Positions 1 through 64,000 of a stretch of 64,000 nt of DNA are shown piece by piece (within the stretch, counting starts at the first letter, position 1; every line of letters begins with the position of its first letter). The translations under genes and the position numbers were made by a program. Source of the stretch: Bacillaceae bacterium IKA-2 (lineage in GTDB: Bacteria; Bacillota; Bacilli; Bacillales; Anaerobacillaceae). Location of the stretch: NCBI GenBank assembly GCA_031761875.1, contig CP134492.1, forward strand, positions 1,736,001-1,800,000. Reading direction: 5' to 3'. The notes below the pieces were generated by a model. The model made no database searches, was not told the origin of the DNA, and worked only from the letters and a program-made list of their open reading frames with translations.

Positions 1-1015
1 ATTAGGTACGATTAAGGAAATTAAATGGTGTAACCCTGCCTATATCATTCCAACTGCTAATGTATCTTTTTCTGAATTAATCGCAGATTCTGATACAGTG
101 TTGTTGGATCAAATTGTTGAAAGCTGCAATGGTCAGAATTTTTGTCATCATCATTTGCCGTTAAAATTAAAAGAACACAATATAAAAGTATTCTTACACC
201 TGTTTGTAACTGGCGAAGACATGTTAATTTTAGGAGTCGATCAGCAAGTATCTTACCTTAATAAATCCAGTGATGAATTCAAAGAAATCATTTATAAATT
301 CATGAGTGTTGTTGGTAAAACTTTCAATGGTGAGGACATGCCGATTTCGGAGAAAGTACTTTTTCAGATTGAAAAAACTCAGGCTCTTAACAATGAATTG
401 ATTAACACGAAAAGGATGTTAGAAAAAGCAAATGCGCAATTAAATATTTTGAATTTGGATTTAAACAACAAGCTTGAAAAAGATCCCTTGACAGGATTAG
501 TCAGTAAATACCAGTACAAGACAGAAATTGAGGAGGCTATTTCCAAACACCCTGGGAAGCTAGCTGTTTTTACTTTTATAGATATTGATAATTTTAAAGC
601 GGTTAATGACAATTATGGACATGCAACAGGAGATAACTATTTAATTGAGTTTGCAGAACGCTTGAAAAGGTTAAGTCCTGAAAATTCCATAATAATGAGA
701 ATTGGAGGAGATGAATTTGGACTTTTTACTTATGGCTTAGCTCAGGTTGATAAGGAATTTATTAAAATGATATGGGAGGAGCTCAAAACTCATCTGGTAT
801 CAAATCCGATTGAAGTTGATGGGGTTGATTTAGAAATTAAAATTAGTGCAGGCATGGCGGTATATGGGAGAGATACATATGACATTAATGAACTGATTGA
901 GCATGCGGACGTTGCAATGTATAAAGCAAAAGACAGTGGAAAAAACAATTTCTGTATTTTTGGAGAGTCTGAAATAAACTCAAAAAAGTCGCAGTTAACT
1001 TATAATGGAAAGTAG
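1..1015 (+). CDS. Diguanylate cyclase, GGDEF domain (5' end outside window)
   Basis: The C-terminal part of a GGDEF protein that would make cyclic di-GMP from two GTP. The frame is open from base 2 with no stop, so the start lies upstream; the GTG at 98 is internal. A sensor-like N-terminal region with a Cys/His-rich stretch (CHHH near base 150) is followed by a short coiled coil (about bases 380-480) and the GGDEF domain (about 490-975). The GGDEF signature is intact at bases 704-718, with the metal/substrate segment IDIDNFKAVND ahead of it. The RxxD product-inhibition site upstream of GGDEF is absent. Family assignment is firm; the signal sensed is unknown. It stands alone, with no visible partner downstream. 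Confidence 0.9.
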   Translation, partial: LGTIKEIKWCNPAYIIPTANVSFSELIADSDTVLLDQIVESCNGQNFCHHHLPLKLKEHNIKVFLHLFVTGEDMLILGVDQQVSYLNKSSDEFKEIIYKFMSVVGKTFNGEDMPISEKVLFQIEKTQALNNELINTKRMLEKANAQLNILNLDLNNKLEKDPLTGLVSKYQYKTEIEEAISKHPGKLAVFTFIDIDNFKAVNDNYGHATGDNYLIEFAERLKRLSPENSIIMRIGGDEFGLFTYGLAQVDKEFIKMIWEELKTHLVSNPIEVDGVDLEIKISAGMAVYGRDTYDINELIEHADVAMYKAKDSGKNNFCIFGESEINSKKSQLTYNGK

Positions 1016-1035
1016 TATTTGTTTAAGTGACTGAA

Positions 1036-1165
1036 ATAATAATAACAGTTGATGAACAGCTGTTATTGGAATTATCTAGAGAGAAAATAATATCATAAAA
1101 ATGCATCTTGTAGGTGCAGTCATTGTCGAGAATGGAAAATTTTTTTGGCACAAAAGGGGCGAAGT
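1036..1165 (+). pseudogene. Decayed 5' remnant of a NUDIX (MutT-like) gene
   Basis: This stretch matches the start of the intact NUDIX gene at 4241, including untranslated DNA: both share an ACAG[CT]TGATGAACA segment upstream and then code for a VGAVIVENGK-like beginning. The reading frame breaks after about 20 codons and no NUDIX box follows. It is best read as a truncated, decayed relative of the downstream gene. Confidence 0.6.
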
Positions 1166-1172
1166 TAGTTGC

Positions 1173-1262
1173 TTACCTTATCATTTTCACAACACCATTC
1201 TCGTTTAGCTTCTCTTTTACCACCCAGTCATCAAGATTAGATGCAGTAACCGAAACCGAATC
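1173..1262 (-). pseudogene. Decayed 3' remnant of a Cof-type HAD phosphatase gene
   Basis: On the minus strand this encodes VTASNLDDWVVKEKLNE and then ENGVVKMIR before a stop, the typical C-terminus of Cof-family HAD phosphatases. It resembles the end of the intact gene at 23204-23956 (VTASNLEDGVAKAIRK) in both DNA and protein. Nothing of the catalytic N-terminus is present. It abuts the NUDIX remnant, so two gene ends were joined by deletion. Confidence 0.6.
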
Positions 1263-1342
1263 TGATTACACATTTAAAGGGTGGTGAAACGGTTTAAGAA
1301 ATAAGTACAGTTAATTATCTGAGTTTGGCTATAAATATTTTT

Positions 1343-2239
1343 TTAGCCTAATGTTACACAATTTTTTCCATTTCCTTTACTTTGAAAAAGTAATCCATCA
1401 ACTCTTTCAAGGGCACCCTGAATGGTATCTTCCTCTTTAAATATGGTCGCTCCAATAGAAATAGTAACAGATAAATTGCTCTCGTTTTTACGAAGTGAAG
1501 AAGCCTCGGTCAGCATTCTAATTTTTTCACAAATATTCAAAAGTTGTTCTTCATTAATGCCGGTTAAAACCGCGACAAACTCCTCGCCCCCCCATCTACC
1601 CACAAGGTCTGAAGATCTTACTACCGATGACATGGTTTTGGCTACAATCTTAAGTACTTCATCACCTGTTAGATGATCAAACTGATTATTAAAATCTCTG
1701 AAATTATCAATATCCATAAAAGCAATACCGAATGGAATACCGAGCATTTTAAATTCATTCATTTTAAAAGATAAAAAATTATTGATATAGTGGCGGTTGG
1801 CGAGCCCCGTCAGCTGATCCTTGAGAGCTAAAACCTTAAGTTCTTCAACCTGTTCAAGCAGCTCGTGCTTTTTAGAATCATCAACAAAAATTTCCACTGC
1901 TCCAAGAATTGTATCACCGTTATAAATAGCAATCGTACGAACCGTAACTGGAACGCGATGCCCGTTTTTGTGATGTAAATAAAGGGAGCCTTCACGCATA
2001 TCCCCATCTGTAATCGTCTCATGAAGTGGACAGCCATTAAAACATAATTGATTACCAAGATTGTCTACATGGTTTAAAATATTATTAAAACAAGCTTTTC
2101 CAAGTACCTCGGATGAAGTAAATCCTGAAATTCTCTCAGCTCCTTGATTCCAAAACGTTATGGTTCGATGCTTATCGACATAATACACGCCTTCATAAAA
2201 ATTCTCTAGAATGGTCTTATATAATTTCTCTTCCATCAT
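1343..2239 (-). CDS. PAS-GGDEF diguanylate cyclase
   Basis: A soluble 298-residue protein with an N-terminal PAS domain (about residues 8-120) and a GGDEF domain (about 138-296), expected to make cyclic di-GMP in response to a PAS-sensed signal. The PAS part holds a CFNGCPLHE segment (about residues 66-74), typical of PAS domains with clustered cysteines. The active-site motif is GGEEF at residues 217-221, and RSSD at 208-211 is in the right place to be the inhibitory c-di-GMP site. Start: tandem ATGs at 2239/2236 behind a GGGGGG stretch. It is monocistronic. Catalytic activity is likely; cofactor and signal are unknown. Confidence 0.92.
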   Translation of the reverse strand: MMEEKLYKTILENFYEGVYYVDKHRTITFWNQGAERISGFTSSEVLGKACFNNILNHVDNLGNQLCFNGCPLHETITDGDMREGSLYLHHKNGHRVPVTVRTIAIYNGDTILGAVEIFVDDSKKHELLEQVEELKVLALKDQLTGLANRHYINNFLSFKMNEFKMLGIPFGIAFMDIDNFRDFNNQFDHLTGDEVLKIVAKTMSSVVRSSDLVGRWGGEEFVAVLTGINEEQLLNICEKIRMLTEASSLRKNESNLSVTISIGATIFKEEDTIQGALERVDGLLFQSKGNGKNCVTLG

Positions 2240-2794
2240 CCTGACCCCCCATAAATTAAACTGTACCCCTACCCTAAATTCAATTTAACTTGGTTACTCT
2301 CTATAAGAAACACGAATCGACAAATAATTAACGAAATATTTTGTTAATTATACAATTTTTGAGTCAATATATCTACTTTTTTGCATTAGTGGACTCAATA
2401 AAAAACGAGGATATGGAATTAGTACATATTATTGTATAAAAAAGTAATTTTTTGAAGTTTAAAAAATCACTTTGATGCCCTGAAGTCGGATCGTTTGGAA
2501 TGCTAACTTTTCGCTTTCTGCACAAGCTGCAGTGAAAATTACTGAGAAGGCTACTGATTTCAAAACACTTTATCATTCAGGCTGGTATCGATATCCGATT
2601 CACTTACCTTTGGGACAAGGTGCCTGTCCCCATGTGGTCTCCCCATGTGGTCATGGCTTAATCTAATTCGTTGTATACCCCCCTGTGTAATTGTATAATA
2701 AGAATTACATTGAAACATTAAATCTACTTGAGTGCAATTATTGTATAGAGAATAGAGTAGTTGCTTTGATAACAATTGGGAAGGGGAATAAGTG
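2240..2794. other. Intergenic region without a recognised gene
   Basis: AT-rich spacer between the divergent PAS-GGDEF and MFS genes. It holds an AT-rich inverted repeat around 2439-2476 (AAGTAATTTTTT against AAAAAATCACTT), a 7-bp inverted repeat TTGAGTC/GACTCAA at about 2357-2397, and the repeat listed at 2612. Open frames here on the minus strand lack family resemblance and convincing ribosome binding sites. Confidence 0.5.
2612..2653. repeat. GTGCCTGTCCCC-type intergenic repeat
   Basis: Contains GGGACAAGGTGCCTGTCCC (a near-palindrome) followed by two direct copies of CCCCATGTGGTC. The core AAGGTGCCTGTCCCC plus TGTGGTC recurs at 11189-11225, and a related GTGCCTG-CCC hairpin sits at 30091-30142. 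All three are intergenic. Confidence 0.6.
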
Positions 2795-4097
2795 ATGTCG
2801 CGTAAAGCTGATGATTCAAAAGCTTTAGAAAATTCTTTGGTACAAAGTTACATCGCTTCTCCAGAAAAGCAACGACAGCTATATCGTCGAACATTGATTA
2901 TTGTTGTCATTTCACAAATTTTCGGCGGCGCCGGTCTAGCAGCAGGGATAACTGTTGGGGCACTGCTTGCACAAGACATGCTAGCGACAGATAGTTTTGC
3001 GGGAGTTCCAGCTGCTTTGTTCACTTTGGGTTCTGCTGGGGCAGCGCTAATTGTTGGACAACTCTCGCAACGTTTTGGACGCCGTTGGGGACTTGCTACG
3101 GGTTTCTTGGCTGGCGGTATTGGTGCGATTGGAATTGTGATTTCAGCAGTATTTAATAATATTCCACTTTTTTTTGCTTCACTCATAATCTATGGTGCCG
3201 GAACAGCAACTAACCTACTAGCGCGCTATGCTGGTACCGATTTAGCAAATTCGAAACAGCGTGCTACAGCAATTAGTATTGCATTGGTATCAACCACATT
3301 CGGAGCTGTTGCGGGGCCAAACTTGGTTGGTGTAATGGGGCGGTTTGCTACATCAATCGGTGTTCCAACTCTTGCTGGTCCATTCATTCTAGCAGGAGCA
3401 GCCTACATCCTTGCCGGTTTGGTAATCTTAGCTTTACTTCGACCAGACCCACTAGTCATTGCAAAAGCGATTGCTGATGCTCAGAAAAAAGATGAGGTTA
3501 ATCTTTCAGAAACAAAATCAACTACCTTATCAATTAACAAACATGGGATCATAGTTGGAACCACAATAATGGTCTTAACCCAAATTGTCATGATTGCAAT
3601 TATGACAATGACACCAATTCATATGGGACGCCATGGTTTTAGCTTAGATGAGATAGGACTCGTAATTGGCATCCATATTGGTGCAATGTTTCTACCGTCT
3701 CTGGTAACTGGTGTTCTCGTAGATAAAATTGGACGTACGACAATGGCAATTGCTGGTAGTGTTACTCTCCTTGCTGCTGGTGTTCTGGGTGCTATAGCAC
3801 CTACTGATTCCCTTGTGGCACTCATTATTGCACTAGCTTTACTAGGACTCGGCTGGAACTTTGGTTTAATTAGTGGAACAGCACTGATTGTCGATTCAAC
3901 ACAGCCATCCACTCGTGCAAAGACGCAAGGATCTGTAGATGTCTTTATAGCTTTGGGTGGGGCAATTGGGAGGGCTTTCCGGGATCGTTTTAGCACAATT
4001 GGGTTACGCGACACTCTCGCTTGCTGGAGGTGTCATTTCACTATTGCTTATTCCAGTCGTTATTTGGTTCCGTCGTAATCAAAAACCTGTCATTTAA
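2795..4097 (+). pseudogene. MFS (DHA1-like) transporter, frameshifted at the C-terminus
   Basis: A major facilitator superfamily transporter with many hydrophobic segments and the loop 2-3 motif GQLSQRFGRRWG at about residues 88-99, as in drug:H+ antiporters. ATG 2795 is preferred because AAGGGG lies 8 nt upstream. The reading frame ends at 4078 with a non-hydrophobic tail (GRAFRDRF onward). Shifting by one base after GGAI restores a final membrane helix (SLAGGVISLLLIPVV) and a basic tail ending at TAA 4095-4097. The lesion is one extra G in the GGG at 3968-3970. The encoded product would lose its last transmembrane segment, so it is probably inactive unless this is a sequencing error. Confidence 0.8.
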
Positions 4098-4240
4098 TTG
4101 ATGGGTGTATTCACAAAATGATTTAACCAAGAACACTCGTGACTTTAGTCAAGAGTGATTTAGAATATTTTTACAAGTTGCCTCAGGAGACTGTATAATA
4201 AATAAAAACAGCTGATGAACAAATGTCTTTGGAGGTTATT

Positions 4241-4645
4241 ATGAATGAAAAAGTACGTGTTGTAGGAGCAGTTATTGTAGAGAATGGAAAAATTTTATGT
4301 GCACAAAGAGGTCCTGGCAAGGCTCTGGCTGCTCTGTGGGAGTTTCCAGGTGGGAAAATCGAGTCTAATGAAACGCCTGAACAGGCTTTGGTACGTGAGA
4401 TTCGTGAAGAGATGCTTTGCCAAATCGAGATTGGTAATCAGGTAGAGCGGACGGTTCATGAGTATGATTTTGCGACGATCGATTTGACAACGTTTTATTG
4501 CAAGTTGATCGAAGGAAAACCCACATTAACGGAACATGTCAGAATTGAGTGGTTAAGTCCAGATGAGTTAGATACGCTTGAGTGGGCCCCAGCCGATATT
4601 CCGACTATCCAGAAGCTTGCGTCAGGAGAAACAATTCACCAGTAA
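4241..4645 (+). CDS. NUDIX hydrolase, MutT / 8-oxo-dGTP diphosphatase-like
   Basis: A small 134-residue NUDIX protein. It carries the full Nudix box, starting GGKIESNETPEQALV and ending REIREEM, whose glutamates bind the metal that drives pyrophosphate release from a nucleoside diphosphate derivative. Length and the opening strand (RVVGAVIVENGKILCAQRG) fit MutT-like sanitising enzymes that remove oxidised dGTP. ATG 4241 is chosen over the in-frame ATG at 4223 because GGAGG sits 5 nt before it. It looks monocistronic. The exact substrate cannot be told from sequence. A decayed copy of its 5' end lies at 1036-1165. Confidence 0.85.
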   Translation: MNEKVRVVGAVIVENGKILCAQRGPGKALAALWEFPGGKIESNETPEQALVREIREEMLCQIEIGNQVERTVHEYDFATIDLTTFYCKLIEGKPTLTEHVRIEWLSPDELDTLEWAPADIPTIQKLASGETIHQ

Positions 4646-4672
4646 TGACCTAAACCAATTTGGTAAAGTAAT

Positions 4673-4807
4673 TATCGAAGGGGCGGGGAGGGGAATTCCC
4701 CTCCTGAAGATGTCGGAGGTAACTACCGATACGAGGAATTTCTGGTAATTATTTCTGACCCCAACCACCCCGAACATTACGACTTGCTTCAATGGGGGCA
4801 AATGTAA
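4673..4807 (+). pseudogene. C-terminal remnant of a pRiA4b ORF-3-like protein
   Basis: A short frame reading SPPEDVGGNYRYEEFLV and then DPNHPEHYDLLQWG before a stop. It carries the two signature blocks of the plasmid pRiA4b ORF-3 / IS1096 TnpR-like family (PPEDVGG and DPxHPEH). The rest of the gene is missing and the cysteine usually found before PPEDVGG is a serine, so this is a relic. Part of it forms the perfect palindrome GGAGGGGAATTCCCCTCC. Confidence 0.65.
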
Positions 4808-4947
4808 GGTTATCAGAATTTTGACATTGATTACATAAACAAAGAACTGAAATTAAAATCAACTAGATTCTAAAGTTAGCATCTATAGGATGTCCTTGAA
4901 TCTTTTAGTAGATGAACAGTACGGCACTTGAATTGGAGGAATTGTAA

Positions 4948-6000
4948 ATGGAGATTGGTATAAGTACGTTTGTAGAAACAACACCGGACGTTCAAACCGG
5001 TGAAGTGATAAGTCATGCTCAACGATTGCGTGAAGTTGTAGAGGAAATAGTACTTGCTGATCAGGTAGGGTTGGATGTCTTTGGTGTTGGCGAGCATCAC
5101 CGCAAAGATTTTGCTGCATCGTCACCTGCAGTAGTCCTAGCTGCGGCAGCTTCACAGACGAAGCGAATCAGGTTAACAAGTGCGGTAACGGTACTTTCTT
5201 CCGCTGATCCAGTACGCGTATTCCAAGATTTTGCTACAGTTGACGGTATTTCGAACGGTCGAGCAGAGATCATGGCTGGCCGCGGCTCTTTCGTCGAATC
5301 GTTTCCGCTGTTTGGTTATGATCTCCAAGACTATGAAGAGTTATTTGATGAGAAGCTGGAGTTGTTGTTGAAATTACGAGATTCCGAAAAAGTGACGTGG
5401 AAAGGTGGGCATCGACCGGCAATTAACAATCTAGGTGTTTATCCGCGCCCAGTGCAAAATCCTTTGCCAGTTTGGATTGGGAGCGGGGGTAATTCGGAAT
5501 CGGTCATTCGCGCCGGTGTGCTCGGATTACCGCTAGTCTTAGCGATTATCGGAGGAAGTCCGGTGCAGTTTGCAGCGCTCGTAAAGCTCTATAAAAGAGC
5601 GGCAACTAAAGCAGGCCATGATATATCGAAGTTGCCGGTTGCCTCGCATTCGCACGGTTTCATCGCCGAGGATACCGAGACCGCGGCTGACAAATTTTTT
5701 CCTTCAACCCAACATGTCATGAATGTACTTGGCAAAGAGCGTGGATGGGGGCATTACGATCGTTCGAGTTTTGATGCAGCACGTAGTTTTGAAGGGGCGT
5801 TGTACGTTGGAGACTCGAAAACAGTTGCTGAGAAAATTATTCATCTACGCAAGAACGTAGGAATAACCCGTTTTTTTCTGCACGTACCGGTTGGAACAAT
5901 GCCTCATGATGATGTTATGAGAACCATTGAGCTGTTAGGAAAAGAAGTGGCTCCAATGGTTAAGGATGAAATATCTAGATGGGAAGCAAGCGGCGAGTAA
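4948..6000 (+). CDS. LLM-class flavin-dependent oxidoreductase (luciferase-like)
   Basis: A 350-residue luciferase-like monooxygenase of the F420/FMN TIM-barrel superfamily. The GEHHRKDF stretch (about residues 48-55), followed by SSPAVVLAAAASQTKRIRL, matches the subgroup that includes the structural-genomics protein 2I7G. It probably uses FMN and a flavin reductase to oxidise an unknown organic substrate in the cytosol. ATG 4948 has GGAGG about 9 nt upstream. The gene stands alone and is followed by a bidirectional terminator shared with the convergent MerR gene. The substrate cannot be predicted. Confidence 0.9.
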   Translation: MEIGISTFVETTPDVQTGEVISHAQRLREVVEEIVLADQVGLDVFGVGEHHRKDFAASSPAVVLAAAASQTKRIRLTSAVTVLSSADPVRVFQDFATVDGISNGRAEIMAGRGSFVESFPLFGYDLQDYEELFDEKLELLLKLRDSEKVTWKGGHRPAINNLGVYPRPVQNPLPVWIGSGGNSESVIRAGVLGLPLVLAIIGGSPVQFAALVKLYKRAATKAGHDISKLPVASHSHGFIAEDTETAADKFFPSTQHVMNVLGKERGWGHYDRSSFDAARSFEGALYVGDSKTVAEKIIHLRKNVGITRFFLHVPVGTMPHDDVMRTIELLGKEVAPMVKDEISRWEASGE

Positions 6001-6114
6001 AGAAGTTAACATGTGACAACCTAAATATCGTTAGTTTAAATGAATCTTGCAGTCGCATGAAGTTGGAAAAAATTAGTACTGAACTGATAATTTCCCTATA
6101 AAAAAAGTAAATAG

Positions 6115-6154
6115 AAAGACGCATGAATTCCATAATGGAATCATGCGTCTTTTT
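6115..6154. terminator. Bidirectional terminator hairpin
   Basis: AAAGACGCATGA...TCATGCGTCTTTTT forms a long stem with a small bulge, with A and T runs on either side. It lies between two convergent genes and can serve both. Confidence 0.85.
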
Positions 6155-6189
6155 GTTATTACCAAAAAAATTAGTAATAGTTCAAAGCA

Positions 6190-7083
6190 TTAATCTAAGA
6201 TGTCTTCTAGTGAATGAGCGACTTGGATAAATTGGAGCTTTGTGTCACTCGGAATATGAGCAACCCCCGAACCACCTAAATAGAATTTGGTCTGACTCTT
6301 TGAGGCAAATTGGTCTAATTTACTCAGTACTAGAGGGTTTTTTTCAAAAGGGAAGCTGGTAATGATAGAAAGCATAACTTTCTCTGGTTTTAATTTCTTA
6401 ATCATAGCTTCAATCGCCCCTGGTGCCGGAGAAGCTCCTAACAAAATTGTATTCCATCCTTTCAACATGGTTTGCAGAAGATTGATGAGGAGAGGTATAT
6501 CGTGTTGTTCATAAGGGAGGCAAGCTCCAAGTAGAGTTGGTGCCTGACTTTTGACGGGAAAATTTCTCCGTAATTGAACAAGATAATCTCTTACAACAAG
6601 GCTTGATAATGACTCTTGATATTCTCCCCACTCGCCTCTTTCCCAGCGGCCGCCAACCTCTGTGAGAAAAGGTAAAACAACATATTGAAGAAAATTGGCT
6701 AAGCCATTTTGATAATAGGCATCCTGTAATATCATATTCATCCCAAGATCATTGCACTCTGTTCCTTCACGCAATAGATTTAAGACAATCTCATTTCTTA
6801 TTTGTGGTTTTTTGACTGGTCGTATTTTAGTTGGGATTTGGATGTCTTTATTAAGTTCAGTTTTTTCAACAAGACTAGCTGCACGTTTAATCGAATGACC
6901 TTCTTCGACCAAGTACTTGGTATTGAGTAAGGTTTTTATATCATTTTCACTATAACATCGATATCCATTGTCTAACCTTATAGGTTTGACAAGTTGATAA
7001 CGTTCTTCCCACTTCCGGATCAACTGTTTGGAGAGTCCAGTTAGTTGTGAGGCTTGTTTTATTGAGTAAGAATGTTGATCCAA
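6190..7083 (-). CDS. MerR-family regulator with B12-binding-like domain (CarH/LitR type)
   Basis: A 297-residue regulator: MerR winged helix-turn-helix (residues 5-72), a helical lid-like region (about 95-170), then a cobalamin-binding-like Rossmann domain (about 180-297). CarH/LitR proteins use adenosylcobalamin to hold a repressor tetramer that light breaks apart. Here E192-x-H194, including the axial histidine, is kept, but the glycine of ExHxxG is proline (P197) and the lid histidine position appears to be serine (GEYQESLSS). LGGSGV near 269 matches the nucleotide-loop glycines. Binding of B12 is therefore uncertain. TTG start behind GGGACGGGAAG. It is divergent from the FAD/CFA cluster, its likely target. 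Confidence 0.82.
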   Translation of the reverse strand: MDQHSYSIKQASQLTGLSKQLIRKWEERYQLVKPIRLDNGYRCYSENDIKTLLNTKYLVEEGHSIKRAASLVEKTELNKDIQIPTKIRPVKKPQIRNEIVLNLLREGTECNDLGMNMILQDAYYQNGLANFLQYVVLPFLTEVGGRWERGEWGEYQESLSSLVVRDYLVQLRRNFPVKSQAPTLLGACLPYEQHDIPLLINLLQTMLKGWNTILLGASPAPGAIEAMIKKLKPEKVMLSIITSFPFEKNPLVLSKLDQFASKSQTKFYLGGSGVAHIPSDTKLQFIQVAHSLEDILD

Positions 7084-7122
7084 GTGCTTCCCGTCCCTTC
7101 TGTTAAAGAAAATATCGATACG

Positions 7123-7223
7123 TTATACATATCATCTCAAATATATTATAGCAAATAATAGAAAATATAGAAACCCTAAACATTATACAAACGTTTGACA
7201 AAATAAAGAAAATTTGATATAAA
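7123..7223 (+). promoter_or_regulatory. Sigma-A promoter of the FAD/CFA cluster with candidate operators
   Basis: TTGACA at 7195-7200 and TATAAA at 7218-7223 are separated by exactly 17 nt and point toward the FAD protein gene. Just upstream is TTATACA at 7183-7189, repeated at 7123-7129 near the MerR gene start, and the palindrome CAAACGTTTG overlaps the -35. These are plausible binding sites for the divergent MerR-type regulator; that part is inference. Confidence 0.6.
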
Positions 7224-7333
7224 CTTATTAAGAATATAAAAAAAATTAAAAGTAAAATCATTCAATTTTATTTAGCAGTAACGAGTTTCTAAGAAGCGCA
7301 TGGAAGAAGAATTGCTAGAATGGGAGACATGTT

Positions 7334-8605
7334 ATGAAAAACCAACAAGGTAAACGACGAATTGCAGTCATAGGAGCAGGGGTAGCTGGTATCGTTGCGT
7401 CCTATATTTTACAACGTAAATATGATGTGTCGCTGTTTGAAAAAAATCATTATCTGGGAGGGCATACGAACACTGTCGTTATCGAAGCTGGGCCTGACAA
7501 AGGCTTGCCAGTCGATACAGGTTTTATCGTACTTAATGACAAAACATATCCATTGTTCAACCAGTTTTTGAATCAGCTGAATGTTAAAACGAGGACCAGC
7601 GATATGTCTTTCAGCTATTATGATCAGCGAGATCAATTTCAATTTGCTGGCACAAATTTGAATGGTCTTTTTGCTCAAAGAAAACATTTTTTTAGTCCAT
7701 CATTCTATCAATTACTCGCAGGAATTATAAAATTTAGCAAACACGCATTGAATGATTTGGAGAATAATAGATTTAATGGGGAGACCTTAGGTCAGTACAT
7801 CGAACGAATAAAAATACCAGATATAAGCACACAGCGATACTTGATACCGATGGGCGGAGCGATATGGTCAGCCTCGGAAAAAGACATATTGGATTATCCA
7901 GCAGAAAGTTTTGTCCGTTTTTTTAAGAATCATGGCTTGTTGTCACTTAAGGATATACCGGAATGGAAGACGGTTGTAGGTGGAAGTCACTCCTACGTCA
8001 AAGCCTTTGAAGAACAATTCAGCGGACAAATTCATTTAAATGCTGAAATTGATTTTGTTCGGAGAGAGGATGAACAGATTATCCTACGTATGTCTGATGG
8101 AACTGAACAGTGTTACGATGACGTTGTTTTGGCAACGCATGCCGATGAAAGTTTGCGCTTGCTTTTTGATCCTACAGATGAAGAAAAAAAGCGCCTAGGA
8201 GCTTGGAGCTATTCAAAAAACCATACTATTCTGCATACAGATACCTCTGTATTGCCAAAATTGAAGCGAGCGTGGGCGTCATGGAATTACATTCGTCACG
8301 ATGATCAAGGGCAGTCTGGTTCTGTAACGTACCATATGAATCGGTTGCAGGGGCTAAATACGAAACAAGACTATTGTGTCACTTTAAATGGTAGTCAACT
8401 GATTTCCCCAGACAAAATAATTAAGGAAATGATTTATACGCACCCTATTTTTACAAATGAGTCATTGAATTCACAGGCGGGTTTACCACACTTAAATGGT
8501 AAAAATAATACGTATTTTTGCGGAAGTTATTTTGGTTACGGTTTTCATGAAGATGCAGTGAAATCTGCTGTCGATGTAGCGAGGAAAATGGGTTTGAGTC
8601 TATGA
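7334..8605 (+). CDS. FAD-dependent amine-oxidase-like protein
   Basis: A 423-residue NAD(P)/FAD-binding protein. The N-terminal dinucleotide-binding motif IAVIGAGVAGIVASYIL (residues 10-26) is followed by the FAD ribose-binding FEKNHYLGGHTNT segment, typical of the flavin amine oxidase / protoporphyrinogen oxidase fold. In many bacteria this gene sits beside DUF1365, cyclopropane-fatty-acid synthase and DUF2177 genes, exactly as here, and the set is linked to light or singlet-oxygen responses and unusual lipids. ATG 7334 follows GGGAG. It overlaps the next gene by 4 bp (ATGA), indicating translational coupling. The chemical reaction is not established; desaturation or oxidation of a membrane acyl chain is a reasonable guess. 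Confidence 0.85.
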   Translation: MKNQQGKRRIAVIGAGVAGIVASYILQRKYDVSLFEKNHYLGGHTNTVVIEAGPDKGLPVDTGFIVLNDKTYPLFNQFLNQLNVKTRTSDMSFSYYDQRDQFQFAGTNLNGLFAQRKHFFSPSFYQLLAGIIKFSKHALNDLENNRFNGETLGQYIERIKIPDISTQRYLIPMGGAIWSASEKDILDYPAESFVRFFKNHGLLSLKDIPEWKTVVGGSHSYVKAFEEQFSGQIHLNAEIDFVRREDEQIILRMSDGTEQCYDDVVLATHADESLRLLFDPTDEEKKRLGAWSYSKNHTILHTDTSVLPKLKRAWASWNYIRHDDQGQSGSVTYHMNRLQGLNTKQDYCVTLNGSQLISPDKIIKEMIYTHPIFTNESLNSQAGLPHLNGKNNTYFCGSYFGYGFHEDAVKSAVDVARKMGLSL

Positions 8606-10635
8606 AAACAAAACTTTACGCTGGAGAAATGATGCATAAACGGATACAGCCTGTTGAACACAAATTTAACTATCCTATTTATTTTATGTCGATAGATCTA
8701 GATGAATTAGCTCAACAACAAGCATTTTTCAGCTACAACAAATTTAATATCCTATCTATTTACGATCGAGATTATTTACGGGGTCAAGGGACAATCAAGG
8801 AAAAACTGCAACACAGCTTACGAGTGGCTAATAAACCATACGTTGAAACAATATCAAAGGTTGAATTACTTACCATGCCCCGTTATTTAAATTATGTCTT
8901 TAATCCCGTTAGCTTTTTCTATTGCTATGACACTAACAAACAACTAGTTTGTGTAGTGGTTGAAGTGAGCAATACTTTCGGGGAAAAACATCTTTATTTC
9001 TTGGATAATGACAATCAGCGCTTACAAGCTACTCAACCGCAGCTGAAGAATAAGGAAATTTACGATTTACCAATTATGCAATTTCAAGAAAATAAAAATT
9101 TTCATGTTTCCCCCTTTAATAATCTCGACGGAGTATACCACTTTAAGCTCACCCAGTTAACTAATAAGGTGAGCATTGATATCGATTTGCATCAGCAAGA
9201 TAAACTCAAATTGGCAACACGTTTACAAGTAAATGCGGTTCCGTTAACAAAATTGACTTTACTAGCTCATCTACTAAAGTTTCCTTTTACAGCATCTATT
9301 GCTATGCCGCGTATTTTGTTTCAGGCGGCTCAACTATTATACCGAAAAGGAGTGAAGGTACAAATGAAACCAAGATTATCTAGCCCAATGACTTTTTCTA
9401 CCGTAAAGCCTTCTGTACTTGTGTCTTTACGTATGCGTTTGGTTTTTAAATATCTGAGTAACTTGAAAATAGGTGCGATTGTAGTATCGTTACCTGACTG
9501 GAGCGAAGAAGTATTTGGCGATGTTGACGCCAAATTTAAAGTAAAAATTGAAATTCATGATTACAACTTTTTTTCTAATGTGATGAAAAATGGCGATATT
9601 GGCCTTGGAGAATCTTACATGAAAGGCCATTGGTCTTGTTCTGATTTGACGAGTTTATTTCGTTTGTTTCTAGTCAATCGGGACCATTTAAATCACACCT
9701 CGGTTGGAAGGAATTGGATCAATAATAAACTGATTCGTATTAAACATACGCTTCGCCGCAACAGCTTATCTGGAAGCAGTAAAAATATTCGTGCACATTA
9801 TGATTTAAACAATCAATTTTTTGAAGCGTTTTTGGATGATAGTATGACGTATTCTTCAGGTATCTATGATCACCCAAATCAAACACTAGAACAGGCTCAA
9901 GTAAACAAATTGCAAGCGATCATTCAAAAGGCACAAATCGGTCCCGAAGATCACGTTTTGGAAATAGGTTCAGGTTGGGGCAGCTTTGCTTTGGAAGCTG
10001 TGAAAACAACTGGCTGTCGAGTGACCTCTGTAACATTGTCTGAAGAGCAATTGAAATATGCAAGAGAAAAAGTTGAAAAGGAAGGCTTGTCAGATCGTAT
10101 TGATTTTCAACTGTGTGATTATCGAAACATAACGGGGTCCTTTGATAAAATTGTTTCGATTGAAATGTTTGAAGCGGTTGGACATGAATATTATGGTGAG
10201 TTTTTTAAGATTTGTGACCGGCTTTTGAAACCAAATGGACTTTTTGTTATGCAGGTGATAACGATCGCAGACCAGTATTACGAGAATTATCGCCGTTCAA
10301 CGGATTGGATACAAGCTTATATATTTCCAGGTGGAATAGTACCATCGTTGACGGCGATGACAAAAGCGATGACCAAAGATTCGGCGTTGGTCGTTGACGG
10401 CGTAGATAATATCGGGATGGATTATGCGCGAACGTTACAAGCTTGGAAAGCTCGTTTTTTTGAACAAACAGCTGAAATCAAAGCATTAGGTTTTGATGAC
10501 GATTTTTTCCGGATGTGGGAATATTACTTGTGTTATTGCGAAGCAGGCTTTTTAACTCGCCAACTTGGTGTCTATCAGATGGTCATGTCAAGGCCAAATG
10601 AAACAATAGCTAATATAGAACAAAAAGCAAATTGA
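8602..10635 (+). CDS. DUF1365 - cyclopropane-fatty-acyl-phospholipid synthase fusion
   Basis: A 677-residue two-part protein. Residues 1 to about 240 are DUF1365 (MHKRIQPVEHKFNYPIYFM near the start, then RYLNYVFNPVSFFYC). Residues about 285-670 are a CFA-synthase-type methyltransferase with the SAM-binding loop VLEIGSGWGSFALEA (about 450-464) and EMFEAVGHEYYGEFF. Such enzymes transfer a methyl or methylene from S-adenosylmethionine onto unsaturated phospholipid acyl chains at the inner membrane face. In most genomes I know of, the two parts are separate adjacent genes, so the fusion suggests direct functional coupling. It overlaps the FAD gene upstream and is followed by a palindromic repeat and the DUF2177 gene. 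Mono-methylation or furan-type products are possible alternatives to cyclopropane. Confidence 0.9.
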   Translation: MKTKLYAGEMMHKRIQPVEHKFNYPIYFMSIDLDELAQQQAFFSYNKFNILSIYDRDYLRGQGTIKEKLQHSLRVANKPYVETISKVELLTMPRYLNYVFNPVSFFYCYDTNKQLVCVVVEVSNTFGEKHLYFLDNDNQRLQATQPQLKNKEIYDLPIMQFQENKNFHVSPFNNLDGVYHFKLTQLTNKVSIDIDLHQQDKLKLATRLQVNAVPLTKLTLLAHLLKFPFTASIAMPRILFQAAQLLYRKGVKVQMKPRLSSPMTFSTVKPSVLVSLRMRLVFKYLSNLKIGAIVVSLPDWSEEVFGDVDAKFKVKIEIHDYNFFSNVMKNGDIGLGESYMKGHWSCSDLTSLFRLFLVNRDHLNHTSVGRNWINNKLIRIKHTLRRNSLSGSSKNIRAHYDLNNQFFEAFLDDSMTYSSGIYDHPNQTLEQAQVNKLQAIIQKAQIGPEDHVLEIGSGWGSFALEAVKTTGCRVTSVTLSEEQLKYAREKVEKEGLSDRIDFQLCDYRNITGSFDKIVSIEMFEAVGHEYYGEFFKICDRLLKPNGLFVMQVITIADQYYENYRRSTDWIQAYIFPGGIVPSLTAMTKAMTKDSALVVDGVDNIGMDYARTLQAWKARFFEQTAEIKALGFDDDFFRMWEYYLCYCEAGFLTRQLGVYQMVMSRPNETIANIEQKAN

Positions 10636-10654
10636 AGATTTTATTACTCAAATA

Positions 10655-10722
10655 AGTGAATTTCATAATATTCATAAATTAGCTACACTTAGTGGCGGAG
10701 AATTTGGATGATGAAATTCACT
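10655..10722 (+). repeat. Palindromic intergenic repeat, copy 1
   Basis: Ends AGTGAATTTCATAAT and ATGATGAAATTCACT form inverted repeats around a TAGCTACACTTAGTGGCG centre. It is one of five related copies (15583, 17064, 23110, 35317) and lies between the CFA fusion and DUF2177 genes. Confidence 0.8.
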
Positions 10723-10755
10723 GAAAAACTTTAATTGGAAAAGGGGATTTATGCG

Positions 10756-11160
10756 ATGATGCATTTTATTAAAGTTTACGCTATTGCGATTGTGATATTC
10801 TTTTTGATAGATATGCTTTGGTTAGGTGTAATTGCCAAGGATTTTTATCGGGAGCAACTAGGGACGATGATGAAAACAGAGTTTAATTGGATCGCGGCAT
10901 TTTCATTTTATTTTCTTTTTATTGCTGCACTCGTATTTTTTGTAATCAATCCAGCGTTAGCAAATGAAAGCTGGAGATATGCCTTGTTTGCAGGTGCTTT
11001 TTTTGGGCTAGTTACTTATGCAACCTATGATTTAACAAATTTAGCAACACTGAATAATTGGCCATTGAAGATGACGATAGTAGATTTGATTTGGGGAACG
11101 GTGTTAGGAGGCTCAACATCGACAATCACTTACCTAATCGCTAAAAAGTTTTTTTTTTAA
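10756..11160 (+). CDS. DUF2177 family membrane protein
   Basis: A 134-residue integral membrane protein with four hydrophobic segments. It shows family features FFLIDMLWLGVIAKDFYREQ near the N-terminus and YATYDLTNLATLNNWP in the second half. DUF2177 proteins recur next to DUF1365/CFA genes, which is the arrangement here, and are presumed to take part in the same lipid modification. ATG 10756 is preferred over the TTG at 10735 because AAGGGG lies about 8 nt before it. Biochemical function is unknown. Confidence 0.85.
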   Translation: MMHFIKVYAIAIVIFFLIDMLWLGVIAKDFYREQLGTMMKTEFNWIAAFSFYFLFIAALVFFVINPALANESWRYALFAGAFFGLVTYATYDLTNLATLNNWPLKMTIVDLIWGTVLGGSTSTITYLIAKKFFF

Positions 11161-11188
11161 GACTTGATTTTCTGGCGATACAGAAGAA

Positions 11189-11232
11189 GACCACAAGGGG
11201 AAAAGGTGCCTGTCCCCTTGTGGTCATTTTTT
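11189..11232 (+). terminator. Terminator formed by the GTGCCTGTCCCC repeat
   Basis: GACCACAAGGGG and CCCCTTGTGGTC form a perfect 12-bp stem around AAAAGGTGCCTGT, followed by ATTTTTT. It ends the FAD/CFA/DUF2177 operon and shares its core with the repeat at 2612. Confidence 0.8.
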
Positions 11233-11307
11233 GGGCAAAAAAAAATTTTTCGAAACTAATGCTTGAAAACGCATACAATTGATGGTATTCTAAATTTACA
11301 AGAACAT

Positions 11308-11321
11308 CCGAAACGTTTTGG
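11308..11321 (+). promoter_or_regulatory. Candidate LacI-type operator at the regulator's own gene
   Basis: CCGAAACGTTTTGG is a near-palindrome like the perfect one at 12382. It overlaps the ribosome binding site of the lacI-like gene, which suggests autoregulation. Confidence 0.6.
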
Positions 11322-11332
11322 AGGAATGGTTG

Positions 11333-12352
11333 ATGAGTACAATAAAGGATATTGCAAAAATAGCTGGAGTGTCAGTTACAACCGTTTCTCGAGCATTAAA
11401 TGGTTATTCTGATGTTAATGAAAATACAAGAAAAAAAATAAAACAGATTGCAGTTGACTTGAATTACAGTCCAAATGTATTAGCTAGGAGCTTAGTCACA
11501 AATAAAACAAAGACAATTGGGCTACTAGTTTCTGGGATGAAGATGGAAAGCATTAAAGATAATTTCACTTATGAAATTCTTTGTGGAATAAATGATACGA
11601 CGGCAAATTTAGACTACGATTTAATCTTTTTTAGCACAAGTACATCAAACCAAAAAGTGAAATCGTATGCTCAACTTTGCAGGGAACGTAAAGTCGATGG
11701 GGTTATTATTCAAGGAATAAAAACAGATGACCCGTATCTTCAAGAAGTAATTGACAGTGAAATTCCATGTGTCTTAGTGGATATACCAATAGAAGGTTCA
11801 AGTGTTGGTTATGTAACAACCGACAATGTATTAGGGGCAAAAAATATAACAAATTATCTTTTGAAATTAGGACATCGCCATATTGGGATGGTAAACGGAC
11901 ATAATCGGGCATTTGTAAGTCAGCAGCGTCTAGAAGGTTATCGAATAGCTTTAACTGAAGCTAACCTGACTTTTAATTGGTCATATGTTGTCAATGGTGC
12001 TTTTGATGAGGACGAAGCTTATAAAAGTGCAAGAAAGCTTTTGATCGATTTGCCTGAGTTAACAGCAATCATTTGTGCAAGTGATTTAATGGCACTAGGA
12101 GTATTAAAAGCTGCAAAAGAATTAGGTGTGTCTGTTCCTGAGGAACTTTCTGTAACAGGATATGATGATATTACCTTGGCATCTTATGTAACGCCAAAAC
12201 TAACGACTGTTGCTCAAAATAAGTATTTAATGGGACAAAAGGCTACCGAATTGGTAGTGGCAATGCTCCAAGGAGATACAGGTGAGCGAAAGATTATTCT
12301 TGATACAGAGTTAAAAGTAAGAGAGTCAACAGCTAAGGTAAGAGGAGAATAG
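11333..12352 (+). CDS. LacI-family transcriptional regulator of the sugar operon
   Basis: A 339-residue LacI/GalR regulator. Residues 2-50 are the helix-turn-helix plus hinge (STIKDIAKIAGVSVTTVSRA, then NVLARSLVTNKTKTIG), and the rest is a periplasmic-binding-protein-like sugar-sensing core. ATG 11333 is chosen because GGAGG lies 8 nt upstream; the TTG at 11318 would overlap the ribosome binding site. It directly precedes the GH65 phosphorylase operon and is flanked by matching CCGAAACGTTTCGG palindromes at 11308 and 12382. It most likely represses the operon until its glucoside inducer binds. The inducer is not known. Confidence 0.92.
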   Translation: MSTIKDIAKIAGVSVTTVSRALNGYSDVNENTRKKIKQIAVDLNYSPNVLARSLVTNKTKTIGLLVSGMKMESIKDNFTYEILCGINDTTANLDYDLIFFSTSTSNQKVKSYAQLCRERKVDGVIIQGIKTDDPYLQEVIDSEIPCVLVDIPIEGSSVGYVTTDNVLGAKNITNYLLKLGHRHIGMVNGHNRAFVSQQRLEGYRIALTEANLTFNWSYVVNGAFDEDEAYKSARKLLIDLPELTAIICASDLMALGVLKAAKELGVSVPEELSVTGYDDITLASYVTPKLTTVAQNKYLMGQKATELVVAMLQGDTGERKIILDTELKVRESTAKVRGE

Positions 12353-12381
12353 AGTGTATACTCTTTAGTCCTTTATAAAAA

Positions 12382-12456
12382 ATCCGAAACGTTTCGGATA
12401 AACTGGTTTTGGCAATTTCTACAGTTATTTTTATCAAAATGCCTGAACGTTTCAGG
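12382..12456 (+). promoter_or_regulatory. Paired operators and promoter of the sugar operon
   Basis: ATCCGAAACGTTTCGGAT (12382-12399) is a perfect 18-bp palindrome of LacI/GalR type. CCTGAACGTTTCAGG (12442-12456) is a second one that lacks one base of symmetry. Between them TTGGCA (12409-12414) and TATCAA (12432-12437), 17 nt apart, could be the promoter, so the second operator would lie over the transcription start. Confidence 0.7.
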
Positions 12457-12487
12457 AAGAAAGTAATTAAATTAAGGAGTGTTTATA

Positions 12488-14827
12488 TTGTTAAATTATC
12501 ATTCAGGTTCGAGTGAAACAAAAGGATGGATCGTAAGTGAAACAGAATTTAAACCTGAAGTTCAAGGTAAATGTGAGGCGATTATGTCGCTTGGAAATGG
12601 ATATCTTGGCCTTCGTTCATCAACAGAGGAACCTTATCTAGGTCAAGTAAGAAATTTATTTGTTGCTGGAACTTTCAACAAATTTGATGAGCAAGAAGTA
12701 ACAGAACTACCTAATGCTGCTGATATTGTTGAATTAAATATAACATTGAATGAAGAAAAATTTTCATTGGAAAAAGGCAAACTATTAGAATACCGGCGTG
12801 ATCTTAATTTGCGAACGGGTGAATTAGAGCGTGAAATCGTCTGGGAAAGTCCTAAAGGTCAAAGTTATCGCCTTCTTTTCAAACGCTTTGTTTCGTTAAA
12901 TAACCTTCGGCTTATTTGTTTAAAGCTTGAAGTTACTCCACTTTCAGAAGAGGTCGAAATTAATATTGCTTCTGGGATAAATGCTCAAGTGACAAACTCT
13001 GGTGTTCAACATTTTCATGAAGGTGAGAAAAGAATTTTTGATAATCAATACATTCAGCTTTTGCAGCAAACAACAGAGTCGAAAATTGATTTTGTACTTA
13101 ATTCAGTACACGTTTGGAAAATCAAGGGCTCAAAGCTAGAGATTGATCCCAAATTGGTTATGGACCGACGTAAAGTATTTGTAGAAGGAAACGTAACTGT
13201 TGCTAAAGGCGAAACGGTTTCGTTCGAAAAAATAAGTAATATTTATACAAGTAGAGATAAAGAGTATGACAACGATAACTATACACTAGAAGTTATGCGT
13301 AAAAATGCTCTTTGTAACTTAAAAGAAGAAACTGTTAAAGGATATGATGAGCTATTTTTTGAGAGTGTTACAGAGTGGGAGCAACGTTGGGCGCAGATGG
13401 AAATTAAAGTGGAGAGTGAAAATGAATTTGACCAACTTGCCATTCGTTTTGCCCACTATCACTTGATCACTATGGCTCCAGGACACGATAATCGCTTTGG
13501 AATTGCGGCTAAAGGTTTATCGGGTGAAGGATATAAAGGACATTCGTTCTGGGATACAGAGATTTTTATTCTCCCATTCTTTACTTATACGTACCCAGAA
13601 ACTGCTAGAAGATTACTAGAATATCGTTTCAATACCATTAATGGTGCACGTAAAAAGGCAAAAGATAATCACTATGAAGGTGCGATGTATTCTTGGGAAT
13701 CTGCCTTTTCTGGAGAAGAAGTAACGCCAGTTTGGGGTGGTGTCGACATTGTTTCAGGAAAAGCAACGAAGATTTGGTCTGGTTTTATTGAGCAACACAT
13801 TACTTCTGATATCGCCTTTGCGGTTTGGCAATATTACAAGATTACTGGCGATCAAAATTTCATGGATCAGTTTGGTTATGAAATACTGTTTGAGACGGCA
13901 ACGTTTTGGACTAGTCGCTTAGAGTGGAATGACGAACAGAACCGCTATCATATAAATGAGGTCATTGGTCCCGATGAATACAAAGAGCATATTGATAACA
14001 ATGCGTTCACAAACTACATGGCTCATCAAAATATCGAGTTAGCCATCACCTATTACCAGCAGCTTCAAGAAGAAAATAGAGAACTGTTTAATGAGCTTAA
14101 TCACAAGCTTCGATTAGAACAGTCGTTTCAAAAGTGGCAAAGTAAAATCGGGAAAATATATTTACCACAACCTAGAGAGAAAGATTTAGTTGTGCCACAA
14201 GATGATACTTATCTTCAAAAAGAAATTATTGATTTAACAAAATATAAAAATCAAATTCATGTAGGATCTATGTTTGAAGATTATAACTTAGAACAAGTTA
14301 ATAATATTCAAGTTTCAAAGCAAGCAGATATTATGATCTTGTTCTATTTACTAGAAAATAAGTTTTCTAATCAGATAAAGCGCGCGAATTGGAATTACTA
14401 TGAACCGAAGACATTACATGATTCTTCGTTAAGTCTAGCGAGTCATTGTATCCTTGCTTCTGATATGGATGACAGAGACTTAGCGTACTCATTATTTGAA
14501 AGAGCAGCAAAAATTGATTTAGGGCCAAATATGAAAACGTCCGACCATGGCATACACACGGCGTCTATCGGCGGGATTTGGCAGGCTGTTGTTTGTGGCT
14601 TTGGTGGCGTAAGGATGTTAGGCGGTGAGCTGCGTATTAATGCAAAGCTACCTGAGAAATGGAGCCATTTAGTTTTTCCGATTTATTGGCAAGACGATCG
14701 TCTCGAGGTAGATGTTACTCGTGAAGGAATAGTAATCCGAAACGTTACGAAGAAAAATACAGAAATTCAATTATCTATTCATGGTAAAGAGTATATATTG
14801 TCAGATATGTTACAAGTAAAGTTTTAA
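12488..14827 (+). CDS. GH65 inverting alpha-glucoside phosphorylase
   Basis: A 779-residue glycoside hydrolase family 65 enzyme: N-terminal beta-sandwich (about 1-270), helical linker, (alpha/alpha)6 barrel (about 320-700) and C-terminal sheet. The general-acid glutamate is Glu497 in VIGPDEYKE, and the phosphate-binding loop region is HTASIGGIWQAVVCGFGG. The family splits disaccharides such as maltose, kojibiose, nigerose, trehalose or glucosylglycerol with phosphate, giving beta-glucose 1-phosphate. The neighbouring beta-phosphoglucomutase fits that product. TTG 12488 is preferred because AAGGAG lies 8 nt upstream; the GTG at 12479 overlaps it. No signal peptide, so it acts inside the cell on imported sugar. 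Exact linkage specificity cannot be read from motifs. Confidence 0.93.
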   Translation: MLNYHSGSSETKGWIVSETEFKPEVQGKCEAIMSLGNGYLGLRSSTEEPYLGQVRNLFVAGTFNKFDEQEVTELPNAADIVELNITLNEEKFSLEKGKLLEYRRDLNLRTGELEREIVWESPKGQSYRLLFKRFVSLNNLRLICLKLEVTPLSEEVEINIASGINAQVTNSGVQHFHEGEKRIFDNQYIQLLQQTTESKIDFVLNSVHVWKIKGSKLEIDPKLVMDRRKVFVEGNVTVAKGETVSFEKISNIYTSRDKEYDNDNYTLEVMRKNALCNLKEETVKGYDELFFESVTEWEQRWAQMEIKVESENEFDQLAIRFAHYHLITMAPGHDNRFGIAAKGLSGEGYKGHSFWDTEIFILPFFTYTYPETARRLLEYRFNTINGARKKAKDNHYEGAMYSWESAFSGEEVTPVWGGVDIVSGKATKIWSGFIEQHITSDIAFAVWQYYKITGDQNFMDQFGYEILFETATFWTSRLEWNDEQNRYHINEVIGPDEYKEHIDNNAFTNYMAHQNIELAITYYQQLQEENRELFNELNHKLRLEQSFQKWQSKIGKIYLPQPREKDLVVPQDDTYLQKEIIDLTKYKNQIHVGSMFEDYNLEQVNNIQVSKQADIMILFYLLENKFSNQIKRANWNYYEPKTLHDSSLSLASHCILASDMDDRDLAYSLFERAAKIDLGPNMKTSDHGIHTASIGGIWQAVVCGFGGVRMLGGELRINAKLPEKWSHLVFPIYWQDDRLEVDVTREGIVIRNVTKKNTEIQLSIHGKEYILSDMLQVKF

Positions 14828-14919
14828 ACGTAAAAACTCACCTATTTTTCGAAGGTACTCAAGAATAAAATCTGGAGCATAGTTTAGGTATCTTCGAATT
14901 TATGAAAGGACTGAAAGAA

Positions 14920-15582
14920 ATGAAAGAACTGAAGGCTGTGATTTTTGACTTAGATGGAGTAATAACGGATACAGCCCAGCAGCACTATCTCGCTTGGAAG
15001 CAGCTGGCCGATGAGCTTGGAATACCTTTTGATAAAAACTTCAATGAAAAATTAAAAGGTGTAAGTCGAATGGAATCGTTACAACTGATTTTAGAGAATG
15101 GAAATCTTCAAGACAGTTACACAAAAGAGGAAAAATTGGTGTTTGCAATTAAAAAAAACGATCATTACAAACAACTGATTGAAGAAATAACCCCAACCGA
15201 TATTCTGCCTGGGATGAAAGAGCTTCTCCAACAATTACGAGATCATCACATAAAGATTGGCTTGGCTTCAGCAAGTAAGAATGCTCTTACTGTTTTAAAT
15301 AGATTAAAATTGACAGAGTTTTTCGACACAATTATCGATGCTAGCATGGTCGTTAACGGGAAACCAGATCCGGAAATTTTCCTAAAAGCAGCCAGCGCCT
15401 TAAGAGTTGAGGTAGATCAATGTGTAGGAATTGAAGACGCAGAAGCAGGAGTACAATCAATTAAATCTGCAGGGATTTTTGCGGTTGGTGTAGGTAGCCC
15501 TGAAGCGATGGCCAAAGCCGATATCATCGTCCAAGATACGAAAGAAATAACCCTGGATTTTATTAAAGAACGTTTTCAATAG
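14920..15582 (+). CDS. pgmB: Beta-phosphoglucomutase
   Basis: A 220-residue HAD-superfamily mutase that converts beta-glucose 1-phosphate to glucose 6-phosphate. The catalytic loop is FDLDGVITDTA near the N-terminus (nucleophile in FDLDG), the cap has LKGVSRMESL as in known beta-PGMs, and SASKN, KPDPEIF and GIEDAEAGV mark HAD motifs II-IV. It immediately follows the GH65 gene and processes its product. ATG 14920 has AAAGGA 9 nt upstream; the ATG at 14902 lacks one. A palindromic repeat starts directly after its stop. Confidence 0.93.
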   Translation: MKELKAVIFDLDGVITDTAQQHYLAWKQLADELGIPFDKNFNEKLKGVSRMESLQLILENGNLQDSYTKEEKLVFAIKKNDHYKQLIEEITPTDILPGMKELLQQLRDHHIKIGLASASKNALTVLNRLKLTEFFDTIIDASMVVNGKPDPEIFLKAASALRVEVDQCVGIEDAEAGVQSIKSAGIFAVGVGSPEAMAKADIIVQDTKEITLDFIKERFQ

Positions 15583-15660
15583 AGTGAATTTGATAATGAT
15601 AATATTTTAGCCGCATCTAGCTACAGCTAGTGGTGCTAAATCAGTATTGTGAAACTAATT
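15583..15660 (+). repeat. Palindromic intergenic repeat, copy 2 (diverged)
   Basis: Begins GTGAATTTGATAATGATAATA and ends near CAGTATTGTGAAACTAATT with a TAGCCGCATCTAGCTA centre. It is recognisably the same unit as the other four copies but with more mismatches in its arms. It starts at the pgmB stop codon. Confidence 0.65.
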
Positions 15661-15769
15661 AAATAACATCAAAAACAACTTTTTTACTGCAATCTATTAC
15701 TTACGTTTTGAGGAGGAATTAAACATTCCTCTTTAAATAAAAAAAGGAAAATGGAAGGGGTAAATTAAA

Positions 15770-17050
15770 ATGTCTATGAAAAAATGGTTTAGGTCAATTG
15801 GTGTTGCGTCATTACTGGTTGGTATGCTCGCTGCTTGTGGAGGAAACGATACTAGCACTTCAAATGAGACATCTAAAGATAACGGTAACGGTGATAACAG
15901 CAATGAAGAAGTGGTGGAAATTATCTTAAGTGGTTGGGGAGGTAATCCAGAAGAAACAACTCTATTAGCTGAAACACTTGAAGCTTTCGAGGATAAATAT
16001 CCAAATATTAAAGTAAAACATGATATTATTTCTGATCAATACATGGATGTCTTGCAAACGCGATTAATTGGTGGCGAGGCAGCTGACGTCTTTTATCTAG
16101 ATGCATTTGAAGCGCCGGCATTAATCGAATCAGGTGTACTTGAACCATTGGATCAATATGTGACGGCTGATTTTGATATTGATGATTTTGAAAAACCAAT
16201 GTTAGAAGCTTTCCAAGAAGATGGAGTTACTTATGGTTTTCCGAAAGACTATTCTACTATAGCGCTTTTTTATAACAAAACGATGCTAGCAGAAGCTAAT
16301 GTAGAAGTGCCGACAACTTGGGAAGAATTTCGTCAAGCGGCGATTGAATTAACACAAGGTACAGAAGTGTATGGATTTGGTGCAGCGCCTGAATTAGCTC
16401 GTGCCTATTATATTGGAGAATCAAAAGGTGGAAAAATTGTCACTGATAATCAAGCATCTTTTGGTGATGACAGAGTAATCGAAGCTTTACAACCTATTGT
16501 TGATATGAGAAATGTCGATAAATCAGCCGCTCAACCGAGTGAAGTTGGTTCAGGTTGGGGTGGCGAAATGTTCGGTCAAGGAAAAGCTGCCATGGTTATT
16601 GAAGGGAATTGGGCAATTCCATTTATCGAAAACAACTTCTCGGAAATTGATTTCGGTACAGCGGAAGTTCCAACAATCGACGGTCAAAAAGGAACAATGG
16701 CTTACACAGTTGCTTATGTCATGAACAAAGAATCAGACAAGAAAGAAGCTGCTTGGAAATTAATTGAATTTTTAACAGGTAAAGAAGGAATGGAGATCTG
16801 GACTAGTAAAGGTTTTGCCTTGCCGACACGGATATCCGTAGCAGAAACACTTGGTTGGGATTTAGATGAAAAGCGTGCTGCGATCGTAGCGGGAGCTCCA
16901 TATGCTACAGTTTGGCAACAAGGAACAAACTTGCCAATTATTAATCAAAACTTTAACAACCAATTTTTAAGTGCTTTCATTGGACAACGTCCTTTAGACG
17001 AATCATTGAAAGAAGCAGAAGAAATTGCCAATCGTGAAATTAACAGATAA
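15770..17050 (+). CDS. ABC sugar-binding lipoprotein
   Basis: A 426-residue extracellular solute-binding protein (family 1) of a carbohydrate ABC importer. The N-terminus is a lipoprotein signal with lipobox LAAC (cysteine at about residue 23), followed by a Ser/Asn/Asp/Gly-rich linker. The mature part has the type-1 fold, including LIGGEAADVFYLDAFEAPAL and a sugar-binding aromatic cluster toward the C-terminus. Anchored outside the membrane, it delivers the operon's glucoside to the two permeases downstream. A GAAGGGG ribosome binding site precedes ATG 15770. No ATPase gene is present; a shared MsmX-type ATPase elsewhere is the usual solution. Confidence 0.93.
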   Translation: MSMKKWFRSIGVASLLVGMLAACGGNDTSTSNETSKDNGNGDNSNEEVVEIILSGWGGNPEETTLLAETLEAFEDKYPNIKVKHDIISDQYMDVLQTRLIGGEAADVFYLDAFEAPALIESGVLEPLDQYVTADFDIDDFEKPMLEAFQEDGVTYGFPKDYSTIALFYNKTMLAEANVEVPTTWEEFRQAAIELTQGTEVYGFGAAPELARAYYIGESKGGKIVTDNQASFGDDRVIEALQPIVDMRNVDKSAAQPSEVGSGWGGEMFGQGKAAMVIEGNWAIPFIENNFSEIDFGTAEVPTIDGQKGTMAYTVAYVMNKESDKKEAAWKLIEFLTGKEGMEIWTSKGFALPTRISVAETLGWDLDEKRAAIVAGAPYATVWQQGTNLPIINQNFNNQFLSAFIGQRPLDESLKEAEEIANREINR

Positions 17051-17063
17051 TAAAGTTAGTTAA

Positions 17064-17143
17064 TGAATGATTTTCATAATGCAAATTCTACGACACTAGG
17101 TGAAGCTTAATGTGGCTAGTTTATTGATATTATGAAATTTACT
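17064..17143 (-). repeat. Palindromic intergenic repeat, copy 3 (opposite orientation)
   Basis: Read on the minus strand it begins GTAAATTTCATAATATCAAT, continues AAACTAGCCACATTAAGCTT and ends ATTATGAAAATCATTC, closely matching copy 4. It lies between the binding protein and first permease genes. A further hairpin, CTCTCAAAGGT/ACCTTTGGGAG near 17168-17196, follows and may thin transcription into the permeases. Confidence 0.75.
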
Positions 17144-17302
17144 CTAATAGTAAATTGATAGAAAAGTATGCTCTCAAAGGTGATTAAAACCTTTGGGAGA
17201 CCCATACTGTATGCTTCTTTGTTGTGATGGAAACTAAGCCATTTCTTTCTTCATTAGAAAGAATTATATAGTTTTATAGTCCTAAGAAGGGGAGCGGCCA
17301 CT

Positions 17303-18217
17303 TTGCAATCTATTTTTGAAAAATTCAAAATCAATAAAAGAAGGTTAAGAGATTCTGGACAGGCGTATTTTTTCCTAGCGCCGATGTTGTTTACATTAGG
17401 GTTATTTATGTTAGCACCAATTTTTTATGCTTTATTTCTTTCGTTTCATAAAGTTCAGTTACTTGGAGGGACGAGTTACGACTTTGTCGGAATTCAAAAC
17501 TTTTTAAGTGTGTTTGATGACCATCGCGCACTTATTGCTCTACGAAATACATTAAAGTACGTCATCATTGTTGTTCCATTGCAAACAATACTAGCGCTCG
17601 TTTTAGCGGCGACATTAAATGCGGGTCTCAAGGGACAAGGTTTTTTCCGAATTGTTTATTTTCTACCAACGTTAACATCCTCTGCAGTATTAACTCTTAT
17701 TTTTATGTGGATGTATAACCAAAATGGACTTGTTAATCATGTGTTAAGCTTTTTTAACCTACCAACTTACAATTGGATTGGTGATCCGCAGGTTGCGTTA
17801 ACAGCGATCATGATCATGAATATTTGGTCAACAGCACCGTTTTTTATGACAATTTATTTAGCTGCGTTGCAAGGTGTGCCAGAATCTTTATATGAAGCAG
17901 CAGATCTTGATGGTGCAAATATATTCCAGAAATTTTTGTATATTACTGTACCAAGTTTAAGACCAGTGACATCTTTTGTTGTGATTATAGGAATTATTGG
18001 TACGTTCCAATTATTTGATCAATCTTATATTTTCTCTGGTGGATCAGGTGGTCCAGATAATTCCACTCTAACTGTTGTACTCTTAATTTATCAATATGCC
18101 TTTAGAACAATGGGGACAATGGGGTACGCTGCGGCATTAGCATTTTCTTTAGCTGTATTTATCCTGTCAGCAACGCTTATTCAACGTAAGCTTTCTAAAG
18201 AAGAGTCGATCTATTAA
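17303..18217 (+). CDS. ABC sugar permease, MalF/LacF type
   Basis: A 304-residue permease with about six membrane spans. The binding-protein-dependent transport EAA loop is YEAADLDGANIFQKFLYITV at about residues 196-215. It is one half of the transmembrane channel and pairs with the next gene (18235), separated by 17 bp. The TTG start at 17303 follows AAGGGGAG. It imports the sugar bound by the lipoprotein at 15770. Confidence 0.92.
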   Translation: MQSIFEKFKINKRRLRDSGQAYFFLAPMLFTLGLFMLAPIFYALFLSFHKVQLLGGTSYDFVGIQNFLSVFDDHRALIALRNTLKYVIIVVPLQTILALVLAATLNAGLKGQGFFRIVYFLPTLTSSAVLTLIFMWMYNQNGLVNHVLSFFNLPTYNWIGDPQVALTAIMIMNIWSTAPFFMTIYLAALQGVPESLYEAADLDGANIFQKFLYITVPSLRPVTSFVVIIGIIGTFQLFDQSYIFSGGSGGPDNSTLTVVLLIYQYAFRTMGTMGYAAALAFSLAVFILSATLIQRKLSKEESIY

Positions 18218-18234
18218 GAGGGAGGGGAAATATC

Positions 18235-19065
18235 ATGGAAACAAAGATGAAAAAAATTGGAAGACTAATTTTATATATCATTTTAAGTACTTATGCGGTC
18301 ATTACTGTAATTCCTTTTTTATGGGCGTTATCGTCATCATTTAAGTCGCTTGAGGAAATCCTTTCAGGTACGCTAAATTTTATTCCGAGAGATTTCACGT
18401 TAGATAATTATCGAGAAATTTTTATTAGACAACCACTGTTTGGGAGATGGTTATTCAACTCATTATTCATTGCCATTGTGGGAACAGCTTTAAATGTTCT
18501 CTTCAATTCAATGGCAGGCTATGCACTAGCCCGTCTAACCTTTCCAGGTAAAAAATCCATATTTATTCTTGTATTAGTAGTGTTAATGATTCCGGCTCAA
18601 GTTACGTTAATTCCAAACTATTTAATCTTAAAAGAGTTTGGTTGGTTAAATACTTATCAAGGGATGATTATACCAGGAATGGTTAATGCGACGTTCATCT
18701 TTATGATGCGCCAATTCTTCATCAACTTCCCTAAGGAGTTGGAAGAATCAGCTGAACTTGATGGACTCAGTCGAATTGGAACTTTCTTTAGAATTGTCTT
18801 ACCACTGGCAAAGCCAGCGATTGCTGCCCAAATCATTTTCGTGTTTATGGGATTTTGGAACAATTTTATGCAGCCTCTGATCATCTTGTCAGATCCGAAT
18901 ATGTTCACGTTACCGTTAGGATTGAATAGTTTTAAAGGTCAATATATTTCCTTTTGGAATTATATCATGGCCGCATCGATGGTATTTACATTGCCAGTAT
19001 TGTTAATTTATGCATTTTTTAATCGATATTTTATTAAAGGAATTACATTTACTGGTAGTAAGTAA
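18235..19065 (+). CDS. ABC sugar permease, MalG/LacG type
   Basis: A 276-residue permease with about six spans and the EAA motif EESAELDGLSRIGTFFRIVL at about residues 169-188, which docks onto the ATPase. It follows its partner permease with a GGGAGGGG ribosome binding site and an ATG at 18235. The two permeases plus the lipoprotein make a CUT1-type importer lacking its own ATPase. A long-stem terminator follows at 19083. Confidence 0.92.
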   Translation: METKMKKIGRLILYIILSTYAVITVIPFLWALSSSFKSLEEILSGTLNFIPRDFTLDNYREIFIRQPLFGRWLFNSLFIAIVGTALNVLFNSMAGYALARLTFPGKKSIFILVLVVLMIPAQVTLIPNYLILKEFGWLNTYQGMIIPGMVNATFIFMMRQFFINFPKELEESAELDGLSRIGTFFRIVLPLAKPAIAAQIIFVFMGFWNNFMQPLIILSDPNMFTLPLGLNSFKGQYISFWNYIMAASMVFTLPVLLIYAFFNRYFIKGITFTGSK

Positions 19066-19082
19066 TAAATAACTTCTTTTCG

Positions 19083-19153
19083 GAAGATGATTTCTGTAAA
19101 GCGATCGCATGTTTTTTAGTTGCATGTTAAAGCTATGGGAAATCATCTTTTTT
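19083..19153 (+). terminator. Hairpin after the permease genes
   Basis: GAAGATGATTTC and GAAATCATCTTTTTTT form an 11-12 bp stem with a long loop that contains GCGATCGC. The T run supports partial or full termination before the kinase gene. Confidence 0.65.
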
Positions 19154-19203
19154 TAAGAGATGAAGTCATCATTTAATAAATTAGATATGGTGGAGGCTTA
19201 GGG

Positions 19204-19724
19204 ATGTTAACTTTTGATCAAGAAATACAGTTTTCAAACAAGCGTAACGATATTCTAACTATAGGGGAATTACTTATAGACATGATATCGGCAGATTATG
19301 ATGAAAATTTTGAATGTAATACGTATCATAAGTTTTTCGGAGGTTCACCTTCTAATATTGCGATGAACGTCAAAAAATTAGGTAGTAATTCTCAAGTGGC
19401 TGCAGCTGTCGGCAATGATGGATTTGGGAAGTTTTTAATTAATCAATTAACCAACGCTAGCATTGATACGAACTGTATTCAGCAGTTTGATTACGCCACA
19501 AGTATGGTAGTAGTAACAAAAAGTAAAAATAGTCCGGTACCAATTTTTTATCGTCAGGCAGACTATCAATTAGCCTACACAAGGGAAATAGAAGAGGCTT
19601 TAATGAATTCTAAAATTGTTCACTTTTCTTGCTGGCCTATTTCGAAAATGCCTGCACGAGATACGATTGAAAAAGTTATTAAAGTCGCTAGAGAAAAAAA
19701 CTTGTTAATCGGATTCGACCCAAA
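19204..19724 (+). pseudogene. Fructokinase (PfkB family), 5' part, split by IS3 element
   Basis: The first 173-174 codons of a ribokinase/PfkB-family sugar kinase, with the N-terminal signature GGSPSNIAMNVKKLGSNSQV (residues 47-66). The gene breaks at FDPN where an IS3-family element begins; the frame then runs into insertion DNA and stops at 19758. Joined to 21065/21068-21503, it restores 319 codons (318 residues), the normal length for bacterial fructokinases. ATG 19204 follows TGGTGGAGG. In the operon it would have phosphorylated the fructose or other sugar released by a phosphorylase. As present it lacks the ATP site and is inactive. Confidence 0.9.
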
Positions 19725-19813
19725 TGATGCTAGAATAAAAATAGGACAACCGAAATAGAGATATTTCCTAGATTAGTATAGAATAAAATTACTAAACTAG
19801 GGGGGAACTATTT

Positions 19814-20107
19814 ATGGGGAATCGAGGTAAAAGTTATAGTGCTGAGTTTAAGCAAGACGCTGTTAATCACTATTATTCATCTGATAAAAGCATTGAACAA
19901 GTCGCAAAGGACTTGAAGATAGGTCACTCCACTTTAAGCAAGTGGGTCAAAGCTGCAAAAGAAAATGATGGTGTAGTTAACCACAGAGGATCAGGTAATT
20001 TTAATTCAGATTCAGAGAAGGAAGTTGCCCGTCTAAAGAAAGAATTAAAGGACTCAAAGGATGCCTTAGAAATCTTAAAAAAGGCTATCGGCATACTGAA
20101 CAATTAA
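19814..20107 (+). CDS. IS3-family transposase OrfA
   Basis: A 97-residue protein: N-terminal helix-turn-helix (YSAEFKQDAVNHYY, then LKIGHSTLSKWVKAA) that binds the element's ends, and a leucine-zipper-like C-terminus (VARLKKELKDSKDALEILKK). Near its end the sequence CTTAAAAAAGG (about 20075-20085) is the A6G slippery site at which ribosomes shift to -1 to make the OrfAB transposase. ATG follows a GGGGGGAA ribosome binding site. It appears intact. Confidence 0.92.
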   Translation: MGNRGKSYSAEFKQDAVNHYYSSDKSIEQVAKDLKIGHSTLSKWVKAAKENDGVVNHRGSGNFNSDSEKEVARLKKELKDSKDALEILKKAIGILNN

Positions 20108-20130
20108 CAGAGTCTATTTTTAAAGAAACA

Positions 20131-20979
20131 ATGGACTTATCGAAGGAGCGCAAGATATCTGTTAACAGTGTGCTTAAACTTTTAGACGTTTCTTCATCAG
20201 GATATTATAGCTGGTCTAAGAGATCAATATCTAATCAAGAAAAAAGGAAACAAGCCATAAAAACGGAAATAATAAAGATTTACAATGAATCTCATCAAAT
20301 ATATGGAGCACCTAAAATAGCTTCCATACTTCAGTCAAGAGGCCATGAGATAACAACGAAGACCGTGGGTAACTACATGAGAGAAGAAGGAATAAAAGCC
20401 ATCTGGGTTCGCCCATATGTGAGAACAACCATTGATCCTGACTTCGACAATAAGCTTAAAAACATTTTAAATAGAGACTTCAGACCACCAGTAGCAAATG
20501 CCGTTTGGGTCACAGATATAACTTATATTCACACAGTAATTGGATTTGTCTACTTAACTAGTGTCATGGATCTATATTCAAGAAAAATAATAGGTTGGGA
20601 GCTATCGGATAGTTTATCCACAGAACATGTACTAAAAGCTCTTGAGAAAGCCAAGAAAAACCGTAAAATCAGTCTACCCGTGGTTATACACAGTGACCGT
20701 GGATGCCAATACGTATCTAAAAACTATATTGAAGCTACACCAGCTGCAAACTTTGTCCGCAGCTATTCACGCAAGGGGAATCCATGGGACAATGCATGTA
20801 TAGAGTCATTTCATGCCTTAATTAAACGAGAATGGATTAACCGTTATGTCATTAAAAACCTTAAACACGCGCATGAACTAGTGTTTGAGTATATAGAAAC
20901 ATTTTACAACACCGTCAGGATCCATGAATATTGTGGTATGAAGTCACCGTATGACTACGAAAACGCTTTCGTAAGTTAA
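20131..20979 (+). CDS. IS3-family transposase OrfB (DDE integrase core)
   Basis: The 282-residue catalytic half of the transposase, in the -1 frame relative to OrfA and open upstream to the slippage site, so the working enzyme is an OrfA-OrfB fusion. The DDE residues lie in VWVTDITYIH (first D), VIHSDRGCQYVS (second D) and NACIESFHALIK (E). An HTH_21-type segment (YNESHQIYGAPKIASIL) precedes the core. All catalytic residues are present, so the copy may still be active. Confidence 0.93.
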   Translation: MDLSKERKISVNSVLKLLDVSSSGYYSWSKRSISNQEKRKQAIKTEIIKIYNESHQIYGAPKIASILQSRGHEITTKTVGNYMREEGIKAIWVRPYVRTTIDPDFDNKLKNILNRDFRPPVANAVWVTDITYIHTVIGFVYLTSVMDLYSRKIIGWELSDSLSTEHVLKALEKAKKNRKISLPVVIHSDRGCQYVSKNYIEATPAANFVRSYSRKGNPWDNACIESFHALIKREWINRYVIKNLKHAHELVFEYIETFYNTVRIHEYCGMKSPYDYENAFVS

Positions 20980-21064
20980 ATCATTAAAGTTTTGTAGTTT
21001 CGAAAAAATTATTCAACTAGGAAATTTCTATATTTAACTTGTCCGAATTCTTGACATAGAACCA

Positions 21065-21503
21065 AAATTATCATCCACTGATCTGGGAGAATGGTGAAGA
21101 TGGCCTTGAGTATGTGAAATCAATCATAAGTAAAGTTGATATTGTGAAGCCTTCTGAAGACGATGCAAAAAGATTGTTTGGTGAGGATTCGCATGAAAAT
21201 CAAATAGAGAAGTTTTTAAAGCTCGGTGCGAAGCTAGTCATCATGACCCTAGGCAAAGATGGTGCGATTGTTTCTAATGGAACCGAGACAATTAGCTTTC
21301 CTTCTCTAGCGAAAGAGGTCGTCGATAGTACAGGAGCGGGTGATGCTTTTTGGTCAGGCTTTTATGCGGCGGTAGTTAAAGGCTATCCGATTAGAGAAGC
21401 ACTGAAACTAGGTTTTGCCGTTAGTGCTTTTAAATTAAAGTTTTCAGGTTCAGTTGTAGATTTACCAAAGCTTGAAGATTTAAAAAGGCTTTATCATATT
21501 TAG
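21065..21503 (+). pseudogene. Fructokinase (PfkB family), 3' part
   Basis: The C-terminal part of the kinase split by the IS3 element. It resumes in frame at NYHPLIWENGEDG (21066 on), before any start codon, and contains the PfkB signature 2 with the catalytic base and anion hole in DSTGAGDAFWSGF (about 21327-21365). Without its N-terminus no functional kinase can be made. Insertion may also reduce transcription of the downstream phosphorylase gene, which follows after 14 bp. Confidence 0.9.
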
Positions 21504-21517
21504 GAGGCTTAGAAAAC

Positions 21518-22987
21518 ATGGCTGTAAAAAATCAAGTACAATTGATCACTTATCCGGATTCAATGGGTGGAGATTTAAAGGCTCTCAATCATGTGCTTTT
21601 AAAATATTTTCCTAGTATTTTTAAAGGTGGGGTTCACATTCTTCCACCATTTCCATCTTCAGGAGACCGTGGATTTGCGCCGTTGACATATTTAGAAATT
21701 GATCCGAAGTTTGGTAGTTGGGATGATATTAAAGCGATAGGCGAAAATTTTGATCTACTAGTAGATCTTATGGTGAACCATATTTCTAGAAAATCTCCTT
21801 ATTTTCAAGACTTTCTCCAAAAAGGACGACAGTCTGAGTATGCCGATTTATTTATTACTTTAGATAAAATTTGGGATGATGGGAAGCCAGTAAAAGTCGA
21901 TATCGACAAAATGTTTTTACGTCGACCATTGCCATATTCGACGTTTACGATAAAAGAAACTGGTGAGGAAGAAAAGGTCTGGACGACATTTGGAAAGTCG
22001 GACCCTTCTGAGCAAATTGATTTTGATATCAATTCAGATCAAGTAAAACAACTGTTTAGGGACTTTTTTTTAAATTTCAAGAAACAGAACGTTAAAATTG
22101 TCAGATTGGATGCTGTTGGATATATTATAAAAAAGCTAGGTACTAGCTGCTTTTTTGTAGAGCCAGAAATCTATGAGTTTCTTGATTGGATTATCGAACT
22201 TGCTGAATCATTAAAAATAGAATTGCTTCCTGAAGTACATGCTCATTCCTCAATTCAATACAAGTTGGCTGAGCACGGTTGTTGGATTTATGATTTCATC
22301 TTGCCATATAGAATACTGGATGCATTAATTAATAAGTCGAGCGTTGATCTTTGTCATTATCTTAATAATCGTCCTGAGAAGCAGTTTACAATGCTAGACT
22401 GTCATGATGGCATTCCTGTTAAACCAGACCTAGATGATCATATTGATACAAAAGATGCGAGAAAGTTAGTTGATGTATGTTTAGAAAGAGGCTCAAACCT
22501 TAGCCTTATTTTATCAGCTGAACACAAAGCGGAGGATGGGTTTGATGTGCATCAAATAAGATGTACCTATTACTCGGTTCTTAACGGCGTTGATGATGAC
22601 TATTTAGCGGCGAGAGCGATCCAATTTTTCACACCGGGTATACCTCAAGTGTATTACGTCGGTTTACTGGCTGGGGAAAATGATTATGAAAATATGAAGG
22701 TAACTGGTGATGGTCGTGAAATCAATCGTCATAATTATACTATTGAGGAAATCGAACACTCCCTTGAAAAAGACGTTGTTCAAAGACTTCTAAAACTGAT
22801 CCGTTTTAGAAATGAGTATGATGCTTTTAATGGCGAGTTTAAGGTTTTAAAATCTGCTAATGATGAAATTAGACTTTCATGGCAAAAAGATAAAAAAAGT
22901 TGTCTGTTGTTTATTGATCTAAAAACGAGGAAGTCTATCATCGATTATGTTGATGATAGTGGTAATTTAGCTCAATATTTTGTTTAA
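21518..22987 (+). CDS. GH13 subfamily 18 sucrose/glucoside phosphorylase
   Basis: A 489-residue retaining phosphorylase of the sucrose phosphorylase group. Nucleophile Asp198 in RLDAVGY, acid/base Glu239 in LLPEVHAH and stabiliser Asp297 in LDCHDGI all align with Bifidobacterium sucrose phosphorylase, as does GIPQVYYVGLLAGENDYE. The reaction is sucrose (or a related glucoside) plus phosphate giving alpha-glucose 1-phosphate. The subfamily also includes sucrose-6-phosphate, glucosylglycerol and glucosylglycerate phosphorylases, and the IPVKPDLDD loop after the stabiliser differs from Bifidobacterium, so substrate is open. The neighbouring fructokinase argues for a fructose-releasing substrate. 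ATG follows GGAGG; last gene of the operon. Confidence 0.9.
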   Translation: MAVKNQVQLITYPDSMGGDLKALNHVLLKYFPSIFKGGVHILPPFPSSGDRGFAPLTYLEIDPKFGSWDDIKAIGENFDLLVDLMVNHISRKSPYFQDFLQKGRQSEYADLFITLDKIWDDGKPVKVDIDKMFLRRPLPYSTFTIKETGEEEKVWTTFGKSDPSEQIDFDINSDQVKQLFRDFFLNFKKQNVKIVRLDAVGYIIKKLGTSCFFVEPEIYEFLDWIIELAESLKIELLPEVHAHSSIQYKLAEHGCWIYDFILPYRILDALINKSSVDLCHYLNNRPEKQFTMLDCHDGIPVKPDLDDHIDTKDARKLVDVCLERGSNLSLILSAEHKAEDGFDVHQIRCTYYSVLNGVDDDYLAARAIQFFTPGIPQVYYVGLLAGENDYENMKVTGDGREINRHNYTIEEIEHSLEKDVVQRLLKLIRFRNEYDAFNGEFKVLKSANDEIRLSWQKDKKSCLLFIDLKTRKSIIDYVDDSGNLAQYFV

Positions 22988-23109
22988 ATGAGCCTGAACT
23001 TAATTGAGTTGAGAAAAAACGTTAAGGATAAGTGAACACAGTAATCTATACCGTTTTAGTGGACCCTATTAGTTGGCATGAGAATTTCCAGTTTTTTTAT
23101 AAAAATAGT

Positions 23110-23189
23110 ATGTGTGAATTTCATAATACTAATAAACTAGCCACATCAAGCTACCGTGGCACCGAAATGGCATTATGAAATTCATACAT
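23110..23189 (+). repeat. Palindromic intergenic repeat, copy 4
   Basis: The best-preserved copy: ATGTGTGAATTTCATAAT at the left and ATTATGAAATTCATACAT at the right, matching as inverted arms at 17 of 18 positions, around an ACTAGCCACATCAAGCTACC centre. It lies between two convergent genes. Confidence 0.85.
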
Positions 23190-23203
23190 GTTTTAATATT
23201 TTT

Positions 23204-23956
23204 TCACAACACCCATTTTCGTATGGCCTTTGCCACGCCGTCTTCAAGATTAGACGCTGTAACCCAATCAGCTGAATCTTTTACAAATTGTTGTGCATTT
23301 CCCATTGCTACACCAACGCCAGATTCTTTAATCATTGCTAGATCATTGAGACTATCTCCCATCGCAAGAACTTGGTCCATTTTTATACCAATTCGTTTGC
23401 ATACCTTTTCCAAGGCTTTGGCTTTGTTGACACCGGCGGCATTAATTTCAAGATTTATTGGACTAGAGTTACTAATTTCAAGCGCTTGATTTTGTATTAG
23501 CTCATCAAATATAGTTTGTCTTATTTTATCATCCTGAATTTCAAAACCGAACTTCATCCACTCATGGACTGAAAAGTCTTCTGGGAATTCCTCTCTCCAG
23601 ACATCGCCAACAGATGCGGCCCAACACTTTACTTCGTGTTTTTGTTTTAACCGCCACATATGTTCGATATACTCCGCGCCAAGTAACTGCCTTTCAACAA
23701 GTTTTCCAGTCTCATCCCATATTTCACTACCATTAACTGTGATTAAATAAGAATGAAGTGAAAGTGAATCAACTAATTCTTTACAAGTCATACTTGTTCT
23801 CCCTGTACTAATTACGATATGGACACCTTTTTCCTGAGCTTCCTTAATCGCTTTCCGATTCTCCGCTGAGATCTCATGGCGATCATTTAAGAGTGTTCCA
23901 TCCATATCAATGGCAATCAATTTAATCGATTTTCTGTTTTGTTTTGACTGTTCCAT
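23204..23956 (-). CDS. Cof-type HAD-superfamily phosphatase
   Basis: A 250-residue Cof/YidA-like phosphatase. Motif I is LIAIDMDGTLLNDRHEIS with the nucleophile Asp, motif II ISTGRT, motif III/IV KAKALEKVC and AMGDSLNDLAMI. These enzymes hydrolyse sugar phosphates, flavin mononucleotide or similar small phosphate esters in the cytosol. The start is taken as ATG 23956 because AGGAG lies 8 nt upstream; the frame is open to 24016. It is convergent with the sugar operon and could prevent sugar-phosphate build-up, but that is inference. A decayed copy of its 3' end is at 1173-1262. Confidence 0.9.
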   Translation of the reverse strand: MEQSKQNRKSIKLIAIDMDGTLLNDRHEISAENRKAIKEAQEKGVHIVISTGRTSMTCKELVDSLSLHSYLITVNGSEIWDETGKLVERQLLGAEYIEHMWRLKQKHEVKCWAASVGDVWREEFPEDFSVHEWMKFGFEIQDDKIRQTIFDELIQNQALEISNSSPINLEINAAGVNKAKALEKVCKRIGIKMDQVLAMGDSLNDLAMIKESGVGVAMGNAQQFVKDSADWVTASNLEDGVAKAIRKWVL

Positions 23957-24124
23957 AATTCGTCTCCTAACGGCTACCGTTTTTTGTATTTTAACAGATG
24001 AAATTGGTCTTTGCACTCTCCAATCTAGAAATGTAAATAAAAAATGACAAATAACTTGTGACTTGATGTAAAATGTAGAAAGATGTCAGATAACTGTACT
24101 CACTTTGAATAAGGAAGTGACCTA

Positions 24125-25978
24125 TTGAGAAACAAATCAATTACTAAACGGATTATTCTTATGATGATTTTTTCATTACTATTTTTTATTATTGGCTTAA
24201 GCGCTGCTGTGATAAGAAGTGCTGAACGAGAATATTTAAGCGTGGCTCTTAATAATTCTGGCTCTGGAAGTATGCGAACGATGTTAATTGCTAACTATGC
24301 ACAGCAACTAGCTGACCTAGATAAACTAAACGATGTCGATGGTCTCAATAAAACGAGAAAAATATTTGAATCAGAATTAGAACTTTATCAGCAATATTAT
24401 CATGCGTTAATTAATGGGAATTCTGAATTAGGTATGAAGAAAATAGCCAACCAGGAAGTTATTGCTGAACTAGAGTTGTTAGGTCCTAAAATTAGTCTCT
24501 ATATAAGTAGTGCCGAAAATATTATTATCAATGCAGATGATCAGGAAAGTATTGATTTTATTATCGCCAATGCAATGCCGATTAAAGATCTTTTTCAAAG
24601 TATTACCGTTCTTTTTCAAGTCAATAACGACTATCTAATTGTTCAGCAAAAACGCAATGCGCTGATTATGATAGTCTATGGCACTTTGATAACAGTGATC
24701 GGTCTTTTTATGACAAGAAAGCTAAAACTTCAAGAATTTCATGCATATAATGACTTTTTAACAAAATTAAAAAATCGCCACAGTCTTTTTGAATTCATAA
24801 AAAACAAATCGCCGTTGGATTACACGATCTATTTTATTGATTTAAATAAATTTAAAATTATCAATGATACATACGGTCATGAAACAGGAGATATAATTCT
24901 TGAGTGTGTTGCCAGTAGACTTATGAGTGTATTTGGTTCTGATACCCTTTATAGATATGGCGGAGATGAATTTATTGCGCTTCGTGAAGGGAACTTGATA
25001 AATGGTGATGAATTCGATTGTGATAATTCAATCGATAAAGATGTGAAGTTGGTTCGCCAAGCGTTGTCTGACCCAATTGTTGATTCTAGCGGAAGAAATC
25101 ATTTTGTCGGATTAGCTATGGGCATCATCTCCCGAAATGTAGGCATAGAGGATTGGCATACGTTAATCAACTTATCGGATGATTTGATGTATGACAGCAA
25201 AAGTATCACAGGTAATGTCATTATTTATCGTAAAAAGAGCGATGTTGAGTTTAGAATTAATTTCATTAAAAATTTTGATCATGTATTTTCAAAAGGATTA
25301 ATCAAATTCTCTTATCAACCAATCTACACTATTGTAGACAATTCAATCGTTCTCTACAACACTTTAAGCAGATGGGAAGATAATGACCGAGTATATAACG
25401 CAATTGAATTTATTCCTTTATTAAAAAGACGAGGTCATTTAACAGAATTAGATAAATACGCAATTAAAGAGATTGACCGCAATTATTTTATTGAACATGT
25501 AAGTATCACTTCAGAGCGAAACAATAGCAAGTATGCACTATCACTGGCGGAAGATACACTAATAAACGCAAAAACAAATGGATTTTTAGCTGTTGCTGAG
25601 TCGATAAAAATGCCTAAATCACAGGTTGTTATTAAGATTCAGGAAGAGTTTTTAATGGATGATAACATAAGCGAAACGATACTAAGGCTAAAAAATAGCG
25701 GATTTATTTTAGCGATTGATAATTTCACAGTGGATTTTTCGTTACGTGAATCGGTCAAATACAAAAATATTGACATCATAAAAATAGGGAATTCTATGGT
25801 ATCGGCGCTAATGGCAGAAGAATACTCAAGAAATATGCTGAAGGAGTTTATAAAAATATTTGTTTCGATAGATAAAATGGTTGTAGTTGAGGGCATTCAT
25901 ACAGGAGCTGAATTGGACATACTAAAGTCTATTGATTCAAAAAATAACCGAAATATTCTATATTCGGATAACTTTTAA
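24125..25978 (+). CDS. Membrane GGDEF protein with degenerate EAL domain
   Basis: A 617-residue protein with two membrane helices (about 9-30 and 180-197) framing a sensory domain. That domain includes NNSGSGSMRTMLIANYAQQL, like PilJ-type nitrate/pilus sensor domains. The GGDEF domain (about 205-370) has an intact GGDEF motif at 279-283. The inhibitory RxxD site lacks its arginine. The last 230 residues resemble an EAL phosphodiesterase but the EAL signature reads YNTLSRW, so phosphodiesterase activity is unlikely. It probably makes or senses c-di-GMP in response to an external cue. TTG 24125 follows AAGGAAGTG. It stands alone and is followed by a strong terminator at 26169. Confidence 0.88.
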   Translation: MRNKSITKRIILMMIFSLLFFIIGLSAAVIRSAEREYLSVALNNSGSGSMRTMLIANYAQQLADLDKLNDVDGLNKTRKIFESELELYQQYYHALINGNSELGMKKIANQEVIAELELLGPKISLYISSAENIIINADDQESIDFIIANAMPIKDLFQSITVLFQVNNDYLIVQQKRNALIMIVYGTLITVIGLFMTRKLKLQEFHAYNDFLTKLKNRHSLFEFIKNKSPLDYTIYFIDLNKFKIINDTYGHETGDIILECVASRLMSVFGSDTLYRYGGDEFIALREGNLINGDEFDCDNSIDKDVKLVRQALSDPIVDSSGRNHFVGLAMGIISRNVGIEDWHTLINLSDDLMYDSKSITGNVIIYRKKSDVEFRINFIKNFDHVFSKGLIKFSYQPIYTIVDNSIVLYNTLSRWEDNDRVYNAIEFIPLLKRRGHLTELDKYAIKEIDRNYFIEHVSITSERNNSKYALSLAEDTLINAKTNGFLAVAESIKMPKSQVVIKIQEEFLMDDNISETILRLKNSGFILAIDNFTVDFSLRESVKYKNIDIIKIGNSMVSALMAEEYSRNMLKEFIKIFVSIDKMVVVEGIHTGAELDILKSIDSKNNRNILYSDNF

Positions 25979-26339
25979 ATATCGAGACAATACCCATCAA
26001 TTTTCTTTAGTACGATTAAGTCTATCATCTGTCAACTATAGGTGTGAGAATCGGTAATTTTAGTAAAAAAAGTAAGAATAGATCTAAAGTTAGTTTTTAT
26101 GGTCAAATCATAATGTCAGACTTGTCAATCGAATATTCGGTAATGTTTATACAAAGAATAATTTTATGAAAAAAAGATGCCGATAAGGCATCTTTTTTTC
26201 ATTTATAATCATTTTTCAGAAATGGGTTGATTTTGTAGCAAGTGTATAATACCATGGTAGGTATATTAGTTTATTTTATTTGTACCGTGTAAATGTTATT
26301 AATGTCAATTTGAAAACCATTTGAAAGGAGTGGACACGT
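25979..26339. other. Intergenic region
   Basis: Besides the terminator at 26169-26199 I see only AT-rich sequence and the ribosome binding site AAAGGAG ahead of the permease gene. An antisense frame covering the permease start is a shadow. Confidence 0.5.
26169..26199 (+). terminator. Rho-independent terminator
   Basis: AAAAAGATGCC GATAA GGCATCTTTTTTT: an 11-bp perfect stem with a T run. It lies about 190 bp after the GGDEF/EAL gene. Confidence 0.88.
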
Positions 26340-28130
26340 ATGACACTTGAAATTATGATCACATTTGCTGTCTTATTATTAGCGATCACGCTATTTGTGA
26401 CAGAAAAGCTTCGTACCGATCTTGTTGCCGTTCTTATTATGGTTATACTTCCATGGACCGGTGTTATTTCGGTGTCGGAAGCCTTCGCTGGATTTTCTTC
26501 AAATGCCGTCATTTCTGTTATGGCTGTTATGCTGATCGGATATGGGGTTGACCGCTCCGGGATCATGGTTGTTGTTGCTGAATTCATCACAAAACGGGTC
26601 GGTAAAAAAGAAAAAAATATTATGGCTAGCACTTCTGCAACTGTTGGTATCATTTCTTCTTTTATGCAGAATATCGGAGCGGCGGCACTTTTTCTTCCTG
26701 CTCTTCGAAAAATAGGAAAAAAAGCTAATATCCCTGCATCCAAAATAATTATGCCGATGGGTTTCGCTGCTATACTTGGTGGAACGGTAACAATGGTGGC
26801 TTCAGGTCCTCTGATTATCTTAAATGATCTGCTTATCGAATCAGGAAATGAACCGTTTAATCTTTTTGCTGTAACGCCAATCGGTATTGCTCTGCTTGGT
26901 TCAGGTATTCTTTACTTTTATCTGTTTGGAGACTTTGTATTACCTAAGGCTAAAGGGGAAGCAAAGCAAAGCCTTACCGAAGCAATACGTGAAACCTATG
27001 AATTACCAGAGGATATTTATGAAATTGACATTAATGCAACCAGTTCTCTGGTTGGAAAGTCTATTGAAGAACTTGGAATTTGGGAAAAATATACAATCAA
27101 TATTCTTGCCCTGAGTGAATCGGGAAGCCATTTTTACAGTCCATGGCGGAAAACACGTTTTCAAGGCAATCAGACCATTGCAGTTCTCGGCAGGAAAGAG
27201 GATGTCACCTCTTTTGTAAACGATCACAATTTAGAGATTAAGGACGATTTAGAGACGTTCTCAAATTTAGAAAATGAAGACCGGGCCGGGTTTGTGGAAA
27301 TTGTTCTTCCACCAAAATCACGTTTTATCGGTAAAAATCTACAGGAAATAGGGTTTAGAAAAAATTATAAGCTCGAACCTATTGCGTTTATAACTCGTGG
27401 TGGTGAGAAGCAAAATATATCCGAAGTTCCTTTCGAAGCTGGTATGCAGATGATCGTGTTCGGTCGCTGGGAAGATATCGTCAGTCTGAAATCGTCTCAT
27501 GATTTTGCTATCCTTACAGAGGTTCACCCTCCGGAGCCTGAGCCGAAAACAGATAAGAAAAGGCACGCGTTGCTTTCGATCACAGTGGCAATTGGTCTTG
27601 TTCTTTTCGGATTTCCGCTTTCACTTAGCTTCTTTTCAGGTGCCTTGTTGATGATTCTTCTTGGTGTTATTCCCAAAGAAGAGATTTATCCAGCCATCGA
27701 CTGGAAAACTGTATTTCTCTTAGCCGGTTTAATACCAATGGGAACGGCATTTGAAAACAGTGGAGCTGCTGCATATACTGCGGCAGGAATTATCAATGTA
27801 GTTGGCGGTTGGGGTACATTTGGGATCTTAATCGTAATCGCTATTATTTCAATGTTCTTCTCATTGTTCATGTCGAACGTGGCAGCAACCGTCCTTTTAG
27901 TGCCGCTCGTAATCATGATGGGGAATTCCTTTGGTATCAACCCGACAGGACTTGCTTTATTAGTTGCGATATCGGCATCTAACTCATTCATACTACCAAC
28001 TCACCAGGTGAATGCCTTTATTATGAGTCCCGGTGGATACAGAAATGCCGACTATATAAGAGCTGGAAGTGGTATGAGTATTATCTTCCTCATTGTTTCA
28101 GTCACTATGATTTATCTGTTTTTCATATAA
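26340..28130 (+). CDS. SLC13 / DASS-type permease with two RCK_C (TrkA-C) domains
   Basis: A 596-residue membrane transporter of the ArsB/NhaD/SLC13 (CitMHS-like) superfamily. It has N-terminal and C-terminal membrane bundles split by two soluble TrkA-C/RCK_C-like domains (about 215-300 and 310-395). Each membrane half holds an Asn-rich re-entrant segment: MQNIGAAALFLPAL near 113 and MSNVAATVLLVPLVIMMGN in the second half. Relatives carry sulfate, dicarboxylates or other anions with Na+; the RCK_C insert suggests ligand gating. ATG 26340 follows AAAGGAG. It is monocistronic and shares a terminator with the convergent abgT-like gene. The substrate is unknown. Confidence 0.9.
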   Translation: MTLEIMITFAVLLLAITLFVTEKLRTDLVAVLIMVILPWTGVISVSEAFAGFSSNAVISVMAVMLIGYGVDRSGIMVVVAEFITKRVGKKEKNIMASTSATVGIISSFMQNIGAAALFLPALRKIGKKANIPASKIIMPMGFAAILGGTVTMVASGPLIILNDLLIESGNEPFNLFAVTPIGIALLGSGILYFYLFGDFVLPKAKGEAKQSLTEAIRETYELPEDIYEIDINATSSLVGKSIEELGIWEKYTINILALSESGSHFYSPWRKTRFQGNQTIAVLGRKEDVTSFVNDHNLEIKDDLETFSNLENEDRAGFVEIVLPPKSRFIGKNLQEIGFRKNYKLEPIAFITRGGEKQNISEVPFEAGMQMIVFGRWEDIVSLKSSHDFAILTEVHPPEPEPKTDKKRHALLSITVAIGLVLFGFPLSLSFFSGALLMILLGVIPKEEIYPAIDWKTVFLLAGLIPMGTAFENSGAAAYTAAGIINVVGGWGTFGILIVIAIISMFFSLFMSNVAATVLLVPLVIMMGNSFGINPTGLALLVAISASNSFILPTHQVNAFIMSPGGYRNADYIRAGSGMSIIFLIVSVTMIYLFFI

Positions 28131-28221
28131 TATTTGAAATGCGTTGGATCCGCAATAAAATATCTGTCATTCTTGGAAGGTGGTAGAGGAAAAGGTAAAT
28201 GGTTTTTTCTATTTTCACAGC

Positions 28222-28258
28222 AAAAAGAGCTTATCCATTTATGGAATAAGCTCTTTTT
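28222..28258. terminator. Bidirectional terminator
   Basis: AAAAAGAGCTTATCC and GGAATAAGCTCTTTTT form an almost perfect stem with A and T runs. It lies between the convergent SLC13 and AbgT genes. Confidence 0.85.
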
Positions 28259-28381
28259 ACTGTGTTGAAACTATATTGATTTTGTTCAAAATTCATTCAG
28301 CTGACAATTCATATTCGATTACCCATTTATGTTTGTCGCTTCTTCTCGACCAGTTGTTAGAGTATACGAAACATCTTAAAA

Positions 28382-29920
28382 TTATTTTGTATAAAGTATT
28401 GGCGATCCAGGTCCTAAATCAATTCCTAACGTCATCCAAATGATTAACATTAAAACCCAGATAATTGAAAATGCAATTGAGTAAGGGATCATTGTTGAGA
28501 TCAATGTCCCGATCCCAATTTTTTTATCATATTTTTGCGCAAAGGCAATCACAATTGCAAAATAGGGCATCAATGGTGAAATGATGTTTGTTGTGGAGTC
28601 AGCGAGACGATAGGCTAGCTGTGTTAATTCTGGTGAATAACCGACTTCCATCATCATTGGTATAAATACAGGTGCCATAATGGCCCATTTTGCTGATGCA
28701 CTACCGATAAATATGTTAATAGAACCTGCAACAACAATAAAGGTTAAGATTAATGGAATTCCTTTAAACCCTGTTGATTCTAAAAACTCAGCCCCTTTAA
28801 CAGCCATTACCATACCGAGGTTTGTCTCGTTAAAGTAAGCAACAAATTGACCTGCTGCAAAAGCAAGGACAATGTATGCTCCCATTGTCGCCATTGTCGC
28901 CATTGTCGCTGAAAGTTGATCGGCGACATCTTTATCATTTTTAATAGATTCTGTCAGTTTTCCATAAACAAGACCAGGTACAAAGAATAAAATTAAAATA
29001 ATCGGTACTAGTGATGAGAAAAATGGTGAATTAATGATAGCGCCTTCCTCACCTCTAAGCGGTCCCCATGTAGGAACAATTAATAGGGCTAACCCAGCAA
29101 CTGTTACGAGAAATGCCACTAAAGCTCCTAATAACCCCTTTTTTTCAAGAGCAGAAATGCCAACTGCTACCTCTGAAATACCACCTTTATATGTTCCAAG
29201 TCTTGGCTCAACAATTTTATCAGTAACAAACGTTCCAACGATGGTTAAGACGAAAACAGATACAATCATAAAATAATAGTTCATCGCAAAGTTAATTGTT
29301 TCTGCATAGGCAGCATCATAGGTTGCAGCTGCTTGTTGGGTTAAAGATCCTAAAAGAGGATCAAGGGAAGTTAATAAAAGATTTGCACTAAATCCAGCTG
29401 AAACTCCGGCAAAAGCAGCTGCTAGTCCAGCTAATGGATGTCTTCCTAATCCGGCAAATAGAACGGCACCAAGAGGAGTTAAAACTACATAGCCAGCGTC
29501 AGCCGCCATACTAGACATAATTCCACCAAATACTAAAGCAGCTGTAATTAGCTGGTTTGGAACAGATGTTACTAGTGCGCGAAGTGCTGCACTAATTAAC
29601 CCGGAGCGCTCTGCAATCCCAATACCAAGCATTGTTACAAGTACAGTACCAAGCGGTGCGAATCCGGTAAAGTTACTTACCATACTAGTGAAAATATACT
29701 CAATCCCATCGCTACTTAATAAGTTTCTAACTTCTAAGATTTCTCCTTCATTTGTAGGATGCTCAACAGTAATTCCCAAGTTTGCGAAAATCCAGGAAAA
29801 TACGATGACCAAAACTGCGAAAATTGCAAATAAAGTTACAGGATGAGGTAATTTATTTCCTACACGCTCGATTCCATCTAGAGAGCGACCAATTAAACCT
29901 TTGTTTTTGATATTGTTCAA
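28382..29920 (-). CDS. abgT: AbgT-family transporter (p-aminobenzoyl-glutamate type)
   Basis: A 512-residue inner-membrane protein of the AbgT family, with about 10 membrane spans and two re-entrant hairpins. It starts with GLIGRSLDGIERVGNKLPHP, the typical soluble lead into helix 1, and contains GSINIFIGSASAKWAIMAPV, a family-conserved re-entrant segment. Members import p-aminobenzoyl-glutamate (folate breakdown product) or act as sulfonamide exporters. TTG 29920 is chosen because GAAGGGGTG is well placed; the TTG at 29950 has no such site. A triplicated 9-bp ATTGTCGCC in the coding strand's complement encodes a repeated Ala-Thr-Met. No amidase gene is nearby. Confidence 0.9.
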   Translation of the reverse strand: MNNIKNKGLIGRSLDGIERVGNKLPHPVTLFAIFAVLVIVFSWIFANLGITVEHPTNEGEILEVRNLLSSDGIEYIFTSMVSNFTGFAPLGTVLVTMLGIGIAERSGLISAALRALVTSVPNQLITAALVFGGIMSSMAADAGYVVLTPLGAVLFAGLGRHPLAGLAAAFAGVSAGFSANLLLTSLDPLLGSLTQQAAATYDAAYAETINFAMNYYFMIVSVFVLTIVGTFVTDKIVEPRLGTYKGGISEVAVGISALEKKGLLGALVAFLVTVAGLALLIVPTWGPLRGEEGAIINSPFFSSLVPIILILFFVPGLVYGKLTESIKNDKDVADQLSATMATMATMGAYIVLAFAAGQFVAYFNETNLGMVMAVKGAEFLESTGFKGIPLILTFIVVAGSINIFIGSASAKWAIMAPVFIPMMMEVGYSPELTQLAYRLADSTTNIISPLMPYFAIVIAFAQKYDKKIGIGTLISTMIPYSIAFSIIWVLMLIIWMTLGIDLGPGSPILYTK

Positions 29921-30300
29921 ATTTAGCACCCCTTCAAAACTTACTGACAAATATATTTTAACAAAGATATTATACTAGGAAATCTATTTAAATTGATACG
30001 TAATCTTTAAAATGCAGAATAGGTGAATTATTCTGAACAAAAAATATGTATTATTTTTTTAATATATCAAAAAATTAAAGTGAAGAAAGTAAAAAGTGCC
30101 TGCCCGCCAGTGCGTTAAAGCGCTGGCGGGCGGGCAATTTTTAAGGTTATTTCATTTTTATTCCACACATTAAAAGCATTATAGTATATAATGTATAAGA
30201 AGTGTTTTATCTGAATATATAGAATAGTAATAAAATTCACATTTTATGCGCTATGTTATGTACTTAATTTCACAAAGTTTGAGGAGGAGGAGGACTTCTA
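29921..30300. other. Intergenic region between divergent abgT and fixABCX
   Basis: Holds the GC-rich hairpin at 30091-30142 and AT-rich DNA with TATAAT-like boxes (for example 30188-30193), but no promoter with a clear -35. No RNA gene or riboswitch was recognised. Confidence 0.4.
30091..30142. terminator. GC-rich hairpin with GTGCCTGCCC repeat core
   Basis: TGCCCGCCAGTGC and GCGCTGGCGGGCGGGCA form a strong stem between AAAAAG and ATTTTT. It stands out from the AT-rich surroundings and shares GTGCCTG[CT]CC with the repeats at 2612 and 11189. It lies between divergent genes, where no transcript end is expected. Confidence 0.6.
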
Positions 30301-31136
30301 TGCTTCACATCGTTGTTTGTATTAAACAGGTTCCAGATAGTAGAGAAATCCGTATTGATCCGAAAAATAATACGTTGATCCGACAAGGCGTACCGAGTAT
30401 CGTAAACTTTTATGATAAACATGGTTTAGAAGAAGCGTTGCGCATAAAAGACGAACAAGGAGCACGGGTTACTGTCGTTACAATGGGTCCGCCACCAGCA
30501 GAAAAGGGTTTAAAGGAATGTATTTCGCTTGGTGCAGATGAAGCCGTTCTTGTAACCGATCGTGGCTTTGGAGGCGCGGATACACTTGCTACATCTTATG
30601 TAATTGGAGAAACAATTAAAAAGGTTGAAGAACACTGGGGAACTGTTGATATGGTGTTTTGTGGTAAGCAGACACTTGATGGTGATACAGGCCAAGTTGG
30701 TCCCGGAGTTGCTTGTAGGTTAGATTTAGAGCAATTAACTTATGTTAGTAAAGTTGTAGAAGTAAATGAAGAAAAAAGAACTGTCATGGTTCATCGTCTT
30801 TTAGAAGATGGGGTAGAAGTTGTAGAAACGAATATGCCAGTACTACTTACTGCGCTGAAGGAACTGAATGCTGTTCGAAGAGCTACATTACCGAATATGT
30901 TAAGGGCTGCAAGATATAAACCGACGGTATGGACAACTGCAGATTTCCCAAATATTGAACGTGATAAAATTGGTCTAAAAGGTTCACCAACGATCGTTTC
31001 AAGAACTTGGGTTCCTGATATCAGAAAAATAAACTGTACGATGATCACTGGGGAAACACCCGAAAAGATCGCTGAACATATCAGTGACAAATTGTGGGAA
31101 GAGGATGTTCCTAAGAAGCTTGGTTGGACGTCTTAA
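30301..31136 (+). CDS. fixA: Electron transfer flavoprotein beta subunit (FixA)
   Basis: A 278-residue ETF-beta, the AMP/FAD-binding partner of FixB. It opens HIVVCIKQVPDSREIRIDP and has FCGKQTLDGDTGQVGPGVA, a typical ETF-beta signature, in the middle. It is the first gene of a complete fixABCX operon encoding a membrane-associated flavin-based electron-bifurcating complex that takes electrons from NADH to reduce quinone and a low-potential acceptor. The start is ATG 30301 behind an unusually strong GAGGAGGAGGAGG; the frame is open to 30246 without another good site. Confidence 0.95.
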
Positions 31137-31166
31137 CAAAATTAATTTTTCAAGGAGGAAGATTCG

Positions 31167-32255
31167 ATGTCTGCTGAAGAAATAGAAGATCAGATGCCAG
31201 ATTGGTCAGCATTTCGTGGGGTTCTCATTTTTATAGAACAACGAGGTGGAATAGCTAAAAAGGTATCCTGGCAATTGCTTGGGGAAGGCAGGAAATTGGC
31301 TGACAAGCTTGAGGTTCCATTAATGGCGGTGGTCATGGGCGATGATGTTCGACATCTTGCCCAAGAAGCTATTGCCTATGGAGCAGAGCAGTCTTATCTA
31401 TGCGAGGCTCCTGAATTAAAACAGTACCGAACAAGACCATACAGCCGAGTAATACTAAAGATTATCGAAGAAGTTAAACCTGAAATTGTCTTGTTTGGTG
31501 CAACGGCTACAGGAAGAGATTTAGCAGGTGCGGTTGCTACTCATTTACCGACGGGTTTAACTGCCGATACAACAGAATTAGATGTTGAACCACACCCATC
31601 ACGCTTGCTATTAGCAAGTAGACCGGCATTTTCAGAAAAAATGATGGCGACGATATTGTGCAAGAAATATCGACCGCAAATGGCAACGGCTCGCGCTGGT
31701 GTGTTTGAAGCTATTCCTAAAGATGAAACTCGAGCAGGTGAGATCATTCACATTGAAAACGAAATGAATGAAAGCGAAATTGCAGCAAGGGTTGTTGATT
31801 TTTTTGAAGAAAGTCATAGCATTAATTTAGAAGAAGCAGAAATTATTGTTGCTGGAGGACGAGGATTAGGCGGAGCTGAACCTTTTGCATTATTGAAAGA
31901 TCTCGCTGATGTTCTCGGCGGTGTTGTCGGAGCTTCTAGAGCTGCGGTTGATGCAGGATGGATTAAACACGAACACCAAGTAGGGCAAACAGGTTTTACT
32001 GTAAGACCAAAGCTTTATATAGCCGTCGGGATATCCGGTGCAGTGCAACATACAGTAGGCATGTCAGGCTCTGAAATTGTTGTAGCTATCAATAAAGATG
32101 AAAGCGCTCCAATTTTTCAATTTGCACAATATGGTATTGTAGGCGATCTGATGAAAATCATACCAGCAATTACTGAAGAAATACGGAAACGAAAAGAGTT
32201 CTTAGGAATTCAGATCCCTAACACCGAGTCAACTGAAGCTATTGAGTCGGCTTGA
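31167..32255 (+). CDS. fixB: Electron transfer flavoprotein alpha subunit (FixB)
   Basis: A 362-residue ETF-alpha. The C-terminal FAD-binding domain contains [46 protein letters not shown] and GAVQHTVGM, all classical. The first 25 residues are an acidic extension as in many Fix-type alpha subunits. ATG 31167 follows AAGGAGGAAG, 30 bp after fixA. It pairs with FixA to carry the bifurcating FAD. Confidence 0.95.
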
Positions 32256-32280
32256 GAAACCAAAATGAGGAGCGATATTT

Positions 32281-33591
32281 GTGAGTGAAAAATTCGATGC
32301 GGTAATCGTAGGAGCAGGACCAGCGGGAGCAGCAGCGGCCTTAACGATGGCTCGTGCTGGATTGTCTGTTGTTTTATTAGAACGAGGAGAATTTCCTGGC
32401 GCCAAAAATCTTTTTGGCGGCGTATTATATAGAAAGCAGATCGAAGAACTTGTTCCTGAATTTTGGAAAGAGCGGAATGCCCCTATTGAACGACATATTG
32501 TCGAGCAAAGAATATGGATGATGGGCAAGGAATCGGCGGTCACTTTTGGTCACCGCAATGAAGCGTACAAAGAACCTTTCAACTGTTTTACAGGCTTGAG
32601 AGTGAAATTCGATCAATGGTTTGCAAATAAAGCGGTCGAGGCCGGGGCGATACCTGTATATGAAACTGTTGCTTTGGAAGTTATTAAAGAAGGTAACAAG
32701 GTCGTTGGCGTAAGAACCGATCGAGAACATGGCGACTTGTATGCCGATGTTGTCATCATTGCCGATGGTGTTAATTCGTTATTAGGTAAATCAATGGGCA
32801 TTCACACCGAATGGAAGGTCGATGAAGTTTCTCTTGTCGTAAAGGAAGTTATTAAACTACCAAGAGAGAAAATTGAAGATCGTTTTAATCTCGAAGGCGA
32901 TGAAGGTGTAACGATAGAATTTATGGGCGATACCTCACAAGGAATGGCTGGAATGGGTTTCTTATATACAAACAAGGACACCCTTTCACTAGGAATCGGG
33001 ACAATGGTAGGACACTTAAGGGACAAAAGAATCAAACCATACGCCCTGTTAGATTTGGTTAAAGAACATCCGATGATCAGGAGACTAATCCAAGGAGGTG
33101 AGAGACTGGAGTATTCAGGACATTTAATCCCAGAGGGTGGATTTAATTCGATTCCGCCACTATCTGGGGACGGTTGGGTTGTTTGTGGAGATGCTGCGCA
33201 GCTAGTTAATTTTGTTCATCGTGAAGGTACAAATCTTGCAATGACTTCGGGCCGATTGGCCGGGGAGACTATTATTGAAGCGAAGAATAAAGGGGATTAT
33301 ACTAGAGCGGCCTTAAAGCTCTATGATGAAAAAGTTAAAGCGTCGTTTATTCATAAGGATTTGAAAAAATATCGAGGAATGCACCAAATGTTGAGGGATG
33401 AAGATCCTGAATTGTTATTTGAGAAGCTTCCTCGCGCTGTTAATGAAGCGGCTTATAATATGTTTTTAGTTGATGGCGTATCCAAGGCGGAGAAGCAGAA
33501 AAAAGCGATTAAGCTAATCAAAGATGCTGCAGGCGGTCCTATGAGTTTAATGAAATTAGGTTACAAAGGATGGAGGTCGATGAACGGATGA
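32281..33591 (+). CDS. fixC: FixC, ETF-quinone oxidoreductase-like flavoprotein
   Basis: A 436-residue flavoprotein related to ETF:ubiquinone oxidoreductase. N-terminal FAD motif DAVIVGAGPAGAAAALTMAR (residues 5-24) and VVCGDAAQLVNFVHREGTNL (about 300-319) are diagnostic. It passes electrons from the FixAB flavoprotein to the quinone pool at the membrane. GTG 32281 follows ATGAGGAG, 25 bp after fixB. It overlaps fixX by 4 bp. Confidence 0.95.
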   Translation: MSEKFDAVIVGAGPAGAAAALTMARAGLSVVLLERGEFPGAKNLFGGVLYRKQIEELVPEFWKERNAPIERHIVEQRIWMMGKESAVTFGHRNEAYKEPFNCFTGLRVKFDQWFANKAVEAGAIPVYETVALEVIKEGNKVVGVRTDREHGDLYADVVIIADGVNSLLGKSMGIHTEWKVDEVSLVVKEVIKLPREKIEDRFNLEGDEGVTIEFMGDTSQGMAGMGFLYTNKDTLSLGIGTMVGHLRDKRIKPYALLDLVKEHPMIRRLIQGGERLEYSGHLIPEGGFNSIPPLSGDGWVVCGDAAQLVNFVHREGTNLAMTSGRLAGETIIEAKNKGDYTRAALKLYDEKVKASFIHKDLKKYRGMHQMLRDEDPELLFEKLPRAVNEAAYNMFLVDGVSKAEKQKKAIKLIKDAAGGPMSLMKLGYKGWRSMNG

Positions 33592-33875
33592 GTAATTGTT
33601 CAGTTGCTGATCGATTATTTACAATACGATATAAATGTGACGATAAGTCACACTTGGTCATTAAAGAAGCAGACACTTGCGAAAAATGCGTGACAAAGGA
33701 TTGTAATTTCTTTTGTCCATCTGATGTTTATGAGTGGGAAAAGAAATTGAAAATCACAACAGTAGCTTTTGAAAATTGTATTGAGTGTGGAACCTGTCGT
33801 ATCGCTTGCCCATCGGACAATATTGATTGGGTATATCCTAAGGGCGGATATGGAATTACCTATAAATATGGATGA
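33588..33875 (+). CDS. fixX: FixX ferredoxin-like protein
   Basis: A 95-residue ferredoxin-like subunit with the cluster motif CIECGTCRIACP and an earlier set of cysteines (TCEKCVTKDCNFFCP); the protein ends DWVYPKGGYGITYKYG as in FixX/YdiT proteins. It ties electrons from FixC to a low-potential acceptor. ATG 33588 overlaps the fixC stop (ATGA), so translation is coupled; the frame is open to 33570 but without support. No nif genes are visible, so the acceptor pathway lies elsewhere. Confidence 0.94.
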   Translation: MSNCSVADRLFTIRYKCDDKSHLVIKEADTCEKCVTKDCNFFCPSDVYEWEKKLKITTVAFENCIECGTCRIACPSDNIDWVYPKGGYGITYKYG

Positions 33876-33898
33876 GTGACGTCTAGATTATCATACGA

Positions 33899-33940
33899 AG
33901 GGGTGTCCCATCTAATAGAGTTGACGGTGACACCCCGAAA
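33899..33940 (+). terminator. Hairpin after fixX (weak terminator)
   Basis: GGGGTGTC and GACACCCC form an 8-bp GC-rich stem with a loop of about 21 nt. There is no T run, only GAAATTT, so termination is plausible but not clear. Confidence 0.45.
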
Positions 33941-34039
33941 TTTACTAGATTTCAATCATAGACGACTAGTTAGTGGTCGGTCGAGCCTAGCTTGATAGAT
34001 AGTTTAAAAAATTAGGTTTCGAGTATACAAGCCACCGAC

Positions 34040-35209
34040 TTAATCGTCTGTGGCTTCTTCTGGTTGGTCGATTTTTTGATGGTTATTTTTTTCAAATACT
34101 ATCGGTAAACAAATTTTAAAAGTAGTTATTTCTTCATTAGAATCACAAGAAATACTTCCATTATGTTTTTCTATAATCTTTTTACATACATACAACCCTA
34201 TTCCGGTCCCGAGTTCTTTTGTTGTATAAAAAGGTTCGAAGATAACTTCTCTAGTTTCGTCTGGAATGAGGGGGCCATTATTTGCTATTTCAATTGTGAC
34301 ATATTCATCACTTGTAAAAGTACTAACAAATACTTTCCTAGGTTTACCTTTTTTTGCAATAGCATCGATGGAATTCATCAATATATTCAAAAAGACTTGT
34401 TTTAATTCATTTTTATTGGCAATTGTATGAGATTCTTGTCCATGGTTAGTAATTACATTGACATCGATATCGACTATACTGGGGTATAAAAATTTTATGA
34501 TATCTTCTAATAAAAGCTGAACCGTTACGATTTCTTTCCGCTGTTCCTGAGCGCCCTCATTTTTAGATGTATGAAGAAATTGTGTGATATGAAATTTAAG
34601 TTGATCGAGTTCATGGTCAATAATATCTATATACTTTAATGTTGGATAATCAGTTTTTAATAACTTAATAAACCCAATAACCGCTGTTAGTGGGTTTCTA
34701 AACTCATGAACAAAGCTAGAAGACATTTGCCCTAATAAGGTCAACTTTACATTATGATTTTCATTAATTAATAAGTTTTTTTCTTCAATCACTTGCTCTT
34801 TAAGCACAGTAAATTTTTTAACTGCATAATAGCAGAATTGATCAAAGCTGCTATTGATTTTTTTAATAGCGGCTTGTAGTTGTTCCTTGTTCATTGCTGA
34901 TAAAAACAGATGGTTGACAATAATAGTTCTTCCTAGATTTACATTATGAACAAAATCACCAATATTAATATGAGCTTCGACGCGCTCTTTTGCTACTTTG
35001 TGTGCTAAAAGTTCAATCTCATTCTCTGTGATAGTATCAGTTAAAGTTTTTTTTAATAATTCAAACATTAGCAATGCGTTATCTCTAACTTTTTCTTTAT
35101 GTATATCGATAGGCTGTAGTTTAATTTTTTGCCTCCATTCTTTTGAAATATCGGCTTTACTTCTGTCCAAAAAGTCGACTAATTCCTGATAAGTTGAAAC
35201 TGAAACCAA
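34040..35209 (-). CDS. Soluble sensor histidine kinase with RsbR-like N-terminal domain
   Basis: A 389-residue histidine kinase. The N-terminal all-helical part (about 1-150; ELVDFLDRSKADISKEWRQK) resembles the RsbRD/RsbU_N-type signalling domain. HisKA carries the phosphorylation site in SFVHEFRNPLTAV, and the HATPase has the N box (VFLNILMNSIDAIA) and G2 box GTGIGLYVCKKI. There are no membrane helices, so it senses a cytosolic cue, in the manner of the Bacillus sporulation/KinB-like soluble kinases. TTG 35209 is favoured because AAAGGTGGTG lies just upstream; the frame is open to ATG 35242 without a ribosome binding site. No response regulator gene is adjacent, so it is an orphan kinase. 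Confidence 0.88.
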   Translation of the reverse strand: MVSVSTYQELVDFLDRSKADISKEWRQKIKLQPIDIHKEKVRDNALLMFELLKKTLTDTITENEIELLAHKVAKERVEAHINIGDFVHNVNLGRTIIVNHLFLSAMNKEQLQAAIKKINSSFDQFCYYAVKKFTVLKEQVIEEKNLLINENHNVKLTLLGQMSSSFVHEFRNPLTAVIGFIKLLKTDYPTLKYIDIIDHELDQLKFHITQFLHTSKNEGAQEQRKEIVTVQLLLEDIIKFLYPSIVDIDVNVITNHGQESHTIANKNELKQVFLNILMNSIDAIAKKGKPRKVFVSTFTSDEYVTIEIANNGPLIPDETREVIFEPFYTTKELGTGIGLYVCKKIIEKHNGSISCDSNEEITTFKICLPIVFEKNNHQKIDQPEEATDD

Positions 35210-35576
35210 AGATATTGCACCACCTTTTAGGTAATAAAACATTGTTAATTAATAATTCGACAATTTATTGTAGTGTTCCTTTAAAAAAGAGATAAAAATT
35301 AAATTTTAATTCGCTGAGTGAATTTCATAATACCAATAAATTAGCCATATAAATCTATATCTAGTTGAAAACTATTTGACTAAACTATATATAGTGTCCT
35401 AATGGCACAAAATAAGAATTATGAAATTCATTAAGCTTCTTAGACTAAATTAAATAACAGTCAGCCCTCGCTACTTTTTATTTCTTATTTGAATAAAAGT
35501 TTGATTAATCGTGAATGAAAGAAGAATTTTTGTGGAAGTTTAATACATACATTTCTTAATTGGAGTTGATCATGTT
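35210..35576. other. Intergenic region
   Basis: Mostly occupied by repeat copy 5 (35317-35432). The remainder is AT-rich with no recognised gene. Confidence 0.5.
35317..35432 (+). repeat. Palindromic intergenic repeat, copy 5 (longest)
   Basis: Arms AGTGAATTTCATAATACCAA and AGAATTATGAAATTCATT frame TTAGCCATAT...TAATGGCACAAAAT. It carries about 40 bp of extra central sequence compared with copies 1 and 4, itself partly palindromic (CTATATCTAG / CTATATATAG). Confidence 0.75.
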
Positions 35577-35909
35577 TTGGAGATGAGACAGAAATATTAT
35601 GTTACACTAAATCCTCAAGATTTTGGAATTGGACACATTCGAGATGATTCACAAGTCATTCAATATGAAATCGAAGCAACCGATCAAGAACTACATGAAG
35701 TTCAACAGTTCATACAAAAGTATGGTGATGAAATTTATGACGTTGTAGAAAATTTATTTCATCCTTTTAATCTGCGATATCTAAACGATGAAAACAATGA
35801 AACAAGCTCTAATTTAAACCATTTGTATCAAATAGTTTATAAATATGGCACAGCTAAAACAAAGCTTGACCTTGAAAGTATTCAGCGTGAAAATAACAAC
35901 TTGTCTTAA
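35577..35909 (+). CDS. Conserved-looking hypothetical protein
   Basis: A 110-residue acidic, soluble protein that I do not recognise. It has a beta-rich start (KYYVTLNPQDFGIGHIRDDS) and a helical middle (ATDQELHEVQQFIQKYGDEI). Start choice is open: TTG 35577 with GGAG 11 nt upstream, or ATG 35583. The gene has Bacillus-like codon use and is followed by a clear terminator, which supports it being real. No function is proposed. Confidence 0.65.
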   Translation: MEMRQKYYVTLNPQDFGIGHIRDDSQVIQYEIEATDQELHEVQQFIQKYGDEIYDVVENLFHPFNLRYLNDENNETSSNLNHLYQIVYKYGTAKTKLDLESIQRENNNLS

Positions 35910-35924
35910 TTTTTATTGAAAAGC

Positions 35925-35950
35925 CCTCACGATAATGTGAGGATTTTTTT
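35925..35950 (+). terminator. Rho-independent terminator
   Basis: CCTCAC GATAAT GTGAGG followed by ATTTTTTTT, immediately after the hypothetical gene. Confidence 0.85.
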
Positions 35951-36108
35951 TATCGAATTGGAGTATTGGAATGAATTTCATTCATGGATGAAAGCGAAAA
36001 AATATCAATAACAAATGCCAAGTTGGTTTTATTATTCGTTTTTTCGACTTCATACTTCGGCTTGCTAGTTTATTTTTTTTAGTATTTACTCCATTTGATT
36101 TTATTTTT

Positions 36109-36134
36109 TGAAACTTTTTAAGTATATATTCGTA
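36109..36134 (+). promoter_or_regulatory. Sigma-W-type (ECF) promoter of pspA-yuaF-floT
   Basis: TGAAAC at 36109-36114 and CGTA at 36131-36134 are separated by exactly 16 nt, with a T run after the -35. This matches the Bacillus sigma-W consensus, and sigma-W controls floT/yuaF genes in B. subtilis. Confidence 0.8.
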
Positions 36135-36202
36135 AATAATAGTTGTATATGGAATAATTTCATTTTATTAGCAATAAAACATAAAAATTAGGAGGGGTAA
36201 GT

Positions 36203-36880
36203 GTGTTTGAATTTTTCAAGCGAATGAAAACAGTCGTTAGTTCAGAGCTTTATAACATGATTGAAAAAGCGGAAGACCCAGAAAAAATGCTCGATCAATT
36301 TGTCAGGGAAATGAGTAATGAGATTAGGGATGTGGAATCTGCAACTGCAAAAATGATGGCTGAAGAAAAGTTATTTAATAAGAAAGTAGTCGACGCAAAA
36401 GAAATGGTTGATAAACGAGAACTGCAGGCAATTAAAGCACTAGAAGCTAAAAATGAAGATTTAGCTAGACGTGCCCTTGAAGATAAGATTAGAGTGACAA
36501 ATGAACTTGAGCAGTTAGTACAACTGCATCGAAATGCAGCCTATCAAGCAGAGGATTTAAAAGAAAAGTTAAAGCAGATGAAATCAGAATTTAGGGAAAT
36601 GGAATTAAAGCGCGAAACCTTGAAGAGTAAGGCTGGAGCAGCAAAAGCAAAAGCACAAATGAATCGTTCCCTTTCGACCATTAATAACGGCGGGGCTAAA
36701 CAAGGTTTTGAGCGAATGGAAAAAAAGGTCATGCAATTTGAGGCAGAGGCAGAGGCAAGTGAAGATTTAAGAGTAGCGAGCCAAAGTTTGGACAAAGAGC
36801 TTGATGGCCTTGATAAAGACAGTAGCATTGACCTAGAGCTTGCAAAGTTAAAAGAAAAACTTAACCTAAACAGTGAATGA
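36203..36880 (+). CDS. pspA: PspA/IM30-family membrane stress protein
   Basis: A 225-residue almost wholly helical protein of the PspA/IM30/Vipp1 family, beginning FEFFKRMKTVVSSELYNMIE with the family EDPEKMLDQ stretch. It forms ring-like or rod oligomers on damaged inner membrane. The GTG start at 36203 has AGGAGGGG six nt upstream. The C-terminal tail is acidic. It heads a sigma-W-type operon with a YuaF-like membrane protein and a truncated flotillin. Confidence in family is high. Confidence 0.94.
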   Translation: MFEFFKRMKTVVSSELYNMIEKAEDPEKMLDQFVREMSNEIRDVESATAKMMAEEKLFNKKVVDAKEMVDKRELQAIKALEAKNEDLARRALEDKIRVTNELEQLVQLHRNAAYQAEDLKEKLKQMKSEFREMELKRETLKSKAGAAKAKAQMNRSLSTINNGGAKQGFERMEKKVMQFEAEAEASEDLRVASQSLDKELDGLDKDSSIDLELAKLKEKLNLNSE

Positions 36881-36889
36881 GGGTAAACA

Positions 36890-37423
36890 ATGGAGCTTTT
36901 CGGTTATTCCTTAGAAACAATCTATTTAATTGGGCTCATTGTCGGTGGTAGCTTAACATTACTTTATATTTTATTCGGTGATTTATTAGAAGGGATCTTC
37001 GAAGCAATTTCAGAAGGTCCTCTAAATCCAACAGTCGTTCTAGCTTTTATATCGATTTTTAGCTCGATGGGATATCTAATGGAGAAGTTTACTCATGTTG
37101 GTAGCTTCATTATTTTTCTGGCATCAGTTGTCACTGCACTTATATTAGTGACATTGCTGAATGTGTTCATTCTTGTTCCGCTTTCCCAAGCTGAAGCGAC
37201 GCTTGCTTATTCTGATGAAGATTTGAAAGGGCGAGTTGGGAAAGTAATTATTTCAATACCGATTGATGGCTTTGGTGAGGTGATTATTCAGGGAAACGGT
37301 GGGAACATCGCCAAGTCTGCAGTGAGCTTTGATAAAGAAGCAATTGCGTATGACACTGTCGTATTAGTTATTGAGGTGAAAAACGGGGTATTACAAGTAC
37401 TACCCCATGAAAATTTAGACTAA
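36890..37423 (+). CDS. NfeD-like membrane protein (YuaF type)
   Basis: A 177-residue protein with three hydrophobic segments in the first 105 residues (LIGLIVGGSLTLLYILF near the start) and a C-terminal OB-fold NfeD domain (about 115-177, LKGRVGKVIISIPIDGFGEV). YuaF proteins are co-expressed with flotillin FloT and help organise membrane microdomains. ATG 36890 is 9 bp after the pspA stop and its own stop abuts the flotillin start region. Its partner is truncated here, so its role may be impaired. Confidence 0.9.
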   Translation: MELFGYSLETIYLIGLIVGGSLTLLYILFGDLLEGIFEAISEGPLNPTVVLAFISIFSSMGYLMEKFTHVGSFIIFLASVVTALILVTLLNVFILVPLSQAEATLAYSDEDLKGRVGKVIISIPIDGFGEVIIQGNGGNIAKSAVSFDKEAIAYDTVVLVIEVKNGVLQVLPHENLD

Positions 37424-37435
37424 ATGGAGGTTCTT

Positions 37436-37723
37436 ATGGAAGTGATTTGGATTGTTTTAGGTATAGTTGCTGTTTTAATTCTTACTTTAATTGGTGTTTT
37501 TGTAACGAAGTATCGTACTGTTGGTCCGGATGAGGCACTTATTGTAACAGGTAGTTATTTAGGTGGAAAAAACGTTAACGTTGATGAGACAGGTAATAGA
37601 ATAAAAATTATTCGTGGTGGCGGCACGTTCGTATTACCGGTGTTTCACCAAGCAGAAACATTAAGTTTGTTAACTAGTAAAATTGATGTTTCTACTCCAG
37701 AAGTATATACATTATCTATATAA
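37436..37723 (+). pseudogene. floT: Flotillin (FloT/YuaG) truncated by a mobile element
   Basis: Only the first 95 codons of a flotillin that is normally about 500 residues. The membrane hairpin (VIWIVLGIVAVLILTLIGVF) and start of the SPFH domain (KYRTVGPDEALIVTGSYLGG, then GGTFVLPVFHQAETLS) are present. Homology stops after STPEVYT at about 37714, then three foreign codons lead to TAA. The remaining SPFH and coiled-coil region is not found anywhere in the window. ATG 37436 is preferred over ATG 37424 because GGAGG lies 5 nt before it. Function is lost unless the protein fragment alone matters. Confidence 0.88.
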
Positions 37724-37741
37724 TATAGTCTATAAAACAGT

Positions 37742-37897
37742 TGTACATAATTATTTAGGAAGAAACCTTTATTTGTAAGGTTTCTTTTTATTTATAAGGA
37801 TATTAGTGGAAAAAATTATGTACATAAAACAATTGGAGATATTTATATAAAAATATATGATATCCACAAAAAAACTATGGTAATAAAAGTGTACATA
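37742..37897. repeat. Three TGTACATA repeats at the element's left end
   Basis: TGTACATA occurs at 37742-37749, 37819-37826 and 37890-37897, at spacings of 77 and 71 bp, in otherwise AT-rich leader DNA before the first recombinase gene. Positioning fits binding sites for the element's recombinases; this is inference. Confidence 0.5.
37761..37789 (+). terminator. Terminator just inside the element
   Basis: AGAAACCTT TATTTGT AAGGTTTCT followed by TTTTA. It would stop transcripts entering from the floT operon. Confidence 0.8.
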
Positions 37898-38004
37898 TAG
37901 TAAAATTATTATATACAATTAAAGTAATAGCGGAGAGTATTGCTGGTTTACATATATATCAATTGAAAAATGTTAAAGAGGTAGTTGGTGATATTAATTA
38001 GGAG

Positions 38005-39213
38005 GTGAAAGTTATAGAAGATTATAAAATTATTAAATTTAAAACTAATACTGTAAAGATAACAAAAGTAATTAGGCGCAATGAGGAAGTGCAAGAGTAT
38101 GTAGTGATTTTATTAGAAAATAAAAAGAACAAGAGGATTGTCATTCATCCTTTAACATCTTTTATATATGATAATTGGAGAAGGAAGGAGCACAACACAC
38201 AACTTGCAAGAGCTAAACATATTGTTGCTTTTTTAAATCATATATTCTTTGATTATTATGATATTTTGATGGTTGATAATTTAGAAGAATTACATATTAA
38301 ACATGCTATTCATTTTCTTGAAAAGAAAGTAAGTGATGGGTGCGTCAAGTCCACTATATATGCATATGATTCTACTATTATGCATTTTTATTATTATTTA
38401 ACAAAGAAAAAATTACTAAAAAATTATCAAATAGAAGATTTTAAATGGTCATATGACACAGCACGAAAAAAGAAGAATTTAGAATCAATGCTTATTCCTG
38501 AAATGGAATATGTACCAACTAATAGAAATGTTGGAGAGCAAAAGGCAAAGACTTTAGAACAAGAACATGTTCCGATTTTTATAATGACTGCGATTGATGT
38601 AGCCCCTAGAATAGCTCTAGGTATATACCTATCCATATTTGGTGGTTTGAGAGGTTCTGAAGTAATGTCAGTAAAGCGCTCAACAATTAAATCTATTGGG
38701 GTCCGAGGTGAACATGGATTGATTGTGAAATTGGCTACTGATAGATTAAATTCAAAAGGAAGTGGGAATAGAGTGAAGTCTCCCGGTATTCAACCGATTC
38801 AAGCTATTAAGTCATTATTGAGTGAGCTATATATATCTCATGATTTGAATTACCCGGCTCCTATTGACGGCTCTGACAGCCTATTTGTTAATAAACATGG
38901 GAAAACAATGCAATATCAAACTTATAACGAACTATTCAATAAGGTTAAAGAAAGCTTCATTCAGACATTAAAGAAGTCGCCAAATCCTGATGACAAGATA
39001 GCTGCATTGAATTATAAGTCGTTAAAATGGAGTACACATATTGGTAGAGGGACGTACTCAAATTCTATTGCTGAACAAGTTAACAGTATATTAGAAATAA
39101 TGAGGCTAAGAAGAGATAGGTCTCCAAACTCTTCTACGGGGTATCTAACCAATACAAAAAATTCTATAAAAATACTGAATGATTCAATGGAAGAATTACT
39201 TGAGGGGAAATAA
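38005..39213 (+). CDS. Tyrosine recombinase 1 of the element (Tn554 TnpA-like)
   Basis: A 402-residue tyrosine-recombinase-like protein. The N-terminal core-binding region (about 60-135) is followed by a catalytic domain with first arginine in FGGLRGSEVMS (about 211-221), then HIGRGTYSNS giving the HxxR, and a C-terminal tyrosine in TGYLTNT. The spacing is shorter than in classical integrases. It is the first of four closely packed genes whose ends touch or overlap, as in Tn554 tnpA-tnpB-tnpC. Start is unclear: GTG 38005 overlaps the AGGAGG, while ATA 38014 is at the ideal 8-nt spacing. Confidence 0.78.
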   Translation: MKVIEDYKIIKFKTNTVKITKVIRRNEEVQEYVVILLENKKNKRIVIHPLTSFIYDNWRRKEHNTQLARAKHIVAFLNHIFFDYYDILMVDNLEELHIKHAIHFLEKKVSDGCVKSTIYAYDSTIMHFYYYLTKKKLLKNYQIEDFKWSYDTARKKKNLESMLIPEMEYVPTNRNVGEQKAKTLEQEHVPIFIMTAIDVAPRIALGIYLSIFGGLRGSEVMSVKRSTIKSIGVRGEHGLIVKLATDRLNSKGSGNRVKSPGIQPIQAIKSLLSELYISHDLNYPAPIDGSDSLFVNKHGKTMQYQTYNELFNKVKESFIQTLKKSPNPDDKIAALNYKSLKWSTHIGRGTYSNSIAEQVNSILEIMRLRRDRSPNSSTGYLTNTKNSIKILNDSMEELLEGK

Positions 39214-39216
39214 CCT

Positions 39217-41712
39217 ATGACTATAAAGTTATCGATTGATGAATATGAAAGTATTAAAGACAAAGTAGTCTCTATTTCTGTCGCAGCCTCCATGCTAAAT
39301 TTAAAATGGCACACTTTGTATTCATATTTAAGAAAGACCGCGGGATTCCAAGTTTATGCGATGCCTTCCTCTACAGAAAAAAAGAATGAATTAGTTATAA
39401 CCTTAAATTCAATAAATAACTTTATTGAATTACAGGAAACACTTAAAAACTTCAGTACATTTAAAGAATTATTTGAAGCCTCAGGACGTAGTAAAACATT
39501 CTGGTTAAGATATATTGAGAGTGAATTGCCCCAAGGCATGTTAAGTACATTATTCGACAAAACTATTCGTGTTCCTAAAGATTTGGCAAATCAGTATTTA
39601 AACCGGCGAACTGTTAAGAGTGAACATATAACAACTAAGGGAATTATGGATTTATTCGGATTTAAAACTAAAGCACAAGTGAGGAGTTTATATAAGATTT
39701 TAGGAGCACGAACTGTAGTGGTGGATGATAATGGTCTTAATATTTCAGCTTACTCCAAAGAAATTGCACTTAAATTTTTAGGGGAACGTAATAATGAGGA
39801 AAAATTTTTAATGGAGAATAACTATATTGGTCTTCCGGACATCGTTAAAATGTTTCCTTATGAAAAATCAGAGGATTCAGTTAGAAACTTGCTTAGTAGT
39901 GGAGAAGTGGATGGTGTAATTGTTCGTCAATACGCCCTTGGAAAAGAATTGAAATACTATATAAAAAGAGAGGATATTGGAAGATATATAAAAGACAGAG
40001 TTAACTCTTACAGGCATCTGAATTTAAAAGACCCGGTTGAAATATTACTAGAAGGAATAAAAGAAATAAAAGTCGATTCGGATATTTCTTGGACAATGGG
40101 TTTCCTTAAAGATTTTTGTAAGACTAAATTGTTACGAAGTGATGCAACAGATAAAGCTAAAGTAGAGAAAGCTCGTGTTTTTGTTTTAAGGTACGAGTTT
40201 TTTTCAAACTTATTTGATAAGGAAGTTTATAAGTATACTGATAAAGAATTAGAGCGGTTACTTCTAACAGACAAACTAGGTCATCTTGATAAATCGGTTT
40301 TAGTGTCGTTTTTAAAAAGTGTCAAAAAAAATAGAGCCTGTAAGTTCCAAGAAACGTATAACTTACAAACCAAACCAAGAGCAGATGAAGAAATTGATAT
40401 ATATGAATTTAGTGAATTTCTTTCCTTGTATAAATATTGTAAAAGACTAGATATACATGTTCTGAGGGCTATTGAGAACCGAGATTATTCAGTAATGTGG
40501 TTATACGTTGCGACACATCTGGTAAATGCGTGGAGGCACCCAGATGTAATCATGTTACCTAAAATTAATGTTCATGATTTCGGTATTGATAGTTTCCAAG
40601 ATATTGTTGACGGTTTAAGTGAAATGCAAATCAATGGCATCCTGATGCGTATTGACAAGTCTAGAATGATAAATTTGATTGTGTCTAAAACTAAGCTACG
40701 TAGAACGTTTTTTAGTAATCCCTCTTTTAGACCTGCTTTAGCTACAGCTTACGCTATAGCAGATTTACATAGTGAGTACGAAAGGGATGACACGTTATTA
40801 AATTTCAAAACGAAATATAATGATGTATATGAACGTTTTCATCGTTTGTTTTTTCATCAACTTAAATTTAAGTTCAGGTCGAGAAAGATGAATGCTAGTT
40901 TAATGTCGCATTTATTCTACAGTATTAAAAATAAAAAAGGCACTAGCTACGATGCTTATCAATTTGGAACAAGGTTAAGAGGACATAAAACTAACCCCTT
41001 AAGACCAGATAAACAATTTTCAGAAATAACTAAATTATATATTTCGGAACAATACGATGATAAAAGCTTCGATACAACTGCGATGGAGCTTTTTGATAGA
41101 GGCGAATTCGGATATTTATACGCAATGTTACTAGAAGGTGCAAAAGACGAGAGTGGTAAACCTTTAACAATAACAAAAGAAACAGAATTAATTCGAAAGT
41201 TCCAGGTTAAGTACAAGCCTTTGTCGGTGGAGAGAATGGCTAAGTTCATCCAATCTCGACAAGCGAAAAAGGAAACAATAGCACAATCAATTCTTAAACT
41301 TGGAAACGAAAAAATATGCGATGTTATTCGTAAAATTTATCTAGGAGAAATGTCATCTAGAGAGGAAGATATAAGCTGTATTATAGCTCCAGAATGCTTT
41401 TATCCTCAAAGGAAGAACTGTATTGGTTGTGAATATTCAATGCCGAGAGGCAGTGAGAGTGTTATGCAATCTGTTAAGGATGAATTAGATGAAAGATTGC
41501 ACTCGCTTATTAATTCTACTAAATGGGCTACGGGTTTAAGGGACATGAGTACAATTAATGCTCTACTAGATAGGTTAAATGAAGCAAGAAATGAATTTGG
41601 GAAGAATTTCGTAAATGGAGTTATTGATTTAGAAGATTTAAAAATTAAATTAGAACTTGGGAGCGGGAGATTAGAGGCGTTGGAGAGGATAAAGCTAAAA
41701 AAAGAGGAGTGA
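39217..41712 (+). CDS. Large recombinase-like protein 2 of the element (TnpB-like)
   Basis: An 831-residue protein, second in the recombination module, starting 3 bp after the first recombinase. Most of its length is diverged. A weak tyrosine-recombinase-like C-terminal half is suggested by VNAWRHPDV (about 433-441) and NASLMSHLFYSI, and a cysteine cluster CFYPQRKNCIGCEYSMPRG (about 728-746) near the C-terminus matches those of Tn554 TnpB-type proteins. The N-terminal 300 residues contain repeated helix-turn-helix-like blocks (VVSISVAASMLNLKWHTLYS). Catalytic residues are not clear, so it may be an accessory end-binding protein. ATG follows GAGGGGAAA. Confidence 0.65.
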   Translation: MTIKLSIDEYESIKDKVVSISVAASMLNLKWHTLYSYLRKTAGFQVYAMPSSTEKKNELVITLNSINNFIELQETLKNFSTFKELFEASGRSKTFWLRYIESELPQGMLSTLFDKTIRVPKDLANQYLNRRTVKSEHITTKGIMDLFGFKTKAQVRSLYKILGARTVVVDDNGLNISAYSKEIALKFLGERNNEEKFLMENNYIGLPDIVKMFPYEKSEDSVRNLLSSGEVDGVIVRQYALGKELKYYIKREDIGRYIKDRVNSYRHLNLKDPVEILLEGIKEIKVDSDISWTMGFLKDFCKTKLLRSDATDKAKVEKARVFVLRYEFFSNLFDKEVYKYTDKELERLLLTDKLGHLDKSVLVSFLKSVKKNRACKFQETYNLQTKPRADEEIDIYEFSEFLSLYKYCKRLDIHVLRAIENRDYSVMWLYVATHLVNAWRHPDVIMLPKINVHDFGIDSFQDIVDGLSEMQINGILMRIDKSRMINLIVSKTKLRRTFFSNPSFRPALATAYAIADLHSEYERDDTLLNFKTKYNDVYERFHRLFFHQLKFKFRSRKMNASLMSHLFYSIKNKKGTSYDAYQFGTRLRGHKTNPLRPDKQFSEITKLYISEQYDDKSFDTTAMELFDRGEFGYLYAMLLEGAKDESGKPLTITKETELIRKFQVKYKPLSVERMAKFIQSRQAKKETIAQSILKLGNEKICDVIRKIYLGEMSSREEDISCIIAPECFYPQRKNCIGCEYSMPRGSESVMQSVKDELDERLHSLINSTKWATGLRDMSTINALLDRLNEARNEFGKNFVNGVIDLEDLKIKLELGSGRLEALERIKLKKEE

Positions 41713-43352
41713 TTGTTATTGGGATTGTAGTTAAAGAAACTTATCATGAAGGAAACGTCGGTGAATATTACACCTACAAAAATGTTAGTTATAACAAAGA
41801 AACTATCGAGGAGGCGAAACGGAAATTTGAGGCGCTCAAAGAAAAGGGTATAGTTAAAACAAATAGTTACTATGACGATGTTTGGAGTGTGACAAGGAAT
41901 TCTACAAAAGAGTCAGCTTTTTTAAAATTCGATATTGATATGTACCCAGATTTAAAAGAAGGTCTTAAGTGTTTCTCGATTTACGAGTTAAATAGAGTTA
42001 CGGGAGGTACCGTTCAAAGTAATCTCAACATTATAAAAAAATCTATATTGATTTCACAAGGCTTTGATTCAGAGATGGTAGAGGTTCTGGAAGAGTTTAT
42101 AACAGAAAGTGAAAATGAGGATTCCTACAAGCGAGCAAAAGCAATTATTAACTTTCTACAATTTTTAAACCACGATAATACAGAATTGTATCAAGAGTAT
42201 TTAGCGTTCTTTTCCCCGCCTAATCCTAATGTTAGAAAATTGATAAAGTTCAATGATTTATTACTGTTTGGTGCTTCGATTGAAAAATTTATACAAGACT
42301 GTTCCAAACTAGAGAGACTAAACTATTATCCAATTATACTGTGGTGGAAAATAACAAATATAATCCCCACAAGGGCTTCTGAATTCTATAACCTTAAATG
42401 GGATTGCCTCAGTACAGAAGGGGAACATACCATTTTAAGTATGACTAGACTGAAATTAAGAAATGGAGAAATTCCCAAAGTAAGTAAAATCCCGATAAGT
42501 GACTCAATTAAAAAGTTAATAGAAGAATACAAAAGAGATGTTGAAGGATTTGGAGAGACAACGAAATTATTATCCACACCGGCATACATTTTTGCAAATA
42601 AAAATTATTTAGGTGTAAATAACATAGAGGACTATAGCGCTGATTTTAAAAGTGGTAGGTTCTCGAGGTTATTAAATCAGTTTTACAACGATATAGTGAT
42701 TGATAAACAAGGAAACCCCTTTAATGTTCAAAGACTTAAACCAATGGATACAAGGCATTACGCTTTTATGAATATGCTACTTCAAGGATTTAACCCTCTT
42801 ACTATTGCGCGAATGGGAGGGCATAAAACACTAGTAGCGCAAACTCATTATCACCAGCACGTCGAAGAATTTGCCGACAGTTATGTTTACTCTTTAACTA
42901 AATTGAGGTCTATGAAAAACTATGATTTATCTCCTGTAGAATATGTAAATTCAACAAACTCAATTATGCAAAGGAGTATAATCCGTAGTCAGAATTTTAA
43001 TGAGTACTATCATGAAGTTGACCCATTTGGACACTGTACATATGATTTAGAAAGTTATGGTTGTCCATTTGGGGCGAATTGTAAAGAGTGTGACTTTTTT
43101 TATTTGTCTAAAGACGAAAGGGGAAATCCTGATGTAATTGATTGGCTGCAAGATAGCTCGACTTCATTGGCGAAGAACATTAGAGAGCAGATTGCTTTTA
43201 TGATTGAGGTATCTAAAAACGTGAAAGTTGATATGAGTCAATTAAGCTGGTTTGCTGATGTTGATGAGGAACTAAAGCGAACATCAAATAACCTATCTTC
43301 ACTAATCGTTAAAAAGTCTATAGTAGATAGTTTTTTGGAGGTTGAATTATGA
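41709..43352 (+). CDS. Tyrosine recombinase 3 of the element
   Basis: A 547-residue tyrosine recombinase. Catalytic motifs are well preserved: first arginine in IPTRASEFYNLKW (about residues 221-233), DTRHYAFMNMLLQGFNPL, GGHKTLVAQTHYHQH with the nucleophile tyrosine candidate. A cysteine cluster CTYDLESYGCPFGANCKECD (about 442-461) follows, as in Tn554-type proteins. It overlaps the previous gene by 4 bp. GTG 41709 overlaps the Shine-Dalgarno AGAGGAG; ATT 41718 is at the ideal 8-nt spacing, the same oddity as in the first gene. It is the best candidate for the catalytic recombinase. Confidence 0.82.
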   Translation: MIVIGIVVKETYHEGNVGEYYTYKNVSYNKETIEEAKRKFEALKEKGIVKTNSYYDDVWSVTRNSTKESAFLKFDIDMYPDLKEGLKCFSIYELNRVTGGTVQSNLNIIKKSILISQGFDSEMVEVLEEFITESENEDSYKRAKAIINFLQFLNHDNTELYQEYLAFFSPPNPNVRKLIKFNDLLLFGASIEKFIQDCSKLERLNYYPIILWWKITNIIPTRASEFYNLKWDCLSTEGEHTILSMTRLKLRNGEIPKVSKIPISDSIKKLIEEYKRDVEGFGETTKLLSTPAYIFANKNYLGVNNIEDYSADFKSGRFSRLLNQFYNDIVIDKQGNPFNVQRLKPMDTRHYAFMNMLLQGFNPLTIARMGGHKTLVAQTHYHQHVEEFADSYVYSLTKLRSMKNYDLSPVEYVNSTNSIMQRSIIRSQNFNEYYHEVDPFGHCTYDLESYGCPFGANCKECDFFYLSKDERGNPDVIDWLQDSSTSLAKNIREQIAFMIEVSKNVKVDMSQLSWFADVDEELKRTSNNLSSLIVKKSIVDSFLEVEL

Positions 43353-43972
43353 GCGCAGACACTAAACCTAAAAGTAAACGCGGGCGTTCGGAAAGTTACC
43401 CAATTGATAAGTTAGAAAAAGTATTGGAGAGTATTTTAAAAGTTATTCCTATCGCTGAGGTAAACCCAAACCGACTTGAGAAGGAAACTGGGATTGGAAG
43501 GCAAACGTGGAAAAGGAAGATGGGCGGCACTATTGAAGAACTAAAGAGTCGTACTCAAGTTAGTACAAACTCATCTAGAGATGATGAAAATTACGTTACT
43601 TTTCCTAATATCATTGAGACTGTAGAAACTTATTGGAATAATAAAAAGAAAATGGTAATTGCGCTTAGAGATTACGATAAGGTTATTCAAGATTTTTATA
43701 AAGACGCTAAAGCGAAATACGAAACAGAAAAGGAAAACAGAAGATTGAAATTGGAAATCCAAAAGTTACAACAAGAACTAAAGTTAGCTAAAAGTAACGA
43801 GGAACATTATAAAAAGCGATACTTAGAAACGTCTGTACAATCACAAAGCCCGACACAGAGAGCTGAAAAAGATTTAAAAGATATTTTGGATATAAATAAA
43901 AATCAAAGCAATAAATCTAAGGCGTTATCAAGGGATTTCATTAAAAATCATTCAAGTTTATTTGAAGAGTAA
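43349..43972 (+). CDS. Small helix-turn-helix/coiled-coil protein (TnpC-like)
   Basis: A 207-residue basic protein overlapping the previous stop (ATGA). It has a possible helix-turn-helix (NRLEKETGIGRQTWKRKMG, about 47-65) and a long coiled coil (NRRLKLEIQKLQQELKLAKS, about 131-150). By position, size and make-up it corresponds to Tn554 TnpC / DUF6262-type accessory proteins, which help orient integration. It closes the four-gene module, 98 bp before a terminator. Confidence 0.68.
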   Translation: MSADTKPKSKRGRSESYPIDKLEKVLESILKVIPIAEVNPNRLEKETGIGRQTWKRKMGGTIEELKSRTQVSTNSSRDDENYVTFPNIIETVETYWNNKKKMVIALRDYDKVIQDFYKDAKAKYETEKENRRLKLEIQKLQQELKLAKSNEEHYKKRYLETSVQSQSPTQRAEKDLKDILDINKNQSNKSKALSRDFIKNHSSLFEE

Positions 43973-44070
43973 AACAATAAGGAAAAGGTAGTGGATTACT
44001 ACGAAGGGGAAAGTTCATTTAATTAACGGGTTCAGTTTTTGGAGGGAAAACAGTAAATAACATATGTTTT

Positions 44071-44109
44071 GGTATACGAATTCGCACGACAATTCGTATA
44101 CCTCTTTTT
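44071..44109 (+). terminator. Terminator of the recombinase module
   Basis: GGTATACGAATT CGCACGAC AATTCGTATACC is a perfect 12-bp stem followed by TCTTTTTG. Confidence 0.88.
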
Positions 44110-44619
44110 GTTGACAAAACAGAATTTATCTATTTTAAACAATTAAACTAACTTAACAATGTTTAAACCATTTAACCCAAGTTTCGGCATGAGGGTGAAA
44201 TAATCCCGTTACAACGAGATTTGTCTTTTGAATTTGGTCACTATAAATGAACTAATTGTATTATTACAATTTTTAATTTTGAACATGTTGCTTTCCCATA
44301 TTAATTAACGATTATTTGAAGTTTGAAAACAAATAGTGTTAGTGTTGCAAAATACCGGTGCTTTTTCAATGTAAAAAAATTAGTAAAACAGGTCAGGTCA
44401 CTACATTTAATTCGGTTGTTAAAATTACGGATGACTTTTTAAAAAGCTCCTCCATAAGAGAACCAGTGAATATTTATGCGCTATGTTACGTCTTCATTAT
44501 TGATAAGATAAATGTTTTGACTATATTTTGAACGTTGCGTCACTCAAGTAAAATATGTTTATTATTGATTAGCATTTACTATTATATGGTAGAATTATAG
44601 CATTAAGTAAATGGGAGGT

Positions 44620-44880
44620 TTGATTATTAAAGAATTACTAAACAAAGCAAAGCAAAGTAAAGGTTTTACGATGTGTTACATAATACATTTTAAGGAGCAA
44701 TTGGAATAAAAAATAGAGGGTAATTCAGGTAACGTATCTAATGACTATTTTAAACGAGTATTTTTAAAAATTACAACTATTTTTGATGTAGTTGTAGAAG
44801 ACGAAACTCAGAAGTTAAACAAGGTACAAGGGATTTATATAACAGACCTTATCCATTTTTTAATTATTAATTCAATATAA
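44620..44880 (+). pseudogene. Small broken gene, one internal stop
   Basis: TTG 44620 lies a few bases after GGGAGG and opens an 86-codon frame interrupted by a single TAA at 44707-44709 (codon 30). The first part reads IIKELLNKAKQSKGFTM and the second GNSGNVSNDYFKRVFLKITT, both helix-rich. I cannot name the family; a small XRE-like regulator is possible. The continuation in the same frame on both sides of the stop argues for a recently inactivated gene. Confidence 0.4.
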
Positions 44881-45009
44881 ACGAATTGGAAATCACATCA
44901 GTGACATTATGCGATAAAATAGGATATTTAAGCTAAATGAATCATTAGTTAGGGAAAAATAGGATTGAGATATTAGATAAAACATTAAAATCTAGGAGGA
45001 AAAACAATA

Positions 45010-46803
45010 ATGAGTGCTTTACACCAACAAACAAATGTTAATATACAAGAAAAAGCAAACCTAATCTGGTCTGTTGCAGATGTCATCAGGGGAACTTTTA
45101 AGCCCCATGAATATGGCAAGGTTATATTACCGATGACAATTCTTAAAAGACTAAACGATACACTGCTCCCTACTAAAGATGCGGTACTAAAGAAATATGA
45201 AGAGGTTAAGTCATTTGAGGTTAAAGATGGTTTTCTTGAAATGGCTTCAGGCTATTCATTCTACAACATAAGCCCATTTACTTTTGAAAATCTTTTAAAC
45301 GAGCCAGACCACATTGAGTCCAACTTTAGAGCCTTCATTTCTGGCTTCTCAGATAATATTCAAGACATCATTAAGAACTTCAAGTTTGAGAATACTGTTT
45401 CCGACCTTGTTGGGGCTACTAAAGACGAAGATAAACTCTTCTATGTTATTCAGGAGTTTAACAAACCAAGTGCTTACATGGGAGCTGATAAAGTATCAAC
45501 AACTGATATGGGATATATTTTTGAAGAACTTGTAAGAAAATTTTCGGAGTCCTATAACGAAGAAGCAGGAGCACATTTTACAGCCCGTGACATCATCTAT
45601 ACAATGACAGATTTATTAGTTGCTGAAGAAGAACAAGCATTAATTGAAGAAGGTGTTGTTAAGACTTGTTACGATATGACCATGGGAACATCACAAATGC
45701 TAACCTGTTTAGCAGAAAGATTGGCAGAACTTGATGCTGATGCTGAAGTAGCAATGTTTGGTCAGGAATTCAATCCTGAGACATATGCGATTGCAAAGGC
45801 AGATTTGATTATTAGAGGTGGCAAGGCTGATAATATGCGTTTTGGAGACACCTTATCAAACGATAGATTTGAAGGATATACTTTCGATTATTTAATTTCT
45901 AATCCTCCATTTGGAGTCGATTGGAAGTCGCAAGAAAAAGCAGTTAAGAAAGAAAATAAACTTGGAAAAAATGGTAGATTTGGCGTTGGTCTTCCTAAGA
46001 TTAGTGACGGTCAAATGTTATTTACTTTGAATGGTATCAAAAAGCTTAAAGATACAGGAAAAATGGCAATCATTCATAATGGCTCTCCACTTTCCAGTGG
46101 AGATGCAGGTTCTGGTCCTTCTGAAATTCGCAGACACATCATCGAAAATGATTGGCTTGAAGCAATTATACAACTTCCAAATGACCTTTTTTACAATACT
46201 GGTATCCCAACATATGTTTGGCTAATTTCTAAAAACAAATCCTCTCGTAGAGCTGGCAAAATTCAGTTGATTGACGCATCGAACATGTATAAATCGAGAC
46301 GCAAATCAATTGGCAATAAACGTGTTGACTTATCGGATGCATGTCGAGATGCCATTATTAAAGCCTACGGAGAATTTGACAATAAGTTCTACGCTTATGA
46401 CAAGAAAAGTGTAGAGTCAAAAATATTCAGTAATGAAGACTTCGGGTTCCATAAAATCACGGTCGAGTCGCCTTTGAAAGATGAGGATGGCAAGGTAGTC
46501 TTAAAGAAAGGCAAACCTGCCACAGATACATCGCTTAGAGATACTGAAAGTGTTCCTCTTACAGAAGACGTACAAGAATACTTTAAACGTGAAGTTTTAC
46601 CATACAACCCTGAAGCTTGGATTGATGAAAGTAAAACGGTTGTAGGTTATGAAATTCCTTTTACCCGTCTTTTCTATAAGTATATCGCTCCTGAGAAATC
46701 AGAGGTTATTGCTGAAAGAATTAGTGCGATTGAATTAGAACTTGTGAAATCACTAAAATCACTGTGTATTTGTCAACTCAAAAGCGGTCCACGAATCAGT
46801 TGA
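45010..46803 (+). CDS. hsdM: Type I restriction-modification methylase subunit HsdM, 3' tip interrupted by IS21
   Basis: An N6-adenine DNA methyltransferase. The N-terminal HsdM helical domain (about 10-165) leads into the SAM-dependent core with motif I region YDMTMGTSQMLTCLAER and catalytic motif IV NPPFGVDW. Many relatives have DPTMGTSQM; the proline is methionine here. Native sequence ends at about 46764 (LVKSLKSL), then an IS21-family element supplies a foreign tail to the stop at 46803. The lost end is only FEKDGE (52663-52683), so rejoining gives 591 residues and the truncated protein has nearly all of it. Activity may survive. ATG follows AGGAGG. The insertion separates it from hsdS and hsdR, so those may be starved of transcript. 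Confidence 0.9.
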   Translation: MSALHQQTNVNIQEKANLIWSVADVIRGTFKPHEYGKVILPMTILKRLNDTLLPTKDAVLKKYEEVKSFEVKDGFLEMASGYSFYNISPFTFENLLNEPDHIESNFRAFISGFSDNIQDIIKNFKFENTVSDLVGATKDEDKLFYVIQEFNKPSAYMGADKVSTTDMGYIFEELVRKFSESYNEEAGAHFTARDIIYTMTDLLVAEEEQALIEEGVVKTCYDMTMGTSQMLTCLAERLAELDADAEVAMFGQEFNPETYAIAKADLIIRGGKADNMRFGDTLSNDRFEGYTFDYLISNPPFGVDWKSQEKAVKKENKLGKNGRFGVGLPKISDGQMLFTLNGIKKLKDTGKMAIIHNGSPLSSGDAGSGPSEIRRHIIENDWLEAIIQLPNDLFYNTGIPTYVWLISKNKSSRRAGKIQLIDASNMYKSRRKSIGNKRVDLSDACRDAIIKAYGEFDNKFYAYDKKSVESKIFSNEDFGFHKITVESPLKDEDGKVVLKKGKPATDTSLRDTESVPLTEDVQEYFKREVLPYNPEAWIDESKTVVGYEIPFTRLFYKYIAPEKSEVIAERISAIELELVKSLKSLCICQLKSGPRIS

Positions 46804-46815
46804 AAAAAGGTCCAC

Positions 46816-47562
46816 TTATTTAGTTGGTTTTAGCCATGACATTGTCTCTTCAAATCGGTGACTTACTTCTCGTGAAATATCTAAGATATGTGATTTGTGA
46901 GCAAGTCTATCTACAATTGCACCAGTAAGCATCGGGTCTTTAAAAATCTCTTCCCAGCGATCAAAAGCCAAGTTTGTTGTTATGATTATTGATCCTTTAT
47001 CGTTTCTATTTGATAATAAATTAAATAGTATTTCACAACCAATTTTGTCAAATGATACGTATCCCAGTTCATCTAAAACGACAAGACTGTACTTTTCAAA
47101 TTTGGTTTTATATTGCGATAGTTTGCTTTCACTCATTGCTTCTTTTAACTCTATTATTAAGTTAGGTACAGAGATAAACAATACACTTTTGCCTTCCAAA
47201 CACGCCTTAATACCAAGCCCAATACTATAATGTGATTTCCCGCAGCCAGGAGATCCTATTAAGATTATATTTTCTTTATTTTCAATGAACTGCAACGTTT
47301 CTAGTTCTTCGAATTTCGGTATAAATTTCTTATGGTACTTACTCTTGTCGAAGTCTTCTAAGTACTTGTTAAGAGGGAATTTAGCCCTTCTGAGTCTATG
47401 TTTTAAACCATTCTCAAGCCTTAGTTCTAATTCTCTTTCGAGTAGACGACTTATCAGCTCTCGGTGGGTCATGTTTGTATGGTTTGCTTCATCAAGAAGC
47501 ATTTGATAATTGGTTTTTATATAGGGTAATTTTAGTATATGGGCCATTTCTTGTATTTGCAT
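46816..47562 (-). CDS. istB: IS21-family helper ATPase IstB
   Basis: A 248-residue AAA+ ATPase with Walker A GSPGCGKSHYSIGLG (about 100-114) and Walker B-like SLVVLDELGYVSFD. IstB assembles on DNA and directs the IstA transposase to its target. It starts directly after the istA stop, the usual IS21 order. It appears intact, but its partner transposase is split, so this copy cannot move by itself. Confidence 0.93.
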   Translation of the reverse strand: MQIQEMAHILKLPYIKTNYQMLLDEANHTNMTHRELISRLLERELELRLENGLKHRLRRAKFPLNKYLEDFDKSKYHKKFIPKFEELETLQFIENKENIILIGSPGCGKSHYSIGLGIKACLEGKSVLFISVPNLIIELKEAMSESKLSQYKTKFEKYSLVVLDELGYVSFDKIGCEILFNLLSNRNDKGSIIITTNLAFDRWEEIFKDPMLTGAIVDRLAHKSHILDISREVSHRFEETMSWLKPTK

Positions 47563-48243
47563 TTATTCCACCTCCGAGAAACATAATTCGTTATATCTAG
47601 ATACTTGCCTTGTAGCGATGTTGCTAAGTGCAGTTTTATCTATGTGCATAGATGGAATAATATCGATATGAGATTTATTGTATGTTTCTAGAATCAATAG
47701 TATTTCTTCGATTGGTTTATCATCATTTTCTTGAATGATCTCTATGAATTTTTTCTTGTTTCTGCTAAAATTAGTATCATAGATGGCTTTTAACCTTGGT
47801 ATGCTTTTTAGAGCGTGGGAGTTCTTGATTGCACCTGGTTTTTTGTTTAATGAGTTTAAGTAATGTTTAATTTTAATACTTATCTCGTTAGTACCATCTA
47901 TTTTTTTGTGTTCACAAACGAGTATGTTGTTTGAATAAAAGCCTATTGTGTCGTAATATTTCTTGATTGTTATTAAGCGTCCTACAAGATACTCCGGTAC
48001 TGAATAGTGGTTGTTATCAACTCGTACAAAACTATATTTATTTGGTTTTTGCACTGTAACTGTTGCAAGATCAAGCTTTGGTTTTGTAGGTTGAAGATGT
48101 TTTATTTCTTCAGAAATAGTGCTGTCTTTATTGAGTTCTATCAATATAGTATTCAAGTATTCACGTGCATCATCGAATGTCTTAAACTTATAAGTTAACG
48201 CAAATGCTTTGTTCCTAATTATCTTCACGCTGCCCTCCACATG
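47563..48243 (-). pseudogene. istA: IS21 transposase IstA, 3' part
   Basis: The C-terminal 226 residues of IstA (HVEGSVKIIRNKAFAL, then a Mu-C-like beta-barrel region). It joins in frame with 51744-52568 if the RIT element and one copy of AGAAGGGT are removed, giving a 501-residue transposase (275 plus 226 residues). The break falls in the NEKGHVEGSV block, next to the expected catalytic glutamate region. Confidence 0.88.
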
Positions 48244-48277
48244 ACCCTTCTAATGCAAAGCTTTACATTAGAAGGGT
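48244..48277. repeat. 12-bp perfect hairpin at the RIT left junction
   Basis: ACCCTTCTAATG (48244-48255) and CATTAGAAGGGT (48266-48277) pair perfectly around a 10-nt loop. The outer arm includes the junction core and the inner arm begins the terminal inverted repeat. The other RIT end has no equivalent. Confidence 0.8.
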
Positions 48278-48314
48278 AATGAAAAGTATATGATAATGTA
48301 AAGTAAGGCTGTTA
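48270..48314 (+). repeat. RIT terminal inverted repeat, left copy
   Basis: 45 bp starting AGAAGGGTAATGAAAAGTAT and ending AAGTAAGGCTGTTA. Its reverse complement is found at 51707-51751 without mismatch. The run of TAAAGTAA motifs inside may be recombinase sites. Confidence 0.88.
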
Positions 48315-48378
48315 AATAACCGTAAGTAAAGGATCCCTCGCTGTTTTACTTTACATTATCTGCAACGCAAACACTATT

Positions 48379-49398
48379 TTATTTATCAAATCTTTTTAGC
48401 CATTCCAATAAATCTCCACTTTTTTGCCAAGAAGGTGCACCTTTTGGTACAACATCTGTATATGCTTTTTCAATTGCTTCTCTTTTTTGTTTTGAATCTA
48501 CCTTAGCGTAAATTTCAGTTGTTTGGACAGAACGGTGACCTAGTATATCACGGATGTATATGAGATTAACTCCTGCTTGGAGTAAGTGCATAGCTTTTGA
48601 ATGTCTCAGACAATGACAGCTAAATCGTTCTGGGATTAATATTTGATCTTTAATACGAGCCTTGCGTGCATATTTATCTAGTATGTAATTCACCCCTGCC
48701 CGGGTCAGTTTTTCTCCTCTTTTGTTACAGAACAATGGGTACATGTTTGCTGACAAACTTAACAGCCCCTGCTCATCCATATATCGATTTAATAAATCTA
48801 ACGGAGCATCCATCAGAGGGACTATCCGGGCTTTATTCCCCTTACCAATTAACTTTACAGTACATGGTCTGTCAAAACGTACTTGTGACGGAGTGAGGTC
48901 AATGATTTCCTGTACTCTTCCACCGCTTTCATACATAATTGACAAAAGAGCAAGATCTCTTCGTCCTATTTTAGTTGACTGATCAGGCATTTCCAAAAGT
49001 AGTCTGATCCCATTAAGCGTTAGGTAACTGATTGATTTTGTTTCTGTTTTCTTAACCCGGATTCCAAGGATTCTCTGCCATTCCAAAAGATTATCGGGGC
49101 TCTGATACTGGAGATATTGGAAGAAAGAGTGTAATGCCGCAAGGCGGACGTTCCTTGTGGCTGTACTACAGCCACGCTCTGTTTCTATCCAGTCAAGAAA
49201 GTGAATAACCATTTCCTTATTAATCATGCCCAGCGTCAGAGAATTTGTTTTTATTCCTTTTTTATCCTTGATAAATGTAAGGAAAAGTACAAATGTGTCT
49301 CTATAAGAGGCAATCGTATTTATACTGAACCCCATTTCTCCTGGCAGGTATTTTGTAAGAAATCCTGTCAGATAGCGAGAGAAATCAGTCGGCTTCAT
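48379..49398 (-). CDS. RIT tyrosine recombinase C
   Basis: A 339-residue phage-integrase-type tyrosine recombinase, the third and last of the trio. The active site reads HCLRHSKAMHLLQAG (HxxR), ILGHRSVQTTEIY with nucleophile tyrosine, and an upstream arginine in ESGGRVQEIIDL. SAM-like N-terminal domain about residues 1-90. ATG 49398 has GGAGG 8 nt upstream; the frame is open to 49428. It overlaps the preceding recombinase by 14 bp, so all three are translated together. Confidence 0.92.
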   Translation of the reverse strand: MKPTDFSRYLTGFLTKYLPGEMGFSINTIASYRDTFVLFLTFIKDKKGIKTNSLTLGMINKEMVIHFLDWIETERGCSTATRNVRLAALHSFFQYLQYQSPDNLLEWQRILGIRVKKTETKSISYLTLNGIRLLLEMPDQSTKIGRRDLALLSIMYESGGRVQEIIDLTPSQVRFDRPCTVKLIGKGNKARIVPLMDAPLDLLNRYMDEQGLLSLSANMYPLFCNKRGEKLTRAGVNYILDKYARKARIKDQILIPERFSCHCLRHSKAMHLLQAGVNLIYIRDILGHRSVQTTEIYAKVDSKQKREAIEKAYTDVVPKGAPSWQKSGDLLEWLKRFDK

Positions 49399-50359
49399 AA
49401 TGGTCAACCTCCGGAAATACATAGGCACAAACGTTATCTACTTCTCTAATTAAATCAGGGTACATGTCAGATGTTAGCCTTACATACTTATCTGTAGCCT
49501 CTAATGACTGATGCCCAAGATATTTTGATAATATTGGGAGTGAGTAGTATAAATCTAGCCCAGCTTCTGACATTTTCACAAGAGAGTGTACACTGAAAGT
49601 GTGACGAAAGTCATGCATTCTTGGGCCAAAACCCTTCCCACCATGTGGAATTCCTGCATTCCAGAGTATTTTTCTGAACCATTCATATATTGCCTTGGCA
49701 TTACATTTTTGCCCATTGTTCTTGATAAAAAAATAACCTTTCGGTTCATATTTGCCGGGACGAACATTCCTATATTGAATACACACCTCAGTTAGTGTTT
49801 CAGATAATGGGAGTATTCGGTCTTTGCCGTTTTTCGTTTCCCTGACAATAATATTTTTTGCATCAAGATCAACATCCTTACATGTTAGGGATAACGCTTC
49901 GCTGATACGGATGCCACAGCCATATAGCATTCTAAATAAAGCGGGGAGTACATACACAGTTGTTTCAAATCGTCTATTAACTTTAAGCGTATCACATGCA
50001 TCGAAGAATGCATTCACTTCCTTTTTCGAGAAAATATGTGGTACAAACGTACTGCTGTACTTTTTAGGCAATCTCGGTATATGTGATGGATATCCCATAT
50101 CATTTAAATAGGCGGAAAATTTTGCAATATAATGAATCCTCGCATAACGTGTCTTGTCTGATTCATTTGGACGCTTCTCACTCCATTTATCAACAATCTC
50201 CTTTGATAGACCGAGTTTTAATACGGCATTATCTATTGTAAATCTGTCAAATAACGAAAGTGTGTAAGTGGCATCAACAAACTTGTAACCGAGGTTTCTT
50301 TTGAAATCAATGTACTGTTCGATTAAACCAGCATAAATACCACAATAGTTCGGCATCAT
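49385..50359 (-). CDS. RIT tyrosine recombinase B
   Basis: A 324-residue tyrosine recombinase with the first arginine in LYGCGIRISEALSL, HxxR in MHDFRHTFSVHSL, and YLGHQSLEATDKYVRL with the tyrosine. The start ATG 50359 overlaps the stop of recombinase A (ATGA), behind AAGGAGGTGG. It has all catalytic residues. In RIT elements the middle protein works with the other two. Confidence 0.92.
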   Translation of the reverse strand: MMPNYCGIYAGLIEQYIDFKRNLGYKFVDATYTLSLFDRFTIDNAVLKLGLSKEIVDKWSEKRPNESDKTRYARIHYIAKFSAYLNDMGYPSHIPRLPKKYSSTFVPHIFSKKEVNAFFDACDTLKVNRRFETTVYVLPALFRMLYGCGIRISEALSLTCKDVDLDAKNIIVRETKNGKDRILPLSETLTEVCIQYRNVRPGKYEPKGYFFIKNNGQKCNAKAIYEWFRKILWNAGIPHGGKGFGPRMHDFRHTFSVHSLVKMSEAGLDLYYSLPILSKYLGHQSLEATDKYVRLTSDMYPDLIREVDNVCAYVFPEVDHYEAD

Positions 50360-51603
50360 TCCACCTCCTTGGCATAAAATGGCGTTTTTAAGAGTGGAAC
50401 ATCTAATGCGCATTGGCTCAAAGATGTTAAGTCTATTCGTAAATAAGTTTTTGTGCTTTCGGTATTCTTGTGACCTAGCACTTCTGATATAACATGGATG
50501 GGTATTTTTTGTTCCAGTAGTTGCCCAGCAAGACTGTGCCTCAAAGCATGAGGACCATGTTTCTTTTCTGTTATGTTTTTAATGCCAGCACGACGGAGAT
50601 AAAAAGTAACAATGCTATGCAAAGTCGATCTATTTAGGCAGTTATATGGCGGGATTGCATGTAGGAAGACATAAGGAAGATCAGATTTAGGCCGTCCATA
50701 CTTCAGATAATCGATAATAGCCTCTCCTATTTCTATTAAAAGTGGATGCTCAATCTTATTTTTAGTCTTTTGTTGAACAAGTGTAATTGTATTCTTTTCC
50801 CAGTGTATGTTTTCAAACTTCAACAGACAGATGTCAGAAGCCCTCAATCCCAATCGTGCAGCCAATAGTATCATAGCAGCATCACGCTTCCCTTTTGGGC
50901 TACTTCTGTCAACAGTATTGATTAATGATTCAACTTCATTTTTCGTATATGTCGTGGGTAGTTTACATTGCTTCTTGTAATTGTCTTTTGGAATTAGGTA
51001 TGAAAAGTCAATCCCTGTATACCCATTGTCATGTAGATATCTCATAAACCCACGTAAAGTGGTAAGCATGCTGTGGCGCGTTGCAGGTGTATAAAAACCA
51101 AGCTGATTCACAAATCCTAAAATGTGTTGTTTTTTAATTGCTTCGGTTTCCATGACTCCTTCTTCATTAAAAAAACTAAGAAAGCGATGAAGATTTAATC
51201 GGTAATGACCAAGCGTATTTTCTGTAATACCCAAAGATTTTCGGTGATTAAGGAAATCCACCATAGGATTACCGATGCAACCATAAAATTGGTAGGATTT
51301 CTTTGCCCTTCTGTATTGGAACGTTCCTGTAGACTGAAATTCAGTTAGAACATCCACACACCGGATTATGCTCTTTTCCCAATGGCTAAATTCCTCGTAT
51401 TTCCCAGTACCAATAAAGTCAGCTATAAATGCTCCACCTACTGACGCTGAATAATACTCAATCTGATTGTTTTCCATAAAAGTAGCCAGTTTTTGCCACG
51501 CGGAACGATATTGGCTTATCCTTGATTCGGAATAGGACATATCCCGAAGGGATTTAACTACTTCTGAGGACAGTTGTTCAAATGTTTGATATTTTTGTTC
51601 CAT
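50356..51603 (-). CDS. RIT tyrosine recombinase A
   Basis: A 415-residue tyrosine recombinase and the first gene of the trio. Active-site blocks: ARLGLRASDICLLKFENI (arginine), HALRHSLAGQLLEQ (HxxR) and VLGHKNTESTKTYLRI (tyrosine). The N-terminal extension of about 110 residues precedes the core-binding domain. ATG 51603 is preferred because AGGAGG is 7-8 nt upstream; the ATG at 51609 abuts it. Confidence 0.92.
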   Translation of the reverse strand: MEQKYQTFEQLSSEVVKSLRDMSYSESRISQYRSAWQKLATFMENNQIEYYSASVGGAFIADFIGTGKYEEFSHWEKSIIRCVDVLTEFQSTGTFQYRRAKKSYQFYGCIGNPMVDFLNHRKSLGITENTLGHYRLNLHRFLSFFNEEGVMETEAIKKQHILGFVNQLGFYTPATRHSMLTTLRGFMRYLHDNGYTGIDFSYLIPKDNYKKQCKLPTTYTKNEVESLINTVDRSSPKGKRDAAMILLAARLGLRASDICLLKFENIHWEKNTITLVQQKTKNKIEHPLLIEIGEAIIDYLKYGRPKSDLPYVFLHAIPPYNCLNRSTLHSIVTFYLRRAGIKNITEKKHGPHALRHSLAGQLLEQKIPIHVISEVLGHKNTESTKTYLRIDLTSLSQCALDVPLLKTPFYAKEVE

Positions 51604-51706
51604 AATCATAACCTCCTATATTTAACGTAGGCGACCTCGCCTATATTAAATATAGCCATTGAAAATGTAAAGTAAAACAACTAGAATCACTTTGTTTATA
51701 GTTATC

Positions 51707-51751
51707 TAACAGCCTTACTTTACATTATCATATACTTTTCATTACCCTTCT
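51707..51751 (-). repeat. RIT terminal inverted repeat, right copy
   Basis: Reverse complement of 48270-48314 over 45 bp, ending in ACCCTTCT where istA sequence resumes. Confidence 0.88.
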
Positions 51752-52568
51752 CGTTTCCACTGAAACAATTAGTGACGTTGATATCGAATCCGTAGTAGAG
51801 TGACAATTTTAGCAAATTCTCATTGAGGACTTTTTCAGTTTTACCTATGAATTTTGATACTACATTTCTCATATTGTCGTACACAATCTCTGAATAAACG
51901 CCACCTAACATATCGAAGAAACGCACATGAGAATCCATAAAGACGTCTTGCTTTTGATTCTTATATAAATACGCCCATCTGAAATCAGCAGCTGGTGAAG
52001 ATAGTACAGCTAGATGATAGGTATTGATCTCCCCGTTTATTTCTAACTTCACTTCGCCAAAATCATATTCAAGTCTTTGCCCTAAATCATATGATTGTTT
52101 AATAAAGCATTCCTTAGGTTTGTTTCTTTTTTCTCTGATTTTATTTGTAATAGTTGTATATCCAATATCAAACTTTTCATTGACTAGCATTTGGTGAATT
52201 TGCAAATTAGTCAGCTGTTGTTTATGTCGACCTAACTCTTTACACTTTTCAGATTCACTCTCTAGGATTTCGTCTAATCTGGTATCGATTTCTGCTGTGT
52301 ACTTTCTTGGCTTTCTATTTTGAGCATTATACTTTGGTGCCTCGCATATTTTTTCTTGTACTTCTTGTACTTCTTTTTTATTAACGTCTAAGGCATTCAA
52401 CAGAGTATTGTTCTTCTGGTACTCATTCCAATAGATTGCGACTGTTTTCCGATTGATGTTTAAAAGCTTGGCAGCTTTTCTATTGGATACACCTTGCTGC
52501 TTTAGTTTTATTATTGCATGTTTGTCCATTATCTCAATCACTCCATCCCACCCCTTTACTGCCATCAT
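51744..52568 (-). pseudogene. istA: IS21 transposase IstA, 5' part
   Basis: The N-terminal 275 residues of IstA: helix-turn-helix (MDKHAIIKLKQQGVSNRKAA, then NINRKTVAIYW) and the RNase H-like core with first Asp in YDFGEVKLEI and second in VYDNMRNVV. The native frame ends at SGNEKG; the following NEKYMIM comes from the RIT element. The start may be 52568 or ATG 52529, the latter with GGAG upstream. It is inactive as it stands. Confidence 0.88.
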
Positions 52569-52684
52569 AACAGTAAGAGATTAGTGTTAAAGTACTGGAC
52601 CGTTTTTCAATTGATATTATTCTATTAATGGGCCACTTTTAGAGTATCATAAACAATCACTGTTTGAGAAAGATGGTGAGTAGT

Positions 52685-53952
52685 ATGAGAAAAATGAAAG
52701 ATAGTGGAATATCTTGGTTGGGAGAAATTCCGACTGATTGGGAAGCGGTTAAAATCAAGCATGCTTTAAAAGAAAGAAAAGAAAATAATAAGCCTCAAAA
52801 AACAGATAATATTCTTTCTTTGCTTAAAGATAGAGGTGTAATCCCATATCGTGAGAAAGGTGATATTGGAAATAAGTCAAAAGAAAATCTTGAAGATTAC
52901 AAACTTGCATATCCTGGTGATATCGTCTTAAATAGTATGAATGTTATTATTGGTTCTGTAGGTTTGTCAAAATATTTTGGTGCAGTAAGCCCAGTATACT
53001 ATATGTTAAAAAATAGATATTCCAAGGATTCAATTGAATATTTTAATTATGTTTTTCAAACTGAGGAGTTTCAAAAATCCTTAATTGGTTATGGAAATGG
53101 CATTCTTGCACATAGAATGAGAATTCAGATGCTAAAGCTAAATACAGTCATGATTCCTTATCCTTTACCAGAGTTACAAAAAGAAATCTCCACCTACCTC
53201 GACCAAAAAGTCGACTTCATCGACAACATCATCGAGAAAACAAAAGAGTCAATTAAAGAATACAAGAAGTACAAGCAGTCTCTTATCACAGAAACCGTAA
53301 CAAAAGGATTAAATCCCAATGTAAAGATGAAGGATTCTGGGATTGAGTGGATTGGAGAAGTGCCTGAGCATTGGGAAGCAAGGAAATTAAAATATGATTT
53401 TGAAATAGTAAAACGTATTGCTGGTGAGTTGGGTTACAATGTTTTGTCAATAACTCAGCAAGGTCTTAAGGTGAAAGATATTGTTTCAAATGATGGTCAA
53501 CAATCTTCAGACTACAGTAAATATCAACATGTATATTCTGGGGATTATGCTATGAACCTATGGATTTGTTAACAGGTTGGATTGATTTATCGGATTTTGA
53601 AGGTGTTACAAGTCCAGACTATCGAGTTTTTCGATTAAAAGTAAAAACAAATTATTCTAAAGAGTATTTTAAGAATGTTTTTCAAATTTGCTTTAGTAAC
53701 CGTATCTTTTATGGGTTGGGACAAGGGGTTTCAATTCTTGGTAGGTGGAGATTACAAACTGAACCATTTTTGAATTTTTCGCTTCCAATTCCTCCTAAAG
53801 ATGAACAAGAAGAAATCGTTGCTTTTATTAATTCTAAGACTTTAGAAATCAATCGACTTTTGAGTAGAAAGCAATCACTATTAGAACAAATCATAGCATT
53901 TAAGAAATCCCTTATCTACGAAGTAGTAACGGGTAAAAAAGAAATAAACTAA
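52685..53952 (+). pseudogene. hsdS: Type I specificity subunit HsdS, frameshifted
   Basis: The DNA-recognition subunit with two target recognition domains, each opening with the repeat KDSGISWLGEIP / KDSGIEWIGEVPEHWEA, and helical spacers (ELQKEISTYLDQKVDFID; DEQEEIVAFINSKTLEINR). The reading frame breaks at about 53556-53559: the first part ends GDYAMNLWIC and the next frame continues MDLLTGWIDLSDFEGVTSPD. One missing base would restore the usual MNHMDLLTGW. The site is not a homopolymer, so phase variation is unlikely. A truncated protein with the first recognition domain could still be made from 52685-53572. The original hsdM stop (52681-52683) ends 2 bp before its ATG. Confidence 0.85.
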
Positions 53953-53969
53953 AAGGAGGAAAACAAAAC

Positions 53970-56900
53970 TTGGAATATAAAGAAAAACGATTTGAAGATG
54001 ACATTGAAAGTTTCCTGTTAGCACATGGTGGATATGTTAAAGGCAACATGTCTACCTATGATGCAGGACATTCAATAGATTTGCCAAAACTGGTGTCTTT
54101 CATCAAAACCACACAAGAAAATGAATGGGAACGATACGAGAAAATATATGGAGAGGAATCTGAAAAAAAACTCTTAAAGAGATTTAATGAAGAAGTTAAT
54201 GCTCATGGTTTAATCCATGTACTCAGAAATGGCATCAATGACAGGGGTGTTAAATTAAAGGTTTGTTTCTTCAAGCCAGAATCAACGCTCAATCCCGACC
54301 TTGTTAGAAATTATGACAACAATATTTTGAGTCTAACAAGACAGTTTGCTTATTCAACTGTAAATCGGAATACAATAGATATGGTGATTTCACTAAACGG
54401 TATTCCAATAATTGCAATTGAACTTAAAAACCAAATCACTGGACAATCCGTTGAAAATGCTAAGAAGCAATTCATGTACGACAGAAACCCCAAAGAAATC
54501 TGTTTTCACTTCAATAAGCGATTCTTAGTATATTTTGCAGTAGATTTGTATGAAGTGGCTATGACAACACTGCTTAAGGGAAAAGACACTTTCTTTTTAC
54601 CGTTTAATCAAGGTTCTGGAGGTGCAGGTTGTGTTGGTGGTGCGGGTAATCCACAGAACCCTAATGGATACAATACTTCATATCTGTGGGAACAAGTATT
54701 AGCTAAAGATTCACTAATGAATATTATTCAAAGATTCCTGCATCTTAGCGTTGATAGAAAAAAAGAAATTAAAGATGGTAGAGAAATGGTTAGGAAAAGT
54801 GAGAAGATTATCTTTCCACGATACCATCAACTTGATGTAGTCACAAAATTAGTCGATGATGTAAAGAAAAAAGGTTCTGGAAATAATTATCTGATTCAAC
54901 ATAGTGCTGGTTCAGGTAAAAGTAACAGCATCGGCTGGGTGTGTTATCGGTTAGCAAGCTTACATGATGAAAATAACAACAGTATTTTCACTTCAGTCAT
55001 TGTTGTTACTGACCGTAAAGTTTTAGACAGCCAGCTTCAAGATACTATTTCTGGGTTTGACCATTCTTACGGATTAATTGAGACTATTGGAGATGGAAAA
55101 TCCTCAAAGGATTTGCGTGATGCCATCAATAGTGGCAAGAAGATAATTGTGACAACGCTTCAAAAGTTCCCAGTAATTTATGAGGAGATAGAAAGCAATA
55201 AAGGCAGAAGATTTGCAGTTATAGTTGACGAAGCACATTCGAGCCAGACAGGAACTAGTGCTCAAAAGCTTAAAACAGCACTTGCAGATAATGAAGAAGC
55301 CCTGAGAGAATTCGCAAGAATCGAAGGCGATGAAGAAGAAAAGTATGAAGACTTTGAAGACAAACTGGTCAAAGAACTCATTTCTCATGGCAAGCATAAA
55401 AATCTTTCTTTTTTTGCTTTTACAGCTACTCCCAAAGAAAAAACTCTTGAAATGTTTGGGAACAGACATACGGATGGAACGTTTCACCCATTCCATATAT
55501 ACTCGATGAAGCAAGCTATCGATGAAGATTTTATTTTTGATATTTTAAAGAATTATATGACTTACAGTACGTGTTTTAAGATTGCTAAAAGTACACCTGA
55601 AAATCCAGAATTACCCGAAAGTGAAGCTAAGAAAGCTATAAAACGGTACGAATCACTACATCAATATAACTTACAGCAAAAAACAGCTATTATGGTTGAA
55701 TACTTTAGAGATGTTACGATGAAGAAAATTGGCGGACAAGCCAAAGGTATGGTTGTTACGGCTTCAAGGCTTCATGCAGTTCGTTATTACAAGGAATTTA
55801 AGAAGTATATTAAACATAAGGGGTATACTGATTTAGACGTGTTAATAGCCTTCTCAGGGACCGTTAGTGACAATGGAGACGATTATACCGAACCTGGGCT
55901 GAATAGAACTAAAAGTGGTGAAAAGGTTAGTGAGAAGCAATTGCCAGAAGTGTTCCGTGGCGACGAGTTCAATATGCTTATCGTTGCTGAAAAATACCAA
56001 ACGGGTTTTGATGAACCGTTACTCCACACAATGTTCGTAGATAAGAAATTGTCAGGTGTAAAAGCAGTACAAACGCTGTCAAGGTTAAATAGAACTGCTA
56101 AAGGAAAAGTCGACACATTCATTATGGATTTTGTAAATGAGAAAGAAGATATCTTAAAGGCGTTCAAGCCATATTACAAAGAAACTGTGCTTGATGAAGA
56201 AATCAATGTAAATCTCATTTACGATACCAAAACACTGGTTAGAAGCTTCAGGTTGTTTAATGATGAGGATGTTGAAAAGTTCAACAAGATTTATTATAAA
56301 TCTGGTACTCAATCAACAACCGACCTTGGTAAAATCACGAGCTTGTTTACTCCAATTCTGAAGTCTTTTACAAAGCTTAGCGAGGATGACCAATTTAAAT
56401 TTAAGAAAGCTGTTCGAAATTTTGTGAAATGGTATTCGTACATTGTCCAAATCACAAGAATGTTCGATAAGGAGCTTCAAAAAGAATACAACTTTATGAA
56501 ATACATGGACAAAGTGCTTCCCAATAGCGTGTTTGAGAAAGTAAATCTAGAAGATAAAATCAAGCTTGAATTTTACAGACTTGATAAGAGCTTCGAAGGG
56601 CAAATTGCTCTTGACTCTCCAGGAGAGTATGTGGTCATAGAAAACCCTAAGAAAGTAGATACTGGTAAAGGTAAAGATGATAAGGATGAACTGCTCGAAG
56701 CAATTATTGAACATATCAATCAACGATTCAATGGTGTATTTACCGAAGGAGACAAAGTTATCGTTGAAACGATATACGGAAAAGTTTTAATTAGCAATAA
56801 GAAACTTGCCAGATATGCTAAGAAAAATAATGCGGAAGTGTTTCAAGAAAGTATTTTCCCTGACGTTTTCAAATCTGTTGCACACGAATGTTATTCACAA

Positions 56901-57002
56901 CAGATGGATGCGTTTAAAAAGCTATTTGAAGATAAGGAGTTTTACAATACAATAATGCAAGAGATTGCTAAAGAAACATATAGAAGTTTTAGAAATTCTT
57001 AA
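53970..57002 (+). CDS. hsdR: Type I restriction endonuclease/translocase subunit HsdR
   Basis: A 1,010-residue motor-nuclease. N-terminal PD-(D/E)XK nuclease (about 120-190, with VISLNGIPIIAIELKNQ giving the E-x-K), SF2 helicase with Walker A HSAGSGKSN (about 312-320), DEAH box VIVDEAHSSQ (about 418-427), motif III FAFTATP and the C-terminal RecA fold with ILIVAEKYQTGFDEPLLH-like residues. It translocates DNA and cuts when unmethylated sites are met. TTG 53970 follows AAAAGGAGG, 17 bp after hsdS. The full length appears intact, although hsdS is frameshifted. Confidence 0.94.
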   Translation: MEYKEKRFEDDIESFLLAHGGYVKGNMSTYDAGHSIDLPKLVSFIKTTQENEWERYEKIYGEESEKKLLKRFNEEVNAHGLIHVLRNGINDRGVKLKVCFFKPESTLNPDLVRNYDNNILSLTRQFAYSTVNRNTIDMVISLNGIPIIAIELKNQITGQSVENAKKQFMYDRNPKEICFHFNKRFLVYFAVDLYEVAMTTLLKGKDTFFLPFNQGSGGAGCVGGAGNPQNPNGYNTSYLWEQVLAKDSLMNIIQRFLHLSVDRKKEIKDGREMVRKSEKIIFPRYHQLDVVTKLVDDVKKKGSGNNYLIQHSAGSGKSNSIGWVCYRLASLHDENNNSIFTSVIVVTDRKVLDSQLQDTISGFDHSYGLIETIGDGKSSKDLRDAINSGKKIIVTTLQKFPVIYEEIESNKGRRFAVIVDEAHSSQTGTSAQKLKTALADNEEALREFARIEGDEEEKYEDFEDKLVKELISHGKHKNLSFFAFTATPKEKTLEMFGNRHTDGTFHPFHIYSMKQAIDEDFIFDILKNYMTYSTCFKIAKSTPENPELPESEAKKAIKRYESLHQYNLQQKTAIMVEYFRDVTMKKIGGQAKGMVVTASRLHAVRYYKEFKKYIKHKGYTDLDVLIAFSGTVSDNGDDYTEPGLNRTKSGEKVSEKQLPEVFRGDEFNMLIVAEKYQTGFDEPLLHTMFVDKKLSGVKAVQTLSRLNRTAKGKVDTFIMDFVNEKEDILKAFKPYYKETVLDEEINVNLIYDTKTLVRSFRLFNDEDVEKFNKIYYKSGTQSTTDLGKITSLFTPILKSFTKLSEDDQFKFKKAVRNFVKWYSYIVQITRMFDKELQKEYNFMKYMDKVLPNSVFEKVNLEDKIKLEFYRLDKSFEGQIALDSPGEYVVIENPKKVDTGKGKDDKDELLEAIIEHINQRFNGVFTEGDKVIVETIYGKVLISNKKLARYAKKNNAEVFQESIFPDVFKSVAHECYSQQMDAFKKLFEDKEFYNTIMQEIAKETYRSFRNS

Positions 57003-57027
57003 TCTATCATTAAAGAAAAGAAGTGCT

Positions 57028-57070
57028 AAGACTATAAATTTAATTAACATTAAATTTATAGTCTTTTTTT
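57028..57070 (+). terminator. Terminator after hsdR
   Basis: AAGACTATAAATTTAA and TTAAATTTATAGTCTT form a perfect 16-bp stem with a 6-nt loop, followed by TTTTTG. Confidence 0.88.
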
Positions 57071-57126
57071 GTTTACAAATTATATAAGTTAGAGCGTTTC
57101 ATGATTATGTTTTTATAGATTAACTT

Positions 57127-57321
57127 ATGTGCAATTTCAAGAGTAACAATTTCATCGGAAAAGGTGTTCAAACCTACACAGGAGCAGCAGGACACAGAGA
57201 ATTAGAGAACTATGTAATTGGGCTTCCACCAATTGAAGAGCAAAAAAGAATAGATAAGAAAATAATGACAGTATTGGAAACAATAAAGGATATAGAAAAA
57301 AATATGATTACAGTTAAATAG
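57127..57321 (+). pseudogene. Orphan C-terminal HsdS fragment
   Basis: A 64-residue piece reading QTYTGAAGHRELENYVIGLP and PIEEQKRIDKKI, the end of a type I recognition domain plus the start of the following helix. It lacks the rest of a specificity subunit. It lies after the hsdR terminator and probably remains from a swapped or deleted second hsdS. In some type I loci extra hsdS fragments recombine to switch specificity. Confidence 0.65.
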
Positions 57322-57439
57322 AGTTTTTATTACTTATAGGAAAAGCAAAAACAGCTTGTACTTATTTGTTTAAATTAAAGAAGTAGATTAGTATATGGTA
57401 AAATTATACTGACTATTAAAAGGGAGAAGGTTTTGGGCA

Positions 57440-58558
57440 TTGAGTAACTTTTTTACAAAAGTAACAAAAATATTTAAAGGGTGGCATGAAAAGAAAATTA
57501 CTTTGTTATTAATTACAAGTGGAATCGGTGTAATGTCAACTGGATTTGTACAAGATTGGTGGAAAAGTGTAGTCATATCTTTTATAAACGAAGTGTTTGG
57601 TACTCAAATAATATACACTAAAGAACCAACGAACTATGTTTATTTAGCACTAGCGACTATTGCTGGTGGTGGGTTAATCGCTTTAGGACTCTGGTTTTAT
57701 TTCAAAACAAAAGAGAAGGTTAAGAAGCAAACGATGTTGCAAATTCGCCATTCTTCTATCGAATCGGTGGATTACTCCAAGGGTGATATTGATTTATCAG
57801 ATTACAACATCGAGCCGTATCCGATTCTTCAAACAGAAGAACTTAAAGTCATTAATGAACCTAATCTACGACATGCTCTAAGGGAACAGGAAAAAATAAC
57901 GGCAAAAATTCTTCAACGCTTGGATGGGAATGCGGATATAGAAGTATCTTATTGGGGATTGGCTCACATTCCACTTCTCTTTCTGCTTGGATTTCAAGTA
58001 GCTGACAAGTCAAACAGTTCCTTTTTTGAGTGGAATCAGAACCAATTAAGATGGGAAAAAGTGAAAGGAAAACAAGTGGTGTATCCGCCTTTAATGGTTG
58101 AGAAAAATGATTCAAAACAAAATGTAGAAGAAACAAAGGAAGTCGTGGTGAAAGTAGGAGTAACTTACCCTGTAAATGATGCCGACCTAAGTGGGCTTCA
58201 TTTAGATAGTTTGAACTCTTATTATTTGCATTTAGAACCACCTCACCGAAATGCGATTGTTTGCATGGAGCAACTTAATGAATATCAGAAGAAGTTTCGC
58301 CAGGTTTTAGATGAAATAAATCAAACATATCCTCAATTGGAGAGGATTCATTTGTTCTATTCTGGACAACCCTCTTTAGCTTATCGTTTGGGAAGCGCCA
58401 TTTCTCCGAGAATGGATAAGGAAATTTGGGTTTATAACTATGTGGGTTTATCTCAGCCAAAATACAATTGGGCAATTAATCTTAAGAAAATAGGGAACTT
58501 AATAAATATAAAATTAACGGGGGAGAAACGGAATGGAAATGAAGAATCTGAACAGTAA
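57440..58558 (+). CDS. CBASS effector, 2TM-SAVED protein
   Basis: A 372-residue membrane protein with two N-terminal helices (about 20-37 and 66-88) and a C-terminal SAVED domain (about 150-365). The SAVED region has the typical ending HLFYSGQPSLAYRLGSAI and MDKEIWVYNYVG. SAVED domains bind cyclic oligonucleotides made by a CD-NTase; in 2TM-SAVED proteins this is thought to open or disrupt the inner membrane and kill or stall the infected cell. TTG 57440 has GAAGG 9 nt upstream. It overlaps the CD-NTase gene by 26 bp. Assignment rests on SAVED motifs and gene pairing. Confidence 0.85.
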   Translation: MSNFFTKVTKIFKGWHEKKITLLLITSGIGVMSTGFVQDWWKSVVISFINEVFGTQIIYTKEPTNYVYLALATIAGGGLIALGLWFYFKTKEKVKKQTMLQIRHSSIESVDYSKGDIDLSDYNIEPYPILQTEELKVINEPNLRHALREQEKITAKILQRLDGNADIEVSYWGLAHIPLLFLLGFQVADKSNSSFFEWNQNQLRWEKVKGKQVVYPPLMVEKNDSKQNVEETKEVVVKVGVTYPVNDADLSGLHLDSLNSYYLHLEPPHRNAIVCMEQLNEYQKKFRQVLDEINQTYPQLERIHLFYSGQPSLAYRLGSAISPRMDKEIWVYNYVGLSQPKYNWAINLKKIGNLINIKLTGEKRNGNEESEQ

Positions 58559-59924
58559 GTTTAATACGTTTTATGGGAAACGTGTCGTCTTGTCAAAAAA
58601 GGAAAAAAATTCCCTTTTTCAAAAAAAGAATCTAAACATTGAACGTTTGAAGGAAGGGTTAAAAGAATACAACGAGGAGAAAGGGAAGAGTTACAAGTTA
58701 GCAGAACAACCCATTGTTCAAGGAAGTGTAGCAATGTCTACCGTCATTCAAAACGAGAGCAATGATTATGATATAGATGTTGCAATTGTTTTTGAAAAAG
58801 ACCAACTTCCAGAAGGAACAATTGCCACAAAGAATATCATAGTTGATGCCTTAAAAAGAAAATGTACGAATTTCAAGAAAGAACCCACAGCTAAAACGAA
58901 TTGTGTCCGTATAGAGTATCAAGATGGATATCATATTGATTTTGCTATCTACCGAAGATATAAAAAGAATGATTCGGATGACAGCTACACATATGAACAT
59001 TGTGGTAGTCAATGGGGAGATAGAAATCCAAGAGCCATAACGAAATGGTTTGTGGATGAAAATAAAGAAAAGAATTATCAATTAAGAGAAGTTGTTAGGT
59101 TGTTAAAAATGTTCTCCAAATCAAGAGATGGTTGGGTAAACATGCCTGGTGGACTCATTCAAAGTGTTTTATCAAATGAACAATTTCAGTCCTATGAAAG
59201 AATGGATGAATGTTTCTATTACACCATCCAAGCGATTAAAGATAGATTAGCAGAAGAAACAGAAGTAGTTAATCCAACAGATACAACCATGAGCACTAAG
59301 TTAGTCGACAAAGATGATATGAAAATGGTCAATTTATACAATAGGCTGAGCGATAAGCTATCCAAATTAGATATTCTTTTTGATGACAATTGTACCGATT
59401 ATCAGGCAATCGAAGCATGGGAAGCATTTTTTAATCATCCTTATTGGACAGAACAAAAACAAAAACTTACAAAGGCTTTGGAATCCTATGTGTCTCTTAA
59501 TGAAACAGAAGAATTTATTCGTTATCGTGAAACAGAAGAGTTTATTCAACACCAAATGCCAATAAACTATCAATCTCAATATGTAATAGAGTTAGATTGT
59601 AAGGTAACTCATAAAAATGGCAAAACGGTTGGCTGGTTACAATCTATGATTGAAAAGAGAGAGATACTTTTACCAGGTTATCAGTTGAACTTTGCTGCTA
59701 AAACAAATGTTCCTTCACCTTTTGAGGTGTATTGGAAAGTGAGGAATAGAGGTGGGAAGGCAAGGGAAGAAGATATGATTCGCGGGGAAATTGTCCGAAC
59801 GGATAACTTGATTTATCAGGAAGTGACCTCTTTCAAAGGGAAGCATTTCGTTGAATGCTATATAGTAAGAAATGGAGAATGTGTTGCAAAACAAAGAATT
59901 AATGTTGAAATTAAGGTATCCTAA
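58533..59924 (+). CDS. CD-NTase (cGAS/DncV-like nucleotidyltransferase) with C-terminal sensor domain
   Basis: A 463-residue signal synthase. The nucleotidyltransferase core has G64-S65 in VQGSVAMST, metal-binding D80 and D82 in NDYDIDVAIVF, and the third carboxylate D136 in YHIDFAIY, so catalysis should be intact. The last 130 residues (INYQSQYVIELDCKVTHKNG onward, then EDMIRGEIVRTD) match the AGS-C sensor-type domain seen in some CD-NTases. It would make a cyclic oligonucleotide upon phage infection to activate the SAVED effector upstream. No cap2/cap3 modifiers are nearby, so this is a minimal two-gene system. ATG 58533 follows GGGGGAG. Confidence 0.9.
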   Translation: MEMKNLNSKFNTFYGKRVVLSKKEKNSLFQKKNLNIERLKEGLKEYNEEKGKSYKLAEQPIVQGSVAMSTVIQNESNDYDIDVAIVFEKDQLPEGTIATKNIIVDALKRKCTNFKKEPTAKTNCVRIEYQDGYHIDFAIYRRYKKNDSDDSYTYEHCGSQWGDRNPRAITKWFVDENKEKNYQLREVVRLLKMFSKSRDGWVNMPGGLIQSVLSNEQFQSYERMDECFYYTIQAIKDRLAEETEVVNPTDTTMSTKLVDKDDMKMVNLYNRLSDKLSKLDILFDDNCTDYQAIEAWEAFFNHPYWTEQKQKLTKALESYVSLNETEEFIRYRETEEFIQHQMPINYQSQYVIELDCKVTHKNGKTVGWLQSMIEKREILLPGYQLNFAAKTNVPSPFEVYWKVRNRGGKAREEDMIRGEIVRTDNLIYQEVTSFKGKHFVECYIVRNGECVAKQRINVEIKVS

Positions 59925-60210
59925 AAATATTGAAAACCTATTTTATGGGGGTTGTTCAATAAACCCAACTGTGGTCGCAGGATTTATGGTTGGAGGTCTA
60001 GATACAATTCCTTTTTTCAATAGCAAATCCAAAGTCTGTTAAAAAGTTAGTTCCATGAGTCCAAATGAGATTAGTTTTGGAATAACAACAGTGGTAAATC
60101 TAAATGTAAGACCATTTTAGCAATGGTAATTAAGAAAGCAGATTGAATTCTTAGAATTCAATCTGCTCAAAGAGTATATTTAGTAGTTTTGGTCTGATAC
60201 CGTTCACTCG
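59925..60210. other. Intergenic region with a long palindrome
   Basis: No coding similarity was recognised. AGCAGATTGAATTCT and AGAATTCAATCTGCT (60137-60151 and 60153-60167) form a perfect 15-bp inverted repeat with a single central base. There is no T run, but its position between convergent genes fits a terminator. Confidence 0.6.
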
Positions 60211-60918
60211 TTATTTTTTATTGATTTCGTATTTAGCTAAATTATGTGCTTCTTTATAATGAAAATAAATCCATTCGTCTACTGTCATATTACGTTTTTG
60301 TGATATTTCACTTGCGTACTCAATAATGATTTGCCTTTGCTCTTCAAAACCGAAATAATTCAACCCTTTTAAGAACTTACCAAATATATAAAAGTCACTT
60401 TTATTTTGATAATATTCTTGTAGCTGTTGTATCGTAGTGTCAATGATACAACCGTCTAGCTCAAGGAAGGCATGAAGTCCATATACTCCTTCAGAAAAAA
60501 GCGTTTTTTCTAAACTGTCATGTGGGAAATCGTAATGATAGTAACCTTGAATATATTTCAACTTTCTAATATCAGTTCCCGTTGCCGTTAATAAACAATA
60601 CAATAAAACACTTGCATAGATACAGAGACCACCTCTATCATTCCAATCCTCAGCTTCTTTCATTTCCAAACCACCTTTATAAGATTCCTTATCATACATC
60701 GCATAAAACGAAATCTTAGTTACATAAGTAAGCAAAAAGGATAGATGTTCGTTGGACTCATTTAATTGGTCAGGTTCTTTTTCTTTGTATTGAAGCAAAT
60801 CCTTGCTTGGTACATAATCATAAGTGGTCTTCCATCTTTCCCGGAAAGTCCTCCATACATCTTTTGCAAAATCATTAGAACTATCTTCAACCATGTTGAC
60901 CCACTTTTCGTCGTCCAT
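60211..60918 (-). CDS. Transglutaminase-like cysteine protease fold protein
   Basis: A 235-residue soluble protein I do not recognise by name. It holds a Cys-His-Asp arrangement in the right order for a transglutaminase/papain-like fold: Cys99 in DRGGLCIYASVLLYCLL, His149 in GVYGLHAFLELDG and Asp160 in CIIDTT. Spacing is typical. The N-terminal 90 residues are helical and the last 60 are also helical (KRNMTVDEWIYFHYKEAHN). ATG 60918 follows GGAGG. It is convergent with the CBASS genes, not an obvious operon member. A role as an independent defence or toxin protease, or transamidase, is only a hypothesis. Confidence 0.6.
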   Translation of the reverse strand: MDDEKWVNMVEDSSNDFAKDVWRTFRERWKTTYDYVPSKDLLQYKEKEPDQLNESNEHLSFLLTYVTKISFYAMYDKESYKGGLEMKEAEDWNDRGGLCIYASVLLYCLLTATGTDIRKLKYIQGYYHYDFPHDSLEKTLFSEGVYGLHAFLELDGCIIDTTIQQLQEYYQNKSDFYIFGKFLKGLNYFGFEEQRQIIIEYASEISQKRNMTVDEWIYFHYKEAHNLAKYEINKK

Positions 60919-61480
60919 ATTAAACCTCCATTTTTTTACATGTCCAGTGTCCTTTTAGACAATTAGCATTCAGCAGCAGTTCTAAGTTTTTGAGAAACGA
61001 CCCAAAACAATGTCAACACCCTTTGGTAGAAACAGAGCAGTTCGAAATCACTTATGAGGATTAATAGGTGTGAATATTACTAGTTCTGTGTTTCTACTTT
61101 TACTGTACCCTCTATTTTCGTAACTTTCAAAAAGCTTACACATTTCAATTGTGAACTTTAAAATAGTTTATATTAAAAAACGTAGTTGCGGGTAAAAAAT
61201 TGTTATTTGTTCCAACGTGTATTGATAAGAATCAGAATACGGAAACATACTGTCTATTATTTTAATCGATGCCCACTACTGTGAGAATCGCTCGTACCAA
61301 CTACACACGGTACTGGATGAATGTCTATCTGGCTCAAACATTCCACTAACATCTATCAGTTGCTTACTCATAATAGAATAACTACCATTAGGCACACTAT
61401 ATTTATCTTAGTTGGTATTATTTAATGGTCTTGATAACTTAAATATTAAGTTACTAAGACCTGTATTTTGGGGTGTGAAA
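60919..61480. other. Region without a recognised gene
   Basis: Over 500 bp of AT-rich DNA with many stops in all frames. No hairpin or repeat of note was found except short ones. Confidence 0.45.
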
Positions 61481-61663
61481 ATGAGCGCTATTTTTCAAGT
61501 GTATTTAACTGAACAGCTTAAAGTGAGATTAGAAACCACATTAAGTAAAAAGAGTATCGGCGTTTTAACTATATATAGTTTCATTAAGAAATCGAGATTA
61601 GACTTACCAGATGAGCTTAAAGCTTCCTTAGAGAGGGTTTTGGTTGAATTATGGTCAACATGA
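61481..61663 (+). CDS. Small hypothetical protein
   Basis: A 60-residue protein beginning SAIFQVYLTEQLKVRLETTL and ending ELKASLERVLVELWST. ATG 61481 follows GGGGTG, and the frame is open to 61412. It overlaps the next small gene by 13 bp, which suggests translational coupling. I do not recognise the family. Amphipathic helices and small size would fit an immunity or anti-toxin type protein, but nothing confirms that. Confidence 0.5.
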   Translation: MSAIFQVYLTEQLKVRLETTLSKKSIGVLTIYSFIKKSRLDLPDELKASLERVLVELWST

Positions 61664-61961
61664 ACCAAATCGCTTTAGCGACAATAGGAGCGTTTGTAGC
61701 TAGATACGAGAGAGTGGGCTTTAGTACGTTCATCTACCTTTGTTTACTAGAAGACGAATTTGTAAGTGCTCCAATTATTGAACCAAACCAAGAAGGGGAA
61801 TATGAATTTGATTTTAATTGGGTGCACTAAAAGAAAACCCAGATATGAGAATAGCCCCTACGCAAGAACATTTAGATGAAATTATTGAAAATGCTATGGA
61901 AGTAACATTGGTTATTTATGCCGTGGAAGAAGAAATAGCTCGCTTTGATTTAAGTAATTGA
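61651..61961 (+). pseudogene. Small hypothetical gene with a frameshift
   Basis: ATG 61651 opens a 59-codon frame (IALATIGAFVARYERVGFST...EYEFDFNWVH) that stops at 61830. The -1 frame continues at once as ALKENPDMRIAPTQEHLDE and IIENAMEVTLVIYAVEEEIA to a stop at 61961. The two halves probably made one protein of about 100 residues before a 1-base loss near 61821. Alternatively the second is a separate 38-residue gene starting at 61845. Family unknown. Confidence 0.45.
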
Positions 61962-62278
61962 GTTCTAGCTAATTTATAAAGTAATTGGTCTTATTAAAGT
62001 AACGCCACTTTAGTTGAATAAGCGTTGAAAATAAATATAAGAAAAATCTCAGTTCAGTGAACTGAGATTTTTTTAATTTTAATTACAAAGACAACTACAA
62101 ATAAGGTGCAATTGGTTATGCAAATTTAGGTACATTTTCTTGTGTAAATTGGAGTTTTGCGATAGGTAACGGAACCCGTTACAGTTTCACGGTCATTTAC
62201 CTTCCATTCCTCCTTGTTCTGCCTCAGTTTAAAATATTTCTAACTTCTGTCCGATACAATCTTATTTCTTTTACTGAA
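61962..62278. other. Intergenic region
   Basis: Contains the terminator at 62042 and a 7-bp inverted repeat GTAACGG/CCGTTAC near 62166-62182. No gene recognised. Confidence 0.4.
62042..62074. terminator. Rho-independent terminator
   Basis: AAAATCTCAGTTCA GT GAACTGAGATTTT followed by TTTAATTTT; a near-perfect 13-bp stem. It lies between the small gene pair and the minus-strand gene at 62279 and could serve both strands. Confidence 0.85.
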
Positions 62279-62485
62279 CTAGTCATCACCGAAAACACCT
62301 TCAACTTCTCTATCCGATTGTATTCCTCCTGAGTCAGTAATATCTTTCTTTTTATTTTCAATGTCACCACCCTTTCCTTTGAGAACCAGCTGCTCCTCTG
62401 CTTTCCGAAACCATACCCTAGCTTCCTCTTTACTCCTGCTGCCGTTTAACATTTCCCTGTAATAATCGTACTTCTCTTTATCCAT
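62279..62485 (-). CDS. Small acidic hypothetical protein
   Basis: A 68-residue hydrophilic protein starting DKEKYDYYREMLNGSRSKEE and containing ARVWFRKAEEQLVLKGKGGD. ATG 62485 is chosen because AAAGGAG and AAAGGGAG lie just upstream; the frame is open to 62551. No family recognised. High Lys/Glu content and small size fit an accessory gene of a mobile element. Confidence 0.45.
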   Translation of the reverse strand: MDKEKYDYYREMLNGSRSKEEARVWFRKAEEQLVLKGKGGDIENKKKDITDSGGIQSDREVEGVFGDD

Positions 62486-62604
62486 CTCCCTTTCACTCCT
62501 TTCTCCTAATGTTTTACTTGTAGTTTCAATCGAATTTATAATATATTTCATTCTTACTTATTATCTTTATTTTTCCATTTCCTATTTCTCCTGACAGTTC
62601 CCCT

Positions 62605-62857
62605 CCTTTTAGCATCTTATAAAAGTATAATTCTTTTTCTTTTCCGTGTAATTAAAACATTCGTCACTATTTAATCCTCTTTAAGTGTTAACTGAAATTA
62701 TAATATGCAGTAATTTAAATAACACAAATCCCTCTGTAATAGTCTTTGTGTCCACTTTTTCGTTAACGCTCCCCTTTACCTGTTGAATCACTTTTAGTGT
62801 ATCAAACTAACCTTTTACCATCTTATATATTATAATTCTTTTTCTTTTCTGTGTAAT
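62605..62857. repeat. Pair of 47-bp imperfect direct repeats
   Basis: CCTTTTAGCATCTTATAAAA...TATAATTCTTTTTCTTTTCC...GTGTAAT (62605-62652) recurs with a handful of changes at 62811-62857. The pair lies 206 bp apart in a gene-free zone. Confidence 0.65.
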
Positions 62858-63196
62858 CTATCGTACCTCCGTTGTATCTATTTGTTCTTACTTGTCAACG
62901 AAAAAAGAATAGATTACTGAACATTGATTAAAGGATGAGTTATTGGACACCTACGAAAAGGGTATCCCTACTGTCATAGGGTATTGATTTTAATAAAATC
63001 CTTTCGTGGGATTAGTTTTTTGTTGAACTATAGGTGGCTTAGTTTAAGAACAATAGTTGAAGATACGAGTGTTTTAGCAGGGGAAATGGATAAGTTTATG
63101 GAAACAATTTGACAACTATCCTTATAAAAAACAAGAATCCCATATAAATTTTTAATAAGAATTAAAAGACATTTAATAATAAAAAGAAAAGTAAAT

Positions 63197-63233
63197 AAAA
63201 ACGAGCAAAACACTAATTATTTTTGCTCGTTTT
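63197..63233. terminator. Rho-independent terminator
   Basis: AAAACGAGCAAAA and TTTTTGCTCGTTTT pair around a 9-nt loop with A and T runs. It could end the minus-strand gene at 63407-63640. Confidence 0.8.
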
Positions 63234-63406
63234 CTTAATATGTTCAAGAACATAAGCGCCCCACAAAAAATCGAATAAAATATACAGATGTCTTCTATTA
63301 TATATGCCACTTTTTTGAGACAACACCCGCTATGATATCTTCTTCCAATAATAGACCTTCCATAAATTCGATTTCCTCAAATTTATTCTAGGCTCGCCTT
63401 TCCGTT

Positions 63407-63640
63407 TTACTTTTTAACCTTCAATACTTTTTTATTAATTTTATTAATTTCTTCTTCTAATTTCTTAAACCGTAGCCAAAAGTATGTTACGTCAGTCTTA
63501 AGCTCAAATAAGACACTTGATGTATCGTGAACTCGTTCAAAGTTTAGTGTTTTAATTATTTGCAACATTTCTCTTTCGACTGCTGTTAACTCTTTTTGTT
63601 CTAGTGATTCAATTCTCTTATCCATGTAGATAAACCTCAT
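63407..63640 (-). CDS. Small coiled-coil hypothetical protein
   Basis: A 77-residue helical protein, MRFIYMDKRIESLEQKELTA at the start and FKKLEEEINKINKKVLKVKK at the end, with heptad-like leucines and isoleucines. ATG 63640 follows AAAGGTGTTTTG; the frame is open to 63688. It is divergent from the XRE gene at 63838, and the intergenic palindromes lie between them. I do not know its family; small coiled-coil partners of regulators or toxins are possible. Confidence 0.5.
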   Translation of the reverse strand: MRFIYMDKRIESLEQKELTAVEREMLQIIKTLNFERVHDTSSVLFELKTDVTYFWLRFKKLEEEINKINKKVLKVKK

Positions 63641-63696
63641 ATCAAAACACCTTTCTTTTTTAAAATCTAACTCATTAAAATAATACAACTTTTGAT

Positions 63697-63778
63697 GACT
63701 ATAGTCTACATAATTTGCAAGTAATTATAATTTTAATTTAAGGTATTTAGCTGAATGAGTACTATAGTCTGTAGACTG
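63697..63778. promoter_or_regulatory. Candidate controller-protein operator sites
   Basis: GACTATAGTC (63697-63706) is a perfect palindrome and ACTATAGTCTGTAGACT (63761-63777) holds a second and third half-site. Both resemble the GACT...AGTC boxes bound by restriction-modification controller (C) proteins. They lie upstream of the XRE gene. Confidence 0.55.
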
Positions 63779-63837
63779 TTCATATTGGAGGGATGAAAAT
63801 ACTTACAAACAGACATACAAAAAGATGAGGGGATTTA

Positions 63838-64000
63838 ATGAGTAGGAACCTTGAGAAGGAATTTGGTAAAGTCTTAAAAGAGTATAGAAATAATGCTGGT
63901 CATTCCCAAGAATCATTAGCTTTAAAATGTGGATTAGATAGAACATATATTAGCTTATTGGAAAGAGGACTAAGAAGTCCAACAATAAATACGATATTTT
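63838..64000 (+). CDS. XRE-family helix-turn-helix regulator (3' end outside window)
   Basis: The first 54 codons of a small XRE regulator: FGKVLKEYRNNAGHSQESLA then GLDRTYISLLERGLRSPTIN, a clean helix-turn-helix that spans nearly the whole visible part. ATG 63838 follows GATGAGGGG. This sequence pattern (xxYISxLERGxRxPT) is usual in controller proteins of type II restriction-modification systems, which bind GACT...AGTC boxes like those upstream. If so, a restriction endonuclease or methylase gene should lie just beyond the window. It could equally be the element's own repressor. Confidence 0.8.
   Translation, partial: MSRNLEKEFGKVLKEYRNNAGHSQESLALKCGLDRTYISLLERGLRSPTINTIF

Follow-up and report, generated by a model that had tools for sequence, protein, structure and literature searches.

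A single gene of Bacillaceae bacterium IKA-2 encodes in one polypeptide a DUF1365 domain and a methyltransferase resembling cyclopropane fatty acid synthase (Cfa), and this is a real, widespread and probably old fusion that joins two enzymes from an already described pathway. The best overall explanation, to which we give a probability of about 0.85 from the sequence, is that the product is a UfaO-UfaM fusion which would work the furan fatty acid pathway together with UfaD, with the mechanism and control proposed below. Furan fatty acids, which this recently described pathway makes from the fatty acids of membranes, are protective lipids which quench damaging forms of oxygen. The locus would be a cassette of UfaD and UfaO-UfaM beside a CarH/LitR-like regulator, joining steps 1 and 3 of the pathway. 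The window is the whole stretch of DNA that was analysed (64,000 nucleotides), and its relevant features were as follows.

6190-7083, minus strand: divergent CarH/LitR-like MerR regulator with a B12-binding-like domain (NF052513 CarH, TtCarH)
7188-7223, plus strand: predicted promoter TTGACA-17-TATAAA (7195-7223), upstream of ufaD (pattern search of the window)
7334-8605, plus strand: UfaD-like FAD oxidoreductase, 423 aa (PF01593, E 1e-19; same neighbour in relatives)
8602-10635, plus strand: ufaO-ufaM fusion gene, predicted bifunctional furan fatty acid enzyme, 677 aa (Pfam domains and model)
8614-9375, plus strand: DUF1365/UfaO domain, residues 5-258, predicted beta-barrel and C-terminal helix (PF07103, E 9.1e-72)
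9376-9426, plus strand: junction, about residues 259-275, KPxPxS-type, predicted ordered (alignment; pLDDT 82-94)
9427-10632, plus strand: UfaM-type methyltransferase, residues 276-677, lipid-binding N-terminal part and catalytic domain (PF02353, 6bqc match)
10735-11160, plus strand: DUF2177 small membrane protein (PF09945, E 1.4e-47)

Pathway background

The chemistry is known from Rhodobacter and Rhodopseudomonas, and formation of 11Me-12t-18:1 from 18:1 is published for UfaM proteins. In Rhodobacter sphaeroides UfaM methylates 18:1 chains, UfaD (RSP1091) makes 11Me-10t,12t-18:2, and UfaO (RSP1090) converts this diene to the furan 9M5-FuFA with oxygen taken from O2 (PMC7380195). Gene deletions established the role of UfaO together with an assay in vitro and labelling with 18O2 (Lemke 2020, PMC7380195), recombinant UfaO from cell-free extract formed the furan with O from O2, and Lemke et al. 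named DUF1365 as the UfaO domain, so that in the furan setting DUF1365 is not a domain of unknown function. In 2020 the authors regarded both the cofactor of UfaO and its mechanism as open questions (PMC7380195).

Layout of the fusion protein

The frame runs from ATG to TGA without internal stops. Its DUF1365 match is full length, covering positions 1-234 of the 235 of PF07103, and a CMAS match (PF02353) lies at residues 392-660 with an E value of 6.4e-83; between the two, DUF7884 matched weakly at residues 284-343 (5.5e-6, 26.9 bits against a cut-off of 27). The host genome, a single contig, has one DUF1365 match and one strong CMAS match, at 281 bits where six further CMAS matches score 20-34 bits, and both fall within the fusion frame. 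AlphaFold2 modelled the complete chain with a mean pLDDT of 90.4 and a pTM of 0.82, and ten-residue blocks across residues 251-290 averaged 82-94, in line with the single polypeptide that the first-pass annotation had read from this frame. The high pTM of this two-domain chain suggests that the halves of the model take up a defined mutual arrangement. The KPxPxS-type junction segment was common to most of the 20 fused proteins aligned.

The methyltransferase half

Alignments by phmmer of this half with the Cfa enzymes of E. coli, Aquifex and Lactobacillus began at residues 295-321, and the fusion model superposed on the three corresponding structures from residues 274-279 nearly to the end, so that the methyltransferase half is complete. 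The match to E. coli Cfa (6bqc) had a Z score of 40.6 and 2.3 A over 345 residues. On a rival reading this half would be a plain cyclopropane fatty acid synthase, with DUF1365 only helping it, for example by presenting lipids. In its favour, genuine Cfa enzymes give the closest matches in sequence and in structure, and the top NCBIfam models are Cfa models. The scores for these models (308 and 307 bits), however, are well short of their cut-offs of 600 and 400, UfaO is published as a furan-forming catalyst (PMC7380195), and the active site differs.

Three residues of E. coli Cfa, Glu239, His266 and Tyr317, bind its catalytic bicarbonate (PMC11387697). The fusion keeps the equivalents of Glu239 and Tyr317 and has Gln in place of His266, leaving the bicarbonate triad incomplete, and this is the same pattern as in the copies from operons with the gene order ufaD, ufaO, ufaM (D-O-M). 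Gln stood at this position in 43 of 44 fused and in all 125 separate copies, counted without same-genome duplicates, loci lacking either domain and loci whose best methyltransferase scored below 190 bits; the sole fused copy without it, L205, has a broken frame. In the wider set Glu239 was kept in all copies and Tyr317 in all copies ungapped at that column. His was present at 266 in all four aligned Cfa/CmaA chains, and in an earlier set methyltransferases of 150-240 bits had Gln in 5 of 7 cases and His in 2, and those below 150 bits kept His in 17 of 18, with one gapped. Cys139 was considered as a further diagnostic residue and rejected, as it is not constant: fused copies have C in 23 cases, S in 15, A in 4 and G in 2, and separate copies vary too. 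Because Gln stands at the bicarbonate-ligand position across nearly the whole DUF1365-linked family, we regard an ordinary Cfa as very improbable and class the methyltransferase half, by its active-site signature, as UfaM-like and not a cyclopropane synthase; the name CFA synthase used in the first-pass annotation is thus a misnomer.

The DUF1365 half

The assignment of the proteins to UfaO, UfaD and UfaM draws on the domains, the gene order (a UfaD-like gene overlapping by 4 bp and a UfaM-like part fused) and the active-site pattern, which together suggest orthology. As a taxonomic proxy for the UfaO tested in R. sphaeroides we used L012, a Paracoccaceae plasmid copy with a ChrR gene beside it, which was 33% identical. 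Modelled alone (model m66774fccbb7c; pLDDT 90.1, pTM 0.88), the domain consisted mostly of beta strands with a long C-terminal helix at residues 217-248. The nearest solved folds were nitrobindins, a designed barrel, the spirocyclase OssO and FABP-like proteins, which suggests a barrel for the modelled domain, and at Z scores of 7.1 or less these matches may reflect only a shared arrangement. The best Foldseek E value was 3.3e-3, and a DUF1365 profile search against solved structures gave nothing credible (best E 0.46). Twelve columns were invariant in 52 copies, including His12, Arg14, Asp57, Thr125, Lys165 and Ser170. A His/carboxylate iron site was considered and is not supported, as His130 and Glu128 are not universal and are missing in L016.

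The resemblance of the predicted barrel to fatty-acid and heme carriers, a helix 217-248 that could lie on the membrane and the want of an obvious cofactor motif would all suit a DUF1365 domain that does no catalysis and serves the methyltransferase as acyl-chain carrier or membrane anchor. We consider such a role very improbable, since recombinant UfaO forms the furan with O from O2 (PMC7380195), the twelve invariant columns exceed the needs of a mere anchor, and the barrel matches are weak, none reaching a Foldseek E value below 0.001. The first-pass annotation had proposed that DUF1365 acts on, or holds, the same acyl chain as the methyltransferase. The part on the shared chain agrees with the published UfaO chemistry, which suffices for it so that it need not rest on the fusion, but the substrate of UfaO is the product two steps on from that of UfaM; the suggestion of a holder goes against the publication of UfaO as a catalyst (PMC7380195).

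Distribution and origin of the fusion

In the host genus the fusion was present in one of seven genomes, and a search of the host class gave one genome above the cut-off among 398, the host itself. In the host GTDB order DUF1365 matched in 2 of 397 genomes, both times within a long frame of 681-694 aa, the second genome agreeing in place and scores with Salisediminibacterium halotolerans and therefore counted as a duplicate (L009, the same as L017). This species carries an intact fusion of 672 aa which is 63% identical. The fusion is thus sporadic in the genus and has probably moved horizontally.

A scan of a wider collection with the DUF1365 alignment confirmed 567 loci, and among the best 80 of these, which are the closest relatives and so a biased set, 19 carried the fusion (20 of the 88 examined when the duplicate L009 is included). 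The fused copies among these 80 were from Bacillota, Omnitrophota, Poribacteria, Sumerlaeota, Kiritimatiellota, Lentisphaerota, Verrucomicrobiota, Thermodesulfobacteriota, Myxococcota and Spirochaetota, lineages which were taken from record titles and tree taxonomy and which may be mislabelled, as most records are metagenome bins. Phylum samples, each given the phylum name of the named locus that served as its centre, were then compared. The Verrucomicrobiota sample (in the GTDB sense, Verrucomicrobiota/Kiritimatiellota) had matches in 85 of 367 genomes, 16 of them fused (10 among 30 loci, 4 of 5 fetched later, L035 and L066; the others had frames below 560 aa). The Thermodesulfobacteriota gave 29 matches in 28 of 375 genomes, and 14 of the 29 were fused, three with a broken methyltransferase part (L195, L205, L208). 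Pseudomonadota matched in 153 of 398 genomes, and among the matches listed (G829, G885 and G1036 not among them) six frames were at least 600 aa long and none was fused. This, with the adjacency of UfaD in unfused loci described below, agrees with the first-pass statement that the two proteins are usually separate neighbours, and the survey as a whole bears out its single polypeptide as a form that recurs in many lineages. An apparent third domain in L025 (a 1100-aa frame) was discarded as the tail reads through an N gap, as was a DUF1365 match in G404 which was under the cut-off and had no matching ORF of at least 90 aa on the same strand. No description of a UfaO-UfaM fusion was found in the available portions of the literature on DUF1365 with cyclopropane, furan fatty acid, UfaM and UfaO.

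A tree built from concatenated O and M domains (86 rows, of which 20 are fused; short search, SH-aLRT support only) required 3 changes between the fused and separate states against a shuffled mean of 18.1, and a larger FastTree (143 rows, 45 fused) required 2 against a shuffled mean of 38; these counts are blind to gain versus loss and the root is the midpoint. Four separate rows (L024, L031, L167, L172) were nested among the fused group in the FastTree. The program warned that it had joined the long separate rows L014 and L040, and the 86-row tree had placed L040 among the fused rows. The trees fit one fusion followed by one or two later splits, and the simplest story is a single fusion, wide transfer and one later split. 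One lineage nested among the fused copies has gone back to two genes, so the fusion is not indispensable. Where O and M are separate genes of an operon they may share a few bases, as in L016, so a fusion would need little change.

Such overlapping genes could also be joined by a single indel, and the first-pass annotation had named a frameshift or misassembly as what would undo its reading, but intact fused relatives in other lineages rule this out: an artefact or decayed gene has a negligible probability given the 63% identical fusion in another genus, 45 fused rows from many lineages in one group with one re-split, the active-site residues kept and the confident fold across the junction, and the fusion is a real, intact gene.

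Neighbouring genes and control

The UfaD-like gene, an FAD amine-oxidase-like protein encoded directly ahead of ufaO, shares 4 bp (ATGA) with the fusion gene, and the two are probably translated together. An overlap of exactly 4 nt was found in 31 of 43 fused loci, UfaD lay at -40 to +60 nt from the DUF1365 start in 109 of the 122 unfused loci with both genes on the same strand, and the D-O-M order recurs in relatives. The DUF2177 gene is an optional companion of such cassettes and occurred in 5 of the 20 genomes examined. A single fatty acid desaturase gene of the host (PF00487, 131.5 bits) may be the source of unsaturated chains for the pathway. An empty-site comparison of the flanks across the genus was uninformative, as downstream lies a phosphorylase gene whose DNA is not conserved.

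The divergent regulator matched NF052513 CarH with an E value of 3.7e-25, below the model cut-off, and TtCarH (5c8d) with 3.6e-21. The alignment with TtCarH, whose aligned residues we take to be those with B12-binding roles, showed that Trp, Glu and the lower-ligand His are kept and that the two upper-site His residues are replaced by Glu and Ser; as these upper His residues are not kept, light sensing by the regulator is uncertain. A perfect palindrome, CAAACGTTTG, at 7188-7197 spans the -35 element of the predicted promoter. The promoter and palindrome patterns each matched once in the window against 0.04 and 0.05 expected, values which are a guide only as the patterns were chosen post hoc. 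Among relatives, a neighbour of the DUF1365 gene codes for a ChrR anti-sigma factor in L011, L012 and L015 and for an anti-sigma factor in L013, and MerR genes are present in L014 and L016.

Proposed mechanism

The known substrate is cis-vaccenate. In the first step the UfaM half would act on a cis-unsaturated acyl chain within a membrane phospholipid, adding a methyl group and shifting the double bond, in the second UfaD, a flavin desaturase, would form a conjugated methyl-diene with O2 as the likely electron acceptor, and in the third the UfaO half, with the chain probably held in its barrel, would close the furan ring with one O atom from O2. As O and M are responsible for steps 3 and 1, one would not expect a simple transfer from one to the other. 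Their fusion would probably hold UfaO and UfaM at a fixed ratio on one patch of membrane, and may give UfaO access to the N-terminal part of UfaM that binds lipid. Control of the operon probably lies with the CarH/LitR-type regulator, which would answer light or photo-oxidative stress. Several of the fused copies belong to bins that bear the names of groups usually regarded as anaerobic, which is odd for a step that requires O2.

The methyl ester masses reported for the diene and the furan are 308.2 and 322.2 (PMC7380195), a difference of +O -2H, and the equation diene + O2 = furan + water balances. An outside reductant is therefore not strictly needed, which fits the authors' remark that no added reductant was required (PMC7380195), and a cofactor-free or a heme route is thinkable, neither being demonstrated. 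Gln at position 266 may redirect proton loss. A more specific proposal, which we hold tentatively and which may well prove wrong, is a furan synthase module in which an O2-activating calycin-like barrel, cofactor-free or with heme on the invariant His12, is joined to a Gln-for-His methyltransferase whose carbocation loses a chain proton. Calycin-like barrels are not known for O2-activating chemistry. Proton loss from the carbocation would give a methyl branch with a shifted double bond instead of a ring.

Significance and comparison with known systems

These genes would extend the furan fatty acid pathway, as far as sequence can tell, to Bacillota and further phyla, and would provide a one-gene form for its steps 1 and 3. 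As the structure of its Cfa-like partner is well known, the fusion is a new protein to purify and crystallise, and the predicted UfaO barrel bears on the question of the UfaO cofactor. The Gln-for-His switch seen in DUF1365-linked copies would offer a simple sequence test of UfaM-type enzymes among annotated Cfa names and, if the switch is causal, one residue would separate ring closure from methyl branching.

Related gene sets have been described elsewhere. The ufaM of Halomonas, whose three genes are consecutive, gave 11-methyloctadec-12-enoate in E. coli (PMC12089945), a riboflavin-responsive set of cfa, FAD oxidoreductase and DUF1365 genes is reported in Aeromonas salmonicida (PMC10012899), and the Chlamydomonas genes that respond to singlet oxygen include CFA1 and genes for DUF1365 and DUF2177 proteins (PMC4067076). 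R. sphaeroides and R. palustris have the same three protein types as the window, with DUF1365 as the UfaO domain, and its D-O-M order is that implied by the R. palustris locus numbers RPA2571, 2570 and 2569 for ufaD, ufaO and ufaM (PMC7380195). The window differs from both in its Bacillota host, in having UfaO and UfaM as one polypeptide, and in a MerR/B12-like regulator where their pathway has ChrR/sigma-E. Arabidopsis AtUFAMD1 (AT3G23510) also places furan-pathway enzymes in one polypeptide (PMC10940516), but it has matches to both UfaM and UfaD, with AtUFAO1 separate, whereas the window joins UfaO and UfaM with UfaD separate. Pseudomonas LitR proteins control light-induced ufaM, and the clusters concerned have ufaM and an FAD oxidoreductase gene under a CarH/LitR-family regulator as in the window (PMC9758184); unlike the window, their genes are separate, a photolyase is present and the class II LitR is without the full B12-binding region. 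E. coli Cfa (6bqc) shares the fold and the N-terminal lipid-binding part of the methyltransferase half, which differs from it in having Gln for the bicarbonate-ligand His266 and in being fused to DUF1365.

Cassette arrangement in other genomes

A further fusion of cassette parts was observed in L023, a DUF1365 locus of another genome, where a single 576-aa frame (L023:78-1808) joins the small membrane protein DUF2177 to UfaD, and this joining hints that DUF2177 is part of the furan fatty acid pathway. UfaO and UfaM were two genes again in L024, L031, L167 and L172, a lineage nested inside the fused group. Fused genes of this O2-dependent pathway were also present in metagenome bins (L021, L026, L032, L055, L041, L044, L049) named for sulfate-reducer or Kiritimatiellae lineages, which are usually regarded as anaerobic.

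A second CMAS methyltransferase retaining the bicarbonate-ligand His (position 266 of E. coli Cfa) adjoins the cassette in Salisediminibacterium halotolerans (L017:1604-2662) and in L018, L020, L024, L031, L033, L035, L040 and L048, and is perhaps a FufM-type second methylase. A search of the window's genome revealed no second CMAS match of comparable strength.

Genes upstream of ufaD

Features in the window were:
2792-4078 (+), MFS transporter frame
6190-7083 (-), CarH/LitR-like regulator, divergent
7188-7223, predicted near-consensus promoter and palindrome ahead of ufaD

The final ~30 residues of the transporter appear out of frame and the gene is possibly frameshifted. The regulator lacks two upper B12-site His residues of TtCarH, and with the promoter and palindrome may form a switch that responds to light or redox state through an altered chemistry.

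Follow-up and report, generated by a model that had tools for sequence, protein, structure and literature searches.

A 27-kb island with phage-defence genes in floT and a Bacillales family of four-gene recombination modules

Results

The element and its insertion in floT

The 64-kb stretch of DNA analysed here, hereafter the window, contains the larger part of a 27-kb, putatively mobile island that carries phage-defence genes, is inserted in floT and has a four-gene recombination module at its left end (Table 1). A first-pass annotation had delimited the module at 37715 and 43972 and had missed that it heads an island of 26.9 kb. The left end lies 3 bp earlier, at 37712, where TTATCTATATAA begins, and 43972 is the end of the fourth gene only, the element continuing to 64613 on the window scale. 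On the host contig, which at 4.42 Mb is the whole genome, this right end corresponds to 1800613; it was placed there, 613 bp past the window edge, since the 3' part of floT (L004 4615-5898) lies downstream of the window and begins at 1800614. The ends were mapped, as the first-pass annotation had proposed, against empty sites: floT is intact across the insertion point in four genomes from the same genus, giving an element of 26,902 bp. The 5' part of floT shares 81-82% DNA identity with the intact floT of the genus, and the ORF listed for it reads on through element DNA to 37723. The right end carries TTATATAGATAA (L004 4603-4614), a perfect 12-bp inverted copy of the left terminal repeat.

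Behind the left terminal repeat, the TGTACATA repeats described in the first-pass annotation are present with the spacing given there, 77 and 71 bp. The 64 kb hold five copies, three of them at the left end, and 2.2 would be expected per whole window.

Table 1. Features of the element and of its target gene within the window
Feature	Position	Strand	Evidence
floT 5' part (target gene), interrupted	37424..37711	+	Weak Band_7 match; DNA identity to intact floT
Integrative element, in-window part	37712..64000	+	floT halves and empty sites in same-genus genomes
Left terminal repeat C, TTATCTATATAA	37712..37723	+	Perfect inverted copy at right end
TGTACATA subterminal repeat 1 (TGYACA at +31 from end)	37742..37749	+	
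TGTACATA subterminal repeat 2 (+108)	37819..37826	+	
TGTACATA subterminal repeat 3 (+179)	37890..37897	+	
IntA-like tyrosine recombinase, 402 aa	38005-39213	+	Pfam below cut-off; conserved residues; profile matches
"Tfp-position" protein, 831 aa	39217-41712	+	AlphaFold2 model; PDB comparison; conservation; HTH_17 repeats in relatives
IntB-like large tyrosine recombinase, 547 aa	41709-43352	+	Pfam Phage_integrase E 7e-8; conservation
Srap-like accessory protein, 207 aa	43349-43972	+	AlphaFold2 model; weak profile match
hsdM (type I restriction), truncated at the 3' end by an IS21-like element	45010..46803	+	PADLOC MTase_I E 8e-225
hsdS, split	52664-53572 and 53560-53952	+	PADLOC Specificity_I
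hsdR	53970-57002	+	PADLOC REase_I
CBASS SAVED-2TM effector	57440-58558	+	Pfam SAVED E 3e-39
CBASS oligonucleotide cyclase	58533-59924	+	Pfam AGS_C E 6e-37; PADLOC cyclase E 2.8e-185

Proteins of the recombination module

The four ORFs lie on the same strand, are intact and are tightly packed, with 3-bp gaps or 4-bp overlaps, and the ORF list agrees exactly with the sizes, order and coordinates of the first-pass annotation. The first product, IntA, has R216, K258, H345, R348, D371 and Y380 kept in 62-63 of 63 relatives; it retains R, K, HxxR and Y, with Asp or Gly-Asp at the usual position of the second His. Since its match to Pfam Phage_integrase (E 2.3e-4) is under the Pfam cut-off, the recombinase call rests on these residues and on profile matches. 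A phage origin was considered and rejected, IntA being without a match in the phage collection. The third product, IntB, keeps R, K, R, H and Y (R222, K249, R349, H372 and Y381; R222 in 70 of 70 relatives), and the first-His position is mostly Gly or Asn. Behind its recombinase domain lies a Cys4 cluster, C443/C452/C458/C461, conserved in 67-70 of 70 relatives; searching PDB sequences with the profile of IntB gave no match. The motif register of IntA and IntB against other recombinases was obtained with hhalign and reading by eye.

By sequence, the window copy of the second product could not be matched clearly to any family. According to its AlphaFold2 model (pLDDT 78.6, 46 aligned sequences), it has a tyrosine-recombinase fold behind winged-HTH domains, being composed of N-terminal winged-HTH domains, the recombinase fold at residues 285-618, a Cys4 cluster and C-terminal helices. 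In the PDB comparison, residues 285-618 match XerA (Z 12.2, rmsd 13.0) and XerH 5JJV (Z 12.1, rmsd 5.6 over 273 residues), the first 260 residues are modelled as winged-HTH-like units, and residues 201-264 match MerR/BldC-type wHTH proteins. UFM1-complex chains, top-ranked by Foldseek for this model, were judged spurious (TM <0.1). Fold comparison alone shows no function, so the recombinase-like active site of this protein rests on conservation: R440 and K491 are found in 58 of 59 relatives, H590 and Y608 in all 59. In box II the His is mostly Lys and the Arg is present in 49 of 59 relatives; this Arg is Ala in the window copy, and nine relatives have Asn or Lys there. Arg, Lys and Tyr are thereby conserved in all three recombinase-fold proteins. 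The Cys4 cluster behind the recombinase domain (C721/C727/C735/C738) is conserved in 58 of 59 relatives; the Cys clusters that the first-pass annotation had pointed out in both large proteins are real. Relatives of the 831-aa protein have excisionase-type HTH_17 repeats, as many as ten; a repeat model of nine sequences (eight from family members and one typed generic example) finds none in the window copy.

The fourth product is modelled by AlphaFold2 (pLDDT 80.5) as an N-terminal three-helix HTH-like domain followed by a long coiled coil. Its PDB matches are weak and of TetR type (Z<5), and Pfam gives no DUF6262 match.

Cargo

Behind the module lie type I restriction genes and a CBASS pair (Table 1). 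An IS21-like element sits between hsdM and hsdS (istB 46816-47562; istA parts 47563-48240 and 51720-52568), and nested in istA is a RIT-like trio of tyrosine recombinases of 349, 342 and 417 aa (48270-51751, minus strand), flanked by 91-nt inverted repeats (86%). A 235-aa ORF beside the CBASS pair (60211-60918, minus strand) has no Pfam or PADLOC match. In a size-biased survey of 20 relatives, which took the longest ORF in the 7 kb behind gene 4, type I restriction subunits recur in L108, L095 and L116, together with AAA_15 proteins, two of them with TOPRIM (L125, L068), metal ATPases and host genes.

A family of four-gene modules in Bacillales

A search of genomes for the same four-gene set, which the first-pass annotation had suggested, found the full set in the same order at 61 of the 78 loci examined, a biased sample almost all titled Bacillales, in which 74 loci come from a scan of genome contigs with an IntB alignment, using a single peptide pattern, and the others are the window and three plasmid loci. 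Of the other 17 loci, many meet a contig end or are broken, or their fourth gene has diverged beyond the reach of the profile. A genome-contig scan with the 831-aa protein as single query found nothing, whereas the IntB alignment did find loci. Among whole genomes, the 831-aa protein matches 20 of 397 of the order (about 5%), and the IntB alignment matches 2 of the 398 genomes in the phylum sample, one being the host genome. Moreover, the modules of three pairs of loci (L077/L079, L062/L067 and L104/L106) share 99.5-99.8% identity between the left end and a point just beyond gene 4 but stand among unlike cargo and flanks, which is the trace expected of a mobile module. Thus, the four-gene module forms a coherent and widespread Bacillales family that is apparently undescribed; no description of the four-gene set in Firmicutes was found in the open-access literature searched.

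The left ends of mapped relatives, placed by eye from pairwise alignments, begin TTATC or TATC. Sixteen relatives with a placed left end have one to four TGYACA sites each, where about 0.1 per region would be expected, and the sites recur at about +16, +31, +95-113 (12/16) and +164-183 (11/16). These 16 were selected for a TTGYACA site near the left end, which makes the first site partly circular but does not affect the spacing of the others. The recurring TGYACA repeats exceed chance. No TGYACA sites are found at the left ends of the radC-inserted group, which begins TTATAGGTA.

Both ends could be mapped in two relatives: L070 measures 11,109 bp with GATGGC on either side, and L131 about 14.95 kb with GACAGT on the left and GATGGT on the right. 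The flanks of each join into one SNase-like nuclease frame, and the 6-bp rule rests on these two relatives. Applied to the floT junction, the rule gives TATACA as the left and TATTCT as the right spacer, followed by TCTCAAGG, where relatives read GAACAAGG. Neither junction has the floT codon GAA, in whose place TCT is found, and Glu occupies this position in 29 of 29 flotillins read; the window insertion therefore does not fit the 6-bp rule cleanly, leaving a 3-bp anomaly. An earlier excision scar and mismatch repair are our guesses at the change from GAA to TCT. An automatic paired-end search was discarded as uninformative, 28 of 60 shuffled controls having passed the threshold.

The insertion in floT, which the first-pass annotation had recognised, stands on the intact genes of the genus. 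That floT is a repeated target of such elements, which the first-pass annotation had put forward for testing, was rejected: no flotillin sequence occurs at the 77 related loci, flotillin genes in the sampled genomes of the order, the host genome excepted, read through the insertion site, and the relatives split other conserved genes. By Pfam matches of the flanking fragments, these are an ATP-dependent DNA ligase (L077, L082), a topoisomerase gene (L066, L128, L083), RtcB (L105), catalase (L069) and an ABC transporter (L093); from translation, radC is split at HNHPSG in L096, L103 and L108 only. Sister elements have target genes in common, namely those for DNA ligase, topoisomerase, SNase-like nuclease and radC. 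In L070 (12426) and L131 (12459), in which an SNase-like gene is split, a second SNase-like gene lies directly behind gene 4, resembling the bcp copy reported in SE-6283.

On Enterococcus faecalis LR961926 plasmid 2 (L013), the module lies about 2.4 kb from the streptogramin resistance genes vat(A) and vgb(A), and on Cytobacillus firmus plasmid p1 (L012) it adjoins a mercury resistance cluster, with IntA split by an IS21 element. The 5.1-kb Campylobacter jejuni pFORC_084_2 (NZ_CP029055, L011) carries IntA-like and 831-aa-type genes only, and this "plasmid" is probably a contaminant or a misassembly.

Discussion

Relation to Tn554 and other multi-recombinase elements

The modules described here are a real and coherent family of the multi-tyrosine-recombinase kind that stands between Tn554 and SEs. 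The first-pass annotation had called the module related to yet distinct from Tn554, and profile comparison agrees: hhalign gives 97.2% for IntA against TnpA and 96.0% for IntB against TnpB (blastp E 5e-8), with Tn554 profiles that pool the named Tn554 (L207) and Bacillales Tn554-like elements. Both systems have this recombinase pair and a Cys cluster behind the large recombinase, and a sister group of the four-gene family breaks radC at HNHPSG, Tn554 doing so close behind this motif. However, Tn554 has three genes, tnpA, tnpB and tnpC, whose products of 361, 630 and 125 residues were correctly given in the first-pass annotation, whereas here there are four, and the 831-aa gene has no Tn554 counterpart. 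TnpC has DUF6262, and the fourth protein here is only marginally TnpC-like (hhalign 7.1%). The targets also differ, floT here and radC for Tn554. In gene order, the nearest system is the SE and not Tn554, a point the first-pass annotation had missed.

RIT (recombinase in trio) elements likewise have three recombinase-fold proteins in a row, but they lack a fourth gene and HTH arrays, and the RIT-like trio nested in the island is separate from the module. Gamma-mobile-trio elements are mobile as well and combine recombinase genes with defence cargo; at E<=1, none of the four proteins matched the NCBIfam models of GmtY and GmtZ.

Alternative explanations

We consider it very probable that the island is a site-specific integrative element in which no transfer genes were recognised, and that it belongs to a Bacillales family with a four-gene recombination operon as its core. 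That it is simply an SE-type element is a possibility we hold to be doubtful. SEs such as SE-6283, SE-6945 and SE-Pda04Ya311 have been reported from Gammaproteobacteria only, and have the gene order intA-tfp-intB-srap, imperfect inverted terminal repeats of 13-19 bp with 6-bp spacers, and a strand-biased copy-out circularisation without an empty site (PMC10214605, PMC9345347). The identical order lies at one end of the elements examined here, whose C/C' inverted ends are 12-13 bp, whose 6-bp spacers, seen in L070 and L131, may differ between left and right as in SEs, and whose variable cargo includes a copy of the target gene in some members. With SE profiles built from five or six plasmid-borne SEs, hhalign gives 96.9% for IntA and, over 42 columns, 56.9% for Srap, whose reported HTH-like N-terminus and coiled coil may correspond to those modelled here. 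Moreover, SE Tfp has conserved Cys as well, and 5JJV, the structure that PMC10214605 names for it, is among the best folds for the 831-aa protein. Against this, genes 2 and 3 are unrecognisable by profile comparison, with hhalign values of 0.5% for the 831-aa protein and Tfp (E 0.11; profile of five plasmid-borne SEs) and 5.4% for the two IntB proteins, and IntB is nearer to Tn554 TnpB. The 831-aa family retains Arg, Lys, His and Tyr and carries HTH arrays, in contrast to SE Tfp, which reportedly has a recombinase fold without RHRY (PMC10214605), and the hosts here are Bacillales. In the IntA/IntB tree, each group forms a separate clade with full support, SE and Bacillales proteins apart, with weak support (79/85) for the deeper order of the Bacillales and SE/Tn554 groups. 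It is quite improbable, too, that the island is a Firmicutes GInt (ginABCD), even though GInts have been reported from Firmicutes, without detail, and cut 6 nt apart, some leaving an empty site on excision (PMC5385486). By description, the means by which GInts were compared, both are site-specific and place at one end of a large, variable cargo island, the left end here, a four-gene operon encoding three recombinase-fold proteins and a small fourth. However, the odd recombinase of GInts is the third product, GinC, which lacks the first catalytic Arg, and GinD resembles TnpC (PMC5385486); here the odd one is the second, the third keeps R222, and the fourth is hardly TnpC-like. L167, a TnpA-TnpB-TnpB-TnpC four-gene element found in the same bacterial order, is the stronger candidate for a GInt and possibly a Firmicutes GInt of this order.

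A different kind of explanation, conceivable but on balance doubtful, is that the island is an immobile fossil with a dead 831-aa recombinase, kept for its defence genes. The change of the box II Arg to Ala in the window copy would fit, as would the cut hsdM, the split hsdS and the altered codon at the right junction. However, all four frames are open, IntA and IntB retain their key residues and both ends are perfect repeats; moreover, nine relatives also depart from Arg at the Ala position.

Proposed mechanism and implications

Taking the island as an integrative element of the Bacillales family, we infer that it is mobile; putative likewise are the roles of the HTH array and of gene 4, and the choice between copy-out and excision. 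The recombinases would bind the inverted ends and the TGYACA sites, and the left and right ends would recombine across the 6-bp spacer to form a circle, which could then integrate at a conserved coding motif. By analogy with TnpC for Tn554, the HTH array and the Srap-like protein may organise or orient the complex. A bolder version, which we think unlikely, is that the family is an undescribed Bacillales class with three active recombinases, each minus one catalytic His, acting as one complex, in which the tandem array of up to ten excisionase-type winged-HTH units on one of them would read the subterminal sites or the target and a change of array would bring a change of site.

By gene order and anatomy, these results bring Bacillales into the range of SE-type four-gene islands, so far reported from Gammaproteobacteria alone, and link such islands to Tn554. 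With a match to the 831-aa protein in about 5% of the genomes sampled from the order, a vehicle for defence, metal and resistance genes may be hidden in annotations behind the labels "hypothetical protein" and "site-specific integrase", the link to antibiotic resistance resting on proximity in one E. faecalis plasmid. How multi-recombinase elements choose their targets can be tested by means of the HTH arrays and of the conserved coding motifs in which the elements insert.
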